Source of the DNA: Nitrospirota bacterium
GTDB taxonomy: Bacteria; Nitrospirota; Thermodesulfovibrionia; Thermodesulfovibrionales; Dissulfurispiraceae
NCBI GenBank assembly: GCA_040752355.1
Contig: JBFMHE010000010.1
Coordinates: 62,001-126,000 of the forward strand
Reading direction: 5' to 3'
Length of the DNA: 64,000 bases
The position numbers and the translations under genes were made by a program. How positions within the stretch are numbered: position 1 is the stretch's first letter; each line of letters starts with the position of its first letter. Positions 1 to 64,000 of this stretch are shown here, one piece after another. The notes under the pieces are model-generated. The model was given only the letters and a program-made list of their open reading frames with translations, had not been told where the DNA came from and did not search any database.

Positions 1-1
1 C

Positions 2-718
2 GGAGCAATGACCGGGAAAACGGAGAATATCATATTCGGAGCGATAGGGGGCATGGTATTCGGAGGGGCTGGCTATGCAGTATATGATGCCTTCGGGATG
101 GTAGGCGTTGGTGCCATGATAGCCGGTGGGGGCGGGTATGCGTATGCTAGAGGCGGATGGAATGGGGTGGCGTATTATGCCGGAGGAGTGATGGGAGGAA
201 TGGCGGGATATGCGGCGGGGAGCTACATTAATACTAAGTGGTCTAGCTGGTTCCCAACGACTCCATCTGCAAACATAAGCCCCAATGTAAACAACAGTAC
301 AAACAGTAATGATCAAATACTCATTGCGAGATGGGAATATTCTCAGTCAACAGGCGATATATACTATGTTGACGATACAACGGAACTACCATATATCCAA
401 GGACGAGGCTATGCAGGTCATGGGGAGGGATTGAATAACCCTGATATGCAGGATATACCAAATATCGGTCCACCACCAGAAGGCGACTATACGATAGGTC
501 CTGAGCAAACAAATGTCACAGGCAGCGGTACAGTATTACGTGGATCAATGAGATTGACGCCATCTCCTGAGAATGAAATGTATGGACGTGGAGGATTCCT
601 CATTCATGGGGGCAATATGCAAACAATGGATTCCTCGCGCGGTTGTATTATTTTACGACGGGATATGAGAGACATTATTGGCGGTAGCGGTGATAATGCT
701 TTGCGGGTGACACAATGA
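2..718 (+). CDS. C-terminal part of an Rhs-type protein with a Tlde1/DUF2778 (L,D-transpeptidase-like) toxin domain; 5' end outside window
   Basis: The reading frame is open to the left edge, so the ATG at 8 is probably internal and the gene is partial. Residues (counted from that ATG) 8-75 are Gly/Ala-rich and hydrophobic, as is common after the core of Rhs proteins. Residues about 108-236 match the Tlde1/DUF2778 pattern: WEYSQSTG, then GYAGHGEGLNNP, PNIGPPPEGDYTIG, and the catalytic-type block FLIHGG with His200 followed by SSRGCI with Ser210 and Cys213. Enzymes of this family cut or exchange peptidoglycan tetrapeptides in the periplasm and serve as type VI or Rhs-delivered effectors. The stop overlaps the next start (ATGA at 715-718), and the next product is exported, as expected for an immunity protein to a periplasmic toxin. 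The toxin domain is clear; that the missing upstream part is Rhs is inferred. Confidence 0.75.
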   Translation, partial: GAMTGKTENIIFGAIGGMVFGGAGYAVYDAFGMVGVGAMIAGGGGYAYARGGWNGVAYYAGGVMGGMAGYAAGSYINTKWSSWFPTTPSANISPNVNNSTNSNDQILIARWEYSQSTGDIYYVDDTTELPYIQGRGYAGHGEGLNNPDMQDIPNIGPPPEGDYTIGPEQTNVTGSGTVLRGSMRLTPSPENEMYGRGGFLIHGGNMQTMDSSRGCIILRRDMRDIIGGSGDNALRVTQ

Positions 719-1230
719 AGAGAGTGTTTGAGCTGATCGTTTGGTTCTCAGCTATGCTGCTTATTGCAGAAGGGTATGGGAATACGCTGCAGCGGATGCC
801 GATAGCACCCAACGGACAAACAATTATTGAGGGTAGGTTGCACAAACATAATGTAAAAGTGACGATTGAAACTCATATTGTACAAATTGGAAAGCCGTCT
901 GATAAAAGACCGGTCAGAGTAAATTCAAGTTGCACTTATAGCAGATACCCTTGCAGTCTTGTCGACAGCATCGACATTACAGTGAGCGGTAGTCCAATTA
1001 GGATTCCTCGATCTGTGTTTTGTGATTTAGCTGACTTGAACAGTGCAACAATTAATGAAGAGAAAAAAAGATTGCTCCTTACGCTGACTGGCGGTGATGC
1101 ATCGGAAAGCTACATTATGAAAATTGAATTTGATACACAGCGTGTCAGAAAAAGAAGTTTGTTTAGTGGAGAGTCAAATAGGCTTTTACAAGAGACAACA
1201 TACTATCAAGTAGTAATAGACGGCGATTAG
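715..1230 (+). CDS. Exported hypothetical protein, probable immunity protein of the adjacent Tlde1-like toxin
   Basis: A protein of 171 residues with a typical N-terminal signal peptide (MKRVFELIVWFSAMLLIAEG, residues 1-20). It has two cysteines close together around residues 69-76 and no domain that I recognise. It starts inside the stop codon of the toxin gene (ATGA), so the two are translationally coupled. Known immunity proteins for Tlde1-type effectors are periplasmic, which agrees with the signal peptide. The AT-rich composition (for example runs such as gaaaaaaag) contrasts with the GC-rich neighbours and suggests recent acquisition together with the toxin domain. The immunity role rests on position and export only. 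Confidence 0.6.
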   Translation: MKRVFELIVWFSAMLLIAEGYGNTLQRMPIAPNGQTIIEGRLHKHNVKVTIETHIVQIGKPSDKRPVRVNSSCTYSRYPCSLVDSIDITVSGSPIRIPRSVFCDLADLNSATINEEKKRLLLTLTGGDASESYIMKIEFDTQRVRKRSLFSGESNRLLQETTYYQVVIDGD

Positions 1231-1259
1231 AACGTAGCTGTATGGGTAGCAACAGAACG

Positions 1260-1309
1260 GAAGTATCCGGGACGGTTCCATTTAGAAGTATCCGGGACGG
1301 TTCCATTTA
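1260..1309. repeat. Tandem duplication of a 25-bp unit
   Basis: Two identical, directly adjacent 25-bp copies (1260-1284 and 1285-1309) lie between the toxin/immunity pair and the following lipoprotein gene. The unit contains TCCGGGACGG. It encodes nothing evident and may be a trace of a recombination or insertion event at the edge of the Rhs locus. Confidence 0.85.
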
Positions 1310-1345
1310 TGAGCAAGATACAAAGGCGCAAAGAGGTGGAGTGAC

Positions 1346-2098
1346 ATGATAGCGCGTAAAGGAGCGACACAGAGCTGTGTACCGGAACGAGGGATTACCA
1401 GTTTCTGGTTCGTATTGATTCTCAATATCCTCGCTGCCGGATGCGCCACCGGTTCCGGGGTGAACCGTCACCTGCTATTCAAAGAGAACCCTGTGCAAGC
1501 ATTGCCTTTCAAGGTTGTTGTTGGTGATACCTCACGTTCTATCGAGACAGGCGCAATCATGAGCGACCCTTCTTTATCTTTTCTCCTCTTCGGCATGGGA
1601 GGCGGGGCCGCTGCCGCAACTCCGGGAGCGGTCGGTGCTATGCGAGGAAAGTTTGCAGCCGGAGAGGTATTCGATCAAGCATCAAAAGCACTATCTCCTG
1701 CCGGTGCTGCCGCCTCAGGACAAACATTGCACCTCAAGCTGATTCGTTTCCAGCACTATCTTGTGCCGGGACTGTCCCCCGGTCTCAAAGCAGTCATGGA
1801 GTTCAGTGCCGATTTTGCCGGTACGGATAAAACCACGAAATCTTCATATGCGTTCAGCTGGAAAAGGGATGGAATGACTATCCTGCCGGGGAGGGAGAAA
1901 GATGTCCTTCGCGAGATGGTCGAATATGCTTTATCTCACTGGAGCCGGATGCTCCTCGGTCATTATGCAAAGAACGCTTCAAAAGATAATCTGATCCCGG
2001 ATTTCCCGCCGGCCCTGCGGGGCCAAATCTCGCATGATATCGTCGAAGGTGTGTACGAGATATTCGCTCAAACGATGGAGAAAAGAGGGGGAAAATGA
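1346..2098 (+). CDS. Hypothetical lipoprotein
   Basis: A 250-residue protein with an N-terminal hydrophobic stretch ending in a lipobox (ILNILAAGC, Cys about residue 33), so it is predicted to be acylated and membrane-anchored. The N-terminus before the hydrophobic core is long (about 20 residues). A later ATG is not supported by a better ribosome-binding site, and AGAGGTGGAG lies just upstream of the chosen start. The segment around residues 75-100 is rich in Gly and Ala and could be a second membrane-interacting stretch. I do not recognise the family. Its stop overlaps the start of the next gene (ATGA at 2095-2098), so the two are likely co-expressed. Confidence 0.7.
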   Translation: MIARKGATQSCVPERGITSFWFVLILNILAAGCATGSGVNRHLLFKENPVQALPFKVVVGDTSRSIETGAIMSDPSLSFLLFGMGGGAAAATPGAVGAMRGKFAAGEVFDQASKALSPAGAAASGQTLHLKLIRFQHYLVPGLSPGLKAVMEFSADFAGTDKTTKSSYAFSWKRDGMTILPGREKDVLREMVEYALSHWSRMLLGHYAKNASKDNLIPDFPPALRGQISHDIVEGVYEIFAQTMEKRGGK

Positions 2099-5000
2099 AA
2101 AGAGGACATATGTATAGAAAGCTGCTGCTTTGGCAAATCATTGCATTAGTATTAGCTTGCCCTATTTTCTCCTTTGCCGAGACTACGACCTATACCTACG
2201 ACCATGTCAATCGTGTCATCCGCGTGGAAGCAGGAACCGGCAGCCCGATTATTACCGCGACGGCCAAGCTCAACGGGAGCATTGCTCCTTCAGGCGATGT
2301 CAGGGTTGATTTCGGGAAAAGCAAGACTTTTGCTATAACCCCTAATGCCGGTTACCACATAGCTGATGTGCTGGTTGATGGTGTTTCCAAAGGTGCGGTT
2401 TCCAGCTATACCTTCAGCAATGTGACGGCGCTCCATACTATCGAGGCGCGATTTGACGCTGATTCCTTCACTATTGCAGCAGGCGCCGGGGTTAACGGAA
2501 GTATTACCCCTGCCGGTAATGTCGTGGTAAGCTCCGGCTCCAACCAGACTTTCTCCATCACTCCCAACGCCGGCTATCACATAGCTGATGTAGTGGTGGA
2601 TGGAGCATCTGCAGGAGCAGTCGGCAGCTATGCATTCACCAACGTTACTGCTGACCATACTATATCTGCATTGTTTGCCCCTAATACGTATGTGGTGACT
2701 CCAAGCGCAGGCACAGGAGGCAGCATCAATCCGGCTGTGGCGCAAACAATAACTTTCGGCAATACCGTGTCGTTCATTGTAACGCCGCATACCGGCTACT
2801 ATGTTGGCTCGGTGAGCGGCTGCGGAGGCGCTCTCTCGGGCAGCACCTACACTACAGGGCCGATCACTGCGGACTGTACGGTGAATGCAATTTTCGCCAT
2901 CAACACGGTTGAGCTGCGGACCTATATCAAGGGTATAGGGACTGCGACGGGAACAATAACGAGTAGTCCTGCAGGTATCAACTGCGGCATTGATTGCTCT
3001 GAGAGCTACAGCCCCGGTGCCAGTGTAACCCTCACTGCCACCCCTGCCGACAGCTCCGTCTTTTACAGCTGGATGAGCGACATCCCCGTAGTGGGGGACT
3101 GGAACGGCACGGGAAGAGACCGTATCGGGATAGTGAATGGCAGCCGCTGGTTTCTCGACCTGAACGAGAACAATATCTTCGATGACTGCCCTGCAGAAGG
3201 CTGCTTCACCTTCGGGCAGGCCGGAGATGTTCCCGTCACCGGAGACTGGAACGGGGACGGCAGGACTGAAGCCGGTGTCTTCAGGAGCGGAACATGGTAT
3301 CTGGACCTCAATGGCAACAGGGTGCTCGATAGCTGTTCGCTCGACGGCTGCTATACTTTCGGAGCTGCAGGTGATACGCCGGTCACCGGCGACTGGAACG
3401 GCGATGGCGTCACCGACATAGGGACATGGAATGCCGGCTCTTGGAAGCTGGATTACAACGGCAACAAGGTGTGGGAAGCGGGCGTTGACAAAACCGGCTC
3501 TTTAGGGGTAGTTGCGGGAGATATCCCGGTTACGGGAGACTGGAACGGCGATGGAAAGACCGAGATCGGTGTCTTCAGATTAGGCGGCTACTGGTATCGC
3601 GATTACAACGGAAGCGGACAATGGGATAGCAGCGATGGGACTGTTTATAGATTCGGCACCGTGACTGGCGATATCCCCGTAGCGGGAGATTGGAACGGCG
3701 ATGGAAGAGCAGAAATCGGTATACTGAGGACGAGCGGTCTTTGGTATTTAGATTTAGACGCCAGTGGTGTTTTTGATCCCGTGGTCGATATTTCTCCCAC
3801 CTTCAGTTACACCGGAGCTGTGCCCTCTACCAATACCTGGACGATCACCATGAACACCAACAAGTACGTCACCGCCAAGTTCAAACTGAAGACGTACACG
3901 ATCTCCGTAACGCAGCAGGCAGGGGGAACCATTACTCCCGGTACAGGATCGGTCAACCACGGGGCCAACCAGACCTTCACCATAGCCCCGCTGTCCGGAT
4001 ATCGGATCACCGATGTTAGAGTTGACAGCGCCTCTGTGGGGGCCGTCACAAGCTACACCTTCACCAACGTGACCGCATCTCATACCATCACTGCAACGTA
4101 TGGAGTAGATACCTTGAGTGTAGCAAAGACAGGTACCGGGACCGGCACGGTGACGAGCAGCCCGGCAGGGATCACCTGCGGCACCGACTGCTCGGAAAAC
4201 TATAGCCTTGGCACCTCAATAACCCTGACGGCAACCCCTGATGCGGGCTCCACTTTTGAGGGATGGGTGGGAGATACCCCACTCGTAGGAGACTGGAATG
4301 GGACAGGGATCTCAAGAGTAGGAGTTATCAATGGCGATCGCTGGTATCCCGACCTCAACGACAACAGTATTTTTGATGACTGCCCTCCTGAAGGATGCTA
4401 CACCTTTGGCGTGCTCTCGGATGCCCAGATCGCCGGAGACTGGAATGGCGATGGTAAATCAGAGATAGGAGTGTTCCGGAACGGAGCCTGGTATCTGGAC
4501 ATGAACAGTAACGGCCGGTGGGAGGCGGCCCTTGATGGATATACTGCCTCGTTCGGGCTTGCCGGTGATATTCCGCTTGCAGGGGACTGGGACGGTAACG
4601 GAACCACTGAGATAGGGGTATTCCGTAACGGGGCTTGGTATTTGGACATGAACGGTAACGGACTGTGGGAGCCCGCCCTTGACAAGACCATTGCCGCCTT
4701 CGGCATGGCCGGGGATGCCCCAGTTATCGGAGACTGGGATGGCAACGGAACATCCGAAATAGGGGTGTTCCGGAACGGAGCATGGTATCTTGACCTTAAT
4801 GGCAACGGTAGATGGGAGGCCAGCATCGATAAAACCATCGCCGCCTTCGGACTGGCAAATGATGTGCCGGTCGCAGGCGACTGGACAGGAGATGGAAAGT
4901 CAAAGATAGGCGTGTTCCGGAGCGGAGCGTGGTACCTCGACAGCAATGGTAACGGTGTCTGGGATGCCTCGATCGATACGACCATTGCTGCCTATAGTTT

Positions 5001-5304
5001 TATGGGAGCAGTCCCTTCGACAGCGGAATGGACTATCCTCGTTGATAAAACAAAAAGGGCCACTGCCAAGTTTAAAATCAAGACCTATACCATCACGGTG
5101 ACACAGGGTGCAAACGGAACCATCTCACCCGGAACGGTGACGGTCAACTATGGAGCGAACCAGACCTTTACGATCACCCCGGCGACGGGCTATCACATAG
5201 CTGATGTGGTGGTCGATGGAACATCGGTCGGTGTGGTTACGAGCTATACCTTCAGCAATGTAAAGGCGGCCCATACCATCACGGCATCGTTCGCGGCGAA
5301 TTAG
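2095..5304 (+). CDS. Secreted repeat protein: divergent InlB-type repeats with two inserted FG-GAP-like propeller blocks
   Basis: A 1069-residue protein with a signal peptide (about residues 1-28). Residues 30-45 read TTTYTYDHVNRVIRVE, which resembles a single YD (Rhs) repeat. Then come about seven divergent InlB/Flg_new-type repeats (GYHIADVVVDG, YTFSNVTA.HTI). Two blocks of five FG-GAP-like repeats each (GDWNGDGKTEIGVF, WYLDLNGNG), at residues about 329-572 and 726-970, are rich in Asp/Gly and could bind Ca2+. Each block sits inside a Cys-containing InlB-type repeat (SSPAG..CG.DCSE), between its Trp loop and its last strand (TITMNTNKYVTAKF). It is probably a surface or extracellular adhesin-like protein. 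Partner and function are unknown. An alternative start at 2110 has a similar ribosome-binding site. Confidence 0.8.
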   Translation: MKRGHMYRKLLLWQIIALVLACPIFSFAETTTYTYDHVNRVIRVEAGTGSPIITATAKLNGSIAPSGDVRVDFGKSKTFAITPNAGYHIADVLVDGVSKGAVSSYTFSNVTALHTIEARFDADSFTIAAGAGVNGSITPAGNVVVSSGSNQTFSITPNAGYHIADVVVDGASAGAVGSYAFTNVTADHTISALFAPNTYVVTPSAGTGGSINPAVAQTITFGNTVSFIVTPHTGYYVGSVSGCGGALSGSTYTTGPITADCTVNAIFAINTVELRTYIKGIGTATGTITSSPAGINCGIDCSESYSPGASVTLTATPADSSVFYSWMSDIPVVGDWNGTGRDRIGIVNGSRWFLDLNENNIFDDCPAEGCFTFGQAGDVPVTGDWNGDGRTEAGVFRSGTWYLDLNGNRVLDSCSLDGCYTFGAAGDTPVTGDWNGDGVTDIGTWNAGSWKLDYNGNKVWEAGVDKTGSLGVVAGDIPVTGDWNGDGKTEIGVFRLGGYWYRDYNGSGQWDSSDGTVYRFGTVTGDIPVAGDWNGDGRAEIGILRTSGLWYLDLDASGVFDPVVDISPTFSYTGAVPSTNTWTITMNTNKYVTAKFKLKTYTISVTQQAGGTITPGTGSVNHGANQTFTIAPLSGYRITDVRVDSASVGAVTSYTFTNVTASHTITATYGVDTLSVAKTGTGTGTVTSSPAGITCGTDCSENYSLGTSITLTATPDAGSTFEGWVGDTPLVGDWNGTGISRVGVINGDRWYPDLNDNSIFDDCPPEGCYTFGVLSDAQIAGDWNGDGKSEIGVFRNGAWYLDMNSNGRWEAALDGYTASFGLAGDIPLAGDWDGNGTTEIGVFRNGAWYLDMNGNGLWEPALDKTIAAFGMAGDAPVIGDWDGNGTSEIGVFRNGAWYLDLNGNGRWEASIDKTIAAFGLANDVPVAGDWTGDGKSKIGVFRSGAWYLDSNGNGVWDASIDTTIAAYSFMGAVPSTAEWTILVDKTKRATAKFKIKTYTITVTQGANGTISPGTVTVNYGANQTFTITPATGYHIADVVVDGTSVGVVTSYTFSNVKAAHTITASFAAN

Positions 5305-5357
5305 AAGCTTCTCGCAGATACGGTTCGGAGGGGTACGGCCAATCCGGGCGCTCCCGG

Positions 5358-5933
5358 TTATCCCGGCTCCCCTGATGCATGCCTGCCCAGCTTTCTCAGC
5401 TCGCCGGGATATATCTTACGGTCCTCTATGGGAGTCGGGTTTTCCACCGGGGGCCATTTGTCGGGCCGGGGTTCGGGGCCCTCTTGGGCAATAGCAGAGG
5501 GAGCGGCATCGAGCATGCGCGGCTCTTTGCGTATATCAACGCCCTCTACGCTATAGCAGAATTCGAGGGCGATGCCGTTGGGGTCGAAGGTGAAGAGCGA
5601 ATGGATGAAGCCGTTGTCCACGACCTCCGAGACCCAGATATCGGCAGCCTCGAGTTTATCTTTCAGCACCCAGAGGGTATCGCTGTCCTCGACCTCGAAA
5701 CAGACGTGGTCGAAGGCGACGCGGCCGGCGTCCTTCTCGGGGATGGGCTCGACCCCGGGCCATTCGAAGAAGGCGATCGTGTCCCGGTCGGAAATCTCGA
5801 AGAAATAGTGGCGGTATCCCGGCTTGCCCGCTGCCGCCACCAGCCGCATGCCGAGCAGGTCCCTCCAGAAGCGGATCGTGGCGTCCATAGCTCCCGTTGC
5901 CATTGCGAGGTGGTTGATGCCCCTGTACTTCAT
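5358..5933 (-). CDS. VOC-family (glyoxalase/dioxygenase superfamily) protein
   Basis: A protein of 191 residues. The first 125 form one vicinal-oxygen-chelate module pair: MKYRGINHLAMAT with a metal-ligand-type His near residue 8, FWRDLLGMRL, VAFDHVCFEV with His near residue 75, and GIALEFCY with Glu near residue 124. These are the usual metal-ligand positions. The last 60 residues are Pro/Glu/Arg-rich and resemble a low-complexity tail without a family counterpart. The substrate cannot be deduced. The gene stands alone, convergent with the repeat protein gene upstream in the window. Confidence 0.85.
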   Translation of the reverse strand: MKYRGINHLAMATGAMDATIRFWRDLLGMRLVAAAGKPGYRHYFFEISDRDTIAFFEWPGVEPIPEKDAGRVAFDHVCFEVEDSDTLWVLKDKLEAADIWVSEVVDNGFIHSLFTFDPNGIALEFCYSVEGVDIRKEPRMLDAAPSAIAQEGPEPRPDKWPPVENPTPIEDRKIYPGELRKLGRHASGEPG

Positions 5934-6044
5934 CGCCGCACTCTCCTTGCCGCACGCGCTCTTCAGGCGGCCTCTTTACGATTATCGACGAAAAAGAGGC
6001 AAAAAATCAAAGGAGGCGCCCGGCGCCGGGGCATAAAAATTGGG

Positions 6045-6073
6045 TGTACATTTCCGGGGAAATGGGGTACAAT
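6045..6073 (+). promoter_or_regulatory. Sigma70-type promoter candidate for ferredoxin 1
   Basis: TGTACA at 6045-6050 and TACAAT at 6068-6073 are separated by 17 bp, placing the start about 30 nt before the ferredoxin ATG at 6110. Four of six bases match the -35 consensus and five of six the -10. Confidence 0.5.
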
Positions 6074-6109
6074 AAAAAATTGCAAAACTCTTCAGGAGGT
6101 GGCGTCGTT

Positions 6110-6295
6110 ATGTATATGGTGGCTGTCAATGCGGCGAAGTGCGAAGGCTGCGAGGAGTGCGTGAACAACTGTCCCCAGGATGTCTTCAGGATGGTCGACG
6201 GGAAGTGCGATCCTTACCAGACTTCAGAATGCGTTTTCTGCGAGACCTGCCTGAGCGTCTGTCCTACTTCAGTAATAACCATAACCGAGATGTAG
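6110..6295 (+). CDS. Small 2[4Fe-4S] ferredoxin (copy 1)
   Basis: A 61-residue protein with two cluster motifs, CEGCEECVNNCP and CVFCETCLSVCP, which together bind two [4Fe-4S] clusters as in clostridial-type ferredoxins. It would carry low-potential electrons in the cytoplasm. The start at 6110 follows TCAGGAGG at good spacing; an in-frame ATG further upstream has no ribosome-binding site. It is about 80 percent identical (49 of 61 residues) to the next gene and has one additional Cys (GKCDP). The redox partner is unknown, but the hydrogenase and the sulfur-carrier operon nearby are plausible. Confidence 0.9.
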   Translation: MYMVAVNAAKCEGCEECVNNCPQDVFRMVDGKCDPYQTSECVFCETCLSVCPTSVITITEM

Positions 6296-6398
6296 TGCAC
6301 TCTTCACCCGGCGGGACAGTCGGTCTGCCCTGCCGGGAAGACTCTTTCCCTCTCCCCCGCCGTTTTGTCGCGCCCCGGAACTTTGAAAAAAAAACAAA

Positions 6399-6428
6399 TG
6401 GACGTTTCAAAAATAAATTGTTTACAAT
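6399..6428 (+). promoter_or_regulatory. Sigma70-type promoter candidate for ferredoxin 2
   Basis: TGGACG at 6399-6404 and TACAAT at 6423-6428 with an 18-bp spacer. The -10 and following bases (TACAATAAAA) are the same as in front of ferredoxin 1, so the promoter was duplicated with the gene. Confidence 0.45.
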
Positions 6429-6468
6429 AAAAGGTGCATTTCGATTTCAGCAACAGGAGGTGAACAGT

Positions 6469-6654
6469 ATGTACATGGTCAATGTGAGCGTAGAGAAGTG
6501 CGAGGGCTGCGAGGAGTGCGTGAACGTATGCCCGCAGGGCGTTTTCAGGATGGTCGACGGGAAATCCGATCCCTATCAGACTGCCGAGTGCGTCTTCTGT
6601 GAGAGCTGTCTCGGCGTTTGTCCGACAAGCGCGATCACTATAAACGAGATGTAA
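6469..6654 (+). CDS. Small 2[4Fe-4S] ferredoxin (copy 2)
   Basis: A 61-residue paralogue of the preceding ferredoxin with both CxxCxxCxxxCP motifs intact. The ATG at 6469 is preceded by ACAGGAGGTG. The 173 bp between the copies contain a separate promoter candidate, so the two can be expressed independently. The extra Cys of copy 1 is Ser here (GKSDP). A strong hairpin just downstream ends the transcript. Confidence 0.9.
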   Translation: MYMVNVSVEKCEGCEECVNVCPQGVFRMVDGKSDPYQTAECVFCESCLGVCPTSAITINEM

Positions 6655-6678
6655 TAACTCTCTTTCCTCGAAAGGCTC

Positions 6679-6717
6679 AAAAGAAAAGGAGCGCCGGGCC
6701 GGTGCTCCTTTTCTTTT
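6679..6717. terminator. Bidirectional intrinsic terminator
   Basis: A perfect 14-bp stem (AAAAGAAAAGGAGC at 6679-6692 pairs with 6704-6717) around an 11-nt loop. The A/T-rich arms give a U-run on either strand, so it can serve both the ferredoxin (+) and the convergent tusA operon (-). Confidence 0.85.
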
Positions 6718-6735
6718 GTTCGATCGCGACAGCGC

Positions 6736-6987
6736 TTACTTCTTCTGGATGTAGATTTCCCAGTAGCCCTTGTCCTCGAGCTTGATCACCTCGATGGGAT
6801 AGCCCTGCTTCTCGGCGTAGCGGGGAATGGAATCCTCGGCCGACGCCGGGGCGTCGCACAGGATCTTGAGCAATCCGCCGCTGCCCATCTTCTCGAGCTG
6901 CTTCTTGGTCAGCACGAGCGGGTAGGGACATACCCGTCCCAATACGTCCAGTGTCTCTGTCGGTGCCTGAGCCTTTAAGTCTGCCAT
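6736..6987 (-). CDS. tusA: TusA/SirA-family sulfur carrier
   Basis: An 83-residue protein with the family signature LDVLGRVCPYPLVLTKK, whose Cys (residue 20) carries persulfide sulfur in TusA proteins. The family passes sulfur between cysteine desulfurases, DsrE/DsrEFH-type proteins and acceptors such as tRNA-thiolation or dissimilatory sulfur enzymes. It is the last gene of a four-gene operon with two DsrE-type proteins and a DsrH-type protein, a typical grouping. GAGGAGGTTACAGC precedes the ATG. Whether it serves tRNA modification or energy metabolism cannot be told from sequence. Confidence 0.85.
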   Translation of the reverse strand: MADLKAQAPTETLDVLGRVCPYPLVLTKKQLEKMGSGGLLKILCDAPASAEDSIPRYAEKQGYPIEVIKLEDKGYWEIYIQKK

Positions 6988-7017
6988 TGCTGTAACCTCC
7001 TCAAGGTAGTGTGCTGT

Positions 7018-7431
7018 CTAATTGAAAAGGAGATGGTCCACAGAGTCCATCACCTTCTGAATCTCGCTGAAGGGAACGATCTTCGCCCTGGTCTCTCCTC
7101 CCAGATCCTCCGCATCCATGATCAGCTGGTCCTCCTTGAGACCAAGGCGGTCGATGTCTTCCTTGCAGTACATGACGTTCAGATCGAGGAGCAGGGAGTT
7201 CTTTATATGCTGTTCGAGGCTGGTTATGCCGTAATGCTTCGAGCCCTGCTGCCCCTTCAGGCAGTTGAGCACGCCGTCGCCGATAAAGCAGACCGCGGGC
7301 TCGACATTGTCGCCGTCCTCGAGGTATATCTCGACCGTCTGGCTCGCTATGGCGTGGGTCATCGCAAGCCGCGAGGCCTCTGTCTTGTAGGGAAGTGATC
7401 TGACAATGAATCCGAGTTTCTTGATCGCCAT
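7018..7431 (-). CDS. DsrE-family protein (TusC/DsrF-like)
   Basis: A 137-residue DsrE-fold protein: KLGFIVRSLPYKTEASRLAM at the start, a phosphate-loop-like region, and PAVCFIGDGVLNCLKG with Cys at about residues 48 and 57, then DLNVMYCKEDIDRLG. The order of genes and the small size are like the TusBCD/DsrEFH trimer, where these subunits hand sulfur from TusA. It lies 30 nt upstream of tusA and 1 nt after the stop of the preceding gene. An AGGAGG ribosome-binding site precedes the ATG. Confidence 0.75.
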   Translation of the reverse strand: MAIKKLGFIVRSLPYKTEASRLAMTHAIASQTVEIYLEDGDNVEPAVCFIGDGVLNCLKGQQGSKHYGITSLEQHIKNSLLLDLNVMYCKEDIDRLGLKEDQLIMDAEDLGGETRAKIVPFSEIQKVMDSVDHLLFN

Positions 7432-7432
7432 A

Positions 7433-7795
7433 TTAATCGCCTCCTATATGAAGAACTCTGTCTGCGCCGAAGGTGCTGGCAAGATACCAATCCATGCTGT
7501 GCCGTTTCCAGCCTTCCATCGTATCATCTTTATGGTAGCCGCGGGCTTCTGCGCAAGCCTCACAGGCGGTCGCCTGGAACTTCCCGGTAGCGAAGAGCTC
7601 GGTAAGCGTCTTGGCGAGCGCCGAGTAGTCCTTGAACGCCCTCTGCCCTTTTTTGGAGAGCATGGTTGCATTGCCGGATACCCAGAAGTCTACCGAGTGC
7701 CCCTTCTGCACCGCTGCCTGGGAAAGCTTTACTGCGAAGTCAAGGGATAACGAGCCTACCAGTGATGAGAAGCAGCCTATCGTCAATTTTCCCAT
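7433..7795 (-). CDS. DsrE-family sulfur-relay protein
   Basis: A 120-residue DsrE/TusD-like protein with the opening LTIGCFSSLVGSLSLDFAVKLSQ. It has a pair of cysteines in TACEACAEARG (about residues 78-81), in the region where DsrE/TusD carry the active cysteine. It sits between the DsrH-type and the second DsrE-type gene. AAAGGAGACC precedes the ATG. It is probably a subunit of a heteromeric sulfurtransferase with its neighbours; this role is inferred from family and gene order. Confidence 0.75.
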   Translation of the reverse strand: MGKLTIGCFSSLVGSLSLDFAVKLSQAAVQKGHSVDFWVSGNATMLSKKGQRAFKDYSALAKTLTELFATGKFQATACEACAEARGYHKDDTMEGWKRHSMDWYLASTFGADRVLHIGGD

Positions 7796-7808
7796 TTCGG
7801 TCTCCTTT

Positions 7809-8105
7809 CTATACCCAGATTATCTTTTCGTAGTCGTTGAAGATGAGGTCGACGACGTCGCCGTAGTTCACCGGCTTGACGCGGCTGTCGAGGTTTGCTG
7901 CGGTGAAGCCCCTGCTCTCGAGGTCCTCGGTCAAAACGTAGAAAGATGCCTTCTTGTCGAGGACGGGGGACGCCTTGCCGCTCTCCTTGACCGTCGCATG
8001 GTACACGCCGTTGCCGACGAGCACGACGCCGAGCTTGTCAGCGGTAAGCCTGTCGAGGATATCGGTCCCTGTCCTGTAGTCGCTTAAGAAAATACCCAGT
8101 TTCAC
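7809..8105 (-). CDS. DsrH/TusB-like protein
   Basis: A 98-residue protein resembling DsrH/TusB: KLGIFLSDYRTGTDILDRL, GVVLVGNGVYHAT, and FYVLTEDLESRGF. It is the first gene of the sulfur-carrier operon. The GTG at 8105 is preferred because AGGAGG lies 7 nt upstream; a GTG two codons earlier (8111) would leave almost no spacer. The usual DsrH cysteine is not evident here, so its part in sulfur transfer may be structural. Confidence 0.65.
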   Translation of the reverse strand: MKLGIFLSDYRTGTDILDRLTADKLGVVLVGNGVYHATVKESGKASPVLDKKASFYVLTEDLESRGFTAANLDSRVKPVNYGDVVDLIFNDYEKIIWV

Positions 8106-8276
8106 GCTCACACCTCCTTCTGAACTTTTTAGTCTGCCACACAGACTTTGGTATAGTAAAAATATGAAGAAAGAATCGGCTGGCGTAACAGTATTTATAC
8201 CAGTCTACCAGTATAACCGGCAGCAGGAAAGAAAGAAAAATAAGAATAAATTATATTTTCATAATAAGGGCTTATA

Positions 8277-9158
8277 ATGACGACCCGTCCGAGCGTATTC
8301 TACAGGGGCAGAACGGATAAGCCTCTCGTCGTGTTCATCCACGGGATGGGGCTGGACGAGCGGATATGGGTGCGACCCGCTGAGGCGCGCGTGCTCGGCG
8401 GGAAATACCCGCTGACCGTCCTCATGCGGGGCGCCGGAGCAGGGCTGAAGACCCTCTTCGAGAGCTGCAGGGAGCAGGGGTTCACGGTGCTCACCTGGTC
8501 GCAGCGCCGTCCGGTGGGGCCGATCGCCGCTGCTGCGGGGGAGCTGAGCGACCTCATCGAACGGCACCGCCCCTACACGGGGAACGGGGTGATCCTCGTC
8601 GGCCACAGCCGGGGCGGGCTGGTCGCGCGCAAGTATCTCGAAAGGAAGAGCGGCGTGGTGAGGGGTATCGTAACGATCGTCACCCCGCACCACGGCACCT
8701 CGCTGGCAAAGTGGGTGGACTACGTCGGCCCCCTCGCCTCGGTGGCGCATCGGTTCGTCGGCGCCCGGAACGAGGAGGAAGCGCGCACCGTGCTCCAGCG
8801 GATTGTCGGGTTCCTCGTCAGCACAGGGGTGCGGGAGCTCTATCCCCGCTCTCCTTTCTTCGCTGAGCTGAGGGACGGGCTGCGGGAGGGCATCCGGTCC
8901 GTATCGGTCGGCGGCACCGATCCTCACCTGGTGAAGCTCGGGCCGGTCTCGCTGGCCGACCTGATGCGGAGGATAATGCCGTCGCCCCTCGTGCCTGTGG
9001 AACTGAAAGACGGCTGCGGCGACGGCATGGTATCGGCCGAGAGCGCCGTGCTCCCCTACGGCGGTGAGCACCGGGACTTCCCGGTGAACCATGTGACCGT
9101 TCTCTTCGATAACGAGGTGAGGGAGTATATCATGAATGCAGTGGAAGGGATGAGCTGA
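8277..9158 (+). CDS. Alpha/beta-hydrolase, PGAP1/lipase-like
   Basis: A 293-residue alpha/beta-hydrolase. It has an oxyanion-type strand VVFIHGMGLDERIW, the nucleophile elbow GHSRGGLVA with Ser at about residue 108, and IVTIVTPHHGTSLAKW after the elbow, as in PGAP1/triacylglycerol-lipase-like proteins. A likely catalytic Asp (DGCGDGMV) and His (HRDFPVNHVTV) follow near the C-terminus. There is no signal peptide, so it should act in the cytoplasm. It is transcribed divergently from the sulfur-carrier operon. The substrate is unknown; ester or lipid hydrolysis is inferred. Confidence 0.75.
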   Translation: MTTRPSVFYRGRTDKPLVVFIHGMGLDERIWVRPAEARVLGGKYPLTVLMRGAGAGLKTLFESCREQGFTVLTWSQRRPVGPIAAAAGELSDLIERHRPYTGNGVILVGHSRGGLVARKYLERKSGVVRGIVTIVTPHHGTSLAKWVDYVGPLASVAHRFVGARNEEEARTVLQRIVGFLVSTGVRELYPRSPFFAELRDGLREGIRSVSVGGTDPHLVKLGPVSLADLMRRIMPSPLVPVELKDGCGDGMVSAESAVLPYGGEHRDFPVNHVTVLFDNEVREYIMNAVEGMS

Positions 9159-9250
9159 TATGCCGGCGCCGTATCCGTGTCCCTGCCGCACCGCGAAAAG
9201 GAGTAGTGTTGCTCGGATCCATTTTCAACCTGCTGCTGTTCCAACGCAGC

Positions 9251-9466
9251 TTATCTCGGAGCTCTCCCTCCTTGGCACTTGCCTTTATCCGGGATCTGGG
9301 CTATAAGTTTTGTATGGAAGTCATCTCGTAAATACCGCTTCAACAAAGTAAGAATGCACGCAGGATGAAGGGCATCAGCCGGGACTTCTAATAACCATTC
9401 CCTTACCCCGGAGCGGGTCCATTGCCGGCGAGCAGGTTCCGGAATTGACATTTCGATATGGTCCAT
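9251..9466 (-). CDS. Small hypothetical ORF of doubtful status
   Basis: A 71-codon frame between the hydrolase gene and hoxE. Its amino-acid composition is not unreasonable (ALHPACILTLLKRYLRDDF), but no family is recognised and the only GGAG lies about 15 nt before the ATG. Apart from this frame the 372-bp gap 9159-9530 shows no feature I can name. Confidence 0.3.
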   Translation of the reverse strand: MDHIEMSIPEPARRQWTRSGVREWLLEVPADALHPACILTLLKRYLRDDFHTKLIAQIPDKGKCQGGRAPR

Positions 9467-9530
9467 TATTCATCAGTTAACTCCAAGCTTTTGATTGTTT
9501 CAGATCCGATGAGAAGGCAAGGAGGTCTTT

Positions 9531-10037
9531 ATGGCATCGGAAACGGGCACTTCATCAGGTCAGCCGGTCGACCGCCGGCTTAAAATGGTTGAAGCGACAA
9601 TGCGACGGTACGGCAATGAGCCTTCCGCGCTGATAGAAACCCTGCACACGGTCCAGGAGGCCTTCGGCTACATCGATGAAGAGATCATGAAGTATGTCGC
9701 AGCAGTCCTGAACGTTCCGCTCAGTAAAGTATACGGGGTCGCTACGTTTTATCACTTCTTCAATCTCAAACCTCAGGGAAAACACACCTGCGTCGTCTGT
9801 ACCGGAACCGCCTGCTACATCAAGGGAGCGCAAAACCTGATAGAGACAATCGGGCACGAGACGGGAGTAAAGCCTGGAGAAACGACCGCCGACCGCTCAT
9901 TATCGCTGCTTACCGCGCGGTGTCTCGGCTCGTGCGGGCTGGCGCCGGCAGTCGTATTCGACGGTGATGTCGCGGGCAGACTGACCCCTCCGGATGTTCT
10001 GCAGCGAATAAGGGGGTGGAAAGAACATGCATCCTGA
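9531..10037 (+). CDS. hoxE: HoxE, [2Fe-2S] subunit of bidirectional NAD-linked hydrogenase
   Basis: A 168-residue NuoE-like thioredoxin-fold protein. Its [2Fe-2S] ligands are seen in [10 protein letters not shown] and [13 protein letters not shown] (C-x4-C and C-x3-C spacing); [12 protein letters not shown] is typical of the family. It is an accessory electron-transfer subunit of the diaphorase module. GCAAGGAGGTC precedes the ATG. It overlaps hoxF by 11 nt and starts a tightly packed five-gene operon whose order E-F-U-Y-H is diagnostic for group 3d [NiFe] hydrogenases. Confidence 0.92.
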
Positions 10038-11676
10038 CGAACTGCTTGACCTCATCGATAAAGAGAATGAAGCAAGATCCCGCTGGAAACATACCATACA
10101 TATCTGTACGGCGGCAGGCTGCCTCTCCTGCCGGAGCGATGCGCTGAAGGAAGCCTTTGACAAAGAGGTCGCGGCAAAGGGCCTTGCAGAGGTGTGCGCG
10201 GTAAAAGGGGTGGGATGTATGGGCACCTGCAATGCCGGTCCCATGGTGCGCATAGAACCGGGCGGAATACACTACGGTCCGGTCGCCCCGGAAGATGTGT
10301 CTGAAATTGTGATGTCCCTGGACGGCGACCCGATAAGCCGTCTCCTGTGCAAGGAAAGCGCGGTCTTCTCGTCCAGGCAGCACAAGATCGTTCTCGAGAA
10401 CAGCGGCATTGTCGATCCCGAAAGGATAGAAGACTATATCGCGTCAGGCGGATACACGGCATTATCAACGGCGCTTGCCACAATGTCGCCGTCCGATGTC
10501 ATCGCACATGTAGTGCAGAGCGGTTTGCGGGGCAGAGGCGGCGCAGGCTATCCGACAGGACTGAAATGGACGACGGTCGCCAAGACCGGGAGCAGGCGAA
10601 AATATGTCGTCTGCAACGCCGACGAAGGGGACCCCGGCGCCTTCATGGACAGAAGTGTTCTCGAGAGCGATCCGCACCGCGTCCTGGAAGGAATGGCAAT
10701 AGCGGCCTACGCGGTGAGCGCATTTCACGGCTACCTCTATGTGCGGGCCGAATACCCCCTTGCCATAAAGCGGCTTGCAAAGGCGATCAGGGATGCCGAA
10801 AGACACGGTCTGCTCGGGAACAATATCTGCGGCACCACCTTCAAATTCGGCGTACAAATAAGGCTCGGCGCCGGGGCCTTTGTATGCGGCGAAGAAACTT
10901 CCCTGATATCGTCGATAGAAGGGAACCGCGGCGCCCCGCGTCCCCGGCCGCCGTATCCGGCCGAATACGGGCTTTGGGGACATCCCACCCTTATCAACAA
11001 CGTCGAGACCTTCGCGAATATTCCGCCGATCATCAGGAACGGGGGCGCATGGTTCGCAAAGACCGGTACTGAGAAGAGCAAGGGGACAAAAGTTTTCGCG
11101 ATCGCAGGCCGGGTCAACAATACGGGCCTGATAGAAGTGCCCTTCGGCATAACCCTTCGCGAAATAGTGTTTGATATAGGCGGCGGGATTCCCGAGGGCA
11201 GGAACTTCAAGGCAGTGCAGACAGGGGGACCTTCCGGCGGGTGCATTCCGGCAGAGTTCCTCGATATGCCCGTGGATTACGAGTCGCTGGCATCCGTCGG
11301 CTCCATTTTGGGGTCGGGCGGGCTCATCGTTATGGACGACACCTCCTGCATGGTGGATGTGGCGAAGTACTTCATGGAATTCTCGAGGAGCGAATCCTGC
11401 GGGAAATGTCTGCCCTGCAGAACAGGGACCCCGCAGATGTACCACATCCTCGGAAGAATCAGCGAGGGCGGGGGGACTAGGTACGACGTTCAGCTGCTGG
11501 AAGAGCTCTGCGACCTGTTGAAAAACACGAGTCTGTGCGGCCTGGGACTGTCGGCGCCGAACCCTGTTGTCAGCACCCTCAGGTATTTCAAAGACGAATA
11601 TGAGGCCCATATCCTGGACAAAACCTGCCCGGCCGGAGTATGCGCCATGGCGTCGGGAAGGATGGTGAGGCAATGA
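10027..11676 (+). CDS. hoxF: HoxF, NADH/FMN-binding diaphorase subunit
   Basis: A 549-residue NuoF-like flavoprotein with an N-terminal thioredoxin-like [2Fe-2S] domain (residues 20-90; CTAAGCLSC and GCMGTC). It then has the NADH-binding [13 protein letters not shown], the FMN/NADH region [14 protein letters not shown] and GAYVCGEE-type [13 protein letters not shown]. The C-terminal [4Fe-4S] site is [12 protein letters not shown] plus SLCGLG. It passes electrons between NAD(H) and the hydrogenase through HoxE and HoxU. The stop overlaps the hoxU start (ATGA). Confidence 0.93.
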
Positions 11677-12392
11677 ATGAATCCGCCCGCATTGTTACGT
11701 TCAAAATGGACGGGAGGGAAATAGGCGCCCGCGAGGACGAAACCATTCTCCAGGTTGCGACCGATAACGGCATCTTCATCCCGACGCTCTGCTATCTCGA
11801 GGGACTGTCCGCCATGGGCGGGTGCCGTCTCTGCATGGTCGAGGTAAAGGAGACATCCAAACTGGTCCCTTCGTGCGTGACCTATGCGCGTGAAGGGATG
11901 GAAGTGATCACGAACTCGGAACGCCTGGCGAAATACCGCATCATGCTGCTCGAGCTCTTCTTTGCCGAGCGCAACCACATTTGCGCCATCTGTGTTGCAA
12001 ACGGCCGGTGTGAACTGCAGAATCTCACCGTCAACCTCGGCATGACGCATGTCCACTTCCCTTACTTCTATCCGCGGGTGCCGGTGGACGCATCCCATGA
12101 GCGTTTCGTGCTCGACCATAACCGCTGCATCCTCTGTACACGATGCGTACGGGTGTGCGCCGAGATCGAAGGAGCCCACACGCTCGACGTCATGACGAGA
12201 GGAATGGATTCAAGGATCATCACCGACCTGAACCAGGCCTGGGGCAGCTCGGTAACCTGTACGCGCTGCGGCAAATGCGTGAACGTCTGTCCTACGGGCG
12301 CTCTTTCCGAAAAGGGCAAAGCAGTTGCCGACATCGCCGTAAAAAAGCAGTTTCTTCCCTACCTGACGCGGATGAGAAGAGGAAAACAATGA
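11673..12392 (+). CDS. hoxU: HoxU, iron-sulfur diaphorase subunit
   Basis: A 239-residue protein homologous to the N-terminus of NuoG. An N-terminal [2Fe-2S] ferredoxin domain ([21 protein letters not shown]) is followed by a His-Cys cluster motif ([18 protein letters not shown]) and two [4Fe-4S] motifs ([23 protein letters not shown]). It wires HoxF to the hydrogenase dimer. The start at 11673 overlaps the hoxF stop and follows GGTGAGG; an upstream in-frame ATG at 11640 lies deep in hoxF and is less likely. Confidence 0.92.
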
Positions 12393-12934
12393 GCAAGATG
12401 AAAATAGCGACCGTATGGCTGGACGGCTGTTCAGGGTGCCATATGTCCATGTTCGATATGGACGAGAAGCTTATCGATATCCTCGAAAAAGTCGACCTCG
12501 TGTACAGTCCCCTGGTGGATGCAAAAGAGTTTCCTGAAGGAGTCGACGTTACGGTGATCGAAGGCGGGGTCGGCAGCGAGGAAGACAAGCATATGCTCGA
12601 GCTCATAAGGGCCAGGACCCACATGCTCGTCTCCTACGGCGACTGCGCGGTTACGGGGAATGTGCCCTCTTTGCGCAACAGGTTTTCCGTCGACGATCTG
12701 ATCAAAAGGTCGTATATCGAGAACGTCTCGGCTCACGGAGACGGGGGAGGGAACGTTCCGGGCGATGCGGTCCCCCGGCTCCTCCCTGTCGAACGTCCGC
12801 TGCACGAGGTGGTGAGGGTCGATGTCTTCATCCCCGGATGTCCGCCCCGTCCGGGCCTGACGTATTTCATGCTGAAAGAGCTCCTCGAAGGACGGATGCC
12901 GGACCTGAAGGAAAAAACACGTTTCGGTTTGTGA
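12389..12934 (+). CDS. hoxY: HoxY, small [NiFe]-hydrogenase subunit
   Basis: A 181-residue protein with the proximal-cluster signature VWLDGCSGCHMSMFDMDE, SYGDCAVTGN and FIPGCPPRPG supplying the four Cys ligands. It lacks a Tat signal, as expected for a cytoplasmic group 3d enzyme. The ATG at 12389 overlaps the hoxU stop and is preceded by AAGAGGAAAAC. It relays electrons between the NiFe site in HoxH and the HoxU clusters. Confidence 0.93.
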   Translation: MSKMKIATVWLDGCSGCHMSMFDMDEKLIDILEKVDLVYSPLVDAKEFPEGVDVTVIEGGVGSEEDKHMLELIRARTHMLVSYGDCAVTGNVPSLRNRFSVDDLIKRSYIENVSAHGDGGGNVPGDAVPRLLPVERPLHEVVRVDVFIPGCPPRPGLTYFMLKELLEGRMPDLKEKTRFGL

Positions 12935-12950
12935 GATAAAGGGAGTGCAC

Positions 12951-14372
12951 ATGCCTGATAAGATCGTTATCTCGCCGGTTACACGCGTAGAAGGACACTC
13001 TAAAATCACAATTCAGCTCGGCAGCGACGGCACGGTCGTAGACGCGCACCTCCATATAACACAGTTCAGGGGATTCGAGAAATTCTGTGAGGGAAGACCT
13101 TATTATGAAATGCCCTACATCGTGGCGCGCATCTGCGGTATCTGTCCCGTCAGCCATTCGCTCGCATCGGCAAAGGCATGCGACGCCATATGGGGCGTGA
13201 AGGTCCCCTATGCGGGCGACCTGCTCAGAAGGGTAATGCACCTGGCGCAGTTCGTGCAGTCGCATGCGCTGAGCTTTTTCCATCTCTCCTCTCCGGACTT
13301 CCTCATGGGGATGGATGCCGACCCGGCGGAGCGGAACCTTGCGGGCGTCATCAGGAAATACCCGGATATCGCCCGCGACGGCATCAGCCTGAGGAGTTAC
13401 GGACAGCAGGTCATCGAGCGGCTCGGCGGCAAGAGGGTGCATCCTTCGGAAATAGTTCCCGGCGGCGTCATCTCTCCCCTCAGCGAGGAAGACAGGGAGT
13501 GGGTGCTGGCGGGGATTCCTCCCGCGCTGCAGATCGCGGAGCGCACGCTCGGCTGGTTCAAGCAATCGATAGAAGAGCACAGGGAAGAGATACGGACCTT
13601 CGGCAATTTCCCGACCCTCTTCCTCGGGCATGTAAGAGACCGCGGCAGCCTGGCGCTCTACGACGGGTTGTTGCGCTTTATAGACGCCTCCGGGAAAATT
13701 ATCCATGACGATATCGAGCCGCAGCATTACGAACGGTGGATCGGAGAGATGGTAGACACCGAATCCTACCTCAAGTCGCCCTATTTCAAACCCCTGGGAC
13801 ACGCCGAAGGCATTTACCGGGTAGGACCCCTGGCACGGTTCAATGTAGCGGACAGATGCTCAACGGCAACGGCGAACCGGGAGTTCGTCGAGTTCAAGGC
13901 GCTCGAACGGGGGGCCGTCCACAGCTCCTTTTTCTATCATTATGCCCGTCTGATAGAAATCATCTATGCGCTCGAACGCATGGAGCAACTACTCAATGAC
14001 CCCGGCATCATGAACAGCCATGTGCGCGCATTCGCATCTCCCAATAATACCGAGGGCATAGGTGTTTCCGAGGCTCCGCGGGGTACGCTCATACACCACT
14101 ATAAAGTTGATGAGAACGGCCTGATAACCTGGGTAGACCTGATCATAGCGACGGGACACAACAACCTGGCCATGAACCGCGGGGTGCTCCAGGTTGCGAA
14201 ACATTTCATCAGGGGCGATAAGATCGAAGAGGGCGCGTTGAACAGGATAGAAGCCGTGATCAGGGCGTTCGACCCGTGCCTGAGCTGTTCGACCCACGCG
14301 GTCGGGGCCAGTAACTACCTGATCCAGCTCATCGGACCTGACGGCGAAGTTCTGCACAGTGTAAACAGGTAG
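12951..14372 (+). CDS. hoxH: HoxH, large catalytic [NiFe]-hydrogenase subunit
   Basis: A 473-residue protein with the L1 motif [11 protein letters not shown] and the L2 motif DPCLSCSTH, which hold the NiFe(CN)2CO centre. About 24 residues follow the L2 His; in this family such a tail is removed by a maturation protease after metal insertion. The start at 12951 follows AAAGGGAG at 6 nt; a GTG six bases upstream is less suitable. No hyp genes or hoxW-like protease are visible in the window, so maturation genes must lie elsewhere. Confidence 0.94.
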
Positions 14373-14533
14373 TGATTTCAGACTGGATTTCCAAGGGTAT
14401 GGAGCAGCCCTGTTTCCGATCTTCAGTGCCCGCAGGAGCTCCGTTAGAGGGGACACTCAAAGAGGCACATCACACGCGGCAATGGCAAAAGAGCTCGCAG
14501 CTCGGCAAGAGGATAAGTAAAGTATAATAAAGC

Positions 14534-15079
14534 ATGCCTCTTGATAAGAGCCGGATGAGCGATCTGAGCCAGCCCTGCCATGTGCTTTCACGGGGCGCGA
14601 TGCTCCATGTCAGCGCTCTTTTCCGGCACTATGAGGGGAGGCTGGATAAGGTTTGCCTCCTTGCGGGGAAGGTGAGGGATGCCATTCAGGCCGTCGATGC
14701 GTTCATCCAGCACCATTCGGCAATCGCCTGTCCCCGCTGCGAGGACGTATGCTGCGAGAACCGCCATGCCTATTACAATTACGAGGATCTCGTCTATATA
14801 CACGGCCTCGGGCTCACACCGCACGATTGCGAGCAGCGGGACGATGCAGCACCCTGCCAGTTCCTCTCTCCGCAGGGATGCAGGCTGGAGCGCGCGCTGC
14901 GGCCCTCCCGGTGCAACTGGTATTTCTGCGACGCGCTTTATGACAGCATGGAGAAAGCGCCCGGGGAAGCGTACGCCCGGTACGATGAATCGCTGCGGAG
15001 CGTGGCAGAGCTCTGGATGGAGATGATCGAGGAGTTCAGGAAGGTTACGGGAGATGCGCCGGAATTGTGGAGCGGTTAA
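14534..15079 (+). CDS. Cysteine-cluster (YkgJ-like) protein
   Basis: A 181-residue protein with a cysteine pattern of the YkgJ/CxxCxxCC family: CPRCEDVCC at residues 57-65, then CQFLSPQGCRLERALRPSRCNWYFCD. These proteins are thought to chelate zinc or an Fe-S cluster, and their function is mostly unknown. A TATAAT sits at 14523-14528, so near the ATG that the message would be almost leaderless; otherwise the ATG at 14555 would be used. The gap 14373-14533 behind hoxH holds nothing else that I can name. Confidence 0.7.
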   Translation: MPLDKSRMSDLSQPCHVLSRGAMLHVSALFRHYEGRLDKVCLLAGKVRDAIQAVDAFIQHHSAIACPRCEDVCCENRHAYYNYEDLVYIHGLGLTPHDCEQRDDAAPCQFLSPQGCRLERALRPSRCNWYFCDALYDSMEKAPGEAYARYDESLRSVAELWMEMIEEFRKVTGDAPELWSG

Positions 15080-15120
15080 AGGGCGCGGGAGCTTTTATTC
15101 CCTCGCGCCCTTTGGCCGCT
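15071..15120. terminator. Bidirectional hairpin terminator
   Basis: AAAGGGCGCG at 15078-15087 pairs with CGCGCCCTTT at 15104-15113 around an A/T-rich loop, and outer AGCGG/CCGCT bases extend the stem. It separates the convergent Cys-cluster gene (+) and thiC (-). Confidence 0.75.
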
Positions 15121-15151
15121 CAGCTCTCTCTGCCAGCAGCGCCTCCCGGGG

Positions 15152-16453
15152 CTAGTGCTTCCCTCCGAGCTTTATGGCGTCATCGAACATCCCCTTCAGG
15201 ATTTTCGAGGCGCAGAAGCTGCCGCACATGGTGCAGGACTCTTCGCTGGCGGGCTGGCGCTCGCTCCGTATCCGTACGGCCTCCTCCCTGGAGAGCGCGA
15301 GGTCGAACTGTTTCTTCCAGTCGAGATCCCTTCGCGCTATGGACATCTCTCTATCCCTCTTTCTCTCTTTCAGCTTCACCATATCGCCGATGTGGGCTGC
15401 GATACGGGCGGTGATGACCCCCTGCTTTACGTCGTCGGGATAGGGGAGGCCTAAGTGCTCTGCGGGGGTGACATAGCAGATGAAGTCAGCCCCGCAGGCG
15501 GAGGAGAGTGCTGCACCGATGGCCGAGGTGATGTGGTCATACCCGGGCGCGATATCGGTGGTGATCGGGCCGAGCATGTAGAAGGGAGACTCCCCGCTCA
15601 TCTTCTTTTCGAGGAGCACGTTCGCCTCGATCTCGTCGATCGGGATGTGGCCGGGGCCTTCGACCATGGTCTGGCACCCGGCGTTCCTGCCGATCTCCGC
15701 GAGCTCGCAGTTGATGATGAGCTCCTGTATCTGCACCCTGTCCGACGAGTCGTGGATCGCCCCGGCCCTGAAGCCGTTGCCGAGGCTCAGGACGACATCA
15801 TGCTTCTTCAGGATCTCGACGACGCGATCGAACTTCTCGTAGAGCGGGTTCTCCCGGTTGTTGTGGAGCATCCAGGCGGTGAGATAGGAGCCCCCCTTCG
15901 AAACGAGACCGCCGTAGCGGTACCCCTGCTTCCTGAGGCGCTCGATGGTCATGAGATTGATGCCGCAATGGATCGCCATGAAAGCGACCCCCTCTTCGCA
16001 CTGCCGCTCCATGACGTCCCAGAGCAGCTCTTCGGGCATGTGGACGGCGCCGCCGTACTTGTCGATGGCGATGGCAAAGGCTTCATAAAGAGGCACGGTC
16101 CCGATGGGGAGCGTTACGGCATCCATGACCGCTCTCCTGATGCCGCTGATGGGGCCGCCGACGCTGAGATCCATGAGCGAGTCGGCGTGGTACTGCTCGG
16201 CGATCCGCGCCTTCTCCACTTCGAGCGCAACATCCGAAATATCGGTCGAGGTGCCGATAGAGGCGTTGATCTTTGTCCTCAAGCCTTTTCCAATGCCGGT
16301 GATTCTGCTCGCCCTGTTTCTGTTCGCCGGTATGACGATCTTCCCTGCCGCGACCCTGCGGCGCACTACTTCGACATCCTGACCTTCTTCTGCTGCGACG
16401 CTGCGAATTTCCGGGGTTATCTCTCCCCGTTTTGCCCTCTCAAGCTGAGTCAT
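15152..16453 (-). CDS. thiC: ThiC, phosphomethylpyrimidine synthase
   Basis: A 433-residue radical-SAM-type enzyme that converts aminoimidazole ribotide to hydroxymethylpyrimidine phosphate for thiamine synthesis. Recognisable are NASIGTSTD, MEGPGHIP-type VEGPGHIPIDE, GPITTDIAPGYDHITSAIG and the C-terminal cluster motif CTMCGSFC (CxxCxxxxC). The ATG at 16453 follows AAAGGAGGAG. It lies 40 nt behind the amidotransferase-like gene and may be read from the same transcript. No THI-box (TPP riboswitch) is visible upstream. AIR is also the precursor used for anaerobic dimethylbenzimidazole synthesis by ThiC paralogues (BzaF), but this protein looks like ordinary ThiC. Confidence 0.93.
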   Translation of the reverse strand: MTQLERAKRGEITPEIRSVAAEEGQDVEVVRRRVAAGKIVIPANRNRASRITGIGKGLRTKINASIGTSTDISDVALEVEKARIAEQYHADSLMDLSVGGPISGIRRAVMDAVTLPIGTVPLYEAFAIAIDKYGGAVHMPEELLWDVMERQCEEGVAFMAIHCGINLMTIERLRKQGYRYGGLVSKGGSYLTAWMLHNNRENPLYEKFDRVVEILKKHDVVLSLGNGFRAGAIHDSSDRVQIQELIINCELAEIGRNAGCQTMVEGPGHIPIDEIEANVLLEKKMSGESPFYMLGPITTDIAPGYDHITSAIGAALSSACGADFICYVTPAEHLGLPYPDDVKQGVITARIAAHIGDMVKLKERKRDREMSIARRDLDWKKQFDLALSREEAVRIRSERQPASEESCTMCGSFCASKILKGMFDDAIKLGGKH

Positions 16454-16493
16454 TACTCCTCCTTTATGATGAAATAGATGTGAAAGAAACCAG

Positions 16494-17765
16494 CTACGGG
16501 ATGCTGCCGGGAACAAGCAATGCGTATAGAAGCCGGTCTGTCTCGTCGATCAGCTTTTTGAACGCGCCGCCATAGCTCTTCGCGCTGGAAAAAAGATGCA
16601 TTCTGATCTCCCGTATTTCGGGATCGTCGCACTTCTCGTACGTGATGCGGCCGTTCTGGAGCGCCTGCCGCTCGAGAAGGAGCAGACGTTGTGCCTGTTT
16701 GATGAAAGGAACAAGCAGGGTTTCGGTCCCCCTCATCTTCTCCGCGATGATCGGCGAGGACGTTGCTCCGTTTTCGGCTCTTCTCATCAGCATGCCGATC
16801 TCCTTGATCAGGATAAAGAGGGTGTTGTACTCGAGCCCCCTTACCCCTCTCCGCCATTGGAGGAGCAGGGGGTTCCGCCAGAACCAGAGAAAGTTCCGGA
16901 GGCCGAGCGCAATGAGCTCATCGACGGCTTCTTCCATCTCCGACATGAGCGCGGAAGCATCATGGTACGGAAGCGCGGAAGTTCGGAGGCTCGGAAGCTC
17001 GGAAGGCTGTTGCGCTTCCGTATGCCCCAGACAGCTCCATAGATTGATGAGTACCCTTCTCCCGTTATCATCATCGGGGGTATCGAAATGGATAAGCGAA
17101 AGCACCACCGTGCCCTTTCCATACGATCCCTGGATGACAGCAGGGTCATTCAGCAGCCTTCCCGGATCGAGATTGATTCCGTAGCGCTCCTCAAGACCGG
17201 ACCAGGCGCCGATCGCTTCGACATCGCCTGCGTTGAGGTCGGAGCTGAAGGCATCGGGCAGCGCAGCGCCGTAGGTGGCGAGGACCTTGATGCTGCTATC
17301 CTCCACGATGAACTGGGAGGGCCACCATGCGTGGAAGATGAGCGATTCGTCACCGCGTTCGTTTAATCCCTTCCAGAGAGGATGATCGGTAATGTTCAGA
17401 TGAATCCTTCCGCTGAAGCTCGGTACGCGCTCCTTCGTGGGTCTGCGTTTCACCTCCAGGAGGCCGATGCCGTCCTGCGTGGCGAGGCCTGCGCCTCCGC
17501 AGATCCCGAGATAGGAGCCTCCCTCATGGACGAAACGCCTGATCGCCTCGGCGCCCTCTTCTCCGAGGGCTTTCGCCTTGTTCGACGCCCACCCGCCGGG
17601 GACGAAGAGCATGGTATGGCCGTCCAGCCGTCCTGCCCTGATGTCTTCGGCACGCAGCAGGGCGAAGGGGAGGCCCGCTGCCCGGAGCGCACGCACGGCC
17701 ATTACGCCCCAGAGGAACGACTCATCCCACAACAACGCAACCTTATTCGTAAATAGATTCATCAT
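16494..17765 (-). CDS. BPL_N-type glutamine-amidotransferase-like protein
   Basis: A 423-residue protein. The N-terminal 230 residues resemble the biotin-protein-ligase N-terminal (BPL_N) class I amidotransferase fold: MLFVPGGWASNKAKALGEEG, then YLGICGGAGLAT with Cys in the nucleophile-elbow position, and IHFDTPDDD near the end of the domain. The C-terminal 170 residues are helical and unassigned. Around residues 245-268 (16963-17034) lies a run derived from GGAAGC-type tandem repeats that looks inserted. No good ribosome-binding site precedes the paired ATGs at 17765/17762. The reaction is unknown. Confidence 0.7.
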   Translation of the reverse strand: MMNLFTNKVALLWDESFLWGVMAVRALRAAGLPFALLRAEDIRAGRLDGHTMLFVPGGWASNKAKALGEEGAEAIRRFVHEGGSYLGICGGAGLATQDGIGLLEVKRRPTKERVPSFSGRIHLNITDHPLWKGLNERGDESLIFHAWWPSQFIVEDSSIKVLATYGAALPDAFSSDLNAGDVEAIGAWSGLEERYGINLDPGRLLNDPAVIQGSYGKGTVVLSLIHFDTPDDDNGRRVLINLWSCLGHTEAQQPSELPSLRTSALPYHDASALMSEMEEAVDELIALGLRNFLWFWRNPLLLQWRRGVRGLEYNTLFILIKEIGMLMRRAENGATSSPIIAEKMRGTETLLVPFIKQAQRLLLLERQALQNGRITYEKCDDPEIREIRMHLFSSAKSYGGAFKKLIDETDRLLYALLVPGSIP

Positions 17766-17794
17766 GTTATATCTCGATTTTTGAAATCGTTTAG

Positions 17795-18020
17795 AACTTA
17801 GTGCTTCTAACAAAATGAAAGAACTTAGAGTCAGACAAGGTATAGTACATGAGCGGCTTGGGCAGCCCGAGCGTAATCCAGGGATGGTGGAGCGGGTCGG
17901 TACGACTCGATACCGAGCTGCCCCGCCTCGGAGCAAGGCGTGGATGCCTTGTGAGAATGAGCGAATGTACTGTGCCTTGTCTGACTCTCTTTGCTCATTC
18001 TGTTAGACTCTCTAAGTGTT
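17795..18020. repeat. 226-bp palindromic element with about 56-bp imperfect inverted arms
   Basis: Arm 17795-17850 is the near-complement of 17965-18020. The innermost 24 bases (17827-17850 against 17965-17988) differ at only two positions. The centre contains further hairpins (for example CGGTA...TACCG and GCTTGGGC/GCCCGAGC). It fills the gap between cbiGH and the downstream amidotransferase-like gene. It contains no gene and could be a MITE-like element, a strong terminator for the cobalamin operon, or a structured RNA. Confidence 0.8.
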
Positions 18021-18026
18021 TCGTGT

Positions 18027-19919
18027 TCAGAATTTGCCTTTATCCCCGTACCCCCTCGGGGTGATCATCCATTTATCCCAGGTGAAGGTCCGTGAATTCC
18101 CGATGATCACGGTCGTCTGCATATCGATGTCGTGGTTCAGCATGTCGCGCAGGGTGGTAATGACGATCCGTTCGTTTTCCCTCATCGCTCCCTTGACGAT
18201 GCCCACCGGGGTCTCGGTGCTCCGGTATTTCAGGCAGATGGCCCGCGCTGTGGTGATATGCTCGGGACGCCCCATGCTCTTCGGGTTGTAGAGGGCGATG
18301 ACGAAGTCGGCGGAGGCAGCGGCAGTGAGCCGCTTCTCGATCACCTCCCAGGGCGTCAGTCTGTCCGAAAGGCTTATCGCCGCAAAGTCGTGCATCAGAG
18401 GAGCGCCGAGCCGGGCAGCGCAGGCGTTGAGCGCCGAGATGCCGGGAACGACCTCGACGGACAGCCGATGGCTGATGTCTGACGGCTGACGGCTTTTAAG
18501 GAGCTCGAACACCAGCCCTGCCATGGCATAGATGCCGGGGTCTCCTCCGCTGATGACGGCGACGCTCTTGCCCCGTTCTGCGAGCTCGATCGCCTTTCTA
18601 CAGCGGTCGACCTCCCTGGTCATGCCGGTCGAAAACACCTCTTTGCCCGCTACGAGCCCGGGTATCAGATCGATATATGTTCCATAGCCTACGATGACAT
18701 CAGCCTCTCGTATGATCTTCTGTGCATACGGTGTAATGTGCTCGGCGCCTCCCGGTCCGGTGCCGACTATGCAGATTTTTCCATGAGCCCGGAATTCTCC
18801 TTCAAGATTTTCTTTGCTCTCTGCTGTTTCTGCACTTCCGGGTTTCCGTATCTCGGCAACCGCAACCGTGACATTGCCGGTCTTCTGTTTAGGAATTGCC
18901 AGCGCCTCTGCGCCCGCGGCGAGGAGCGCTGCGGGCGCCGCGACCGCATACGCGCCGGTAGCTTTATGGACCGTATCGGATTTCACGACGCCCGGCACTG
19001 CATTCAGCTCGCCGGCTGTATACGTGATCATTTCGAGTCCGCTCTTCCGTGCAAACTCCACGAGCCCGGGCTCGCCGGCCTTGAGATCGATGGTGGCGAC
19101 AGCGCGAAGGGAGAGCGGAGAGAGGTTGTACGCCTCCAGCGCCCTCCGGACGGCATCGCCTATTTCCGCTTCGGGCGTGCCGCTGTTGCACCCTATTCCC
19201 AGGATCAGGTTTCTCGGGCGAAGGTAGAGCTGCTCTTTGACATGACAGAAGCCGGCGGCGCACGACGGTTCTGTGAAAAGGCTTTCGGAAGCGACTGGAG
19301 GATCTGAAGAAAGGGATGGTGCGCTCCGGTACACAGCGGCCTTATTGGTTATGATGATATCGGCAAAGCGCGGATCCACCACCCGGGAGAATGCACCCGG
19401 CAGCCTGAGCCCTGCCTCTGCATAGACGCTCAACCCGCAGTTGTTGATCAGACGCGTGCCGAGAGCAGGGAGGAGCGTCCACTCCTCGATCGCGAGATCG
19501 TTTTCCGCGGCCCAGAGGTCGATCGCGGGCATATCGTTTACGTCCGAGGCCGTGGTGACGACCGCCTCGCCGGACAGGAAGCCGGCAATCTCTTTTGCGC
19601 GGTCATTCGCGCCGCCCAGGTGACCGCAGAGGAGACTGATGCAGAACTTCCCCTTGTCGTCGAGGACGAGCACCGCGGGGTCGGTCCGCTTATCCTTGAC
19701 CAAGAGCGCTACCGTGCGCACCACGATCCCCGCGGCCATGATAAAGATCAGCGTGCCGGCGCTCTTCCATACCTCGGCAACTCGTGCCGCGTTGAACTTC
19801 TCGACAGCGCTTCGAGGGTAACGCTGCTCGAGCCGCTCTGCAAGCGCACGGCCGTTGTCGGTTATATAGAATATGATCGTCTTATGCTTTTCGGCCTCTG
19901 GCTTATTTCCGGTACTCAT
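18027..19919 (-). CDS. cbiGH: CbiG-CbiH fusion: cobalt-precorrin-5A hydrolase / precorrin-3B (cobalt-factor III) C17-methyltransferase
   Basis: A 630-residue fusion. Residues 1-330 are CbiG: FIMAAGIVVRTVA, VLDDKGKFCISLLCGHLGGAN, and LGIGCNSGTPEAEI. A repeat-rich linker follows, and then from about residue 385 the tetrapyrrole methylase CbiH: ICIVGTGPGGAEHITP, ISGGDPGIYAMAG, VVPGISALNACAARLG and VIALYNPKS. CbiH contracts the ring and CbiG opens the delta-lactone. Residues about 475-486 (18459-18495) come from a short tandem repeat and interrupt the methylase before VEVVPGISA. The ATG at 19919 overlaps cbiF by 17 nt. It is the last gene of the operon. Confidence 0.9.
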   Translation of the reverse strand: MSTGNKPEAEKHKTIIFYITDNGRALAERLEQRYPRSAVEKFNAARVAEVWKSAGTLIFIMAAGIVVRTVALLVKDKRTDPAVLVLDDKGKFCISLLCGHLGGANDRAKEIAGFLSGEAVVTTASDVNDMPAIDLWAAENDLAIEEWTLLPALGTRLINNCGLSVYAEAGLRLPGAFSRVVDPRFADIIITNKAAVYRSAPSLSSDPPVASESLFTEPSCAAGFCHVKEQLYLRPRNLILGIGCNSGTPEAEIGDAVRRALEAYNLSPLSLRAVATIDLKAGEPGLVEFARKSGLEMITYTAGELNAVPGVVKSDTVHKATGAYAVAAPAALLAAGAEALAIPKQKTGNVTVAVAEIRKPGSAETAESKENLEGEFRAHGKICIVGTGPGGAEHITPYAQKIIREADVIVGYGTYIDLIPGLVAGKEVFSTGMTREVDRCRKAIELAERGKSVAVISGGDPGIYAMAGLVFELLKSRQPSDISHRLSVEVVPGISALNACAARLGAPLMHDFAAISLSDRLTPWEVIEKRLTAAASADFVIALYNPKSMGRPEHITTARAICLKYRSTETPVGIVKGAMRENERIVITTLRDMLNHDIDMQTTVIIGNSRTFTWDKWMITPRGYGDKGKF

Positions 19920-20661
19920 GGCTGAAATCCTTATGGTAGAGTTTCGATTCCTTTCCGAGCGGCCCTTCGGAGGCCCCGAGGGATTCGCCGACATAGATGA
20001 GCGCTGTCTTCCTGATGCCCGCATCGGCAGCGAGCGCGGCCATATCATCGATCGTCCCGCGCAGTATCCTCTGTTCGGGCCAGGACGCCTTCTCGATGAT
20101 CACGACCGGCGTGTCGGGAGGATATCCTTCGAGCAGCTCGCTCCTCACCTTCTCGATCATGCCGGCGCTGAGAAAGATGACCATGGTGGCGCGGTGCTGC
20201 GCCAGGAGGCCGAGCCGCTCCGCATCGGGCACGGGGGTCCGGCCCTCGAGACGGGTGACGATCACGGTCTGGCTTATCTCGGGTATCGTGAGCTCCTGCC
20301 CGAGCGCTGCTGCCCCGGCCATTGCCGAAGACACGCCGGGAATGACCTCGTAAGCGATGCCGAGATTCCTCAGCCGCTCGATCTGCTCCGATATGGCGCT
20401 GTAGAAGGCGGGGTCGCCGGTATGGAGGCGCGCCACGGTCTTGCCTGCTTTTATCGACCGCTCCATAAGGGCGATCGTCTCGTCGAGCGTCATCGATGCC
20501 GAGTTGTGTATCTCGGCGCGAAGCCCGTCGAGGAGTGCGGGATTGACCAGGCTGCCGGCGTAGATGACGACCTCCGCGGCATCGAGCACCCTTCTCCCTT
20601 TGACGGTTATAAGCTCGGGGTCGCCGGGACCCGCGCCGATGAAATATACCTTGTGCATCAT
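19903..20661 (-). CDS. cbiF: CbiF, cobalt-precorrin-4 C11-methyltransferase
   Basis: A 252-residue S-adenosylmethionine-dependent methylase of the CobA/CbiF fold: FIGAGPGDPELITVKG, GSLVNPALLDGLR, LHTGDPAFYSAISEQ and YEVIPGVSSAMAGAAALG, with AGMIEKVRSELLEGYPPDTPVVI further on. It methylates C11 in the anaerobic corrin pathway. Start codons at 20661 and 20658 are both possible after AGGAGGAAG; the second has the better spacing. The upstream gene stop overlaps it (ATGA). Confidence 0.92.
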   Translation of the reverse strand: MMHKVYFIGAGPGDPELITVKGRRVLDAAEVVIYAGSLVNPALLDGLRAEIHNSASMTLDETIALMERSIKAGKTVARLHTGDPAFYSAISEQIERLRNLGIAYEVIPGVSSAMAGAAALGQELTIPEISQTVIVTRLEGRTPVPDAERLGLLAQHRATMVIFLSAGMIEKVRSELLEGYPPDTPVVIIEKASWPEQRILRGTIDDMAALAADAGIRKTALIYVGESLGASEGPLGKESKLYHKDFSHEYRK

Positions 20662-21449
20662 CTTCCTCCTGTAGCCTTCCGCCGTATGCAGCCGAGCAGG
20701 AAGACGACGGCGCGCTCTATCTCATCCGTCCGGGGCAGGGTGGCAGCGATGCGCCGTATATAATTGCTCTCCTCCAGCATAATGAAGGAGGTGTCGAAAT
20801 TGAGATCGAAGACCCACGCCATCTGCGCGAGCTTGAAATCAGCCTGCGTTTTGAGCATGGCGAGGGATATGAGCTGTTCCCTGAAGATGCACGCGAGCAC
20901 GTCAGCCGAATATTCGGGGACATCGGGCAGGCCGAGGCCTGCTGCCGATGCGCGGTCTTCGTCTCTCGCCTCGTAGTATTCGGTGAAGACCCGCCAGATA
21001 TCGAGCTTGTCGGCATCGCGGACCAATCTGATGAAGAGCAGCTCCTCCGCATTTTCGAGGGCGGGGACTTTGAAGACGTTGTGAAATTTAACTGCCGTCA
21101 GGACGAGCTCCCGCTCTTCAGGGGGGAGGCGGTCGAGGAGACGCTCTTCCCTGAGAATCTTCACTCCGAGCTCGGCGTGGTTCACCGATACCCCATCCCT
21201 GAAGGTCTTGTACTGCGCATATTGCGGGAAGCGGCCTAGATCGTGAAAGAGCCCCACTGTTTCGGCGAGCAGCGTCCGGGTCTCGTCGAGCGACTGGGCG
21301 CAGGCGATCCGTACGATGTTCTTGCAGACCTGCAGCGTGTGCTGCTCCTTGAGCGCTATATTCCGCTGGTCCTCCGGATCGGGCATCGCAAAGGAGGCGC
21401 AATACGCGGCAAACCACGTTTTATAAGAGTCCCTGTCAGCCGCGATCAT
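20658..21449 (-). CDS. HD-domain phosphohydrolase of unknown role inside the cobalamin operon
   Basis: A 263-residue HD-superfamily protein: KEQHTLQV (His37), GLFHDLGRFPQY (His69-Asp70), VNHAELGVKIL, FHNVFKVP and a distal metal-ligand Asp in RLVRDADKLDIW. It would be a metal-dependent phosphohydrolase on a nucleotide or phosphoester. It is coupled by four-base overlaps to cbiL upstream and cbiF downstream, so it belongs to the operon. No known corrin step needs an HD enzyme; a role in phosphate-ester removal, signalling or repair of a cofactor is possible but not shown. Confidence 0.8.
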   Translation of the reverse strand: MIAADRDSYKTWFAAYCASFAMPDPEDQRNIALKEQHTLQVCKNIVRIACAQSLDETRTLLAETVGLFHDLGRFPQYAQYKTFRDGVSVNHAELGVKILREERLLDRLPPEERELVLTAVKFHNVFKVPALENAEELLFIRLVRDADKLDIWRVFTEYYEARDEDRASAAGLGLPDVPEYSADVLACIFREQLISLAMLKTQADFKLAQMAWVFDLNFDTSFIMLEESNYIRRIAATLPRTDEIERAVVFLLGCIRRKATGGR

Positions 21450-22210
21450 TTCTTTACGATCACCAGGGAAAAGTAGTTGAGCTCTTTGCCGGCCAGCTCC
21501 CGCAGATTATGCACTACCTGCTCGTCCTCCATTCCCGCGCGCGAGACATAGACCGCCTTGTCGACGAGGCCCAGCTCCTCGAGCACGGCGACGACTTTCG
21601 GTAAGACCTTATGCACCTTCATCAGCACAACGGTATCGAAGGCGCTCAGGATGTCCCGGAGGTCATCGGTGTAGGTCGCGGGCAGTATGGCGATCTTCTC
21701 GTCGGCGAGGGAGAGCGAGAGGTGAGCCCGTGCAGCCGCGGCAGTGATCGACGAGATGCCCGGAACGATCTCTATGCGAATGTCCGGATTCGATCCGATA
21801 ATCCGGTCGTACAGGTAGAAGAAGGTGCTGTAGACGGTCGGATCCCCGATCGTGATGAATGCCATGTCGGTGCCCCTGTTGAGGATACTCAGCACCGCCT
21901 CCACCGTCTCATCCCATTTGGCGTCGAGCTCGCACGCGGCATGATCAGGAGCACCCGGCCCGCCCGCTTTCTGCGCGCTCCGGCGCTTCCGTGCCTCGGC
22001 GCTCTTCCTCATCGGGAAATGGGCCTCGATGATCTGTTTGCCGGCAAGGTCCAGCGCTCCCTTCACGATCGAGAGGGCGAGACTGCTTCCCTCCTCCCTG
22101 CCCTTGGGAACGCAGAGGCACTGGACCTTCTTGAGCACCTTGACGGCCTTGAGCGTCAGCAATTCAGGATCGCCGGGGCCGACACCGATAACATAGAGTG
22201 TTCCTGCCAT
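21446..22210 (-). CDS. cbiL: CbiL, cobalt-factor II (precorrin-2) C20-methyltransferase
   Basis: A 254-residue methylase: LYVIGVGPGDPELLTLKAV, VPKGREEGSSLALSIV, FITIGDPTVYSTFFYLYDRI and IEIVPGISSITAAAAR. Residues about 68-84 (21966-22012) are Arg/Lys/Ala-rich. The matching DNA opens like the 33-bp repeat found in cbiET (GGAAGAGCGCC), so this is probably an inserted repeat. GAGAGGTTTTAGGCC precedes the ATG. It lies 3 nt behind the nitroreductase gene. Confidence 0.9.
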   Translation of the reverse strand: MAGTLYVIGVGPGDPELLTLKAVKVLKKVQCLCVPKGREEGSSLALSIVKGALDLAGKQIIEAHFPMRKSAEARKRRSAQKAGGPGAPDHAACELDAKWDETVEAVLSILNRGTDMAFITIGDPTVYSTFFYLYDRIIGSNPDIRIEIVPGISSITAAAARAHLSLSLADEKIAILPATYTDDLRDILSAFDTVVLMKVHKVLPKVVAVLEELGLVDKAVYVSRAGMEDEQVVHNLRELAGKELNYFSLVIVKK

Positions 22211-22213
22211 GGC

Positions 22214-22729
22214 CTAAAACCTCTCGTAGTGCAGCTTGCTTTTATCGAATTCCCCATCCCGGTGCGGCTCTGCCTGCTGTGCCGGATAGCCGAGGGGCAT
22301 GAGGCACTGCACCCGGAACGGCGCGGGGATGGCGAGCAGCTTCTTGACGTATGCCTCCGGCTCGCCCACGCCGGCCTCGGTGCCCTCGGCGATCTGGACA
22401 AAGCAGGTGCCGAGCCCCTGGTTGAGCGCCTCCAGATAGATATGCCCGGCGGACAGGGAGCAGTCTTCTTTGAACCGGTTTCCCTCCCGCGTGTCGTAGC
22501 AGATGACGATGACGAGGGGAGCGTCCTTGGCGAATGCGGCATAGGGCGTTGCGAGCGAAAGCTGCCGCCTCGTTTCCTGATCGGCAACGATGATGAACTC
22601 CCAGGGTCTTTTGTTCTTCGCCGTCGGCGCAACCATGGCTGCCTTCAGGATTTCGTGCAGCTTCTCCTGTTCGACCCCTTTGTCGAGAAACCTCCGTACG
22701 CTCCTTCTCTTCCTGATGATCTCAAGCAT
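22214..22729 (-). CDS. Nitroreductase-family flavoprotein in the cobalamin operon
   Basis: A 171-residue FMN-dependent nitroreductase: IIRKRRSVRRFLDKGVE, AAMVAPTAKNKRPWEFIIV, SAGHIYLEALNQGLGTCFVQ and MPLGYPAQQAEPHRD. It is too short and lacks the extra features of BluB, the oxygen-dependent dimethylbenzimidazole synthase, which would in any case not fit an anaerobe. It overlaps cbiET by 8 nt and has the ribosome-binding site GGGAGGAGCGGC. Since no CbiJ (cobalt-precorrin-6A reductase) is seen, this reductase is a candidate replacement; that is inference. Confidence 0.8.
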   Translation of the reverse strand: MLEIIRKRRSVRRFLDKGVEQEKLHEILKAAMVAPTAKNKRPWEFIIVADQETRRQLSLATPYAAFAKDAPLVIVICYDTREGNRFKEDCSLSAGHIYLEALNQGLGTCFVQIAEGTEAGVGEPEAYVKKLLAIPAPFRVQCLMPLGYPAQQAEPHRDGEFDKSKLHYERF

Positions 22730-24041
22730 GCCGCTCCTCCCTTATTCCCCGTATGACAAAGACGGGATTGAGCGGTGCAAAGAGGTTGCCCTTCCCGATC
22801 TCCTTTAATCGCGAGGCCGAGACCTGCACCGCATCGACGGCAAAGCCGGCCTCGCGCAAGGCATCGAGCGCCGCATGCAGCGTCTCTATCGTCGCCGCGT
22901 TGACGACGACCGTTCCTGCCGGCATCCGTTCCGAAACAGCCCGGATAATACTATCGATCGAGCCCCTGCTCCCGCCGATGAATACCCTGTCGGGATCGGG
23001 AAGACCGGCGAGCGCATCGGGCGCGCTGCCCTCGATAACCCGGATCGTGGAGACGTCGAAGCGGCCTGCATTCTCCTTGATGTGCTCTGCCTGCTCGCGG
23101 TCCCGTTCGATCGAGAATACCTTCAGGCGTGGGGAAAGCCGCGCTGCCTCGATCGAGATCGACCCCGACCCGGCGCCGATATCCCAGAGCACCCCGCGCC
23201 CGGGCAGCTGCAGCTTATGGAGGCTCACCGCCCGCACTTCGTCTTTCGTGATGAGGCCGCGCGAGTGAGCGATCTCGTTTTCGGAGAGACCGAATCGCAG
23301 CGCGGAAGCCTCTTCCGGACCATCCGGTTCCCTGGCGCTCTTCCGGGCTTCTGCGCTTATTATGATTACCACATTCGGCTCGATGAACGACAGGGCCGCG
23401 ATCTCTCCGGGCGTGCCGCTCGTGATCCTCTCGTCGGGATATCCAAGCCGTTCACCGACGTACATGCGAAGATCGGAAGAGCGCCAGGGAACCGGATGAT
23501 CCGGAAGCCCGGAAGCGCTGAGCAATGCATGTGCAATGCTAGCGGGATTATTCTCTCTGTCGGTGAGAATCGCGAGCTTGCCGTGCTTGTGCACGAGAGA
23601 GGGAATATCGTCGAGGGTGAAGGGCAGACGCCTCCTCTTGACCGGATCGGGACCGCCGTGGAGGCTCATGAGGAACGCATCGTCCCAAGCCTCTTTTATC
23701 CGCGCGAAGGCGACCTGGACGCTCGAGAGCTCGGGGAGTATCTCGACCGCCTCTCTGCCGAGCTCCTTGACCGCCTTCCTGCCGATGCCGAAGAAGAGCG
23801 GGTCTCCGGATGCGAGGAGGACCACCCTGGCAGCAGCATACCTGCTGCGAATGAACTCCATGGTCTCGTCGACATTGTTGATCACCTGCACTCTGCTCTC
23901 GACGGAAGGGAACTCGTCGTACTCCCTGAAGACCTCGGCGAGCCGCCGCGAGACGAGGATATGGTCGGCCCTGAGCACGACCTCCCGCGCCTTTCTATCG
24001 AGCGGCTTATAGCCGATCCCTATGACATAAACCTTACTCAC
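22722..24041 (-). CDS. cbiET: CbiE-CbiT fusion (CobL type), cobalt-precorrin-7 C5-methyltransferase / precorrin-8 C15-methyltransferase (decarboxylating)
   Basis: A 439-residue fusion. Residues 1-225 are CbiE (VYVIGIGYKPLDRKAREVV, VVLLASGDPLFFGIG, LPELSSVQVAFARI). Residues 240-439 are CbiT (RGLITKDEVRAVSLHKL, LWDIGAGSGSISIEAA, VFIGGSRG). Two extra segments, at about residues 179-189 and 233-244, are encoded by the same 33-bp repeat in opposite orientations. The first splits CbiE before LRMYVGERLG, and the second makes the domain linker. The start is a GTG at 24041 that overlaps cbiD by 8 nt. Confidence 0.92.
   Translation of the reverse strand: MSKVYVIGIGYKPLDRKAREVVLRADHILVSRRLAEVFREYDEFPSVESRVQVINNVDETMEFIRSRYAAARVVLLASGDPLFFGIGRKAVKELGREAVEILPELSSVQVAFARIKEAWDDAFLMSLHGGPDPVKRRRLPFTLDDIPSLVHKHGKLAILTDRENNPASIAHALLSASGLPDHPVPWRSSDLRMYVGERLGYPDERITSGTPGEIAALSFIEPNVVIIISAEARKSAREPDGPEEASALRFGLSENEIAHSRGLITKDEVRAVSLHKLQLPGRGVLWDIGAGSGSISIEAARLSPRLKVFSIERDREQAEHIKENAGRFDVSTIRVIEGSAPDALAGLPDPDRVFIGGSRGSIDSIIRAVSERMPAGTVVVNAATIETLHAALDALREAGFAVDAVQVSASRLKEIGKGNLFAPLNPVFVIRGIREERHA
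23312..23344 (-). repeat. 33-bp repeat, copy A, in frame inside cbiET
   Basis: Read on the minus strand, this is identical at 32 of 33 positions to 23475-23507 read on the plus strand. It begins GGAAGAGCGCCAGGG. It encodes part of the CbiE/CbiT linker (KSAREPDGPEE). Confidence 0.9.
23475..23507 (+). repeat. 33-bp repeat, copy B, inverted relative to copy A, in frame inside cbiET
   Basis: Differs from copy A at a single base and lies about 130 bp away in opposite orientation. It encodes SGLPDHPVPWRSS on the coding strand, residues that have no place in the CbiE fold. Related but more diverged units occur in cbiL (21966-22012) and near the end of cbiA (29600-29631). Confidence 0.9.
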
Positions 24042-25194
24042 TGCCCGCTATGATCTCTCCTTCGTAGGATACCAGGTGGGCAGCGACCGGCACGCCTGAA
24101 GCGACGGATTCGCTGTAGCGCCTGGCTGCATCGCATACCCCGGCGAGCAGCGAGGCGCCTTCTCCGGCTGACGAGCGGATACCGTCGAGGATCTCTCGCG
24201 CCGTATTGAACGATAAGGCCTGGAACTGCTCCTCATACCCCATGCTGCAGAGCAGATCGATGGCGCTCTTCAACGAGATCGCGCCGTGCCGGACATGGGT
24301 CTGGGGTGTCCCCAGGGCGATCTTGAGCATCTTGGCCCACTGCGCCGCAAGGTGTATCTGCCTGAACCCGTGATGTTTCGCCTCGCGCAGTGAATACTCG
24401 AGGTAGTCGCCCATCATTACATAACACTCTTCCGGAAGGCGAAACTTCTTCATATGCGCTTTTTCGGAGGCCCTCCCTGCCGAGAGCACGATCTCCTCGC
24501 GGCCCATCGCCTTTGCGACATCCATCGAGGAGGAGATCGTCGCTGTCCAGGCCGCGGCAGATACGGGGCGGACGATGCCGGTGGTGCCGAGGATCGAGAT
24601 GCCGCCGACGATACCGAGCCGCTCGTTCAGTGTCTTCTTTGCGAGCTCCTTGCCGTCAGGCACCGAAATAGTGACTTCGAGCAAGGGGCAGGCCTCATCG
24701 CAGTTGCTGCCCCCTGACCCATGCCCCTGGACCCTGGCCCCTTCCCTTATCGCCTCCTCGATCATTTTTCGCGGTACAGGATTGATCGCCGGTTCTCCGA
24801 CAGGGACCGGCAGTCCCGGCTTGGTCGCCAGACCGACGCCTCTGCCTCCTTTGATAAGTACTCCCGCTCCTGATCCCTCGGTTGCTGCCGTTACCGTTGC
24901 CACTATCTCCGCTCCGTTCGTCACATCGGGGTCGTCGCCGGCGTCCTTGATGACCGAGGCCCAGGCGGTCCCGTTCCCGCAGCCCGAAGCATGAACGGCA
25001 AAAAAAGCCCTGCTGCCGTCAGGGAAGGGAATCTCCACATCCGTAACGAGTGATGAGTGATGAGTGATGAGTGAGTTGCCGTTGCTCATCACGCATAACG
25101 CATTACGCATTACGAGTAACGTTGCCGCCTTTGCAGCTGCTGCGGCGCAGGCGCCGGTGGTGTAGCCCGAACGGAGCGTCTTCTTCCTCACCAT
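24034..25194 (-). CDS. cbiD: CbiD, cobalt-precorrin-5B C1-methyltransferase
   Basis: A 386-residue enzyme of the anaerobic pathway: LRSGYTTGACAAAAAKAA, IKGGRGVGLATKPGLPVPVGEPAINPVPRKM, LGIVGGISILGTTGIV, and MMGDYLEYSL. Two segments break the family pattern. Residues about 27-52 (25042-25121) are a translated GTAATGCGTGAT-type repeat placed between the first helix and VEIPFPDG. Residues about 150-168 (24690-24746) derive from a CCCCTGGACCC-like repeat in front of VTISVPDG. Both keep the frame. The start overlaps the cobA stop by 7 nt. Confidence 0.92.
   Translation of the reverse strand: MVRKKTLRSGYTTGACAAAAAKAATLLVMRNALCVMSNGNSLITHHSSLVTDVEIPFPDGSRAFFAVHASGCGNGTAWASVIKDAGDDPDVTNGAEIVATVTAATEGSGAGVLIKGGRGVGLATKPGLPVPVGEPAINPVPRKMIEEAIREGARVQGHGSGGSNCDEACPLLEVTISVPDGKELAKKTLNERLGIVGGISILGTTGIVRPVSAAAWTATISSSMDVAKAMGREEIVLSAGRASEKAHMKKFRLPEECYVMMGDYLEYSLREAKHHGFRQIHLAAQWAKMLKIALGTPQTHVRHGAISLKSAIDLLCSMGYEEQFQALSFNTAREILDGIRSSAGEGASLLAGVCDAARRYSESVASGVPVAAHLVSYEGEIIAGSE
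25042..25121. repeat. In-frame insertion of GTGATGAGT/ATTACGCAT-type repeat in cbiD
   Basis: Four tandem GATGAGT units are followed by ATCACGCAT/ATTACGCAT units in inverted sense, bounded by GTAAC on each side. It is the same family as the spacer repeats at 25699-25724, 59941-60061, 61616-61650 and 61821-61846. Translated it reads VMRNALCVMSN and SLITHHSSLV. Confidence 0.85.
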
Positions 25195-25706
25195 TCGATC
25201 CCCACCCTCGCCTTGACGCCCTTGTCGTAGTAGTGTTTGATCTCTTTCATCTCCGTCACCAGGTCCGCTGCCTCGATGATCTTCGGGTCGGCATATCTGC
25301 CGGTGAGCACCACCTCCACAGGGCCGGGCTTCCCTTTCAGAACCGGAAGAAGATCGTCGACCGCGATAAGGCCGTGGTGCACGGCGATAGTGATCTCATC
25401 GAGGATAACCAGGTCGTACTCTTTCGACATGATCGCCCCGGCTGCCTCTTCGAGCCCTTTCCGTGCCGCAGCAGCAGCCGCTTTCTTCGACCGCTCATCT
25501 CTCAGGAAGCCGGTGCCATACTGCCTGATGGTAATGAGGTCGCCGAAACGCTCGAGCGCCTTGTGCTCGCTGCACTTCCTCTTCTTGATGAACTGGGCAA
25601 TGAGCACTTTGTGGCCTGCCCCCGCAGCGCGCAATGAAAGGCCCAGCGCAGCCGTGGTCTTGCCCTTGCTGGTTCCGGTATATACCTGTACATATCCCTT
25701 ACGCAT
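25188..25706 (-). CDS. cobA: CobA/BtuR/CobO corrinoid adenosyltransferase
   Basis: A 172-residue P-loop enzyme (VYTGTSKGKTTAALG, residues 8-22; LVILDEITIAVHHGLI; VVLTGRYA). It adds the 5'-deoxyadenosyl group from ATP to the cob(I)alt corrinoid. The start codon lies inside a short repeat (25699-25724) that also encodes the last codons of cbiO. As a result no ribosome-binding site is visible, and translation is likely coupled (TGATG overlap). A GTG one codon upstream is an alternative. Confidence 0.92.
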   Translation of the reverse strand: MRKGYVQVYTGTSKGKTTAALGLSLRAAGAGHKVLIAQFIKKRKCSEHKALERFGDLITIRQYGTGFLRDERSKKAAAAAARKGLEEAAGAIMSKEYDLVILDEITIAVHHGLIAVDDLLPVLKGKPGPVEVVLTGRYADPKIIEAADLVTEMKEIKHYYDKGVKARVGIEW

Positions 25707-25724
25707 CACGGATTACGCATCACG
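25699..25724. repeat. ATTACGCATCACG repeat spanning the cbiO stop and cobA start
   Basis: Two tandem TTACGCATCACG units. On the minus strand they give VMRNP plus the stop of cbiO and the ATG of cobA in a TGATG overlap. Confidence 0.85.
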
Positions 25725-26554
25725 GTCTTTATTATTTCTCTCCTCGCCTCGCCGACGGTGAGGGGCACCTTTTCGAACGGGAGGCGGTCCTCGTGTTTCA
25801 GTCTGTAAATCAGCTCGGCTATTTGGGGAAGCCGGAGCTTTACGGTCGACATCTCCTCGGGCGCAGTGAAGACCTCCTCGGGCGTGCCCCCGCGTGCGAT
25901 CGTTCCTTTACTCAGGATGTGGAGCCGGTGCAGGAAGAGAGGGACGAGGTCGACGCTGTGGGTCGCCATGACAATGGTGACCCCTTTCTCCCGGTTCAGC
26001 TTCGTGAGGAGATGCATCATCCTGTATTCACCCATCGGGTCGAGCCCGGCTGTCGGCTCGTCGAGCAGGAGGATCTCGTGCCCCATGGCGAGCAGGCCTG
26101 CTATGCAGACCCGCTTCTTCTGGCCGAAGCTGAGGTGGTGGATCGACTTGTGCGACAGCCCCCCCATCTCGACATCCTCGAGCGCCGCCTGCACCCGCCG
26201 CCGCACCTCGTCTTCGGCAAACCCCATATTCAGCGGTCCGAAAGCGACATCCTCGAAGACGGTGGGGGCGAAGAGCTGATCGTCGGGATTCTGAAAGACG
26301 AGGCCGACCTTCCGGTAGATCTGCCGCGGCGATAGTTTTCGCACGTCCTGTCCGTCGAGCAGAACGCTTCCCTTGAAGTCTTTGATGAGTCCGTCCATGA
26401 TCTTCAGGAGCGTCGTCTTCCCCGAACCGTTGGACCCCAGGATGCCGATGAACTCCCCCTGTCCGACATCGAAGCGGATATCGGAAAGGGCAGCTGTTCC
26501 ATCGGGATAACTGAAGGCCCGGACATCGACGCCGATGCGCACTACAGGCTCCAT
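25706..26554 (-). CDS. cbiO: CbiO, ATPase of ECF-type cobalt transporter
   Basis: A 282-residue ABC ATPase: Walker A GSNGSGKTTLLK, Q-loop LVFQNPDDQLFAP, signature LSFGQKKRV, Walker B EILLLDEPTAGLDP and switch MATHSVDL. It powers Co2+ uptake with CbiM, CbiN and CbiQ encoded just upstream. The ATG at 26554 follows GGGGTG; a GTG two codons earlier is possible. The last residues (VMRNP) are encoded by a repeat element. Confidence 0.93.
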   Translation of the reverse strand: MEPVVRIGVDVRAFSYPDGTAALSDIRFDVGQGEFIGILGSNGSGKTTLLKIMDGLIKDFKGSVLLDGQDVRKLSPRQIYRKVGLVFQNPDDQLFAPTVFEDVAFGPLNMGFAEDEVRRRVQAALEDVEMGGLSHKSIHHLSFGQKKRVCIAGLLAMGHEILLLDEPTAGLDPMGEYRMMHLLTKLNREKGVTIVMATHSVDLVPLFLHRLHILSKGTIARGGTPEEVFTAPEEMSTVKLRLPQIAELIYRLKHEDRLPFEKVPLTVGEARREIIKTVMRNP

Positions 26555-27312
26555 AAGCACCCCATGACGACGATGAAGAGCACCGATGCGAACGCTTCCG
26601 AGCGCTTGAACGGCTTGTGCTTCAGCAGCGGCATGGCGCCGTCATATCCACGCTGCACCATCGATACCGTCGTGTTCTGGCTCTGCTCGAACGCCTTCAG
26701 CACCAGTGCGCCTGTCAATGTCCCGAAGGAGGCCAATCCCCGCCGCATGCTCGAATAGCCGAGCCTGTTCCGCTGGGCCTGGTAAATGACCATCGCTTCC
26801 TCGAAGAGGACAAAGATATAACGATAGGCGAGCATCAGTATCTCGATAAATCCCCGGGGGACCCTAAGCCAGGAGAGTCCTGCCATGAGCTCAGCGAAAG
26901 GGGTCGAGAACCCGAGGACCGCCACAACGGAAACAGCTCCCACGATCCTGCACGCCATCTCCAGGCCTTCCAGGAGACCGTCACGGTGCCCGGTAACGGA
27001 GAGGCCGAAGAGGTCGAAAGAGAAGAGAACGTCCCTGCCTGACAGGAACAGCTTGAGCAGGACGAGCACCGAGACGATGAAGAGAGGCTCCGAAAAGCGC
27101 AGGAGGAACGTCCTGAAAGACACCTTCATCTTCCTGCAGAGCAGGACAGAAAGAACTGAAACGAACAGGGGAAAAGCGAATCCCCGGTAGCTCGTGATCA
27201 TGAGCAAGAGCAGCATCGATGCAAGGATCTTGATCCTGGCGTCGATGCTCAAGAGATGTTTCCCGGCCTGGGCCTGAGCCTGAGCCTGAGAATGTTCAGA
27301 CAGCAGTTCCAT
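26542..27312 (-). CDS. cbiQ: CbiQ, membrane transmembrane component of cobalt ECF transporter
   Basis: A 256-residue integral membrane protein with about five hydrophobic segments. The coupling-helix type motif around AQRNRLGYSSMRRGLASFG and VQRGYDG is like the Ala-Arg-Gly motifs of the family. The N-terminus has a tandem Gln-Ala run (SQAQAQAQAG) from a GAGCCT repeat at 27265-27290. It overlaps cbiN by 18 nt. Confidence 0.88.
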   Translation of the reverse strand: MELLSEHSQAQAQAQAGKHLLSIDARIKILASMLLLLMITSYRGFAFPLFVSVLSVLLCRKMKVSFRTFLLRFSEPLFIVSVLVLLKLFLSGRDVLFSFDLFGLSVTGHRDGLLEGLEMACRIVGAVSVVAVLGFSTPFAELMAGLSWLRVPRGFIEILMLAYRYIFVLFEEAMVIYQAQRNRLGYSSMRRGLASFGTLTGALVLKAFEQSQNTTVSMVQRGYDGAMPLLKHKPFKRSEAFASVLFIVVMGCLWSL

Positions 27313-27613
27313 TCTTCCCCGGTATCGTTATCGTTGTTTTGTCCCTCTTCTCCGTGAGCGCCCTCCAATAATACCCTGCAACAAAGCCGCCGACGGCTCC
27401 GGCAAGGAGAAAGACGAAGAGCAGAAGATCCCCCTGGTCCGTATTGATCAGCGGCTCTCTTGTCTCCCTGCCGTGCTGCTGAGCGATCTTCTCGATCACC
27501 GACTCATCCACACCGGACCATCTGCTCTCCCCGGCAAGGGCGACAGCAGGCAGCAGACAGCAGACGGCGAATAAAGCGATCTGAACGGTACAATGCGAGA
27601 CGAAGCGACTCAT
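27296..27613 (-). CDS. cbiN: CbiN-like small membrane protein of the cobalt transporter
   Basis: A 105-residue protein with an N-terminal signal or membrane segment (residues 8-27) and a second membrane helix (LLLFVFLLAGAVGGFVAGYYW, about 66-86). Between them lies a short exported loop with WSGVDESVIEKIA, resembling the W.G.D pattern of CbiN. Position between cbiM and cbiQ supports the call; overall similarity to CbiN is modest. GGAGGAGGTGGC precedes the ATG, which overlaps cbiM by 4 nt. Confidence 0.7.
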   Translation of the reverse strand: MSRFVSHCTVQIALFAVCCLLPAVALAGESRWSGVDESVIEKIAQQHGRETREPLINTDQGDLLLFVFLLAGAVGGFVAGYYWRALTEKRDKTTITIPGKNGTAV

Positions 27614-28398
27614 AGCGCCACCTCCTCCGGCTTCAGCACCCTCATTTTAACGAGAAGATCGGGTCTTTTCTTGTAGAGCAGTCCTACCATGCCCGCAGTC
27701 ATCGCCCCTTCGAGAATGCCGAGGGGGAGCTGCGTGGGAACAAAGGCGACGAGGATCTTCCCGAAGAGGGACAGGAAGGGCGACTTACCCCGTACGCCCG
27801 ACGCGAGCTGGACCGAGGTCATGCAGTACGTAGCCCAGTCGGCGACCACCCCCGCCATGAACGCAGAGAGCGTCAGATTCATCCTCAGGGCGCGCAGCCC
27901 CTTGTACGTCATGTATCCCGCAAAAGAGCCCACGACACCCATCGATACGATATTGGCCCCCCAGGTGCTCAGCCCGCCGTGCGCCATGAAGAGGGCCTGA
28001 ATGAGGAGCGCAACCGCTGCAACAAGGGCGCTGATGACAGGGCCGACGAGTATTCCCGATATGGCGGTCCCGGCCGGGTGCGAGCAGGTCCCTGCTGTCG
28101 GCACCGGTACGGGCATGCAGGAGATGATGAAGATCGCCGCAGCCATCAGCCCCACGAGGGGTTTGAAGGAGAGATCGCCGGCAGACCGCTGCCTCAGCCG
28201 GTACAATCCGAAAGCCACAAAGGGCAGGGCGACAGCCGACCAGAGCGCCGCCCACCCAAGGGGCAGTATCCCTTCCGCGATATGCATCGCGTGGGCTTCG
28301 GAGGCGGTGAAGAACGGATGAGAGAGCGCGAGCGCCAGCGCGCCCGCGATGACGGGTGATTTCTTCCGGCTCATGTCTTCCGGCTCCCGCTTCTTCAT
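27610..28398 (-). CDS. cbiM: CbiM, substrate-binding membrane component of cobalt transporter
   Basis: A 262-residue protein with a cleavable leader (about residues 1-36) exposing the metal-binding N-terminus HAMHIAEGILPLGWAALW typical of CbiM. It also has PVPVPTAGTCSHPAGTAI and about six membrane helices. The ATG at 28398 follows GGAGGTGTGATA; longer upstream reading lacks support. It works with CbiN, CbiQ and CbiO in high-affinity cobalt uptake. Confidence 0.92.
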   Translation of the reverse strand: MKKREPEDMSRKKSPVIAGALALALSHPFFTASEAHAMHIAEGILPLGWAALWSAVALPFVAFGLYRLRQRSAGDLSFKPLVGLMAAAIFIISCMPVPVPTAGTCSHPAGTAISGILVGPVISALVAAVALLIQALFMAHGGLSTWGANIVSMGVVGSFAGYMTYKGLRALRMNLTLSAFMAGVVADWATYCMTSVQLASGVRGKSPFLSLFGKILVAFVPTQLPLGILEGAMTAGMVGLLYKKRPDLLVKMRVLKPEEVAL

Positions 28399-28400
28399 TA

Positions 28401-29438
28401 TCACACCTCCGCCATTTTCAAGAGAGCGTTTACTGCTGCCACCGCCACCGGTGTGCCGCCTTTCCTGCTCAGGGTGGTGATAAAGGGAAACTGCTGTGCA
28501 GCGAGCAGGGCCTTTGATTCGAAGGCATTGACGAACCCCACCGGCACGCCGATTACGAGGGGCAAGGGGCAAGGGGCAAGGGCCATGTCCTGGTTATCAT
28601 TTCTTGCCCCATGCCCCATGCCCCATGACCCGTTTGTCAAAAGCTCTACGGTTTTAAGGAGAGCGGTCGGGGCATTGCCGATCGCTATGATGCCGACGTT
28701 GTGCTCGCCGAGCCCCTTCTCGATAGCGATCTCGGCCCTCGTCGCCCCGGTCTCTTCGGAGCGCCGGCGGACCTCCTCGTCGGAGATGGCGCAGATGACC
28801 CTGCCTCCCCAGCGCGCAAGCCGCTTCTTGTTGATCCCTGTCTTGACCATCTCGACATCGGTAAGGATGTCTTTCCCCTCGCGCAGCGCCGTGAGCCCGC
28901 AGGCGACCGCATCCTTGTGGAACACGAGGCTCTTCTTGAACTCGAAATCCGCGGTGGCGTGAATGATGCGCTGCACGATGGGGCGCTGTTCGGCAGGGAT
29001 GTCGCACAGGTCGAGCTCCTCCTCGATGATGGAGAAGCTCCTCTTCTCGATATCGTCGGGAGTTCCTTTCTGCGCGGCGCCGATCCGCTCCATGACGATG
29101 CGCGCCAGCTTCTCGTGGGTGCCGAGGGGTTCGGTGTAAACGAATTCGACATGCGGATACCGCCCCCGGGCCTCTTCGATCATCTCGGGGATGTCCTTGG
29201 TGACATGCATCCCTGCGCTCAGGAAGAAGGGGTGCAGAATGACCTTCGTCGCCCCGCTCTTCACCTGTGCGGTGATGGTATCCATGATAGACGGCTCGGT
29301 AAACTGGAGGTACGAGACCTTTACGCAGTCGCTGCTGCATCCGGCGTGGAGCATGCCGTGCAGCATGGCGCCGATATGTTCGAGATTGTTCGCCTCTTTC
29401 CTGGGGCTGCCGTGTCCTATGAGGATTATGCTTTCCAT
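28401..29438 (-). CDS. cbiXC: CbiX-CbiC fusion: sirohydrochlorin cobaltochelatase / cobalt-precorrin-8 methylmutase
   Basis: A 345-residue fusion. Residues 1-125 are the short CbiX chelatase with the metal His residues in LIGHGSPRKEAN and LHPFFLSAGMHVTKDIP. Residues 130-345 are CbiC (SFSIIEEELDL, RIIHATADFEF, VKTGINKKRL, GIIAIGNAPTALLK, VIGVPVGFVNAFESK). It thus joins the first and a late ring-building step. Residues about 269-293 (28559-28632) between TNGS and VIGVPVGFV are encoded by tandem GGGGCAA/CCCCATG repeats and look inserted. Confidence 0.92.
   Translation of the reverse strand: MESIILIGHGSPRKEANNLEHIGAMLHGMLHAGCSSDCVKVSYLQFTEPSIMDTITAQVKSGATKVILHPFFLSAGMHVTKDIPEMIEEARGRYPHVEFVYTEPLGTHEKLARIVMERIGAAQKGTPDDIEKRSFSIIEEELDLCDIPAEQRPIVQRIIHATADFEFKKSLVFHKDAVACGLTALREGKDILTDVEMVKTGINKKRLARWGGRVICAISDEEVRRRSEETGATRAEIAIEKGLGEHNVGIIAIGNAPTALLKTVELLTNGSWGMGHGARNDNQDMALAPCPLPLVIGVPVGFVNAFESKALLAAQQFPFITTLSRKGGTPVAVAAVNALLKMAEV
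28559..28632. repeat. In-frame GGGGCAAG/CCCCATG repeat in the CbiC domain
   Basis: Three tandem GGGGCAA units, a 20-nt centre and three tandem CCCCATG units in roughly inverted order. They are translated as GHGARNDNQDMALAPCPLPL inside CbiC. Confidence 0.85.
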
Positions 29439-30829
29439 GATGCCGTCACCGTCTCCTTTGCGAAAGTAATAAAGCGTTCCGGAATGCCGGGATTGCTCCC
29501 GAAGTGGATATGGATATAACTCGCGAGGGTATTTTTTACGCTGTATCCCTCGGCGCCGATCGCGTGTCCGCTCCTGTCCTGAACCGAGTAAGCCGAAGAT
29601 ACGAGATCGGAAGATGCTTCCGCGCTCTTCTTTATCTCGGAATAGTGGAACTCATGCCCCCTGCACTCCTCCCCTTTCTTCCCGAGGATGCAGTCCTTAT
29701 CGAGAACGACCTTCCGGTAGCCGAGGTGCGCCCTGCCTTTTTTCATCACGGTCTCGAACGGCAGCGTTCCGACCATAGGGAAAAAAGAGCCGTCGAACGC
29801 ATGGATGCCCCGGGAGAGGTACATGAGACCGCCGCATTCGGCGTACAGGGGCCTTCCCGACCCGGACCACTCGGCAAGGGCAGCCCGCAGGGAGCCATTC
29901 CGGGCGAGCTCCGCTGCATAGAGCTCCGGATAGCCTCCTCCGATATAAAGGGCATCGGCCGCATCGGGAAGAGCGGAGTCGGCCAGCGGACTGAACGGAA
30001 CGATCTCAGCGCCTGCAGCCCTCAGGAGATCGAGGTTGTCTTCATAGTAGAAGCAGAAGGCCTTATCGTAAGCGACCGCGATCTTAATTGTGGACGGTAA
30101 CCCCTCCTCGCTCCTCCCCTTAGGTAAGGGGAGGCAGGGAGGGGTTACTCCACTACCGCGCATCGAGAGATCTGCTCTCGCCACCAGTGCGTCCATATCG
30201 ATGTATCTCAGCACCGTATCGGCCAGCTTCCCGATATTCTCCCGGGCTATCGGATGTTCCTCTGCTGTAGCGAGGCCGAGGTGGCGGTGGGGGATCTCGA
30301 AATCGAGACTCCTCGGCAGGCAGCCGAGGACCGGAACGTCCCGAACGCTCTCCTTCAGCCTGGCATAATGGCTCTCCGACGCAACGCGGTTGAAGAGGAC
30401 TCCGGCAATGAGTCCGGAAGAGGCATCCGCGCCATAGCGTGCGAATCCTTGTACTATCGCCCCGGCGCTTTCGGCCATGCCGTAGGCATCGACGACGAGA
30501 ACGACCGGAAGGCGGAGAACGCGGGCGAGGGCGGCGGTGCTCTGCTCGCCGTCGTACAGGCCCATCACTCCTTCGACCACCGCGATATCGGCATCTCCCG
30601 TATGCCGGTCGAAGCAGTCGATCACGCTCTCCTCCCCGCACATCCAGAGGTCGAGGTTCCGCGAGGCGCGGCCGGTGATGAGCCGGTGGAGGCCCGCATC
30701 GATGAAGTCGGGCCCTGCCTTGAACGACTGTACCGAGCAGCCCCTCCGCCTCAGCGCCGCGAGTATGCCGAGGGTGACGGTCGTCTTTCCGCAGCCGCTG
30801 TGGGTGCCGGCTATTACGAAACCCTGCAT
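29426..30829 (-). CDS. cbiA: CbiA, cobyrinate a,c-diamide synthase
   Basis: A 467-residue enzyme with an N-terminal P-loop domain (AGTHSGCGKTTVTLGILA, SFKAGPDFIDAGLH, VVEGVMGLYDG) and a C-terminal glutaminase-like domain (ADALYIGGGYPEL, YAECGGLMYLS with the nucleophile Cys, and LASYIHIHFGSNP). Residues about 227-244 are encoded by a 52-bp palindrome (30097-30148) between the two domains, just before IKIAVAYDKAFCFYY. A shorter extra segment near KKSAEASSDL may be another repeat trace. It overlaps cbiXC by 13 nt. Confidence 0.93.
   Translation of the reverse strand: MQGFVIAGTHSGCGKTTVTLGILAALRRRGCSVQSFKAGPDFIDAGLHRLITGRASRNLDLWMCGEESVIDCFDRHTGDADIAVVEGVMGLYDGEQSTAALARVLRLPVVLVVDAYGMAESAGAIVQGFARYGADASSGLIAGVLFNRVASESHYARLKESVRDVPVLGCLPRSLDFEIPHRHLGLATAEEHPIARENIGKLADTVLRYIDMDALVARADLSMRGSGVTPPCLPLPKGRSEEGLPSTIKIAVAYDKAFCFYYEDNLDLLRAAGAEIVPFSPLADSALPDAADALYIGGGYPELYAAELARNGSLRAALAEWSGSGRPLYAECGGLMYLSRGIHAFDGSFFPMVGTLPFETVMKKGRAHLGYRKVVLDKDCILGKKGEECRGHEFHYSEIKKSAEASSDLVSSAYSVQDRSGHAIGAEGYSVKNTLASYIHIHFGSNPGIPERFITFAKETVTASWKA
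30097..30148. repeat. 52-bp palindromic element in frame inside cbiA
   Basis: GTAACCCCTCC at 30097-30107 and GGAGGGGTTAC at 30138-30148 are perfect arms. The inner bases (CTCCCCTTA / TAAGGGGAG) extend the dyad. Translated on the minus strand it gives TPPCLPLPKGRSEEGLP with no frameshift. Confidence 0.9.
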
Positions 30830-31887
30830 AAACGCTCCAATTCCTTGATCAGCCGCCGGTTATCCCTGCTGGTCTTTACCGCAACCCTCATATAGGTCTC
30901 ATCGAGACCGGTAAAATTGACACAATTCCGCACGAGAATCCCCTTGCTGCGCAGGCCGGCGATGATATCCTGCGCAGCATCGAGCCGCAGCAGATAATAG
31001 TTGGCAGCCGAGGGAACATAATCGATGCCGAGGCGCCTGAACTCCCTCTCCATGAACGTCTTTTCCTCTTTGATGAACGCCAGCGACTCCTTTCGGTAGT
31101 GCTTGTCATCGAGGGCCGCGCTCCCGGCCCTCTGCGCAAGGCTGTTGACGGTCCAGGGCTCCTTATGGCGCCTGAGGAGCTCGGCAACAGGAGGCGGCGC
31201 CGCGGCAAAACCGAGCCGCAGCCCCGAGAGGGCATAAAACTTCGTCAGCGACCGCAGCACGATCAGGAAGGGATTTCTTGCAACCTCTTTGATGACCGAT
31301 TCCTTCGGCGTGAAGTCGATGAAGGCCTCATCCACGACGAGATAGCAGCCGAGCTCACGGGCTGCATCGGCGATGCCGAGGAGCGTACTCTTTTTTATAA
31401 GCCTGCCCGTCGGATTATTGGGATTGCAGAGGAAGACCATGCTGCAGCCCTGCATGGCGTGGATGAGCTGTTCGGCATTTACGTCAAAGCTGTTCGACGG
31501 TTTCAACAGGGGATGTTTGAGGGTGATCTTTTTCGACCGGAACTGGAGGAGCACCGCCCGCTCATACTCCTGGAACGTGGGCGCAGGTATGACCACGCTC
31601 TCGGGCTTCAGCGCCCTGGCGACGAGATAGATCAGCTCCGTGCTGCCGTTGCCGCAGATGATGGAGCCGGCATCGATCCCGTACTGCCGGGCGATCCGGG
31701 AAGTGAGGCGGCGCGCATCGGGGTCGGGGTAGTGCGGGAGGCTGCGTATGCCTTTCCTGATCTCCGCGGCTGCGGTCCGGGGGACCCCGAGCGGGTTTAT
31801 CGATGCGCTGAAGTCGAGGATCCTCTGCTCCGGAAGCCCGAGCTCCCGGGCGGCTCTATGGATATTGCCGCCATGCGGTTCCTGCAT
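30814..31887 (-). CDS. cobD: CobD-type threonine-phosphate decarboxylase (PLP-dependent)
   Basis: A 357-residue fold-type I PLP enzyme: ILDFSASINPLGVP, HYPDPDARRLTSRIA, ICGNGSTELIYL, FLCNPNNPTGRL, VVDEAFIDFTP and the PLP Lys in SLTKFYALSGLRLGFA. In the family it makes (R)-1-amino-2-propanol phosphate for the nucleotide loop. It sits between cbiB, which uses this product, and cbiA. GAGGGAGATA precedes the ATG. An ordinary histidinol-phosphate aminotransferase is less likely given the context. Confidence 0.9.
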   Translation of the reverse strand: MQEPHGGNIHRAARELGLPEQRILDFSASINPLGVPRTAAAEIRKGIRSLPHYPDPDARRLTSRIARQYGIDAGSIICGNGSTELIYLVARALKPESVVIPAPTFQEYERAVLLQFRSKKITLKHPLLKPSNSFDVNAEQLIHAMQGCSMVFLCNPNNPTGRLIKKSTLLGIADAARELGCYLVVDEAFIDFTPKESVIKEVARNPFLIVLRSLTKFYALSGLRLGFAAAPPPVAELLRRHKEPWTVNSLAQRAGSAALDDKHYRKESLAFIKEEKTFMEREFRRLGIDYVPSAANYYLLRLDAAQDIIAGLRSKGILVRNCVNFTGLDETYMRVAVKTSRDNRRLIKELERLCRVS

Positions 31888-32885
31888 TATCTCCCTCCCC
31901 CTGCGGCAATGATGATGAGGGATATCCCGATGCCGAGGAGCGCCGCGGCCCTCACCAGGGTAATAGCACGCTCGGAGGCGGCCAGGTAGTCATCGGTCCT
32001 CTCGCTTCCGATATAGGGCTTTTCGATTAGTATACCACCGTAGGTCGAGGGACCTCCCATCCTGATGCCGAGCGCCCCGGCCATCGCCGCTTCGGGAATG
32101 CCGCTGTTGGGGCTCGTATGGTTCCTGCCGTCGCGCAGCATCGTGAGAAGGGCGGCACGGGCCGATGCGGCAGAGGCGTTGCCCCGTTTCAGAAGGGCGA
32201 CAATGAAAACAGCGGCAATGAGCAGCCCCCCCGTAAGCCGCGCCGGGATATAGTTCGCCGCATCGTCGAGTCGGGCCGCTGCCCAGCCGAAGAAACGGTA
32301 CGTATCGTTCTTGTAGCCGACCATCGAGTCGAGCGTGTTGATCGCCTTGTAGGTTATGGCGAGCGGCAGACCGCCGAGCGTCAGGTAGAAGAGCGGGGCG
32401 ATGATGCCGTCGGAGAGGTTCTCGGCGAGGGTCTCCATGGTAGCCTTCAGAATATCCTTTTCCGCAAGGTTCCCGGTATCGCGGCCGACGATCATCCCGA
32501 GCGAGCGCCGCGCCTCGTCGATGCTCTGCTCCCGCACCGCTTCGATGACCGCACGCGCCGCGTCGACCAGTCCCCGCAGCGCAAGGGTGGTCGAGGCGAG
32601 ATAGACGAGTACCGCCGAACCGACGAGACCGCCGAGCGCGCCCGGCAGCTGTCGCGCTCCGGCCACTATAAGGGCGGCGACCGCAAAGGAAGAGAGAGTG
32701 ACGGCGAGCACCAGGAGGACTCCGCCGAGCCGCTCTCCCGCAGCGCTCTTGCAGAAGCTCCTGATGACCTTCTCCAGGCTGCTTATGGCCCGGCCGATGA
32801 TGCGCACCGGGTGCGGCAGCCAGCGCGGATCGCCGACGAGGAGATCGAGCAGGAAGGCGCAGAGCAGCTCGAGCGGCAGTATCAT
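31887..32885 (-). CDS. cbiB: CbiB, adenosylcobinamide-phosphate synthase
   Basis: A 332-residue membrane protein: LLDLLVGDPRWLPHPVRIIG, IVGRDTGNLAEKDILKATMETLAENLSDGIIAPLFY, NTLDSMVGYKNDTYRFFGW and NSGIPEAAMAGALGIRMGGPS. It joins aminopropanol phosphate to adenosylcobyrate. It is translationally coupled to cbiP (ATGA) and to cobD (TAATG). Confidence 0.93.
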   Translation of the reverse strand: MILPLELLCAFLLDLLVGDPRWLPHPVRIIGRAISSLEKVIRSFCKSAAGERLGGVLLVLAVTLSSFAVAALIVAGARQLPGALGGLVGSAVLVYLASTTLALRGLVDAARAVIEAVREQSIDEARRSLGMIVGRDTGNLAEKDILKATMETLAENLSDGIIAPLFYLTLGGLPLAITYKAINTLDSMVGYKNDTYRFFGWAAARLDDAANYIPARLTGGLLIAAVFIVALLKRGNASAASARAALLTMLRDGRNHTSPNSGIPEAAMAGALGIRMGGPSTYGGILIEKPYIGSERTDDYLAASERAITLVRAAALLGIGISLIIIAAGGGR

Positions 32886-34393
32886 AGGCCTGCCACCTTG
32901 TTCACGAAATCCATGTCCACGTGCTCCCTTACGACGCCGGCGAGCGCATCGAGCGCCTTGTCCTTCACTTCCGAGAAACTATAGACGGCGCCGAGCGGCC
33001 CCAGGCCTTTCCGGACCCGTATGCAGTCGAGAATATCCCTCCTGAAGCTGTCGTTGTCGAAGATGCCGTGGAGGTACGTTCCCCAGCAGGACTCCTTCCG
33101 GGAGCCATCGAGCACCGGGGCCGAACCCGAAGACCGGCGAATCCTGAACAGGCCTATATCCCCCCGGCTCTCGCCCATATGGATCTCGTATCCCTGCAGC
33201 GGCACACTGCTGTACGCATCTCCCCGGGCGGCGGACCATGAGCTGTCGGCGATCTCGGCCTCGCTCCGGCAGGTGGTCTTGGTCCTTTCGAAGACGGTCT
33301 CTATGTCGAGAAGGCCCAGCCCGTCGACCGTTGCATGCGGGCTCTCGATACCGTGGGGGTCCGCAATCGTCCTCCCCAGCATCTGGTATCCCCCGCACAT
33401 GCCCATCACCTGTACACCCTTTGCAGCGGCCCGCCGTATGCTCCGGTCGAGCCCGCGCTCACGGAGGAGCAGGAGGTCCTTCACCGTATTCTTCGACCCC
33501 GGGATGATCACCAGGTCGGCATTTTCTATATCCGCCGGGCTGCTCGAGTACACCATCTCGACATCGGGCTCGTAGAGGAGGGGGTCGAAGTCCGTAAAGT
33601 TCGAAATATAGCGGAGCCTCACGATAACGACTTTTATATCTGCGTGCCGTCTCCCCTGGTCCGCCCCCTGTCTCTGGAGCGCGAGGCCGTCCTCTTCGGG
33701 CAGCCCGATGTTGTGGATATACGGCAGCACGCCGATGACCGGCTTGCCCGTCTTGGCGCGGATCATATCGAGACCCGGCCTGAGTATCTCGAGATCGCCG
33801 CGGAACTTGTTGATGAGGAGCGCCCTGATGTATCTGCTCTCCTTTCCGAGGAGCTTCACCGTGCCGAAGAGGGATGCGAAGACGCCTCCCTTGTCGATAT
33901 CGCCGACGAGGAGCACCGGGGCTTTGGCGTATCGTGCGACCGCCATGTTCACCACATCGACATTCATGAGATTGATCTCGGCAGGGCTTCCCGCTCCCTC
34001 GATGACAATAAGGTCATTGTCCCGGGAGAGCGTATCGAAAGAGGAGGTGACCGACTTCCACGCCTCCTTCTTGAAGGCGTAATACTCCTGCGCCTTCATG
34101 GTGGCGAGTACCTTCCCTCTGATGATCACCTGCGACCCGATCTCTCCCGATGCCTTGAGCAGTATGGGATTCATGTCCACCGTTGCCGGGACCCGGGCTG
34201 CCTCGGCCTGGAGCGCCTGCGCCCTGCCTATCTCGCCGCCGTCAGCCGTGATATAGGAGTTGAGCGCCATGTTCTGCGCCTTGAACGGGGCTACCGCAAT
34301 ACCCCTGTCCCTGAAGATCCTGCAGAAGGCGGCGGCGATGAGGCTCTTGCCCGCACCCGACCCGGTCCCCTGTATCATCAGCGATCTAGCCAT
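32882..34393 (-). CDS. cbiP: CbiP/CobQ, cobyric acid synthase
   Basis: A 503-residue ATP- and glutamine-dependent amidase: MIQGTGSGAGKSLIAAAFC, PFKAQNMALNSYIT, IVIEGAGSPAEINL, GMCGGYQMLGRT with the Cys nucleophile and GTYLHGIFDND with His. It amidates four side chains of adenosylcobyrinate diamide. Residues about 248-260 (ALQRQGADQGRRHADI) are longer than usual and C/G-repetitive, possibly another small repeat insertion. The ATG at 34393 is preferred; a GTG four codons upstream is possible. Confidence 0.93.
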   Translation of the reverse strand: MARSLMIQGTGSGAGKSLIAAAFCRIFRDRGIAVAPFKAQNMALNSYITADGGEIGRAQALQAEAARVPATVDMNPILLKASGEIGSQVIIRGKVLATMKAQEYYAFKKEAWKSVTSSFDTLSRDNDLIVIEGAGSPAEINLMNVDVVNMAVARYAKAPVLLVGDIDKGGVFASLFGTVKLLGKESRYIRALLINKFRGDLEILRPGLDMIRAKTGKPVIGVLPYIHNIGLPEEDGLALQRQGADQGRRHADIKVVIVRLRYISNFTDFDPLLYEPDVEMVYSSSPADIENADLVIIPGSKNTVKDLLLLRERGLDRSIRRAAAKGVQVMGMCGGYQMLGRTIADPHGIESPHATVDGLGLLDIETVFERTKTTCRSEAEIADSSWSAARGDAYSSVPLQGYEIHMGESRGDIGLFRIRRSSGSAPVLDGSRKESCWGTYLHGIFDNDSFRRDILDCIRVRKGLGPLGAVYSFSEVKDKALDALAGVVREHVDMDFVNKVAGL

Positions 34394-35117
34394 TCCTCGA
34401 ATCACCCCTGCCAGGCTCGACGACGTAGTTGATCAATTTTGCGACCGGATACTTTTCCCAGAACTCGACGACATTGATGCTGCCGAGGCTCTGCTCGATC
34501 CTGAAGATATTCTCGAGCGGTATGCCGAGCAGGTGGCAGAGGATGATCCTGTTCACCCCTCCGTGGGCCACGACGACGATGCTCTCTCCCGGATGCGCGG
34601 CAATCGCGGCATCGAGGGCCGGGATCACCCTGTCCCTCACCTCGAGCGTGCTCTCTCCGTTTATCGGACTGTAGCGGAGCGGGTCCGTAGCCCATGCCTC
34701 GAATTCTGCAGGATAGCGCTCTTTTATCTCGATGAAGGAGAGGCCTTCCCATACGCCGAAGCTCCGCTCCCGCAGCTCCTGCCGGACGGTCGGCTTCAAC
34801 CCGTGAGGAGAGGCGATGATCTCGGCGCTCGTGAGCGCCCTGCTCAGCGGCGAACAGTACACTGCGGCAACGAACGGCCCCTTATCCTCCCGGTCTCCAC
34901 CTGACCCGGCATCGACCGGCGCCGTATGGATGTCCCGCAGATAGCTCAGCCGCTGGGAGAGGCGCGCTGACCGCGGATGGTCGAAGAGGAATGCAGCGTT
35001 CCTGCGCGCCTGCTCGCCCCCCCGCTCCGAGAGGGGGACATCGATGCTCCCCTTGTAGCGCTTGACGTCTCCGCCTTCGGTTTCGCCGTGCCTGATCAGA
35101 TAAAGCGTCGTAACCAT
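34386..35117 (-). CDS. cobC: CobC-type alpha-ribazole phosphatase (histidine phosphatase family)
   Basis: A 243-residue phosphoglycerate-mutase-like enzyme: LYLIRHGETEGGD, YCSPLSRALTSAEI, RERSFGVWEGLSF and VVVAHGGVNRIIL. It would dephosphorylate alpha-ribazole phosphate or adenosylcobalamin phosphate. A stretch at about residues 50-82 (SARLSQRLSYLRDIHT...), before AAVYCSPLS, is longer than in relatives and could be a degraded insertion. The start at 35117 lies inside the cobS end, without a clear ribosome-binding site. Confidence 0.85.
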   Translation of the reverse strand: MVTTLYLIRHGETEGGDVKRYKGSIDVPLSERGGEQARRNAAFLFDHPRSARLSQRLSYLRDIHTAPVDAGSGGDREDKGPFVAAVYCSPLSRALTSAEIIASPHGLKPTVRQELRERSFGVWEGLSFIEIKERYPAEFEAWATDPLRYSPINGESTLEVRDRVIPALDAAIAAHPGESIVVVAHGGVNRIILCHLLGIPLENIFRIEQSLGSINVVEFWEKYPVAKLINYVVEPGRGDSRNG

Positions 35118-35908
35118 AGGGTAAAGACCGCCAGGAATAAGATCTCCGCAATTTCGCTGAGAGCACCGAGGGTGTCTCCCGTAAGCCCGCCGAACCTCCG
35201 GCTGCAGAACCTGATCGCTGCAAGGCAGAAGAGGTAGAGGCTGATGAAGAGGACGAGGAAGAGCGTTATGCTCTCGGCGCCGTACATCCTGAGCAGGTGA
35301 AGCTCCGCAACGATGATGAAGAGGAGCCCGACGAGGAGCGAGGCGGTGATGACCGTGTTGAGGGCAACGCCGTCGATGAAGACCTGGCCGAGCCCCTCGC
35401 GCCGCGCGGAGGTGCCGTGGTACATGGCGGGCACCATCACCCATTTCGAGAAGACGGGCATAAGGAAAACCGCCGAATACGCGGTAAAGATCGGCGCGGC
35501 AACCAGGAGATGCCGGATGAAGAGAAGCTTCACTACGATGGTGATGACGATCGCCACCACCCCGATCGCGCCGGTGGCGCTGTCTTTCATCACCGCGAGC
35601 CGCCGCTCCCGGTCGAGCGCCTCATCCCCTTTCGATTTCACTGAAAGGGCATCGAACGTATCGGCAAGCCCGTCGAGATGGAAGCCCCCGTTGCTTATGA
35701 TGAGGAGCAGGATGATGAGGCCGCTGGTGATATCAGGAGAAAAGAGCATGAGCAGAAGCGATGCCGCGCCATAGAGGACGCTCCCCTGCAATGCCCCGAC
35801 CGCCGGGAAAAAGGCCGCCGACTGGGCGACCTCCCGCTCGGAGACATCCCCCCGCACCCGCGTGGGAATGATCGTGAGGAACTGGAACGCTAAAAGTAAT
35901 TGCCGCAT
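35096..35908 (-). CDS. cobS: CobS, adenosylcobinamide-GDP ribazoletransferase
   Basis: A 270-residue membrane protein with about six hydrophobic segments and the signature GGFHLDGLADTFDAL near residue 74, plus ERRLAVMKDSATGAIGVVAI. It condenses alpha-ribazole (phosphate) with adenosylcobinamide-GDP, the last major step. It lies 6 nt behind cobT, with no ribosome-binding site of its own, so coupling is likely. Confidence 0.93.
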   Translation of the reverse strand: MRQLLLAFQFLTIIPTRVRGDVSEREVAQSAAFFPAVGALQGSVLYGAASLLLMLFSPDITSGLIILLLIISNGGFHLDGLADTFDALSVKSKGDEALDRERRLAVMKDSATGAIGVVAIVITIVVKLLFIRHLLVAAPIFTAYSAVFLMPVFSKWVMVPAMYHGTSARREGLGQVFIDGVALNTVITASLLVGLLFIIVAELHLLRMYGAESITLFLVLFISLYLFCLAAIRFCSRRFGGLTGDTLGALSEIAEILFLAVFTLWLRRFI

Positions 35909-35914
35909 AGGTTG

Positions 35915-36976
35915 TCAGTTTTGTGACTCATTCGACACCCCGGCCTCTCCGAAGGTGGCCATCTCCTTGTAGATCTTCAGTCCGCCCTCTATGAGGAGCA
36001 TCGCGAGCGCTGCGCCGGTGCCTTCCCCCAGCCGGAGATCGAGGTCGAGGATGGGCCGCAGGCCCATTTTGTTGAGCATCGCCGTATGCCCTCTCTCGAT
36101 CGACTGGTGGGCGGCGAACATATAGTCCTTCGTCTTCGATTCGATGCAGTAAGCGACGAGCGCCCCCGCAGTCGAAATGAAGCCGTCGATCACGACCGGT
36201 ATCCTGCTTGCCGCAGCGCCCAGTATCAGACCGGCGATCCCCCCGATCTCGGCTCCTCCGACCTTTGCGAGCACATCGAGCGGGTCGTTCGGGTCGGGCC
36301 GGTTCACGCTGATCCCTTTCTCGATCACCTGAATCTTCCTCCTGAGGGATTCGTCGCTGATGCCGGTGCCTTTGCCGGTCACCTCGACAACCGGCGAGGC
36401 AGTCAGCACTGCCGCGATGGCGCTCGAAGGGGTGGTGTTGCCGATCCCCATCTCGCCGGTGCCGAAGATCTTATACCCTTTCTTGACATAGCCTTCGGCA
36501 ACGGTGATGCCGACTTCGATGCATCGGACCGCCTCCTCTCTCGTCATGGCAGGGCCCTTGGCAAAGTTTTTTGTCCCCTTCACGACCTTCATCGAGAGGA
36601 GCCCCTTGACCTCCTCGAAGTCGTGGTCAACCCCGATATCGACAACGACGACCTCTGCACCCGCGTGGCGGGCGAGCACATTGATGCCGGCGCCGCCCCT
36701 GATGAAATTCAGGACCATCTGCCGGGTCACCGCCTTGGGGAAGGCCGATACTCCCTCTTCGGTGACGCCGTGGTCTCCGGCAAAGGTGAAGACGACCTTT
36801 TTATCGAGCAGGGGGTTCTTGTTCTCCGTTATCGCCACCAGTCTTCCGGCGAACTCTTCGAGTCTTCCCAAGCTGCCGAGCGGCTTGGTGAGGTTGTCGA
36901 GATGCTTCTGGGCGATGCCCGACCACTCCTCGTTTACAGGCTTGATAGTTTGAAGCGTCCTGGTGAGCACGTCCAT
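35915..36976 (-). CDS. cobT: CobT, nicotinate-nucleotide:dimethylbenzimidazole phosphoribosyltransferase
   Basis: A 353-residue enzyme: [50 protein letters not shown], and near the C-terminus [13 protein letters not shown] containing the catalytic Glu. It activates the lower-ligand base. No enzyme for dimethylbenzimidazole synthesis is recognisable in the window. AAGGAGACGCT precedes the ATG; the gap to cobU is 33 nt. Confidence 0.94.
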
Positions 36977-37009
36977 AGCGTCTCCTTGTAGTGGCGTAGT
37001 GCGAAGCTT

Positions 37010-37519
37010 CTATTTTATGCGCAGCGGTATCCCGGCGGTCACGAGGAATACCTCGCCGGCGACGGCGGCGACCTTCTGGTTGAGGGCGCCGGCAAGGTCC
37101 CTGAACCGGCGGGCGAGCAGATTGTCCGGGACAATGCCGAGACCCACCTCGTTCGCAACCACATAAACGGCGCAGCCATTGCTTCCCTCGAGCGCTGCGA
37201 TAAATTCATCCGTCCGCTCTTCTATATTCCCGATTTCGGAAACGAGCAGGTTCGATACCCAGAGCGTAAGGCAGTCGACGAGGAGCACGGAGTGGGCTCC
37301 CCGAGCAGACGTCAGAGAGGCGGCGAGGTTAAGCGGCTCCTCGATCGTCGTCCATGCATCGGTCCGCTCCTGCTGATGCCGCGCGATCCGCTCCCGCATC
37401 TCGTCGTCGAGCGCCTGCGCCGTCGCAATATATGCCTTGGACCCCGCTGCTGCCGATGCCTTCTGCAGCGCAAACCCGCTTTTGCCGCTCCTCGCTCCGC
37501 CGATAACGAAGGTGACCAC
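37010..37519 (-). CDS. cobU: CobU, adenosylcobinamide kinase / adenosylcobinamide-phosphate guanylyltransferase
   Basis: A 169-residue P-loop enzyme: FVIGGARSGKSGFA at the N-terminus, YIATAQALDDEMRERIARHQ, VDCLTLWVSNLL and VANEVGLGIVP. It phosphorylates and then guanylylates adenosylcobinamide. The start is taken as GTG at 37519 just after GAGGAGGAAC; an upstream ATG would lie inside the terminator hairpin. It is the first gene of the operon, placed directly after the riboswitch terminator. Confidence 0.92.
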   Translation of the reverse strand: MVTFVIGGARSGKSGFALQKASAAAGSKAYIATAQALDDEMRERIARHQQERTDAWTTIEEPLNLAASLTSARGAHSVLLVDCLTLWVSNLLVSEIGNIEERTDEFIAALEGSNGCAVYVVANEVGLGIVPDNLLARRFRDLAGALNQKVAAVAGEVFLVTAGIPLRIK

Positions 37520-37527
37520 GTTCCTCC

Positions 37528-37565
37528 TCAAAATAAAAAATCCCCAGAGCATCGATGCCCTGAGG
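37528..37565 (-). terminator. Intrinsic terminator, expression platform of the cobalamin riboswitch
   Basis: A 12-bp GC-rich stem built around ATCGAT (37542-37565), followed on the minus strand by ATTTTTTATTTT. The U-run ends directly in front of the GAGGAGG of cobU, so formation of the hairpin would stop transcription before the operon. This is the usual location for a ligand-controlled attenuator. Confidence 0.85.
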
Positions 37566-37690
37566 ATTGCACCCTGTTTACTTCATCCTCATTACTCCGG
37601 CCCGCTTCCACGAGAGGCCTTTCGTCGTCCGCAGCCCATAGCGATAAAGATTGCTCCCTGCTATGAGCGGGGACTGAGAGCTGCTGCTTT

Positions 37691-37893
37691 CAGGCAGGTC
37701 TTCTGGCTCTCCCGACCTTTACCAGCCTTCCCATTCGCTCGTGAACAGTGGCGTGTTGTTAGGTAAAGGGCTTACTCCTCGATGTTGCCGGGGAGTCGGG
37801 ATCACAGCGGCGGGACCGCTCCCGATTTGGCCTGCCTCGCGGCTGAACGACCGCACGGGATTCCCTATTAAGCCTTGCGGCACCTGGTACCTT
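37691..37893 (-). promoter_or_regulatory. Cobalamin (AdoCbl) riboswitch
   Basis: Read on the minus strand the leader holds the hallmarks of the cobalamin aptamer. The B12 box AGCCAGAAGACCTGCCT lies at 37692-37708 (complement), GCCACTG at 37746-37752, GGGAAGGCTGGTAAAGG just before the box, and GGGAGCGGTCCCGCCGCTGT in the core. The element lies about 125 nt upstream of the terminator and 170 nt upstream of cobU. Cobalamin binding is expected to favour termination and repress the 21-gene operon. Confidence 0.95.
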
Positions 37894-37895
37894 AT

Positions 37896-37924
37896 ATTAT
37901 CGGAATGCTTCTGCTAAATGTCAA
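37896..37924 (-). promoter_or_regulatory. Sigma70-type promoter of the cobalamin operon
   Basis: On the minus strand TTGACA (complement of 37919-37924) and GATAAT (37896-37901) are separated by exactly 17 bp. Transcription would begin near 37889, at the 5' edge of the riboswitch. Confidence 0.85.
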
Positions 37925-37967
37925 GAAAAGCCGGGGAAGAGAGGGGGGAAGAAAAGGGTGAGGGGAT

Positions 37968-38174
37968 TTATCGCAATCGCTTTCCGCACTTCGGACAGAA
38001 GTCGATCCTGATGACATCCACGGTGCCTGTTGCCGGGCATGACAGCTCCATGAGCTCTATCTTGAGCATCTCCCTGCAGACCCAGCAGGTCAGGTTCTTC
38101 TCGAGGGGCTGGCTCGAGCGGAAGTCTTTCCAGAGCTCTTCGGAGTCTATATTGCCGGTTCGCTTGTTTTCCAT
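37968..38174 (-). CDS. Small zinc-ribbon hypothetical protein
   Basis: A 68-residue protein with two Cys pairs, LTCWVCREM and DFCPKCGKRL, which would hold one zinc ion; a further Cys lies at SCPATG. No family name can be given. CAAGGGCG precedes the ATG. It stands upstream of and in the same direction as the cobalamin operon, but the riboswitch promoter lies between. Confidence 0.7.
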   Translation of the reverse strand: MENKRTGNIDSEELWKDFRSSQPLEKNLTCWVCREMLKIELMELSCPATGTVDVIRIDFCPKCGKRLR

Positions 38175-38325
38175 CGCCCTTGTCGCTCGCGGTAGTGTGG
38201 TTTAGTTATCGGCAACAGAAGGCATCCGCTTTAGTGTAAAGAAGGGCGTTGACGGGAGTAAAGGAAATTTTACCGATCATTGGGTCTTGTTGACAGGGCA
38301 CGGAGGCTGCCCCGTATGATAGGAG

Positions 38326-39021
38326 ATGATGGGTCGCCCCTGCACGATCTCGGTAATCATTCCGGTGCTCCATGAAGCCGCTGTCATTAATGAAACGGTA
38401 ATGCATCTCCATCGTCTCGAGCCGGCGGCTGCAGTCGAAGTCATCGTGGTCGACGGCAGCCCTGACGGAACGACGCTCCAGGCCGTCAGCGATCCCTCTG
38501 TTGTACAAGTTGTTTCGGAAAAGGGGCGGGCGCTCCAGATGAACGCCGGCGCAGCGCGCGCTTCGGGGGAGGTGCTGCTCTTCCTTCATGCCGATACCCT
38601 TCTGCCGCCCGATGCGCTCGCCCGGATTGTGGAAGTCGCGGACGAGGGCCGGTCCGTTGCCGGCGCCTTCGACCTGGGCATTCGGTCGGACCGCTTCATC
38701 TTCAGGATCATCGAGCGGCTCGCCTCGCTCCGCTCCCGGCTGACCAGGATCCCCTTCGGCGACCAGGGGCTCTTCATACGCAGGGAGTACTTCGAGCGTA
38801 CCGGGGGATTCGAGCCGCTGCCGCTCATGGAGGATGTCGAGCTCATGCAGCGTATCAAGCGGCGGGGAGATCCCGTTACCATCATCCCTGAAAGGGTTTC
38901 GACCTCTCCGCGGCGCTGGGAAAAGGAGGGCGTCATCTACTGCACCCTGAGGAACTGGACCCTGCAGCTCCTCTATCGCCTGGGAATTCCGCCCGAAAAG
39001 CTGGTAGAATTCTATAAATGA
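38326..39021 (+). CDS. Family 2 glycosyltransferase, TIGR04283 type
   Basis: A 231-residue GT-A glycosyltransferase: ISVIIPVLHEAAVINETV, EVIVVDGSPDGTT, GRALQMNAGAARASGEVLLFLHADT with the DxD-like HADT, and PFGDQGLFIRREYFERTGGF with PLMEDVELMQR. This matches the TIGR04283 group that is commonly paired with TIGR04282, as here. The group has been linked to arsenosugar-type or related glycolipid pathways. The ATG at 38326 or 38329 follows ATAGGAG. Substrates are unknown. Confidence 0.85.
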   Translation: MMGRPCTISVIIPVLHEAAVINETVMHLHRLEPAAAVEVIVVDGSPDGTTLQAVSDPSVVQVVSEKGRALQMNAGAARASGEVLLFLHADTLLPPDALARIVEVADEGRSVAGAFDLGIRSDRFIFRIIERLASLRSRLTRIPFGDQGLFIRREYFERTGGFEPLPLMEDVELMQRIKRRGDPVTIIPERVSTSPRRWEKEGVIYCTLRNWTLQLLYRLGIPPEKLVEFYK

Positions 39022-39335
39022 TTGCGGACCCCGGGTTCGTGGATACATCACATCGAGTAAGGATGAAGGAGATCGATTTCGACGCCTTCAGCCCGGAAAT
39101 CACCTGCGACGAGCACTGCTATGCCTGCACCGTCGGCAAAGGGAGCAGCTGCCACGGCGCTCTCATCGGCCGGGGAGCCGGCGCGAAGTCCCCATTACGC
39201 CCATTACCAATGAAGAGCTCAGAAAAATCTTCGGCGCCATGCTCCTGTGATGTCGGACAACAAGAGCGGCCCGGCAGGAGCATGCGGGTGCTGATGCCTC
39301 CCTCGCTGCATGCAGAAAGCGGCGCCGGTGCATAA
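39018..39335 (+). CDS. Cysteine-rich hypothetical protein (uncertain)
   Basis: A 105-codon frame whose ATG overlaps the stop of the preceding glycosyltransferase (ATGA) and whose end overlaps the next gene by 26 nt. The first half looks coding, with a Cys/His cluster (ITCDEHCYACTVGKGSSCHG). The second half is low-complexity. It may be a small metal-binding protein or a remnant. The tight overlaps on both sides favour a real, coupled gene. Confidence 0.45.
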   Translation: MIADPGFVDTSHRVRMKEIDFDAFSPEITCDEHCYACTVGKGSSCHGALIGRGAGAKSPLRPLPMKSSEKSSAPCSCDVGQQERPGRSMRVLMPPSLHAESGAGA

Positions 39336-40011
39336 GAGGTGTCTCCTCCTCTTCGTAAAGTCGCCTGAAAAGGGCACGGTGAAGTCCCGCCTCGCAAAAG
39401 ACCTCGGCGAGGATGCTGCGCTCGACCTCTACCGCTGCTTTGTGCTCGATCTCCTGCAGACCCTGAAAGGGGGAGAGTACGCATTCAGCATCTGTTACCA
39501 CCCGCCGGAGGCAGGGGACGCCGTGGAGCAGTGGCTGGGGAGCTCTTATGCCTCTATGCCGCAGAGGGGAAACGATCTCGGCGAGAGAATGAGAAGCGCC
39601 TTCGAGGAAGTCTTTGCCGCAGGATTTTCTGCAGCCGTCATCATGGGCAGCGATATCCCCGACCTGCCGCACGCCCTTATAGACGAGGCCTTCTCCTCGC
39701 TCGAGTCGGCCGATAGCGTGATCGGCCCGGCCGTCGACGGCGGCTACTATCTCATCGGGTTCAGAAGAGACGCGTTCCTCCCCGATATTTTCGAAAACAT
39801 GCCCTGGAGCACCGATACTGTTTATGAAGAAACAATGGCGGTGCTCGAAAGGAATCATGCGGATGTCCACGTCCTCCCCGCATGGAGAGACATCGATACC
39901 CTGGATGACGTGAAGGACCTCCTGGCGAGAAATAAAACATCCGAGTTCAGAACATCCCGAACCATGGCCCGTCTGCTCGCTATGAGAGGCGAGTTGTTCT
40001 CCAGCCGTTAG
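39310..40011 (+). CDS. TIGR04282-family (DUF2064) nucleotidyl/glycosyltransferase-like protein
   Basis: A 233-residue protein with LLLFVKSPEKGTVKSRLAK, ICYHPPEAGDAVEQWLG, GNDLGERMRSAF, AVIMGSDIPDLPHALIDEAF and VIGPAVDGGYYLIGFR. This is the signature of the TIGR04282 group, related to CofC/MobA-like GT-A enzymes. It is paired with the TIGR04283 glycosyltransferase just upstream. The tail (NKTSEFRTSRTMA) is unusual and may come from a small GAACATCC-type repeat at 39937-39963. Confidence 0.85.
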   Translation: MQKAAPVHKRCLLLFVKSPEKGTVKSRLAKDLGEDAALDLYRCFVLDLLQTLKGGEYAFSICYHPPEAGDAVEQWLGSSYASMPQRGNDLGERMRSAFEEVFAAGFSAAVIMGSDIPDLPHALIDEAFSSLESADSVIGPAVDGGYYLIGFRRDAFLPDIFENMPWSTDTVYEETMAVLERNHADVHVLPAWRDIDTLDDVKDLLARNKTSEFRTSRTMARLLAMRGELFSSR

Positions 40012-40038
40012 ATCCCCGATGCCGGGCTCGGCAGCTCC

Positions 40039-40067
40039 TTGACAATGGCATATATATCATGCATACT
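40039..40067 (+). promoter_or_regulatory. Promoter and operator region of the VapBC module
   Basis: TTGACA at 40039-40044 and CATACT at 40062-40067 are 17 bp apart. Repeated GCATA/TATGC words follow up to 40090, overlapping the -10 region, which is where VapBC complexes normally bind to repress their own operon. Confidence 0.55.
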
Positions 40068-40104
40068 TATGCATACATATGAGCATATACTGCAAGGAGG
40101 AGCT

Positions 40105-40302
40105 GTGAGGACAACGCTGAACATCGAAGACGATCTCCTCGATAAAGCCGAGAGATTGACGGGTATTAAGGAAAAGACCGCCTTGATCAAGCTGGGACTC
40201 GAGGCATTGATATCGCGGGAGAGCAGCAAACGGCTTGCCAGACTGGGCGGAACCGAGAAGAGACTCGAAAAGATACCCCGGAGGAGAACGGAATCTGCAT
40301 AA
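40105..40302 (+). CDS. vapB: VapB-type antitoxin
   Basis: A 65-residue protein starting with RTTLNIEDDLLDKAERLTGI, the ribbon-helix-helix opening of type II VapB antitoxins, and followed by a basic tail (TEKRLEKIPRRR). The GTG at 40105 follows AAGGAGGAGCT. It lies 1 nt before vapC and neutralises that toxin by binding it. Confidence 0.88.
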   Translation: MRTTLNIEDDLLDKAERLTGIKEKTALIKLGLEALISRESSKRLARLGGTEKRLEKIPRRRTESA

Positions 40303-40303
40303 T

Positions 40304-40660
40304 ATGGTTCTTGTAGACACCTCCGTATGGGTAGCCCATCTCCGCGAGGGGAATATCGGTCTCGAAGCGCTCTTGAATGAGGGTCGCGTTGCGTGCCATT
40401 CGTTCATCATCGGCGAGCTCGCCTGCGGAAATCTCAAGAACAGGTCGGAACTGCTCTCTCTCCTCAACGCGCTCCCTATGGGAACGCATGCAGAGCATGA
40501 AGAGGTCATGCTGTTTATAAAGGAGCACCGTCTTATGGGGAAAGGCCTCGGCTATATCGATATGCATCTGCTTGCATCGGCTCTCCTGACCGGGATACCG
40601 CTATGGACGTTCGATAAACGATTGAGCGAGATCGCCGCAGCGCTGAAAGTGCGGTACTGA
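40304..40660 (+). CDS. vapC: VapC-type PIN-domain toxin
   Basis: A 118-residue PIN ribonuclease with the acidic metal-binding residues in place: LVDTSVWVAHLR, FIIGELACG, GLGYIDMHLLASA and WTFDKRLSE. Members cut specific RNAs such as tRNA or rRNA loops. The start at 40304 directly follows the vapB stop. Confidence 0.9.
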   Translation: MVLVDTSVWVAHLREGNIGLEALLNEGRVACHSFIIGELACGNLKNRSELLSLLNALPMGTHAEHEEVMLFIKEHRLMGKGLGYIDMHLLASALLTGIPLWTFDKRLSEIAAALKVRY

Positions 40661-40712
40661 CAGCGGATCACGTATGCGGACTTTGTTCTCCTGCGCCGTA
40701 CCGTTCAATTCG

Positions 40713-41231
40713 TTAGTCCCTTCTTTCGTATCGATCAATTTTCAGTAATGCGTAATCGCCGACTTTTTCGGTGGTCACCTGTATATCATATGCATTTATT
40801 TCAGCATGCTTCTTGATTTCTAATATCGTGGAGACGCCGTTGAATGACGTGCCTGTAATAAATGTCCCGACTACAGCGTTTTTGATTTTACAATTCTCGC
40901 ACTGCTTGTCTTTGCCGCAGCCTGCCTCGGAGAGGGAGTGTATACAATCAAAGACCTGCCCGCCTCGGTGCTGTTCGATCCTCGATAAATCCTTTTCAAC
41001 GAGAGCGCATGCCTCTTGATTTGCGGTAACTACCTGTCTCGGGTTGCCCTGCATAAGGAGAAGGGGAGCATCGCTCTCGTCGAGGAATTTGACGAGGGCA
41101 CTGATGTCGCCTTGCTTCACTACATCATTTCTGCAGGCTGTACAAAGCCCCTTTGTAATAGGCCTCCTTGCTTCTTGCTGGATAGCAACGGCGTCTAACG
41201 CAGAACCGCACCAGATGCAAATCGTTTGCAT
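40713..41231 (-). CDS. Cys-rich PAS-like protein in the sigma-factor operon
   Basis: A 172-residue protein. The N-terminus has a zinc-ribbon-like set (ICIWCG and LCTACRND). The middle resembles a PAS fold: APLLLMQGNPRQVVTANQEACALV, FDCIHSLSEAGCGKDKQCENCKIKNAVVGT, then TILEIKKHAEINAYDIQVTTEKVG. A cluster of Cys (C-G-K-D-K-Q-C-E-N-C) within the PAS part could bind a metal or react to redox change. The ATG at 41231 has GAGGAGGCGGT. It may be a redox- or metal-sensing partner of the ECF sigma factor encoded upstream. Confidence 0.65.
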   Translation of the reverse strand: MQTICIWCGSALDAVAIQQEARRPITKGLCTACRNDVVKQGDISALVKFLDESDAPLLLMQGNPRQVVTANQEACALVEKDLSRIEQHRGGQVFDCIHSLSEAGCGKDKQCENCKIKNAVVGTFITGTSFNGVSTILEIKKHAEINAYDIQVTTEKVGDYALLKIDRYERRD

Positions 41232-41267
41232 ACCGCCTCCTCGTTCTCTCTGTGATATGATCATTAT

Positions 41268-41549
41268 TTATCCTCCTGGATGGCCTGATCGCTCTCCAAG
41301 TTCTTCTATCATGGTATCCATATCAACGTGGACAGCCTCTGCGAGCAATCCCTTGTCTTTGCAATAACTGACTGTTTCATCAAGTACTGACCTGAGCTCA
41401 TCTCTGAGATTATTGAGCTCTCCCAAGCCATCGCAGCCTTTCTGCCTTCTTTTGGCATAGATATAAAGGAGAGCGTACTCCTCCATAGTTCGGAGGAGTG
41501 TTTCGAGCTGGAGGTCTTTTTCCGCTGTGCCTGCAATGATTTCGAGCAT
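41268..41549 (-). CDS. Small helical hypothetical protein
   Basis: A 93-residue, largely alpha-helical acidic protein (ETLLRTMEEYALLYIYAKRRQ, then NNLRDELRSVLDETVSYCKD). No family is recognised. The ATG at 41549 follows TGAGGAAAGTG; a GTG four codons earlier is possible. It lies 74 nt after the ECF sigma gene and 36 nt before the PAS-like gene on the same strand, so it is probably part of one operon with them. Confidence 0.65.
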   Translation of the reverse strand: MLEIIAGTAEKDLQLETLLRTMEEYALLYIYAKRRQKGCDGLGELNNLRDELRSVLDETVSYCKDKGLLAEAVHVDMDTMIEELGERSGHPGG

Positions 41550-41623
41550 CACTTTCCTCACGTCTGGCAGAGTCTTTTATCCTTTATATCGTTAGACGGA
41601 AATGGGCGAGGAAAGGATACGGA

Positions 41624-42226
41624 TCATAGCGTGCGGCGGAATGGAAGCATGGTGCTTTTACGGTCGCAGGCGAATTCGTTGCGGTGATCGCGATAAAAGA
41701 TACACTGCGCTTCGAGCTCTTTTCTCAGGCATGCTCTGGCTCGGTGCAGCCTGATCTTTACGTTCCCCGCACTGATCTGGAGAATCGAGGCGATCTCCTC
41801 ATGGGAGAGCCCTTGCATATCCTTGAGCGCAATCACAATCCTGTGTTCTGCCGGAAGGTTCCTGATTATATCGCGTATGCACTCGTTCATTTCCTTCCTG
41901 ATGATGCCCAGGTCGAGGGGCTCTCGTTTGACTCCGCTGCCATCTCTGTCCTCAATATCATCAGCGACATCCGGGTCGGCAGGTATACTCCTGATTGCAT
42001 GCCGATATGAGGCCTCCCGCGCACGGTCCGCAACAGTATTTATCGCGATACGGTAGAGCCATGTTGAAACGTTCGATTCTCCTCTGAACTCCTGCAAACT
42101 TCGGCCTGCCTTGAGAAAGACCTCCTGCGTCAGGTCAGCAGCCTCACAAGGGGAAGTCAGCCGCTCAATGAGCCTCAGTATATCGGGCTGATAGGTCGCA
42201 TAGAGCCGTTCAAAATCGAGTGCCAT
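41624..42226 (-). CDS. ECF-type RNA polymerase sigma factor
   Basis: A 200-residue sigma70-family protein. Region 2 is FERLYATYQPDILRLIERLT...ADLTQEVFLKA...FRGESNVSTWLYRIAINTVADR, and region 4 is LPAEHRIVIALKDMQGLSHEEIASIL followed by GNVKIRLHRAR, which would recognise the -35 element. There is no region 3, as in ECF factors. The C-terminal 30 residues hold two Cys. No obvious anti-sigma membrane protein follows; the two small genes downstream may control it. Confidence 0.9.
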   Translation of the reverse strand: MALDFERLYATYQPDILRLIERLTSPCEAADLTQEVFLKAGRSLQEFRGESNVSTWLYRIAINTVADRAREASYRHAIRSIPADPDVADDIEDRDGSGVKREPLDLGIIRKEMNECIRDIIRNLPAEHRIVIALKDMQGLSHEEIASILQISAGNVKIRLHRARACLRKELEAQCIFYRDHRNEFACDRKSTMLPFRRTL

Positions 42227-42309
42227 CGTGCTCTCCCGGTATCGTTAACTGCTTCTGCCTAGGGGAAGTATAACAGGTTTGAGGAGGTGAAGTGCAGGTG
42301 TGCTCTGCC

Positions 42310-42421
42310 GCAAAACAGGGCTAGAATACGAACAATCCTGCCCGGCACTGGGTGCCGCGGTCATAGAACTGGGTCACGAAATCAAGCCTGATCCCGCTGG
42401 TCTGACCATTGACGACAATTG
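42310..42421 (-). pseudogene. Remnant of a second PilZ-type gene 3' end
   Basis: On the minus strand this short frame ends with GTQCRAGLFVF and a stop, exactly the last residues of the PilZ protein encoded at 43678-43944. It is preceded by SGIRLDFVTQFYDR, which differs from the intact gene. The identical part coincides with a 38-bp direct repeat (42320-42357). It could be a gene fragment left by recombination around the ATPase gene, or a repeat that merely supplies a stop. Confidence 0.4.
42320..42357. repeat. 38-bp direct repeat, copy 1
   Basis: Identical to 43677-43714. It contains the dyad CGGCACTGGGTGCCG. The two copies flank the AAA_14/DUF4143 gene. Confidence 0.9.
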
Positions 42422-42469
42422 GCTCCATGTTTTATATTTGGATATGGCAATTCCATATTTGGACTTAAA

Positions 42470-43603
42470 ATGGAAACGATAAGGCGGTTTCTTAAAGCAG
42501 AAAGGCAGAGTTTTTTCCTGCTCGGCCCGAGGGGGGCAGGGAAATCGACCTTTATCAAGACAGCATATCCTGAGGCTTTGTATATAGATCTCCTCCTTCC
42601 CGATGTCTTCAGGAATTACACCGCCTATCCGGAGAGGTTGAGGGAGGTGGTGCATGCGCAGAAGGGAAAAAAGACCGTTGTCGTTGATGAGGTGCAAAAA
42701 GCGCCGCAGCTTCTCGAAGTGGTGCATAGCCTCATAGAGGAAAAGAAGGGACTTCAGTTTATTCTGACCGGCTCAAGCGCGCGAAAGCTCAGGAAAGCAG
42801 GAGTGAACCTGCTCGCCGGCCGAGCACTCATGAAACACATGCATCCTTTCACGGCTGCTGAGCTCAAAGAACTGTTTGACCTGGAGAGGGCTCTGGGCAT
42901 CGGCATGATACCGCTCATTCTTAGCAGCGCAGACCCTGCAGCAACACTTCAGGCATATGTCGATCTTTACCTTAGGGAAGAAGTGCAGCTGGAAGGGCTC
43001 ACAAGGAATATCGGAAACTTCTCCCGGTTTCTCGAGACCGTGAGCTTTTCCCATGGGGCCGTTCTTAATATAAGCAATGTGGCTCGTGAATGCCAGATAG
43101 AACGCAAGGTGGTAGAAGGCTACATCGGCATCCTCGAAGACCTGCTTTTAGCATACAGGATTCCGGTGTTTACCAGGAGGGCGAAGCGAGCGGTCGCTTC
43201 GCACCCGAAGTTCTACTTTTTCGATGCCGGCATTTTCAACGTCCTGCGACCATCGGGACCTCTTGACCGTCCTGAAGAAAAATCGGGTGCAGCCCTTGAG
43301 GGGCTCGTCTGCCAGCATCTGAGGGCATGGATCGACTATGCCCATTCGGGCTGCCAGCTCCACTATTGGAGGACCAGTGCCGGATCCGAGGTCGATTTCG
43401 TCGTGTACGGAAAGGACATATTTTCGGCAATAGAGGTGAAGAATGCGGCAACCATACATCCTCAAGACCTCCGCGCGCTCAAGTCATTTGGCGAGGACTA
43501 CCCAGAAGCAAAAAGGTTTCTTGTATACCGAGGCAAAGAAAGGCTGATAAGAGATGGTATTTCCATTGAGCCTGCCGATGAATTCCTGCTTGGGTTAAAG
43601 TAA
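42470..43603 (+). CDS. AAA_14/DUF4143 ATPase (copy 1)
   Basis: A 377-residue ATPase: Walker A LLGPRGAGKSTFIK, Walker B KKTVVVDEVQKAPQ, FILTGSSARKLRKAGVNLLAGRA, and a C-terminal DUF4143 domain ending in an endonuclease-like core (HYWRTSAGSEVDFVVYGKD...AIEVKNAAT). Such proteins are widespread, often horizontally transferred, and of unknown function. The ATG at 42470 has only a weak ribosome-binding site. A dyad (ATATGGCAATTCCATAT) lies 20-40 nt before it. The gene is bracketed by 38-bp direct repeats. Confidence 0.85.
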   Translation: METIRRFLKAERQSFFLLGPRGAGKSTFIKTAYPEALYIDLLLPDVFRNYTAYPERLREVVHAQKGKKTVVVDEVQKAPQLLEVVHSLIEEKKGLQFILTGSSARKLRKAGVNLLAGRALMKHMHPFTAAELKELFDLERALGIGMIPLILSSADPAATLQAYVDLYLREEVQLEGLTRNIGNFSRFLETVSFSHGAVLNISNVARECQIERKVVEGYIGILEDLLLAYRIPVFTRRAKRAVASHPKFYFFDAGIFNVLRPSGPLDRPEEKSGAALEGLVCQHLRAWIDYAHSGCQLHYWRTSAGSEVDFVVYGKDIFSAIEVKNAATIHPQDLRALKSFGEDYPEAKRFLVYRGKERLIRDGISIEPADEFLLGLK

Positions 43604-43676
43604 GAAGCATTCAGGGCGACATTTCTGAAGGTATGCAACTGCATATTATGCCGGGGCGTTCGGTGCTGCAGGGAAG

Positions 43677-43714
43677 GCTAGAATACGAACAATCCTGCCC
43701 GGCACTGGGTGCCG
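43677..43714. repeat. 38-bp direct repeat, copy 2 (end of PilZ gene)
   Basis: Identical to 42320-42357. Here it makes up the last 11 codons and stop of the PilZ gene on the minus strand. Confidence 0.9.
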
Positions 43715-43944
43715 AGCGGCATGCTCCATTGGACGACGGCGTGAGAGGGGAGATCGTCTCCGCCGTCGCTCCTGAACTCGATGAACTGGCCGAACAGGAG
43801 AAGGGAGTCGGTGACGATGCCGATGCCGCTCTCGCTGATGTCGACGCTCGTGCAGTGGTAGCACTCTTCCAGCGGATCGCCGTAATGCAGGTACTGCATG
43901 GCCGTCGTGAAAGGGATCCTGAACTCTCGCCGTTGCTCCTTCAT
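43678..43944 (-). CDS. PilZ-domain c-di-GMP-binding protein
   Basis: An 88-residue single-domain PilZ protein: RREFRIPF at residues 5-12 supplies the RxxxR-type motif and VDISESGIGIV the D.S..G motif that together bind cyclic di-GMP; VVQWSMPLGTQCRAGLFVF ends the barrel. It is probably a small c-di-GMP effector. A GTAAT-type repeat sits immediately upstream of its start (43942-43962), so no strong ribosome-binding site is visible. Confidence 0.85.
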   Translation of the reverse strand: MKEQRREFRIPFTTAMQYLHYGDPLEECYHCTSVDISESGIGIVTDSLLLFGQFIEFRSDGGDDLPSHAVVQWSMPLGTQCRAGLFVF

Positions 43945-44091
43945 AACGTATTACACGTTACCAGATATGTCCCGGCAAGTCAATCGCCGTAAAAGGGGCG
44001 GAAAGGGGCGGCTTATCCTTCTGTTAATGCCCGGCCCCTCGCAGGCCCCGGGAGCCGGGTTTACAAAAATTAACAGGTAATTTACCGTTCA

Positions 44092-44119
44092 TTTACTGCG
44101 TGAATGACTATGATGTAAT
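44092..44119 (+). promoter_or_regulatory. Promoter candidate for the molybdoenzyme operon
   Basis: TTTACT at 44092-44097 and TGTAAT at 44114-44119 are separated by 16 bp; TATGAT at 44109-44114 is an alternative -10. Transcription would begin close to 44125, next to the structured leader. Confidence 0.4.
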
Positions 44120-44121
44120 TA

Positions 44122-44187
44122 GGACCGGCGTTTGCAGCGATAGAACGGTTGTTGCGCTGGAATAGGCGGCACTATCTCCGCCGGTCC
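44122..44187 (+). ncRNA. Possible three-way-junction leader RNA upstream of the molybdoenzyme operon
   Basis: GGACCGGCG at 44122-44130 pairs perfectly with CGCCGGTCC at 44179-44187. Inside, CAGCG (44135-44139) pairs with CGCTG (44155-44159), and ATAG (44162-44165) with CTAT (44172-44175), giving a closed stem with two internal hairpins. The gap 43945-44260 is otherwise empty except for GC-rich stretches at 44000-44060. It does not match the molybdenum-cofactor riboswitch consensus as I know it. Confidence 0.4.
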
Positions 44188-44260
44188 AAGAAATTACCAC
44201 CCTCACTCGTACACCGCCGGGAGAGCGGAAGATAGCGGCGTGAGGGAGAGGAGGTACGAT

Positions 44261-46966
44261 ATGGGCGTGACACGCAGGGGTTTCCTCAAGCTGTGCGCTG
44301 CGGGAGCGACGGCGGTCGCGGGGTCTCGGTATTTCGAGATCGCGCAGTCTGCGGACCGGCAGTACGAATCGATCGACCTGATCAGGTCGACCTGTTCGCC
44401 GAACTGCACAGGGGCGTGCGGGTTCAAGGCGATGGTGCACAAGGGCAGGATCGTCTCGCTCGTTCAGGCAGCGGACTATCCCGACCGGGAGTACAATCCC
44501 CGGGGCTGCTTGAGAGGGCAGTCGATGCTCAATCTCATCTACGGACCGGACCGGCTCAAGCATCCCCTCATCCGCGTCGGGCAGCGCGGCGAGGGAAAGT
44601 TCAAGGCGGTAAGCTGGGACGAGGCGCTGGACTACGTCGCCGATAAGCTCGCCGCGATCATGGCGAAGTACGGGCCCGAGTCAGTCGCGACCTCCATTCA
44701 GGTCCCCGGCACGGGCTATGTCAACAAAGGGGCGTTCATGAGGCTCTCCTCGCTCTTCGAGTGGAGCGTGCTGCATGCCTATACCATGAACGGCGACCTC
44801 CCCGCCTTCTGGCCCATGACCTTCGGGGTCCAGACCGAGGAGCTCGAGTCACTCGAGTGGATGAATTCACGGTACACCGCGATATTCGGATCGAATATCC
44901 TGGTGACGAGGGTGCCGGACGCCAAGTTCATCACCATCGGCAGGGAGCGGGGCGCCAAGGTCATCATGGTAGACCCGAACTATACGCCGACCGCCTCGAA
45001 GGCCGATGAATGGATCCAGATCAATCCTGCCACCGATGCGGCTATGGCGATGGGGATCGTCACGGTCATCGTCAACGAGCGGCTCTACGACGAGGAGTTC
45101 ATCAAGAGTTTTACGGATATGCCGCTCCTCGTGCGGCTCGACAACCGGAAGAAGCTGAGAGCGTATGAGGTGAAGTCCCTCAGCGGGCAGGCCGCTGCGC
45201 TCAAGGCGAGGATTCCCGAGTACCGCGATCTTTACGTGGCCTACGACCGCGCTGCGAAGCGGTTCGTCATCCCCGACCCCGAAGACCTTTCACGGAAATT
45301 CGATCCCGCGCTCGAAGGGAGCTTCGAGGTCGAGCTTGCCTCGGGAGAGCGGGTGAAGGTGAAACCGGTGTTCCAGCTGCTCAAGGAGTTCACGAACGAG
45401 CACTATACCCCCGAGAAGGCGGCGAAGATCATCGCGCCCGATGAATCCATGGCGCCGGGATACGCCGAGACCATAAAGCGCCTTGCCCGGGAGATGGCGA
45501 CGATAAAGCCGCTCCATATCGTCTACGGGGCGAGCAACTACCAGTGGTTCCACGGCGACCTGAAGGGCAGAGCGCTCTCCCTGATCGTCACGCTCACTGG
45601 CAATCTCGGGAAGCCGGGAGCGGGCATTTCGACCTATGCAGGCCAGTACCGCGTGCGCTGGCCCCTCGCCGCTTGGTGGAGCTTCAAGGAGAAGAAGAAC
45701 CGCTGGGTCACCTACCTGCTCTGGATGAACGATGAATACCGGAACGGCGAGGAGTATAAAAAATACAATAAAGAGACGCCGTACCCGAAAAATGGCGTCA
45801 AGGCGTTCCTCTACGGCTGGCACAATCCTTTTGACCAGCACAACATGGCGAACCGGATGCGTGAGAAGGCGCTCAGCGGCGACCTCGAACTGATCGTCGC
45901 GACCGACTTCCAGATGAGCACCTCCTGCCTCTGGTCCGACGTGGTGTTGCCGGGAGTCGCCTGGTACGAAAAATACGATCTTACCGCTACGGTCTCGCAT
46001 CCCTATGTCCAGCTGCAGCAGCCCGCCATTCAACCCCTCTTCGAGTGCATGCCCGAGATATGGATATTCAAAGAGCTTGCCAAGCGGGTGGCTTACCGCG
46101 TGGGCGACGACAGACTTAAGAAAGAGGTGGAGGAGTTCTACCCCGACCCCGCGCTCTTCAGGCAGGAGGAGGAGGCGCGGCGGAGCGGGACCTGGAGCCT
46201 GAAGCTCGCCCGCGATATCACGGAGAGGGCGTCCCTCGATGCAGCGGCGCTGATGCTCAGGACCGGCGGCGAGCAGGTCAAGGATATCACGGTCGAGATG
46301 CTTAAAAAGGGGCCGGTGCGGCTGAACCTGCCGACCCCGGGCAAGCGGCAGATCATGTTCTGGGAGCAGGTGGTGCAGAAGCAGCCCTTCCCGCCCGTCT
46401 CCTACCCCGCGCCGCTGCCGAAGACCGCCCGGTTCGTCAAGAGCGGAAGGGCTGAGTTCTACAAGGACGAGGACGTTTTCATCGACCTCGGGGAGATGCT
46501 GCCGATGCACAAGAATCCCTTTACCGACACGGAGTCCAGAAACCGCAAGGCAGTCAAATACAATCTCTCCTTCGTCACGAGAAACGCCCTCTACCGCGTC
46601 CATTCGACGCATAGCAACAACATCACCATGCTCGAGCTCCAGAATTTCAAGCCCAAGGTATGGATGAATCCGAAGACCGCCGACGCGCGGAAGATAAAGG
46701 AGGGCGAGCTCGTCGAGGTGTTCAATGACCGGGGGAGGGTCTGCGGCTATGCGGTTCCCGATCCCGGCCTCCATCCAAGGGTGATCGTCTTCGAGCAGGG
46801 CTGGTGGAGCAGGTACCTGAAGGGCAGCTCGTATAATACCTTGACCTATCCATGGATAAAGTCGTCCCATGTCATCTACTTCGTTCCGGGGGTATGGGAA
46901 CCGACCACGGCATGGAACGAGGTAGCCTGCGAAGTAAAGCGGGCAGAGGGGGTGCGCCATGCGTAA
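44261..46966 (+). CDS. Tat-exported type II DMSO-reductase-family molybdopterin oxidoreductase, catalytic subunit
   Basis: A 901-residue molybdoenzyme. A Tat signal (TRRGFLKLCAAGATAVAGS) sends it to the periplasm. A [4Fe-4S] site is formed by Cys45, 49, 53 and 83 (C-x3-C-x3-C-x29-C). NGDLPAFWP with Asp179 matches the Asp Mo-ligand region of NarG-like (type II) enzymes, as does YQWFHGDLKGRALSLIVTLTGNLGKPGAG. The operon adds a four-cluster Fe-S subunit, an NrfD anchor and a TorD chaperone. Nitrate, selenate, chlorate, sulfur-oxyanion or other oxyanion substrates are all possible. The ATG at 44261 follows GAGGAGGTACGAT. Confidence 0.88.
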   Translation: MGVTRRGFLKLCAAGATAVAGSRYFEIAQSADRQYESIDLIRSTCSPNCTGACGFKAMVHKGRIVSLVQAADYPDREYNPRGCLRGQSMLNLIYGPDRLKHPLIRVGQRGEGKFKAVSWDEALDYVADKLAAIMAKYGPESVATSIQVPGTGYVNKGAFMRLSSLFEWSVLHAYTMNGDLPAFWPMTFGVQTEELESLEWMNSRYTAIFGSNILVTRVPDAKFITIGRERGAKVIMVDPNYTPTASKADEWIQINPATDAAMAMGIVTVIVNERLYDEEFIKSFTDMPLLVRLDNRKKLRAYEVKSLSGQAAALKARIPEYRDLYVAYDRAAKRFVIPDPEDLSRKFDPALEGSFEVELASGERVKVKPVFQLLKEFTNEHYTPEKAAKIIAPDESMAPGYAETIKRLAREMATIKPLHIVYGASNYQWFHGDLKGRALSLIVTLTGNLGKPGAGISTYAGQYRVRWPLAAWWSFKEKKNRWVTYLLWMNDEYRNGEEYKKYNKETPYPKNGVKAFLYGWHNPFDQHNMANRMREKALSGDLELIVATDFQMSTSCLWSDVVLPGVAWYEKYDLTATVSHPYVQLQQPAIQPLFECMPEIWIFKELAKRVAYRVGDDRLKKEVEEFYPDPALFRQEEEARRSGTWSLKLARDITERASLDAAALMLRTGGEQVKDITVEMLKKGPVRLNLPTPGKRQIMFWEQVVQKQPFPPVSYPAPLPKTARFVKSGRAEFYKDEDVFIDLGEMLPMHKNPFTDTESRNRKAVKYNLSFVTRNALYRVHSTHSNNITMLELQNFKPKVWMNPKTADARKIKEGELVEVFNDRGRVCGYAVPDPGLHPRVIVFEQGWWSRYLKGSSYNTLTYPWIKSSHVIYFVPGVWEPTTAWNEVACEVKRAEGVRHA

Positions 46967-47705
46967 CTACGGAATGGTCATAGATCTGAATCGGTGCATC
47001 GGCTGCAGGAGCTGCGCCGTTGTCTGCAAGATCCACAACTCCGTGCCGCCGGGCACCTGGTGGCAGCGGGTGGAATCGGTCGGCTCCTCGGAGCACATGG
47101 TGCCTGCCGGCGAGGCGCCCGACCTCTCCGAGCCGTTCCTGCCGGTGCCCTGCATGCATTGCGAAGACCCGGCCTGTGTCAAGGTATGCCCTGTCGGCGC
47201 TACCTGGAAGCGGGAGGACGGTCTCGTGCTCGTCGATTATGAGCGGTGCGTCGGCTGCAGGTACTGCATGACCGCCTGCCCTTACGGCGTCAGGCAGTTC
47301 AACTGGCAGCATTCCGACGAGAGCTTTAAACAGGGATTCAGGAATGCGGGGTTCAGCGAGGAGTGGTTCCAGGACAAGGGCTACCGGTACGGCTATCCCC
47401 TCGACCACAGGACCAAGGGCAGATTGGTCTATACTCCGAAACGGCCGAAAGGCGTTGTCGAGAAGTGCACCTTCTGCGTTCAGTATGTAGACCAGGGCCT
47501 GCCGCCGGCGTGCGTCCGGGGCTGTCCCGGAAACGCGCGGGTCTTCGGGGACATGAACGATCCGAACAGCGAGATCGCGAAGGTGCTCAGGACGAGGGAG
47601 ATCTTCAGGCTGAACGAGGACCTCGGCACGAAGCCCAAGGTGTTCTACATCCCGCTTGCGCGGAGAGAGGGCAAAGGAGGCATTCACTATGACAGCAAAC
47701 TATAA
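46959..47705 (+). CDS. Four-cluster iron-sulfur electron-transfer subunit (DmsB/TtrB/SrdB type)
   Basis: A 248-residue protein with four cysteine groups for four [4Fe-4S] clusters: CIGCRSCAVVCK, CMHCEDPACVKVCP, CVGCRYCMTACP and CTFCVQYVDQGLPPACVRGCP. It links the membrane anchor to the catalytic subunit. It has no signal of its own and would be carried across by the Tat signal of its partner. It overlaps the catalytic subunit gene by 8 nt. Confidence 0.92.
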   Translation: MRNYGMVIDLNRCIGCRSCAVVCKIHNSVPPGTWWQRVESVGSSEHMVPAGEAPDLSEPFLPVPCMHCEDPACVKVCPVGATWKREDGLVLVDYERCVGCRYCMTACPYGVRQFNWQHSDESFKQGFRNAGFSEEWFQDKGYRYGYPLDHRTKGRLVYTPKRPKGVVEKCTFCVQYVDQGLPPACVRGCPGNARVFGDMNDPNSEIAKVLRTREIFRLNEDLGTKPKVFYIPLARREGKGGIHYDSKL

Positions 47706-48972
47706 GAAAATAATGACGATCCTCGCTGTGATCGTGGCGGTGGGACTCGGCGCATGGATATACCAGCTCCAGAGGGGGATGATCGTGACCAACATGCGTA
47801 ACTCCTTCTCCTGGGGGCTCTATGTGGCGATGTGGGCCTTCTATGTCGGCACTGCCGCCGGCGGCCTCGTCGTCTCATCCGCCATTTACCTCTTCGGGGC
47901 AAAGCAGCTGAAGCCCATCGCAAAAGTGGCGTCACTGACCGCCTTCATCTTCGCCGTGGGCGCGATGATCGTGCTGCTCCCGGATATCGGGCGGCCCGAG
48001 CGGCTGCTGTACATGCTTGTCTATGCTAATTTTACCTCCATGCTCCCCTGGGACATGGTAGTCCTTTCGTCCTATGCGGTCGTTTCGGCGGTCTATACCT
48101 ACGTTCTCCTGCGTCCCGATATCCTGAGCAAGGGCATTACCGTGCCCTTTGTCGGGACCCTCATGAAGCGTTCCATGACCCTCGAAGAGCTCGAGAGAGA
48201 ACGGGAGAAGTCCGAGAGACGCGCAAAGCTCCTGGCGCCAGTGGCGCTGCCGCTTGCCATACTCATCCATACGGTAACGGCCTGGGTGCTCGCCACACAG
48301 CTCGCCCGGCCCTGGTGGTTCGGCGGCGTGCTCGCTCCCACGTTCATAGCAGCAGCCCTCGCCACAGGGCCTGCAGTCGTGATCCTCGCCGCGCTCACGG
48401 CATACGGATATAAGGAAAAGCTGCAGGATACCTATCGCCTGCTGGCAAAGGTCTCGGCGGCAGCGTCGATCATCATGCTCTTCATTTACTACAATGATTT
48501 CGTGGTGCGGCTCTGGTGGAACAGCGGCAGGGAGGCAGAGGCGGTGAAGCTCGTATTCCACAACTACCTCGCCATCCACGCAGTGGAGGTCGCCTTCATC
48601 CTCCTCTCGGTGGCGATTTTCCTGTCCCGCCCCTCGAGCAGGAACCGGCTGGTTGGAGGGAGCCTGTCGGTCATCACCGGGGTGTTTGCGCACCGGTTCC
48701 TGCTCATCCCTCCCGCCTATAACCTCATACCGCTGAAGCTTCCCGTCATCACGCGGGGATCGACTGCGGAATGGTCCTACCCGATAGCGATCGGAGAGGT
48801 GCGGGGGAGTCTGCTCGATCCGCAGCCGGTCTTCGCCTCGTACTGGAAGTATGTTCCGTCGATTACCGAGGCGGCCATAGCGGCAGGGGTAATGGCATTC
48901 ATCCTGCTTGCGTTTATGGCCCTGATCAAAATGCTTCCTATCGAAGAGCCCGCCGGCGAGGTGAAGCAATGA
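47689..48972 (+). CDS. NrfD/PsrC-type membrane anchor
   Basis: A 427-residue protein with about ten hydrophobic helices: SFSWGLYVAMWAFYVGTAAGGLVVSSA near the start, WVLATQLARPWWFGGVLAPTF in the middle, and HRFLLIPPAYNL toward the end. NrfD-type subunits exchange electrons with the quinone pool without haem. The start at 47689 follows AAAGGAGGCATTC and overlaps the Fe-S subunit gene by 17 nt. The end overlaps the chaperone gene (ATGA). Confidence 0.9.
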   Translation: MTANYKKIMTILAVIVAVGLGAWIYQLQRGMIVTNMRNSFSWGLYVAMWAFYVGTAAGGLVVSSAIYLFGAKQLKPIAKVASLTAFIFAVGAMIVLLPDIGRPERLLYMLVYANFTSMLPWDMVVLSSYAVVSAVYTYVLLRPDILSKGITVPFVGTLMKRSMTLEELEREREKSERRAKLLAPVALPLAILIHTVTAWVLATQLARPWWFGGVLAPTFIAAALATGPAVVILAALTAYGYKEKLQDTYRLLAKVSAAASIIMLFIYYNDFVVRLWWNSGREAEAVKLVFHNYLAIHAVEVAFILLSVAIFLSRPSSRNRLVGGSLSVITGVFAHRFLLIPPAYNLIPLKLPVITRGSTAEWSYPIAIGEVRGSLLDPQPVFASYWKYVPSITEAAIAAGVMAFILLAFMALIKMLPIEEPAGEVKQ

Positions 48973-49451
48973 ACCCCTACCGGCTCTTCTCGCTCGTCTT
49001 CTCCTACCCCACGGAGAAGACGGTAGCGGCTGTTTCGGAGGCAGTGGACGACGAGGCTGCCCTCCTCACCGCCTGCGTCCAGCAGATGCAGTGCACGCCC
49101 CTCGAGCAGCTCCAGGAGGAGTACACGCGGCTCTTCATCAATTCCTATCCCACGCTCCTCTGTCCTCCCTATGAATCGTTCTACCGGGACGGAACGCTCT
49201 ACGGGTCCTCCTCTGCGGAGGTGAAAGAGATTTACAAGACATACGGCCTTGATTATACCTACGAGGGGGAGCCTCCCGATCTTCTGAGCGTCGAGCTCGA
49301 CTTCCTGGCATTGACGAACGACGGGGCCTTTCTCGAGCGGCTCAACGGCTGGATCTTCGCATTCACCAAGCGGGTAAAGGAGCACTCCGGGATATACGGC
49401 CCCTGTGCAGAGGAGCTGGAGGAGTTCCTGAGGGCGGCGGTGGCTCGGTGA
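48969..49451 (+). CDS. TorD-like molybdoenzyme chaperone
   Basis: A 160-residue helical protein: PYRLFSLVFSYPTEKTVAAV, then EQLQEEYTRLFINSYPTLLCPPYESFYRDG, the E.TRLF......PP.E motif of TorD/DmsD chaperones, and ELDFLALTND. It would hold the apo-catalytic subunit and its Tat signal until the molybdenum cofactor is inserted. It is the last gene of the operon. Confidence 0.85.
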   Translation: MNPYRLFSLVFSYPTEKTVAAVSEAVDDEAALLTACVQQMQCTPLEQLQEEYTRLFINSYPTLLCPPYESFYRDGTLYGSSSAEVKEIYKTYGLDYTYEGEPPDLLSVELDFLALTNDGAFLERLNGWIFAFTKRVKEHSGIYGPCAEELEEFLRAAVAR

Positions 49452-49476
49452 TATAGAAGAGTGCTCCCGCTAATGC

Positions 49477-49520
49477 AAGAAGTGGGTATCCGGAGCAAAC
49501 GCTCCGGATACCCACTTCTT
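49477..49520. terminator. Strong bidirectional terminator after the molybdoenzyme operon
   Basis: A perfect 20-bp stem (49477-49496 with 49501-49520) and an AAAC loop. The arm ends are AAGAAG/CTTCTT followed by TTGTG, so the U-run is short. It separates the operon (+) from the convergent ATPase gene (-). Confidence 0.9.
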
Positions 49521-49601
49521 TGTGTGCGACAGATGAATTCTAGTATGTCGGATTAAGTCTAACCTTTTACACTTTTTATACACAGCTGATTGCTCCGCTG
49601 T

Positions 49602-51059
49602 TTAGTCCTCCGTGTCGGCATGTCTCGTTGCCAGAAGTTCTGACTGCCCGAGCCAATAACACGCCAGAAGGGCCGGAATCTTGAGGAGCCGGGTGCTTGC
49701 CGGAGTGCCGTCCAGCGGAACCACAGTGAAGTCCTCCATTCCCCTTGTTACCACATAACCGCGAGAAATCTTTTTTGAGGTGCAAAATTCAATGATGCCC
49801 TTCAGCTCATCGAGATCGGTATGGTGGTGACGGTACTTTATTTCGAACGGGACCAGCCTTCCTCGAACATCCGCTACGATATCTACTTCATCGCTTCTTT
49901 TTCCGCGCCAGTAGGAAAAGCCGACGCTCATATCATAGTAGCGTGTGAATACATGTTTGAAAAACGCCGTCTCCACCGCCCGGCCCACTGCAACCGCATC
50001 CTGCAGCATGGCTTTCCCTTTTAATAATACACTCGGTGCAATAGCGGCATCGGCCAGGTAGACTTTGTGCCGCGCCCTGAGGATTTCTTTTCCATAACCG
50101 TAGGGCGGCAGGCGATGGATCAAATGAGTGGCCTCCAGCAGAGAGATGAAACTTGTTGCCGTGGGCTTCTTGACCTCCAAGTTTCTGCATAAATCCTGCA
50201 CATCCAGAAGACCGCCGTCATGCAGACAGAGATAGAGGAATGTCTGTTCCAGCTCCAAAACCCTTCGCACACCGAAAAGCGCCGTCATGTCACGTTTGAG
50301 GACTTTGTCCACAATATCTTCGCGTAACAGTTTCTGCGCAAGGTCCACGCTTGCTACAAGGGCGCACTGGGGAAAACCGCCGCGCATCAGGTACTCGTGG
50401 AAGTGAGGAATCAGCGGTCGCGCAATGTCTCCCGCACGAACGAACTGGGCCGGTGACCAGCGAAAGAGTGTTGTCAGTGAGGCCACTTCCGGCAGCGGAG
50501 GCACGGTGATTTTTTTGAGTTGCAGGTACTCGAAAAAAGACAGGGTCGCCAGTTTAATAGTGTGCCAGCGCCCCACACCCGACTCTTGTCCCTCTGCTGT
50601 CAGCGGCGTTGCCGAGCCGGTAACAATAATGCGGCGGTTTTTGTGAAAATCGACCTGGAGCTTCAACCACGTCTGCCAGTCTCTCATAAACTGGATCTCA
50701 TCAAGAAGAAGATATTCCGGTCCCTCGGCGGCAGATTCGAACTCGCGCCACAGTTTCAGCGTACCGTCAAGTCCGGCTAATTTCAGCAGTGGATGGTCAA
50801 AAGTAGCATAGAGAATATTCTGGGGTGGTACACCCGATGCTACAAGGGATTCAACAGCCTGCAGCAGCAGCGTTGTCTTGCCCACCTGCCGGGCCCCGCT
50901 CAGGAGCACTGCCCGCGGTGCAGGCGGTGTGCGAAGCCAGAGTTCCAACTCGCGAAACGCAGCTCTTCGCCATTCTGGCAGATCGGGAACACGCATTCCC
51001 GACCACCAGGGGTTGTACTGCCTGAGTACTGCAATAAGCTCTTGAGGCAATGTAATCAT
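49602..51059 (-). CDS. AAA_14/DUF4143 ATPase (copy 2)
   Basis: A 485-residue ATPase with Walker A LLSGARQVGKTTLLLQ, Walker B EYLLLDEIQFMRDW, IIVTGSATPL, a winged-helix-like middle part and the DUF4143 nuclease-like core (SYWRGKRSDEVDIVADVRGRLVPFEIKYR). It belongs to the same broad family as the gene at 42470-43603 but is longer and only distantly related. A 28-bp perfect palindrome lies just upstream. Function is unknown in the family. Confidence 0.85.
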   Translation of the reverse strand: MITLPQELIAVLRQYNPWWSGMRVPDLPEWRRAAFRELELWLRTPPAPRAVLLSGARQVGKTTLLLQAVESLVASGVPPQNILYATFDHPLLKLAGLDGTLKLWREFESAAEGPEYLLLDEIQFMRDWQTWLKLQVDFHKNRRIIVTGSATPLTAEGQESGVGRWHTIKLATLSFFEYLQLKKITVPPLPEVASLTTLFRWSPAQFVRAGDIARPLIPHFHEYLMRGGFPQCALVASVDLAQKLLREDIVDKVLKRDMTALFGVRRVLELEQTFLYLCLHDGGLLDVQDLCRNLEVKKPTATSFISLLEATHLIHRLPPYGYGKEILRARHKVYLADAAIAPSVLLKGKAMLQDAVAVGRAVETAFFKHVFTRYYDMSVGFSYWRGKRSDEVDIVADVRGRLVPFEIKYRHHHTDLDELKGIIEFCTSKKISRGYVVTRGMEDFTVVPLDGTPASTRLLKIPALLACYWLGQSELLATRHADTED

Positions 51060-51081
51060 ATGAAAGCTACCTTAATGTATT

Positions 51082-51109
51082 ATATAAGTAAAGTATACTT
51101 TACTTATAT
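51082..51109. promoter_or_regulatory. 28-bp perfect palindrome upstream of the ATPase gene
   Basis: ATATAAGTAAAGTA followed by its exact complement TACTTTACTTATAT, 23 nt before the ATPase start at 51059. Perfect dyads of this size close to a start usually are operators; self-regulation is possible. It could also act as an insertion target. Confidence 0.55.
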
Positions 51110-51210
51110 CTCATTTTCAAGTGTCTTTTTGAAAAATAAGGGAGGCCAGCATGGACCCGATCCTGCAGACTATTGCTATGTCAACGAAGACTGGTATTTG
51201 GCTGCGGGTC

Positions 51211-51240
51211 AGAAAAATAAAAACCCGCCGTACGGCGGGT
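51211..51240 (-). terminator. Terminator of the tmRNA gene
   Basis: On the minus strand ACCCGCCG-TA-CGGCGGGT is followed by TTTTTATTTTT, a classical intrinsic terminator 24 nt beyond the tmRNA 3' end. Confidence 0.92.
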
Positions 51241-51263
51241 CGAGCGAAGTAATCCGTAATTTT

Positions 51264-51607
51264 GGTGGAGGCGGCGGGAATCGAACCCGCGTCCGAAAGT
51301 ACTACTCTCAAGCCTCTACATGCGTATCCTGCCTATTTGATCTCGGATGCCGGACCGCCGACAGGCAGGCCTGCCGGCATCCTATCCCCTAAGTCTTTCG
51401 CCAGGAGTAAGGGAGTAACCTGGCGGCAGCCTGCTGTTTGACGCCCGTTCCAGAGCACAGACAACCCTGGAGGAGCGTGCTGCTTTTAGTTAAGCAGCGA
51501 GTGCCAGTTCGTTGTTGGCGTTTGTGTGTGTTCCATCTTTTTACGTGGTGATGGAGCCACGGCATGCCACTTGAGCCTCATAACCCCCGTCGAGCCCAAT
51601 CGCCCCC
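51264..51607 (-). ncRNA. ssrA: tmRNA (SsrA)
   Basis: The 5' end GGGGGCGATTGGGCTCGACG (51607 downwards) pairs as a 7-bp acceptor stem with the 3' CGCCTCC before the encoded ACCA at 51264. The T-arm (GGGTTCGATTCCC) is present. The tag-coding region ends with codons for NANNELALAA and a TAA at 51490-51492; the full tag is likely about (D)GTHTNANNELALAA. Together with SmpB it rescues stalled ribosomes. It lies on the same strand, 105 nt behind smpB. Confidence 0.95.
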
Positions 51608-51712
51608 GTTGATTACATAATTATTATACCATAGAACGGTGGGGAAAAGCCTGTCTTCCGGAACGTGCGGTATCTGCTAAGGCTCTGATAAGCAAGGTGA
51701 ACTCAGGAGGGA

Positions 51713-52156
51713 TCAGCGGCTCCGCATCGCCCTCTCGATGTCCCTCTTCGCCTCGCGTTCCTTGATGGTCTCGCGCTTCTCGTACTCCCGCTTCCCTCTG
51801 GCGAGCCCGACCTCGACCTTGGCATAGGGGCCTTTGAAATAGATCTTGAGCGGCACCAGGGTATAGCCTTTCTGCTGCGCCTTCCCCCTCAGCCGCTCGA
51901 TCTCCTTCTTGTTCAGGAGCAGCTTCCGCGTTCGCAGGGGCTCGTGGTTCATGATGTTGCCGTGGGTGTAAGGGCTGATGTGGCAGTTGAACAGAAAGAC
52001 CTCTCCGTCCTTTATGAGGACATAGCTGTCTTTCAGGTTCGCCTTGCCGTCCCTCAGCGATTTCACCTCGGTGCCGAGGAGCTGGATGCCGGCTTCGACG
52101 GTGTCCTCGATGCTGTAGTCATGGAAGGCTTTCCTGTTCTGTGCAACTATTTTCAT
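51713..52156 (-). CDS. smpB: SmpB, tmRNA-binding protein
   Basis: A 147-residue protein: [70 protein letters not shown] and [29 protein letters not shown] with a basic tail. It places tmRNA in the A site of stalled ribosomes. It is next to ssrA on the same strand, a common arrangement. Confidence 0.96.
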
Positions 52157-52223
52157 ATGTCTTTATGATACCAGAAAAACGGCTGCAAACCGTAACGGGG
52201 TTGAGACGCCTTATCCCCGCCCT

Positions 52224-52252
52224 TTAATAAAGTAAAGAGAATCATCTATAAT
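52224..52252 (+). promoter_or_regulatory. Promoter candidate for the 52287 lipoprotein gene
   Basis: TTAATA at 52224-52229 and a perfect TATAAT at 52247-52252 with a 17-bp spacer, giving a leader of about 28 nt before the ATG. Confidence 0.6.
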
Positions 52253-52286
52253 TCTATTCAATCTCAAAAGAGGCCGGAGGAAGAGA

Positions 52287-52709
52287 ATGAAACGACTGGT
52301 GCTTGTAGTGCTGATCGTGCCTTTGCTCGCCGCGTGCGGCGGGAAAAAGGACGTGAAGAAGGTGTCCGAAGATTCGAAGCTTGCGACCGAAGCCTTCGCC
52401 GTGGCCGAGGCGCTCAAGGACGCCTATACACGCAAGGATATCGCCGCGATAGAGAAGAACACGACGAAGGAGGGCCTCCAGGCCGTCAGCAGGACGGTCC
52501 GGAGCTTCGATTCCGCAGATCTCTCCTTTACTCCCGCATGGGTCGAGATAGAAGACGGCACCGTGCATCTCAACGTGTCCTGGAAGGGGACCTGGAAGCG
52601 GGGGAGCGCCGTTACCGAAGAGCGCGGCATGGCGGTCTTCGTAATGAAGGGCAGACCGCTCAGAGTAGATGCCATTCTGCGGGCCAACCCTTTCAGGCAT
52701 CCGGAATAG
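52287..52709 (+). CDS. Small lipoprotein
   Basis: A 140-residue protein with a lipoprotein signal (VLIVPLLAACGGKK, Cys at residue 17). The mature part has a helix (LATEAFAVAEALKDAYTRKD) and then beta-strand-rich sequence (LSFTPAWVEIEDGTVHLNVSWKGTWKRG), resembling small NTF2-like or outer-membrane-associated lipoproteins; the family is not certain. CCGGAGGAAGAG precedes the ATG. Confidence 0.75.
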   Translation: MKRLVLVVLIVPLLAACGGKKDVKKVSEDSKLATEAFAVAEALKDAYTRKDIAAIEKNTTKEGLQAVSRTVRSFDSADLSFTPAWVEIEDGTVHLNVSWKGTWKRGSAVTEERGMAVFVMKGRPLRVDAILRANPFRHPE

Positions 52710-52735
52710 CGAGCCGGGGAGAAGAAAAAGAGTGG

Positions 52736-52759
52736 CACTCCCCCCTTCCGGGGGGAGTG
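52736..52759. terminator. GC-rich hairpin after the lipoprotein gene
   Basis: CACTCCCCCC pairs with GGGGGGAGTG around TTCC; a second small hairpin (CAGCC/GGCTG) follows. There is no long U-run, so termination strength is uncertain. Confidence 0.5.
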
Positions 52760-52824
52760 AAACAGCCTCGAAGGCTGCTTATAAGAGGGAGGACATGAGG
52801 ATAATCAAACGGTCAGCGACCGGT

Positions 52825-52989
52825 TCAGTTCTTGCAGATCAAGGCCGTGCACTTCATGTCGATGGCGGTGGCCCTGTCGTCAACAATGACTTTGCAGTCG
52901 TACGAGACCTTGCTGTAGGCGCTCAAGCCGTAGTCTTCGAGCATCTTCATTGTTGATCGGGTCTGCACCGTCAGTTCCTTTCGTCTCAT
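52825..52989 (-). CDS. Small Cys-containing hypothetical protein (54 aa)
   Basis: A 54-residue frame that starts MRRKELTVQTRSTMKML and ends TAIDMKCTALICKN; three Cys lie in the second half. The ribosome-binding site is excellent (AAGGAGG, 6 nt before the ATG), which is the main reason to accept it. The gene stands alone between the lipoprotein gene and aat. No family is recognised. Confidence 0.6.
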   Translation of the reverse strand: MRRKELTVQTRSTMKMLEDYGLSAYSKVSYDCKVIVDDRATAIDMKCTALICKN

Positions 52990-53100
52990 GGCGAACCTCC
53001 TTGTTGCCGTGATACTCGGGCTGCCTTCCCTGGCAGTTTCGTCACTATACTTATCGTACTTCGGTCAAAATTCTTTAACGGCGGGAGGTCGCTTCGTGCT

Positions 53101-53796
53101 TCAGCGGGGCGCGGTGCGGCTGTTCCACGGTCCTTTGAGCGTCGGGGCTGCCAGTGCTTTACCCAGCAGGCGCAGGAATTCGGGGCGGGGCATCTCCCGC
53201 GCGCCGAGGCTCATGAGATGGGGGGTGGTCACCTGGCAGTCGATGAGGGTGAAGCCCCATGCGGTGAGCTGCTTCACCAGCGTAACGAAGGCGACCTTCG
53301 AGGCATCGCTCCGGTGCGCGAACATCGACTCGCCGAAGAAGACGCTTCCCAGTGCCACGCCGTAGAGGCCTCCTGCAAGCTCGTCGCCGTACCAGCTCTC
53401 TACCGAGTGGGCATACCCGGAATGGTGGAGACGGATATACGCCTCCCTCATTTCCGGGGTGATCCATGTCCCCTCCTCTCTCTTCCTCCGGACCGTCGCG
53501 CAGCTGCCGATGACTTCATCGAAGGCGGTATCCATGGTGACCCTGTAAGCATTCTTGTTCATGACCTGCCGCAGGCTGCGGGACACCTTCAGGTCAAGGG
53601 GAGCGAGCACGAGACGGGGATCGGGCGACCACCAGAGGATAGGGTATCCCTCTGAATACCAGGGGAATATCCCCATGGAGTAGGCGAGGATAAGGCGCTG
53701 CTCGGTCAGATCCCCGCCCACGGCCAGGAGGCCGTCCTTTTCGGCGAGATGAGGAGGGGGAAAGACGAGCCTGCGCGATAATCGAAACACGGGCAT
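53101..53796 (-). CDS. aat: Aat, leucyl/phenylalanyl-tRNA-protein transferase
   Basis: A 231-residue enzyme: LVFPPPHLAEKDGLLAVGGDLT, AYSMGIFPWYSEGYPILWWSPDPRLVL, GTWITPEMREAYIRLHHSGYAHSVESW, GGLYGVALGSVFFGESMFA and LIDCQVTTPHLMSLGA. It adds Leu or Phe to proteins with N-terminal Arg or Lys, marking them for ClpS/ClpAP. Its neighbours clpA and clpS encode exactly that degradation machine. Confidence 0.95.
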   Translation of the reverse strand: MPVFRLSRRLVFPPPHLAEKDGLLAVGGDLTEQRLILAYSMGIFPWYSEGYPILWWSPDPRLVLAPLDLKVSRSLRQVMNKNAYRVTMDTAFDEVIGSCATVRRKREEGTWITPEMREAYIRLHHSGYAHSVESWYGDELAGGLYGVALGSVFFGESMFAHRSDASKVAFVTLVKQLTAWGFTLIDCQVTTPHLMSLGAREMPRPEFLRLLGKALAAPTLKGPWNSRTAPR

Positions 53797-53841
53797 AACG
53801 TTATATTATCAAAATGAGTTATAGAGGAGTATTACGATTAC

Positions 53842-54016
53842 GGAGGAGCGGGGGCTGGACTTCGAAGAGTTTTCCAGCGATACCTTGAAGTATTAGCTAA
53901 CCACGATTATAGCCTTACTGGAAGACCACTTCTGCGTCTTTAGCAATAAACCTTCAAGGCCAGTGATGGTATTCCATCGCTTTGAAAGCTCTTCGAAGTC
54001 CAGCCCCCGCTCCTCC
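53842..54016. repeat. 175-bp palindromic element with 28-bp perfect arms
   Basis: Arm 53842-53869 (GGAGGAGCGGGGGCTGGACT...) is the exact complement of 53989-54016. Inner segments (AGCGAT/ATCGCT, CCTTGAAG/CTTCAAGG) also pair. It fills the space between aat and clpA, and as RNA would form a very long hairpin. It is different in sequence from the element at 17795-18020. Confidence 0.85.
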
Positions 54017-54039
54017 CCCTGCTCATTCAGTTAGACGTT

Positions 54040-56279
<2,240 letters not shown>

Positions 56280-56283
<4 letters not shown>

Positions 56284-56594
56284 TCCTGCTCCATGATGCA
56301 CTTGAGCGGAAACTGTCTCTTGCGGGCCATGTCATGCACCGCAGCGACCTTCGTCTCCGCAATATCTTTTGTATACACGCCGGCGACCCCTTTGCCGTTC
56401 TTGTGGACATTCAGCATGATCCGGGTGGCTTCCGGCGTCGACTTGTGGAAGACCGTCTCGAGTACCTGAACGACGAAGTCCATCGTCGTATAGTCATCGT
56501 TGAGGAGGATGACTCGGTACTGCCGGGGCGTCTTCGGCTTCTGCCTGGTCTTCTCCTCGAGTTCTTCAGCGAAGGTGAGCTCGTTCTCGGCCAT
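56280..56594 (-). CDS. clpS: ClpS, N-end-rule adaptor
   Basis: A 104-residue adaptor: RQYRVILLNDDYTTMDFVVQVLETVFHKS, then MLNVHKNGKGVAGVYTKDIAETK. The family binds N-terminal Leu, Phe, Tyr or Trp and hands proteins to ClpA. The start at 56594 removes an Ala/Arg-rich extension that overlaps fmdB. It is coupled to clpA by ATGA. Confidence 0.94.
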
Positions 56595-56622
56595 GGTATC
56601 CGGTAGCGAAAAAAGGAGCAGC

Positions 56623-56823
56623 TTATTTGCAGGAGCTGCAGGAGCCCGAGCTGCACGAGGAGCAGCCCGACGAGGAGTGTTCGACACCGCTCATGCCGAA
56701 TACCGAAAACTTCTTTTTCACCTCATCGGACCCGCAGTGCAGGCAAAAGACCTTCCGGTCGCCGAACACGAGCTTCTCGAACTCCTGCCCGCATTTCATG
56801 CAGGTATATTCATATATCGGCAT
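56623..56823 (-). CDS. FmdB-family zinc-ribbon protein
   Basis: A 66-residue protein beginning MPIYEYTCMKCGQEFEKL with a second pair in FCLHCGSDEV, giving the four zinc ligands of the FmdB/CxxC regulatory family. The tail is Ser/Cys-rich (SSSGCSSCSSGSCSSCK), also usual in the family. It lies 28 nt upstream of clpS. The role is unknown. Confidence 0.85.
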   Translation of the reverse strand: MPIYEYTCMKCGQEFEKLVFGDRKVFCLHCGSDEVKKKFSVFGMSGVEHSSSGCSSCSSGSCSSCK

Positions 56824-57045
56824 CGCTGCTCACCTGCCCCTTCCGCCAGTGCTCTGTTCTCTTGTAAAAATCTACTTTTAGTATAACATAGAGCTTGAAT
56901 TATTGAAGCAAATCCATTATGGTAAAAAGAGTGCGTGACCTATACTGCAGAGCTATGTACCGTTATGGTTGTTGTAGCTTTGCGCGGCGGGCCGCGATAG
57001 CGGCGTCGCAGGCGCGCGATCTATGGAGAGCACAGAGGAGGGAGC

Positions 57046-57288
57046 ATGGGGGTCAGCAAGGGGCCTGGCATTCAGGACAATTTTCTCAATCAGCTCAGGA
57101 AAGAGCGGATACCGGTCATCATCTATCTCACCAACGGCGTACGGTTGAAGGGCTTTGTCAAGGCCTTCGACAACTTTGTTATTCTGCTCAAAGAATCGAA
57201 CGAACAGCTGATTTACAAGCATGCCGTCTCGACCATCGTCCCTGAAAAGCATGTCGACCTGAGGATCGAGAGCAGCGAAGAGGGCTGA
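57046..57288 (+). CDS. hfq: Hfq, RNA chaperone
   Basis: An 80-residue Sm-like protein: [40 protein letters not shown] (Sm1) and [11 protein letters not shown] (Sm2, KH motif). It forms hexameric rings that pair small RNAs with mRNAs. GAGGAGGGAGC precedes the ATG. The 222-bp region 56824-57045 shared with fmdB contains A/T-rich promoter-like stretches (TATACT at 56941) but no convincing paired -35. Confidence 0.95.
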
Positions 57289-57294
57289 GGCGCG

Positions 57295-57693
57295 ATGCAG
57301 ACCCTCAAGAACCCTCTGCCCACCGTTGATATCATCATCGAATACAAGGGCGGCATTGTACTGATCGAGCGCAAGAACCCTCCTCACGGCTGGGCTATCC
57401 CGGGGGGCTTTGTCGATTACGGCGAAAGCCTCGAGGACGCTGCGGTGCGGGAGGCGAGGGAGGAGACGGGGCTCGAGGTGATGCTGGTCCGGCAGTTCCA
57501 CACCTACTCCGCTCCCGGACGCGATCCCCGGTTCCATACGATAACCACCGTATACACCGCAAAGGCTGAGGGCGAGGCGCAGGCGGGCGATGACGCGAAG
57601 CAGGTCGGCGTTTTCACGGAGAGCACGCTGCCCGAGGCTATCGTATTCGACCACCGGGACATACTGGACGACTATTTCAGAGGGAGATATTGA
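57295..57693 (+). CDS. Nudix hydrolase (ADP-ribose pyrophosphatase-like)
   Basis: A 132-residue Nudix protein with the box [24 protein letters not shown] at about residues 40-63, preceded by GWAIPG. It hydrolyses a nucleoside diphosphate linked to another group; the small size and box context suggest ADP-ribose or (deoxy)nucleotide substrates. It follows hfq by 6 nt and precedes the next gene by 3 nt. Confidence 0.9.
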
Positions 57694-57696
57694 TAT

Positions 57697-58362
57697 ATGT
57701 TACAGTCGATGAGGAAGCATGCAAAATACTTCTATTTTCTCTTTTTCCTGGTCATCCTCAGCTTCATTTTCTGGGGGGTCGGCACGGTCGACCAGCAGAC
57801 GTCGGTGACCGTCGCCGAGATAGGAAAAGAGAAGATAGACGCCGAGGAGTTCTGGCGGACCTATGAGCGGATGCGGGGGACCCTGCGGGAGCTCTACAAG
57901 GGGCAGTTTACCGAGGAGATGGAGAAGAACATGAAGCTCAAGGAGACCGTTCTCAACAACCTCGTCGAAGAGCGCGTCCTCCTGGTCGCCGCCCATGACC
58001 TGGGGCTCACGGTGACGGACAAGGAGCTCCAGGAGGTGATCACCAGCGACCCCAATTTCATGAGGGACGGCATCTTCAGGAAGGATGTCTATTTCAGGAC
58101 CCTCGAGCTCAACAGGTTGACCCCCGAGGCCTTCGAGAACATGCTCCGGCGGCAGCTCCTCGCCGCGAAGATGCGGCAGCTCATCGCCTCCTCGGTGGAG
58201 GTTAACCCGACCGAGCTGAAGAACCTGCCCCCCGACCCTGCCCAGGCGGATGCCGCACGCCAGAGCATGCTCATGGAGAAGCAGAGCGCTGCGGTGAGGT
58301 CCTATGTAGACGGCCTGAAGCAGCGGATGAATGTGAAGGTAAATACGGATATCCTTTCATAA
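57697..58362 (+). CDS. SurA N-terminal-domain protein (PpiD-like, without PPIase domain)
   Basis: A 221-residue protein with one N-terminal membrane helix ([19 protein letters not shown], residues 12-30) and a periplasmic SurA_N-type chaperone region: [69 protein letters not shown]. The parvulin domain found in PpiD and SurA is missing. It is probably a membrane-anchored periplasmic folding helper. Confidence 0.8.
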
Positions 58363-58382
58363 TCGCTCCCGTACCCGTATCC

Positions 58383-58415
58383 AGAAGCCGGGCGTCAGAA
58401 GAGGACGCCCGGCTT

Positions 58416-58417
<2 letters not shown>
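58383..58417 (+). terminator. Hairpin after the surA-like gene
   Basis: AGAAGCCGGGCGTC pairs with GACGCCCGGCTTCT around a 7-nt loop (14-bp perfect stem). A U-run is lacking, but position and stability suggest a terminator. Confidence 0.6.
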
Positions 58418-59938
<1,521 letters not shown>

Positions 59939-59940
59939 GG

Positions 59941-60061
59941 CCGTAACGCGTGATGGGTAAAAAGGCCGTGATGCGAAAGGGGTAATGCGTGGCGGGCGAA
60001 AGGATAAAAGGCTGAAGAGAGAATGCAGTTACCGATCACGCATTACGGATTACCGATTACG
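59941..60061. repeat. GTAATGCGTGAT-type repeat cluster between guaB and guaA
   Basis: Units such as GTAACGCGTGATGG, GTGATGCG and GTAATGCGTGG are followed by the inverse ATCACGCATTACGGATTACC. The cluster reaches to within a few bases of the guaA ribosome-binding site. It is the same family as in cbiD, the cbiO/cobA junction and upstream of ispA. Confidence 0.8.
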
Positions 60062-60069
60062 GGAGTTAT

Positions 60070-61611
60070 ATGACACACGATGAAAAAATACTCGTCCTCG
60101 ACTTCGGCTCGCAATATACGCAGCTGATCGCCCGCAGGGTGCGGGAAGGGAAGGTCTATTCCGAGATATTCCCCTTCAACGCCCCCCTCGAGAAGATCAA
60201 GGCGTTCAAGCCGAAAGGCATCATCCTCTCCGGCGGCCCCTCCAGCGTCTACGACAAGGGGGCGCCGATTCCCGACCTCGAAGTCTTCAGGCTCGGTGTC
60301 CCGGTGCTCGGCATCTGCTACGGCATGCAGCTCATGGCCCACGCCCTCGGCGGAGAGGTGGCAAAGGCTGCGAAGCGGGAGTACGGCCATGCCGAGCTCA
60401 TGGTCGATATCGATGCCGACCTCCTCTGGGGCGTATCGCAGAAGACGAAGGTCTGGATGAGCCATGGGGACAGGATAGAGATACTTCCCGAAGGCTTTGC
60501 CATCGCCGGGCATACCGATAACTCTCCCGTCGCCGCCATGGCGAACAGGGAGAAGCGCTTCTATGCGCTGCAGTTCCATCCCGAGGTCGTGCATACCGAT
60601 GAAGGGACCAGGATACTGCACAACTTCATGTACACGATATGCGGATGCAAGCCGACCTGGGAGATGGCTTCCTTCATAGAGTGGGCGGTGGACGATATCC
60701 GCGCGAAGGTGGGCACAAAAAAGGTGATCTGCGCCCTCAGCGGGGGGGTCGATTCATCGGTAGTGGCGCTGCTCATCCATAAGGCGATCGGCGAGCATCT
60801 CACCTGCATCTTTGTCGATAACGGCCTCTTGCGGAAGGGCGAGGCGGAAAAGGTCAGGAGGACCTTCGAGGACCACTTCCGCGTCAACGTCCTCCACGTC
60901 GATGCCCGGAAGCGCTTTCTCGACCGGCTTTCGGGCATTACCGACCCCGAGCGGAAAAGGAAGATCATCGGCAACGAGTTCATCGTCGTCTTCGAGGAGG
61001 AGGCGAAGAAGATCACCGATGCCGAATTCCTGGCCCAGGGGACCCTCTACCCCGATGTCATCGAGAGCGTCTCCTTCAAAGGCCCTTCGGCGGTCATCAA
61101 GAGCCACCATAATGTGGGCGGCCTGCCCGAGGTGATGAAGCTCCAGCTCGTCGAGCCGCTGCGGGAGCTGTTCAAGGATGAGGTGCGGGTGATGGGTATC
61201 GAGCTCGGCCTGCCCGAAGAGATCTGCTGGCGGCATCCCTTCCCGGGCCCCGGCCTCGCGATACGGTGCATCGGCGATATCACGTTCGAAAAGCTCGAGA
61301 TCCTGAGGGAAGCGGACGCCATCGTCCTCGAAGAGATAAAGGCTGCCGGGCTCTACCGGGACATCTGGCAGGCCTTCGCCGTCATCCTTCCGGTAAAGAC
61401 GGTGGGCGTGATGGGCGACGAGCGGACCTACGACTACGCTGTTGCGGTGCGCGCCGTTACGAGCCTCGACGGGATGACCGCCGACTGGGCGAAGATCCCC
61501 TATGAGGTGATGGGAAGGATCTCGAACAGGATCATCAATGAGGTGAAGGGCGTCAACCGGGTCGTCTACGACATCACCTCGAAGCCTCCCGGAACCATCG
61601 AGTGGGAGTAA
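60070..61611 (+). CDS. guaA: GuaA, GMP synthase (glutamine-hydrolysing)
   Basis: A 513-residue enzyme. The class I glutaminase domain has GICYGMQL (Cys) and [13 protein letters not shown] (His-Glu). The ATP-pyrophosphatase domain has [12 protein letters not shown]. The C-terminal dimerisation domain has [15 protein letters not shown] and ends in KPPGTIEWE. It converts XMP to GMP. GGGAGTTAT precedes the ATG. Confidence 0.97.
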
Positions 61612-61615
61612 CGAC

Positions 61616-61650
61616 CGTAATACGTGATTCGTGATGAGTAATGAGTAATG
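61616..61650. repeat. GTAATACGTGATT/GATGAGTAATGAG repeat after guaA
   Basis: Short tandem units of the GTAATGCGTGAT family immediately after the guaA stop. Its inverse counterpart lies at 61821-61846. Confidence 0.75.
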
Positions 61651-61674
61651 AACAAAGACTGACTAAGAGCGTTC

Positions 61675-61790
61675 AGCACAATGAGATCGTATGCTGCAGG
61701 AGTGCCACTCCTCTGCCTCCGGCGGATAGGGAGTCCCTCCTGAGGCAGGGAAAGATTCCGGACTAGCCGGAATGACAGTCTTTTGTTTTG
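61675..61790. repeat. Hairpin-rich intergenic element containing a CCGGAAT dyad
   Basis: ATTCCGG-ACTAG-CCGGAAT forms a hairpin at about 61755-61773. GGAGTGCCACTCC and GGGAGTCCCTCC dyads lie upstream. It contains no gene. Its makeup resembles dispersed intergenic repeats; copies elsewhere in the genome would confirm this. Confidence 0.5.
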
Positions 61791-61820
61791 CTGGGTACTT
61801 TTAGCACGCTCTTTCGCCCG

Positions 61821-61846
61821 TCACGCATCACGCATTACACATTACG
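61821..61846. repeat. ATCACGCATTAC repeat directly before ispA
   Basis: TCACGCATCACGCATTACACATTACG ends 4 nt before the ispA ATG and occupies the place of a ribosome-binding site. Confidence 0.75.
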
Positions 61847-61850
61847 ATAT

Positions 61851-62741
61851 ATGGACCTGAAGGCATATCTCAAGGAAAGAAAAGCCCTCGTCGACTCGTT
61901 TCTCGACGCCTACTTCGCATCGCCCCTGGCGCCCAGGGCGCTGCAGGATTCAATCGTCTACTCTCTCTCGGCAGGAGGGAAAAGGGTCAGGCCTATTCTC
62001 TGCCTCGCTGCTTACGAAGCCTGCGGCGGCGCAGCCTCTTCGATCGTTTCCTGCGCATCGGCGCTCGAGATGATCCACACCTACTCGCTCATCCATGACG
62101 ACCTGCCGGCCATGGACAATGACGACCTGCGGCGCGGCAAGCCGACGAACCACAAGGTCTTCGGGGAAGGGATGGCGATCCTTGCCGGAGACGGGCTCCT
62201 TACCGAGGCGTTTTACCTTCTGTCCGGCAGCCGGATGCCCTCGTCTCAGCTGCCGCCGGCAGTGCTGCTCGCCGTGATCGGCGAGGTCGCGCAGGCTGCC
62301 GGTATTCAGGGAATGGTGGGGGGGCAGGCCCAGGACCTTCTCTCTGAGAATGCCGAGCCCGATGCCGAGACGCTCGCGTATATCCATATGCACAAGACCG
62401 CGGCGCTGCTCGCAGCTTCGGTGCGTATAGGAGGCATGATGGCCTCTGCGTCGGAGCCGCAGCTCTCCGGCCTGACCGCCTATGGAAAGAGCATCGGCCT
62501 CGCCTTCCAGGTGGTGGATGATATCCTCGATATCGAAGGCGCGACCGAGGTGCTCGGAAAGCCGCAGGGGTCGGACGAGAAAAAGAAGAAGATGACCTAT
62601 CCCCGGCTTTACGGTATCGAGGCATCGCGGGAGAAGGCGCGCGGGCTCGTCAACGATGCCCTCCGGTCGCTCGAGGTCTTCGATGCAAAGGCCGACCCCC
62701 TGAGGGAGATTGCCCGCTATCTCCTCGTGCGAAAGAGCTGA
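61851..62741 (+). CDS. ispA: Short-chain polyprenyl diphosphate synthase (farnesyl/geranylgeranyl type)
   Basis: A 296-residue enzyme with the first Asp-rich motif DDLPAMDNDDLRRG (about residue 87) and the second DDILD near residue 222, plus GGKRVRPIL and GQAQDL. It builds C15 or C20 allylic diphosphates. The ATG at 61851 has no ribosome-binding site because a repeat lies just upstream. The next gene is dxs, the first step of the same isoprenoid pathway. Confidence 0.93.
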   Translation: MDLKAYLKERKALVDSFLDAYFASPLAPRALQDSIVYSLSAGGKRVRPILCLAAYEACGGAASSIVSCASALEMIHTYSLIHDDLPAMDNDDLRRGKPTNHKVFGEGMAILAGDGLLTEAFYLLSGSRMPSSQLPPAVLLAVIGEVAQAAGIQGMVGGQAQDLLSENAEPDAETLAYIHMHKTAALLAASVRIGGMMASASEPQLSGLTAYGKSIGLAFQVVDDILDIEGATEVLGKPQGSDEKKKKMTYPRLYGIEASREKARGLVNDALRSLEVFDAKADPLREIARYLLVRKS

Positions 62742-62881
62742 CCGCCCCTGATCACCGACTTCAGCCGAGCCCTGATCGTGTCTGCCGCAAACGGATAAAA
62801 TCGCGGAAGTTGGTTTATAATATGAAGTAACACTTGATAACTGCTCACAATCCGTAGCGATAAGGGATCGGACTAAATATC

Positions 62882-64000
62882 ATGCTTTTAGAAAAGATAG
62901 AATCCCCTCTCGATATAAAGTCATTCACCAGTGAGGAGCTGCATACCCTTGCCGAGGAGTTGCGGAGCAGCATCCTCGAACGGGTCTCCCTCAACGGCGG
63001 GCACCTCGCATCGAATCTGGGCGTTGTCGAGCTCACGATCGCGCTGCATTATGTCTTCAGCTCTCCCGAAGACAAGATCGTATGGGATGTCGGGCATCAG
63101 TCCTACTCCCACAAGCTGCTGACCGGACGCTTCACCGCCTTCCCCACGATCAGGAGGCACAAGGGCATCTCGGGCTTCCCCAGGATCGTAGAGAGCCCCC
63201 ACGATGTGTTCGGGACCGGACACAGCTCCACCTCCATCTCCGCAGCCCTCGGCATCGCCGAAGGGCGGGACAGAAAGGGCGAGCGGTTCAAGGTGATTGC
63301 CGTCATCGGCGACGGCGCCCTCACCTCGGGGCTCGCCTTCGAGGGGCTCAACCAGGCAGGCCATCTGAGGAAGGACCTCATCGTCATTCTCAATGACAAC
63401 GAAATGTCCATTGCGCAGAACGTCGGCGCGCTCTCCAATTACCTGAGCAGGGTGCTGACCGGCACGTTCTATCAGAAGTTCAAGAAAGAGACGAAGGCCT
63501 TTCTCGAAGGCATCCCCCGCATCGGCGGATCGGTGGCGAAGATCGCCCAGAAGGCCGAGGGGAGCCTCAAGGGCTTCTTCCTCCCCGGCGGTCTCTTCGA
63601 GGACCTGGGGTTCAACTACGTCGGTCCCATCGACGGGCATGACCTCCCCCTGCTCATCGAGACGATGCAGCGGATCAAGAGCGCCGGCGAGCCGATCCTC
63701 ATCCATGTGGTCACGAAGAAAGGGAAGGGGTATAAATATTCGGAAGAAGACCCGTGCGTCTATCATGGGACCGGCCCCTTCGAGGTCGATACCGGCGTGG
63801 TGAACAGCCAGAAGCCCTCCTCCGAGGCTCGTACGCTCGATTCCTGCGTTTCGTTCAGCGATGCCTTCGGCCACGCCCTCACCGAGATCGCCCTCGGGGA
63901 TGAGCGGGTGATCGCCATCAGCGCTGCGATGAAGGAAGGCACCGGTCTGGGCGGGTTTGCGGAGCGCTTCCCGGAGCGGTTTTACGATGTGGGCATAGCG
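62882..64000 (+). CDS. dxs: Dxs, 1-deoxy-D-xylulose-5-phosphate synthase (3' end beyond window)
   Basis: 373 codons without a stop, so the gene continues past the window. SSILERVSLNGGHLASNLGVVELTIALHYVF, WDVGHQSYSHKLLTGR, FGTGHSSTSISAALG, the thiamine-diphosphate motif VIGDGALTSGLAFEGLN...ILNDNEMSIAQNVG, and PIDGHDLP followed by KGKGYKYSEEDP are all intact. The start of the transketolase central domain (SFSDAFGHAL) is reached. The ATG at 62882 has only a distant purine-rich AAGGGATCGG. A TATAAT at 62816-62821 may be its -10 element, with a poor -35. Confidence 0.95.
   Translation, partial: MLLEKIESPLDIKSFTSEELHTLAEELRSSILERVSLNGGHLASNLGVVELTIALHYVFSSPEDKIVWDVGHQSYSHKLLTGRFTAFPTIRRHKGISGFPRIVESPHDVFGTGHSSTSISAALGIAEGRDRKGERFKVIAVIGDGALTSGLAFEGLNQAGHLRKDLIVILNDNEMSIAQNVGALSNYLSRVLTGTFYQKFKKETKAFLEGIPRIGGSVAKIAQKAEGSLKGFFLPGGLFEDLGFNYVGPIDGHDLPLLIETMQRIKSAGEPILIHVVTKKGKGYKYSEEDPCVYHGTGPFEVDTGVVNSQKPSSEARTLDSCVSFSDAFGHALTEIALGDERVIAISAAMKEGTGLGGFAERFPERFYDVGIA

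Follow-up and report, generated by a model that had tools for sequence, protein, structure and literature searches.

The enzyme family examined here has been reported before, first in Archaeoglobus fulgidus, and is poorly understood. Judged by organism and gene order, it appears to match the published A. fulgidus cluster AF0173-0176, for which the literature gives the same four components (catalytic subunit, iron-sulfur (Fe-S) protein, membrane protein and chaperone). In A. fulgidus, (per)chlorate induces the AF0173-0176 proteins (PMC3949148, PMC8322695); their substrate was deduced from growth and proteomic data, not from work on the purified enzyme. Homologues of this cluster (Ferp_0124, GAH_01285-01288, Moth_1908 and those of Desulfosporosinus) have been called either pNar or (per)chlorate reductase in the literature. 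This nearest known system had been missed in the initial annotation of the locus. NarGHI, haloarchaeal pNar and Nxr likewise have an Asp-type catalytic subunit and a chaperone of the NarJ/TorD kind, but differ in their haem-b or bc-type anchor and NarH-type beta subunit. The PcrAB(CD) system of Azospira is similar in being periplasmic and in its Asp ligand, and uses soluble cytochromes, not an NrfD anchor. Srd selenate reductase comprises a periplasmic Mo subunit together with Fe-S and Psr/NrfD-kind membrane subunits. It had been proposed as an analogue of the present enzyme, a comparison that we reject, as SrdA is placed with the Cys-ligated enzymes of the TtrA lineage (PMC7331816, PMC10100899). 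A haloarchaeal Mo-NrfD operon on a plasmid of Halobiforma lacisalsi has the same order of genes (catalytic, DsrO-like, NrfD, TorD-like), but its catalytic subunit is 27-30% identical and falls outside the clade described below. A literature search found no paper on an NrfD-anchored Asp-type enzyme in Thermodesulfovibrionales.

Unlike the A. fulgidus cluster, the operon studied here comes from a sulfur-cycling Nitrospirota bacterium. The window, that is, the whole stretch of 64,000 nt that was analysed, contains at positions 44261-49451 four overlapping genes in the order seen in AF0173-0176, including a Tat leader on the first product:

44261..46966, + strand: catalytic Mo-bisMGD subunit (A, alpha), 901 aa, with Tat leader
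44789..44803, + strand: NGDLP codons, residues 177-181, with the presumed Mo ligand Asp179, from alignment
46959..47705, + strand: iron-sulfur subunit (B, beta), four [4Fe-4S] motifs, 16 Cys
47689..48972, + strand: predicted NrfD/PsrC-type quinol-oxidising membrane anchor (C), about 10 transmembrane segments, PF03916
48969..49451, + strand: TorD/NarJ-type assembly chaperone (D), PF02613 70 bits, TIGR03482 44 bits

The ATG start of alpha is backed by relatives; beta overlaps alpha by 8 bp, the NrfD gene overlaps beta by 17 bp, and the chaperone gene overlaps that of NrfD in the sequence ATGA.

The catalytic subunit begins with the twin-arginine leader MGVTRRGFLK, and a twin-arginine motif was present in 68 of the 70 relatives having an intact N-terminus, in line with the Tat export proposed in the initial annotation. 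The Asp of the N-G-D-L-P motif, on which the same annotation had based an Asp-type assignment, was invariant in the family (81/81 sequences); Asp179 aligned with D170 of PcrA and with the Asp of 'CDLPP' in NarG, and is presumably the Mo ligand. The CxxxCxxxC cluster had also been taken as a motif of the NarG/SerA branch, and here the annotation did not hold. The FS0 residues are Cys45, Cys49, Cys53 and Cys83, the first being Cys in all 80 readable family members, whereas His occupies this position in NarG, PcrA, ClrA and haloarchaeal pNar, so that the motif sets the family apart from that branch. The best NCBIfam profile for the catalytic subunit was TIGR03479 (type II) at 511.9 bits, below its curated cut-off of 984.75, against 61 bits for the TtrA profile. 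The closest sequence match in the PDB, and nearest solved structure, was PcrA (4ydd, E=1e-114; 33-34% identity over 793-794 residues).

Phylogenetic analysis placed the catalytic subunit in a clade with support of 100, whose sister group took in every classical Asp-type enzyme sampled (NarG, PcrA, ClrA, Nxr); within the clade, the sub-clade joining the window protein with Archaeoglobus sequences also had support of 100. The placement inside the NarG/SerA branch was thus not borne out, and neither the tree nor the profile scores put the protein in the PsrA/PhsA, ArrA or Cys-ligated TtrA/SrdA clades, two of which (PsrA/PhsA and TtrA) had been named beforehand as placements that would refute the initial reading. 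Joining the Psr/Arr/Ttr side was disfavoured (AU p=0.026, a moderate rejection), and grouping with PcrA, which lies inside the classical type II clade, was rejected (AU p=4.4e-9). An AlphaFold model of the catalytic subunit (pLDDT 85) had PcrA (Z 44.7), Nxr (40.4), EbdA (40.0) and NarG (33.9) as its nearest folds; residues 177-181 in the active-site loop were modelled with low confidence (pLDDT <50). The aromatic gate of PcrA (Phe164/Tyr165/Trp461) is not fully kept, the corresponding residues being Ala173/Tyr174/Tyr463. Across the family Tyr174 is invariant, the Trp461 position is Tyr or Phe (463), and the Phe164 position is Ala, Gly, Pro or Cys. On the tree and the gate residues, orthology to PcrA was rejected.

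The Cys residues of the beta subunit number exactly 16, arranged in four motifs, and each is conserved (64-66 of 66 relatives). It scored 214 bits with the DsrO profile NF045797 (above the cut-off of 200), 200 with ArrB, 181 with TtrB, 129 with type II beta and 91 with NarH, and by these profiles is DsrO/ArrB/TtrB-like, not NarH-like. The anchor gene matched PF03916 at 215 bits, with about 10 hydrophobic segments, and DsrP at 144 bits, under the cut-off of 350; profile searches of the operon genes found no gamma haem-b gene, in agreement with the earlier assignment of an NrfD/PsrC-type anchor instead of a haem b protein. That beta and NrfD are part of a dsr operon (DsrMKJOP) was rejected, since they are co-operonic with the Mo subunit; dsrA lies about 70 kb away on the same contig.

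Relatives of the Asp-type query profile numbered 532 when confirmed, a count that includes classical type II enzymes. The best 80 of these 532 all had the catalytic subunit of the window family, followed in most cases by the same beta and NrfD genes, which contradicts the view that the layout is known in few enzymes. The family was found in Nitrospirota, Archaeoglobi, Desulfobacterota, Bacillota, Methanoperedenaceae and gut Actinomycetota, and its carriers include rumen bacteria and acetogens. Homologues in Ferroglobus, Geoglobus, Archaeoglobus, Moorella and Desulfosporosinus were 52-73% identical to the window protein, the Archaeoglobus sequences 70-73%. The nitrate-induced NrfD-type clusters DEACI_2560-2564 and DEACI_3268-3271 of Acididesulfobacillus are candidates for membership of the clade.

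Neighbourhoods were compared for 81 relatives and gene content for 43 carrier genomes. Two observations are new: chlorite dismutase was absent from 43/43 carrier genomes, that of the window included, which is a further difference from PcrAB(CD), and the operons of relatives repeatedly adjoin nitrate/NO genes. Three loci have a Nap operon (napA, napG, napH) next to them; in one of these, a Thermodesulfovibrionales operon with 77% identity, the chaperone gene is directly followed by that of an NrfA-like cytochrome. NrfA or NrfA-like genes are nearby in three loci and Hcp in seven, while seven loci from the rumen or gut have NreA-like nitrate-sensor kinases. For Hcp, the 43 genomes gave four cases where 0.16 would be expected (P ~2e-5, uncorrected for shared ancestry and post-hoc choice), prismane matches of ~620-680 aa being taken as CO dehydrogenase and left out of the background count. 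In seven Bacillota loci an upstream MopB gene without a Tat signal was rejected as NapA because it scores as formate dehydrogenase/NasC-like, and was removed from the nitrate tally. The nitrate/NO neighbours are limited to a minority of relatives, clustered in some lineages. In the window genome the operon has no nitrate or nitrite gene next to it; NrfA and a NapA-like gene occur together on another contig, and ArrA and PhsA-like enzymes are also present.

The initial annotation had left the substrate open among selenate, nitrate, (per)chlorate, and arsenic or sulfur oxyanions, rightly in our judgement. Tentatively, with confidence just short of even, we read the operon as a respiratory enzyme of the AF0173-0176 family, a haem-free, quinol-dependent periplasmic nitrate reductase with chlorate and perchlorate as side substrates. 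The invariant Asp ligand, the conserved cluster ligands of B, the Tat signal, NrfD, the position in the tree and the nearest folds all speak for this, and nitrate is favoured because the carriers lack chlorite dismutase and nitrate/NO neighbours recur. The NrfD anchor would oxidise menaquinol and might translocate charge, and electrons would travel via the four [4Fe-4S] clusters of B, then FS0 of A, to a Mo-bisMGD centre. With Asp179 as its ligand, this centre would take an oxygen atom from the substrate. Nitrate to nitrite would be the most likely natural reaction, with chlorate and perchlorate as alternative substrates; maturation of A by the chaperone would precede joint Tat export of A and B. 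Also in favour, two carriers, Desulfosporosinus metallidurans and D. sp. I2, are nitrate reducers that have no E. coli-type NarG or NapA homologues (Table 1 of PMC10949509). Against nitrate, the NapA-like gene and NrfA elsewhere in the window genome mean that this function is already covered there; Geoglobus ahangari carries the operon and does not respire nitrate (PMC4600277), D. fructosivorans is reported as nitrate-negative, and Archaeoglobus neptunius has close homologues but shows no growth on nitrate, chlorate or perchlorate (PMC8322695). The induction of the A. fulgidus cluster on (per)chlorate is further contrary evidence (PMC3949148, PMC8322695). If nitrate is the substrate, a periplasmic nitrate reductase overlooked or misnamed by annotation pipelines is present in many strict anaerobes supposed not to reduce nitrate (sulfate reducers, Archaeoglobi, rumen Lachnospiraceae, Eggerthellaceae); the Fe-S subunit of this enzyme scores as DsrO in NCBIfam. 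It is possible, though we consider it doubtful, that the family is a third architecture of quinol-linked respiratory nitrate reductase beside Nar and Nap, haem-free, periplasmic, NrfD-anchored, possibly charge-translocating, and that gene transfer has distributed it over Archaeoglobi, Nitrospirota, sulfate reducers, acetogens, anaerobic methanotrophs and gut bacteria; this would explain nitrate reduction in anaerobes without a recognised nitrate reductase.

The main rival is a (per)chlorate reductase sensu lato, which we regard as unlikely: chlorite would form from perchlorate and chlorate in the periplasm and be removed chemically by sulfide from the same Dsr-carrying cell, as proposed for A. 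fulgidus. That archaeon grows on perchlorate with AF0173-0176 induced (PMC8322695, PMC3949148, PMC4150442), PcrA is the top match in sequence and structure, two aromatic gate positions are kept, and the lack of chlorite dismutase is accompanied by DsrA above cut-off in 26/43 carriers, the window genome among them. However, most members from the rumen and gut lack DsrA at this threshold and are unlikely to meet perchlorate, neighbouring genes indicate nitrogen oxides and not chlorine, and the rejected PcrA grouping, the loss of Phe164 and the growth phenotype of A. neptunius also speak against it. If it were true, the trait would reach Nitrospirota and the gut; under either reading, the two published views of AF0173-0176 (pNar or perchlorate reductase) become testable with a bacterial version. 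Rather unlikely, too, is another acceptor (selenate, iodate, a sulfur oxyanion, an N-oxide or an organic nitro compound) used by anaerobes of very different habitats. The substrates of Asp-type enzymes are very varied (PMC10100899), some carriers use neither nitrate nor (per)chlorate, and the host already has NapA-like, ArrA and PhsA-like enzymes, but the recurrent neighbour clusters of the 81 relatives included no gene recognised as linked to sulfur, selenium or arsenic, whereas nitrate-linked genes do recur. AF0173-0176 has also been proposed to activate alkenes by analogy with ethylbenzene-type hydroxylases (PMC4600277), and EbdA is among the nearest folds. An EbdA-like anaerobic alkene/hydrocarbon hydroxylase passing electrons into the quinone pool via NrfD is nevertheless highly improbable, given the missing EbdA-type haem-b gamma subunit, an EbdA equivalog score of 272 against a cut-off of 2000, carriers among rumen bacteria and acetogens, and neighbours of the nitrate type.

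The initial annotation had described a periplasmic molybdoenzyme with an NrfD anchor at 44261-49451 of the window, and its coordinates and layout proved correct. The window covers positions 62001-126000 of contig C10 in a 3.57-Mb draft genome. The four genes of the operon overlap and run in the same direction; our confidence in the operon's architecture is high.

42419-43603, + strand: AAA_14/DUF4143 ATPase gene, one operon flank
First operon gene: alpha, catalytic subunit of 901 aa, with a twin-arginine leader, the Cys motif of its Fe-S cluster site (FS0) and the Asp motif NGDLP
46959-47705, second operon gene: beta, Fe-S subunit with four [4Fe-4S] motifs, all complete, made up of 16 Cys
Third operon gene: NrfD (PF03916, 215 bits), with about 10 hydrophobic segments
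Fourth operon gene: TorD/NarJ-like chaperone
49602-51059, - strand: AAA_14/DUF4143 ATPase gene, other operon flank

NCBIfam scores placed beta far closer to DsrO, ArrB and TtrB than to NarH, and together with the NrfD anchor this identifies an electron-transfer module of the Psr/Arr/Dsr kind coupled to an Asp-type catalytic subunit. Beta scored above the NCBIfam DsrO cut-off, yet lies outside any dsr operon, so that the NCBIfam name would be wrong; misannotation of such Fe-S subunits as DsrO is likely to be widespread.

The top NCBIfam model for alpha was TIGR03479 (type II), whose 512 bits fell short of the type II cut-off of 985 but far exceeded the scores for DmsA (292), NarG (289), PhsA (212) and TtrA (61). 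The closest solved relative was perchlorate reductase PcrA, and the four structure kinds nearest to the AlphaFold model (pLDDT 85, pTM 0.86) were PcrA, Nxr, EbdA and NarG. In a maximum-likelihood tree of 52 catalytic subunits, alpha fell within a 25-member family clade (support 100), sister to all sampled classical Asp enzymes, namely E. coli NarG, PcrA, chlorate reductase, Nitrospirota type II, Nxr-like and haloarchaeal pNar sequences (support 99 for the two together and 90 for the classical clade). A constrained tree grouping the family with PcrA was rejected (AU p=4e-9); grouping with PhsA/ArrA/Ttr was rejected more weakly (AU p=0.026). PsrA-like proteins at loci L018 and L017, from the host's order/family, carry Asp in the ligand column (HGDLA) and branched as sister to all Asp-type enzymes.

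The Asp of NGDLP, aligned with PcrA D170, was invariant in 81 family sequences. FS0 ligand 1 was Cys in all 80 readable family sequences, whereas PcrA, NarG, ClrA and haloarchaeal pNar have His; CxxxCxxxC, previously read as a NarG/SerA-branch feature, therefore sets the family apart from that branch. Of the PcrA gate residues, Phe164 is replaced by Ala173 in alpha (Ala, Gly, Pro or Cys across the family), Tyr165 is retained as invariant Tyr174, and Trp461 corresponds to Tyr463 (Tyr in 74 members, Phe in 7). In L067, a Methanoperedenaceae locus, and one more member, FS0 ligand 2 (Cys49) is Asp (SPNDTGAC) and the other three Cys are kept; judged from these residues, their cluster may be altered or Asp-ligated. 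On an Alisedimentitalea plasmid (NZ_CP123588; locus L020, 4833-9492), an Asp-type molybdoenzyme with Asn at the FS0 His/Cys position and Tyr at the Trp461 position adjoins a chlorite dismutase-family gene.

Searching genome contigs with the Asp-type query profile yielded 532 confirmed relatives, classical type II enzymes included. Among the best 80 of these, identities were 74–78% for Thermodesulfovibrionales and other Nitrospirota, 70–73% for Archaeoglobus, Ferroglobus and Geoglobus, 66% for Thermosulfurimonas, about 51–56% for Moorella, Desulfosporosinus and Desulfobacterota, 51% for Methanoperedenaceae, about 48% for rumen Lachnospiraceae and 42–46% for Eggerthellaceae. A close copy (77–78%) was also carried by three other genomes in a set of 100 related to the host's. 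Archaeal and bacterial sequences were interleaved in the tree, which suggests gene transfer in the family's history. Published annotation links the Archaeoglobus cluster AF0173-0176 to nitrate reductase, proteomics links it to (per)chlorate reduction, and its named homologues include those of Ferroglobus, Geoglobus, Moorella and Desulfosporosinus (PMC8322695, PMC6299022, PMC3949148, PMC4600277). By taxa and gene set, we infer with high confidence that the window operon is of this type.

As to substrate, we tentatively favour nitrate, with promiscuity for chlorine oxyanions included. Across 81 family loci, many recurrent non-core neighbours were nitrate or NO genes: napA with napG and napH (3 loci), NrfA or an NrfA-like cytochrome (3), Hcp (7; its position differing in each of the four loci from the 43-genome set), a flavodiiron NO-reductase-like protein (5), an NreA-like nitrate-sensor histidine kinase (7) and NarL-like regulators (9). 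By hand count, Nap, Nrf, Hcp or NreA, singly or together, occurred in 18 of the 81. Hcp (P ~2e-5) and Nrf (P ~0.004) exceeded their genome-wide densities near the operon, in calculations that ignore shared ancestry and were made after the pattern had been seen. In the seven loci with an NreA-like kinase, all of rumen/gut Bacillota (L078, L081, L084, L090, L094, L170, L171), the nitrate-sensor domain is N-terminal and fused to the histidine kinase, whose gene stands beside the operon. Nitrate is reduced by two Desulfosporosinus carriers that lack E. coli-type NarG/NapA homologues, but another carrier is reported as nitrate-negative (PMC10949509 Table 1). NrfD-type molybdoenzyme clusters of Acididesulfobacillus, possible members of the family, are reported to be induced by nitrate (PMC10949509). 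Among the carriers, neither A. neptunius (PMC8322695) nor G. ahangari (PMC4600277) respires nitrate, and the former likewise fails to grow on (per)chlorate (PMC8322695).

Some other acceptor is less likely as the substrate, and (per)chlorate as the main natural substrate is slightly less likely again. Chlorite dismutase was found in none of 43 carrier genomes searched (control genomes gave matches), and DsrA exceeded its cut-off in 26 of the 43, the window genome included; both are compatible with a sulfide-scavenging perchlorate model. An oxidative role is very improbable.

The operon's substrate in the window host is the least certain step, since the genome has a NapA-like gene elsewhere (adjoining NrfA on contig C23) and no nitrate genes stand beside the operon. 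The genome also encodes ArrA and a PhsA-like enzyme, and DsrAB lies on the operon's own contig. Elsewhere in the window are an ECF-type sigma factor gene and, after it, two small genes with no Pfam match, one of them Cys-rich (40713-42226, - strand), and a large cobalamin biosynthesis cluster at 18027-36976 (CbiG fusion, CbiA/CobQ-like, tetrapyrrole methylases, CobT-like).
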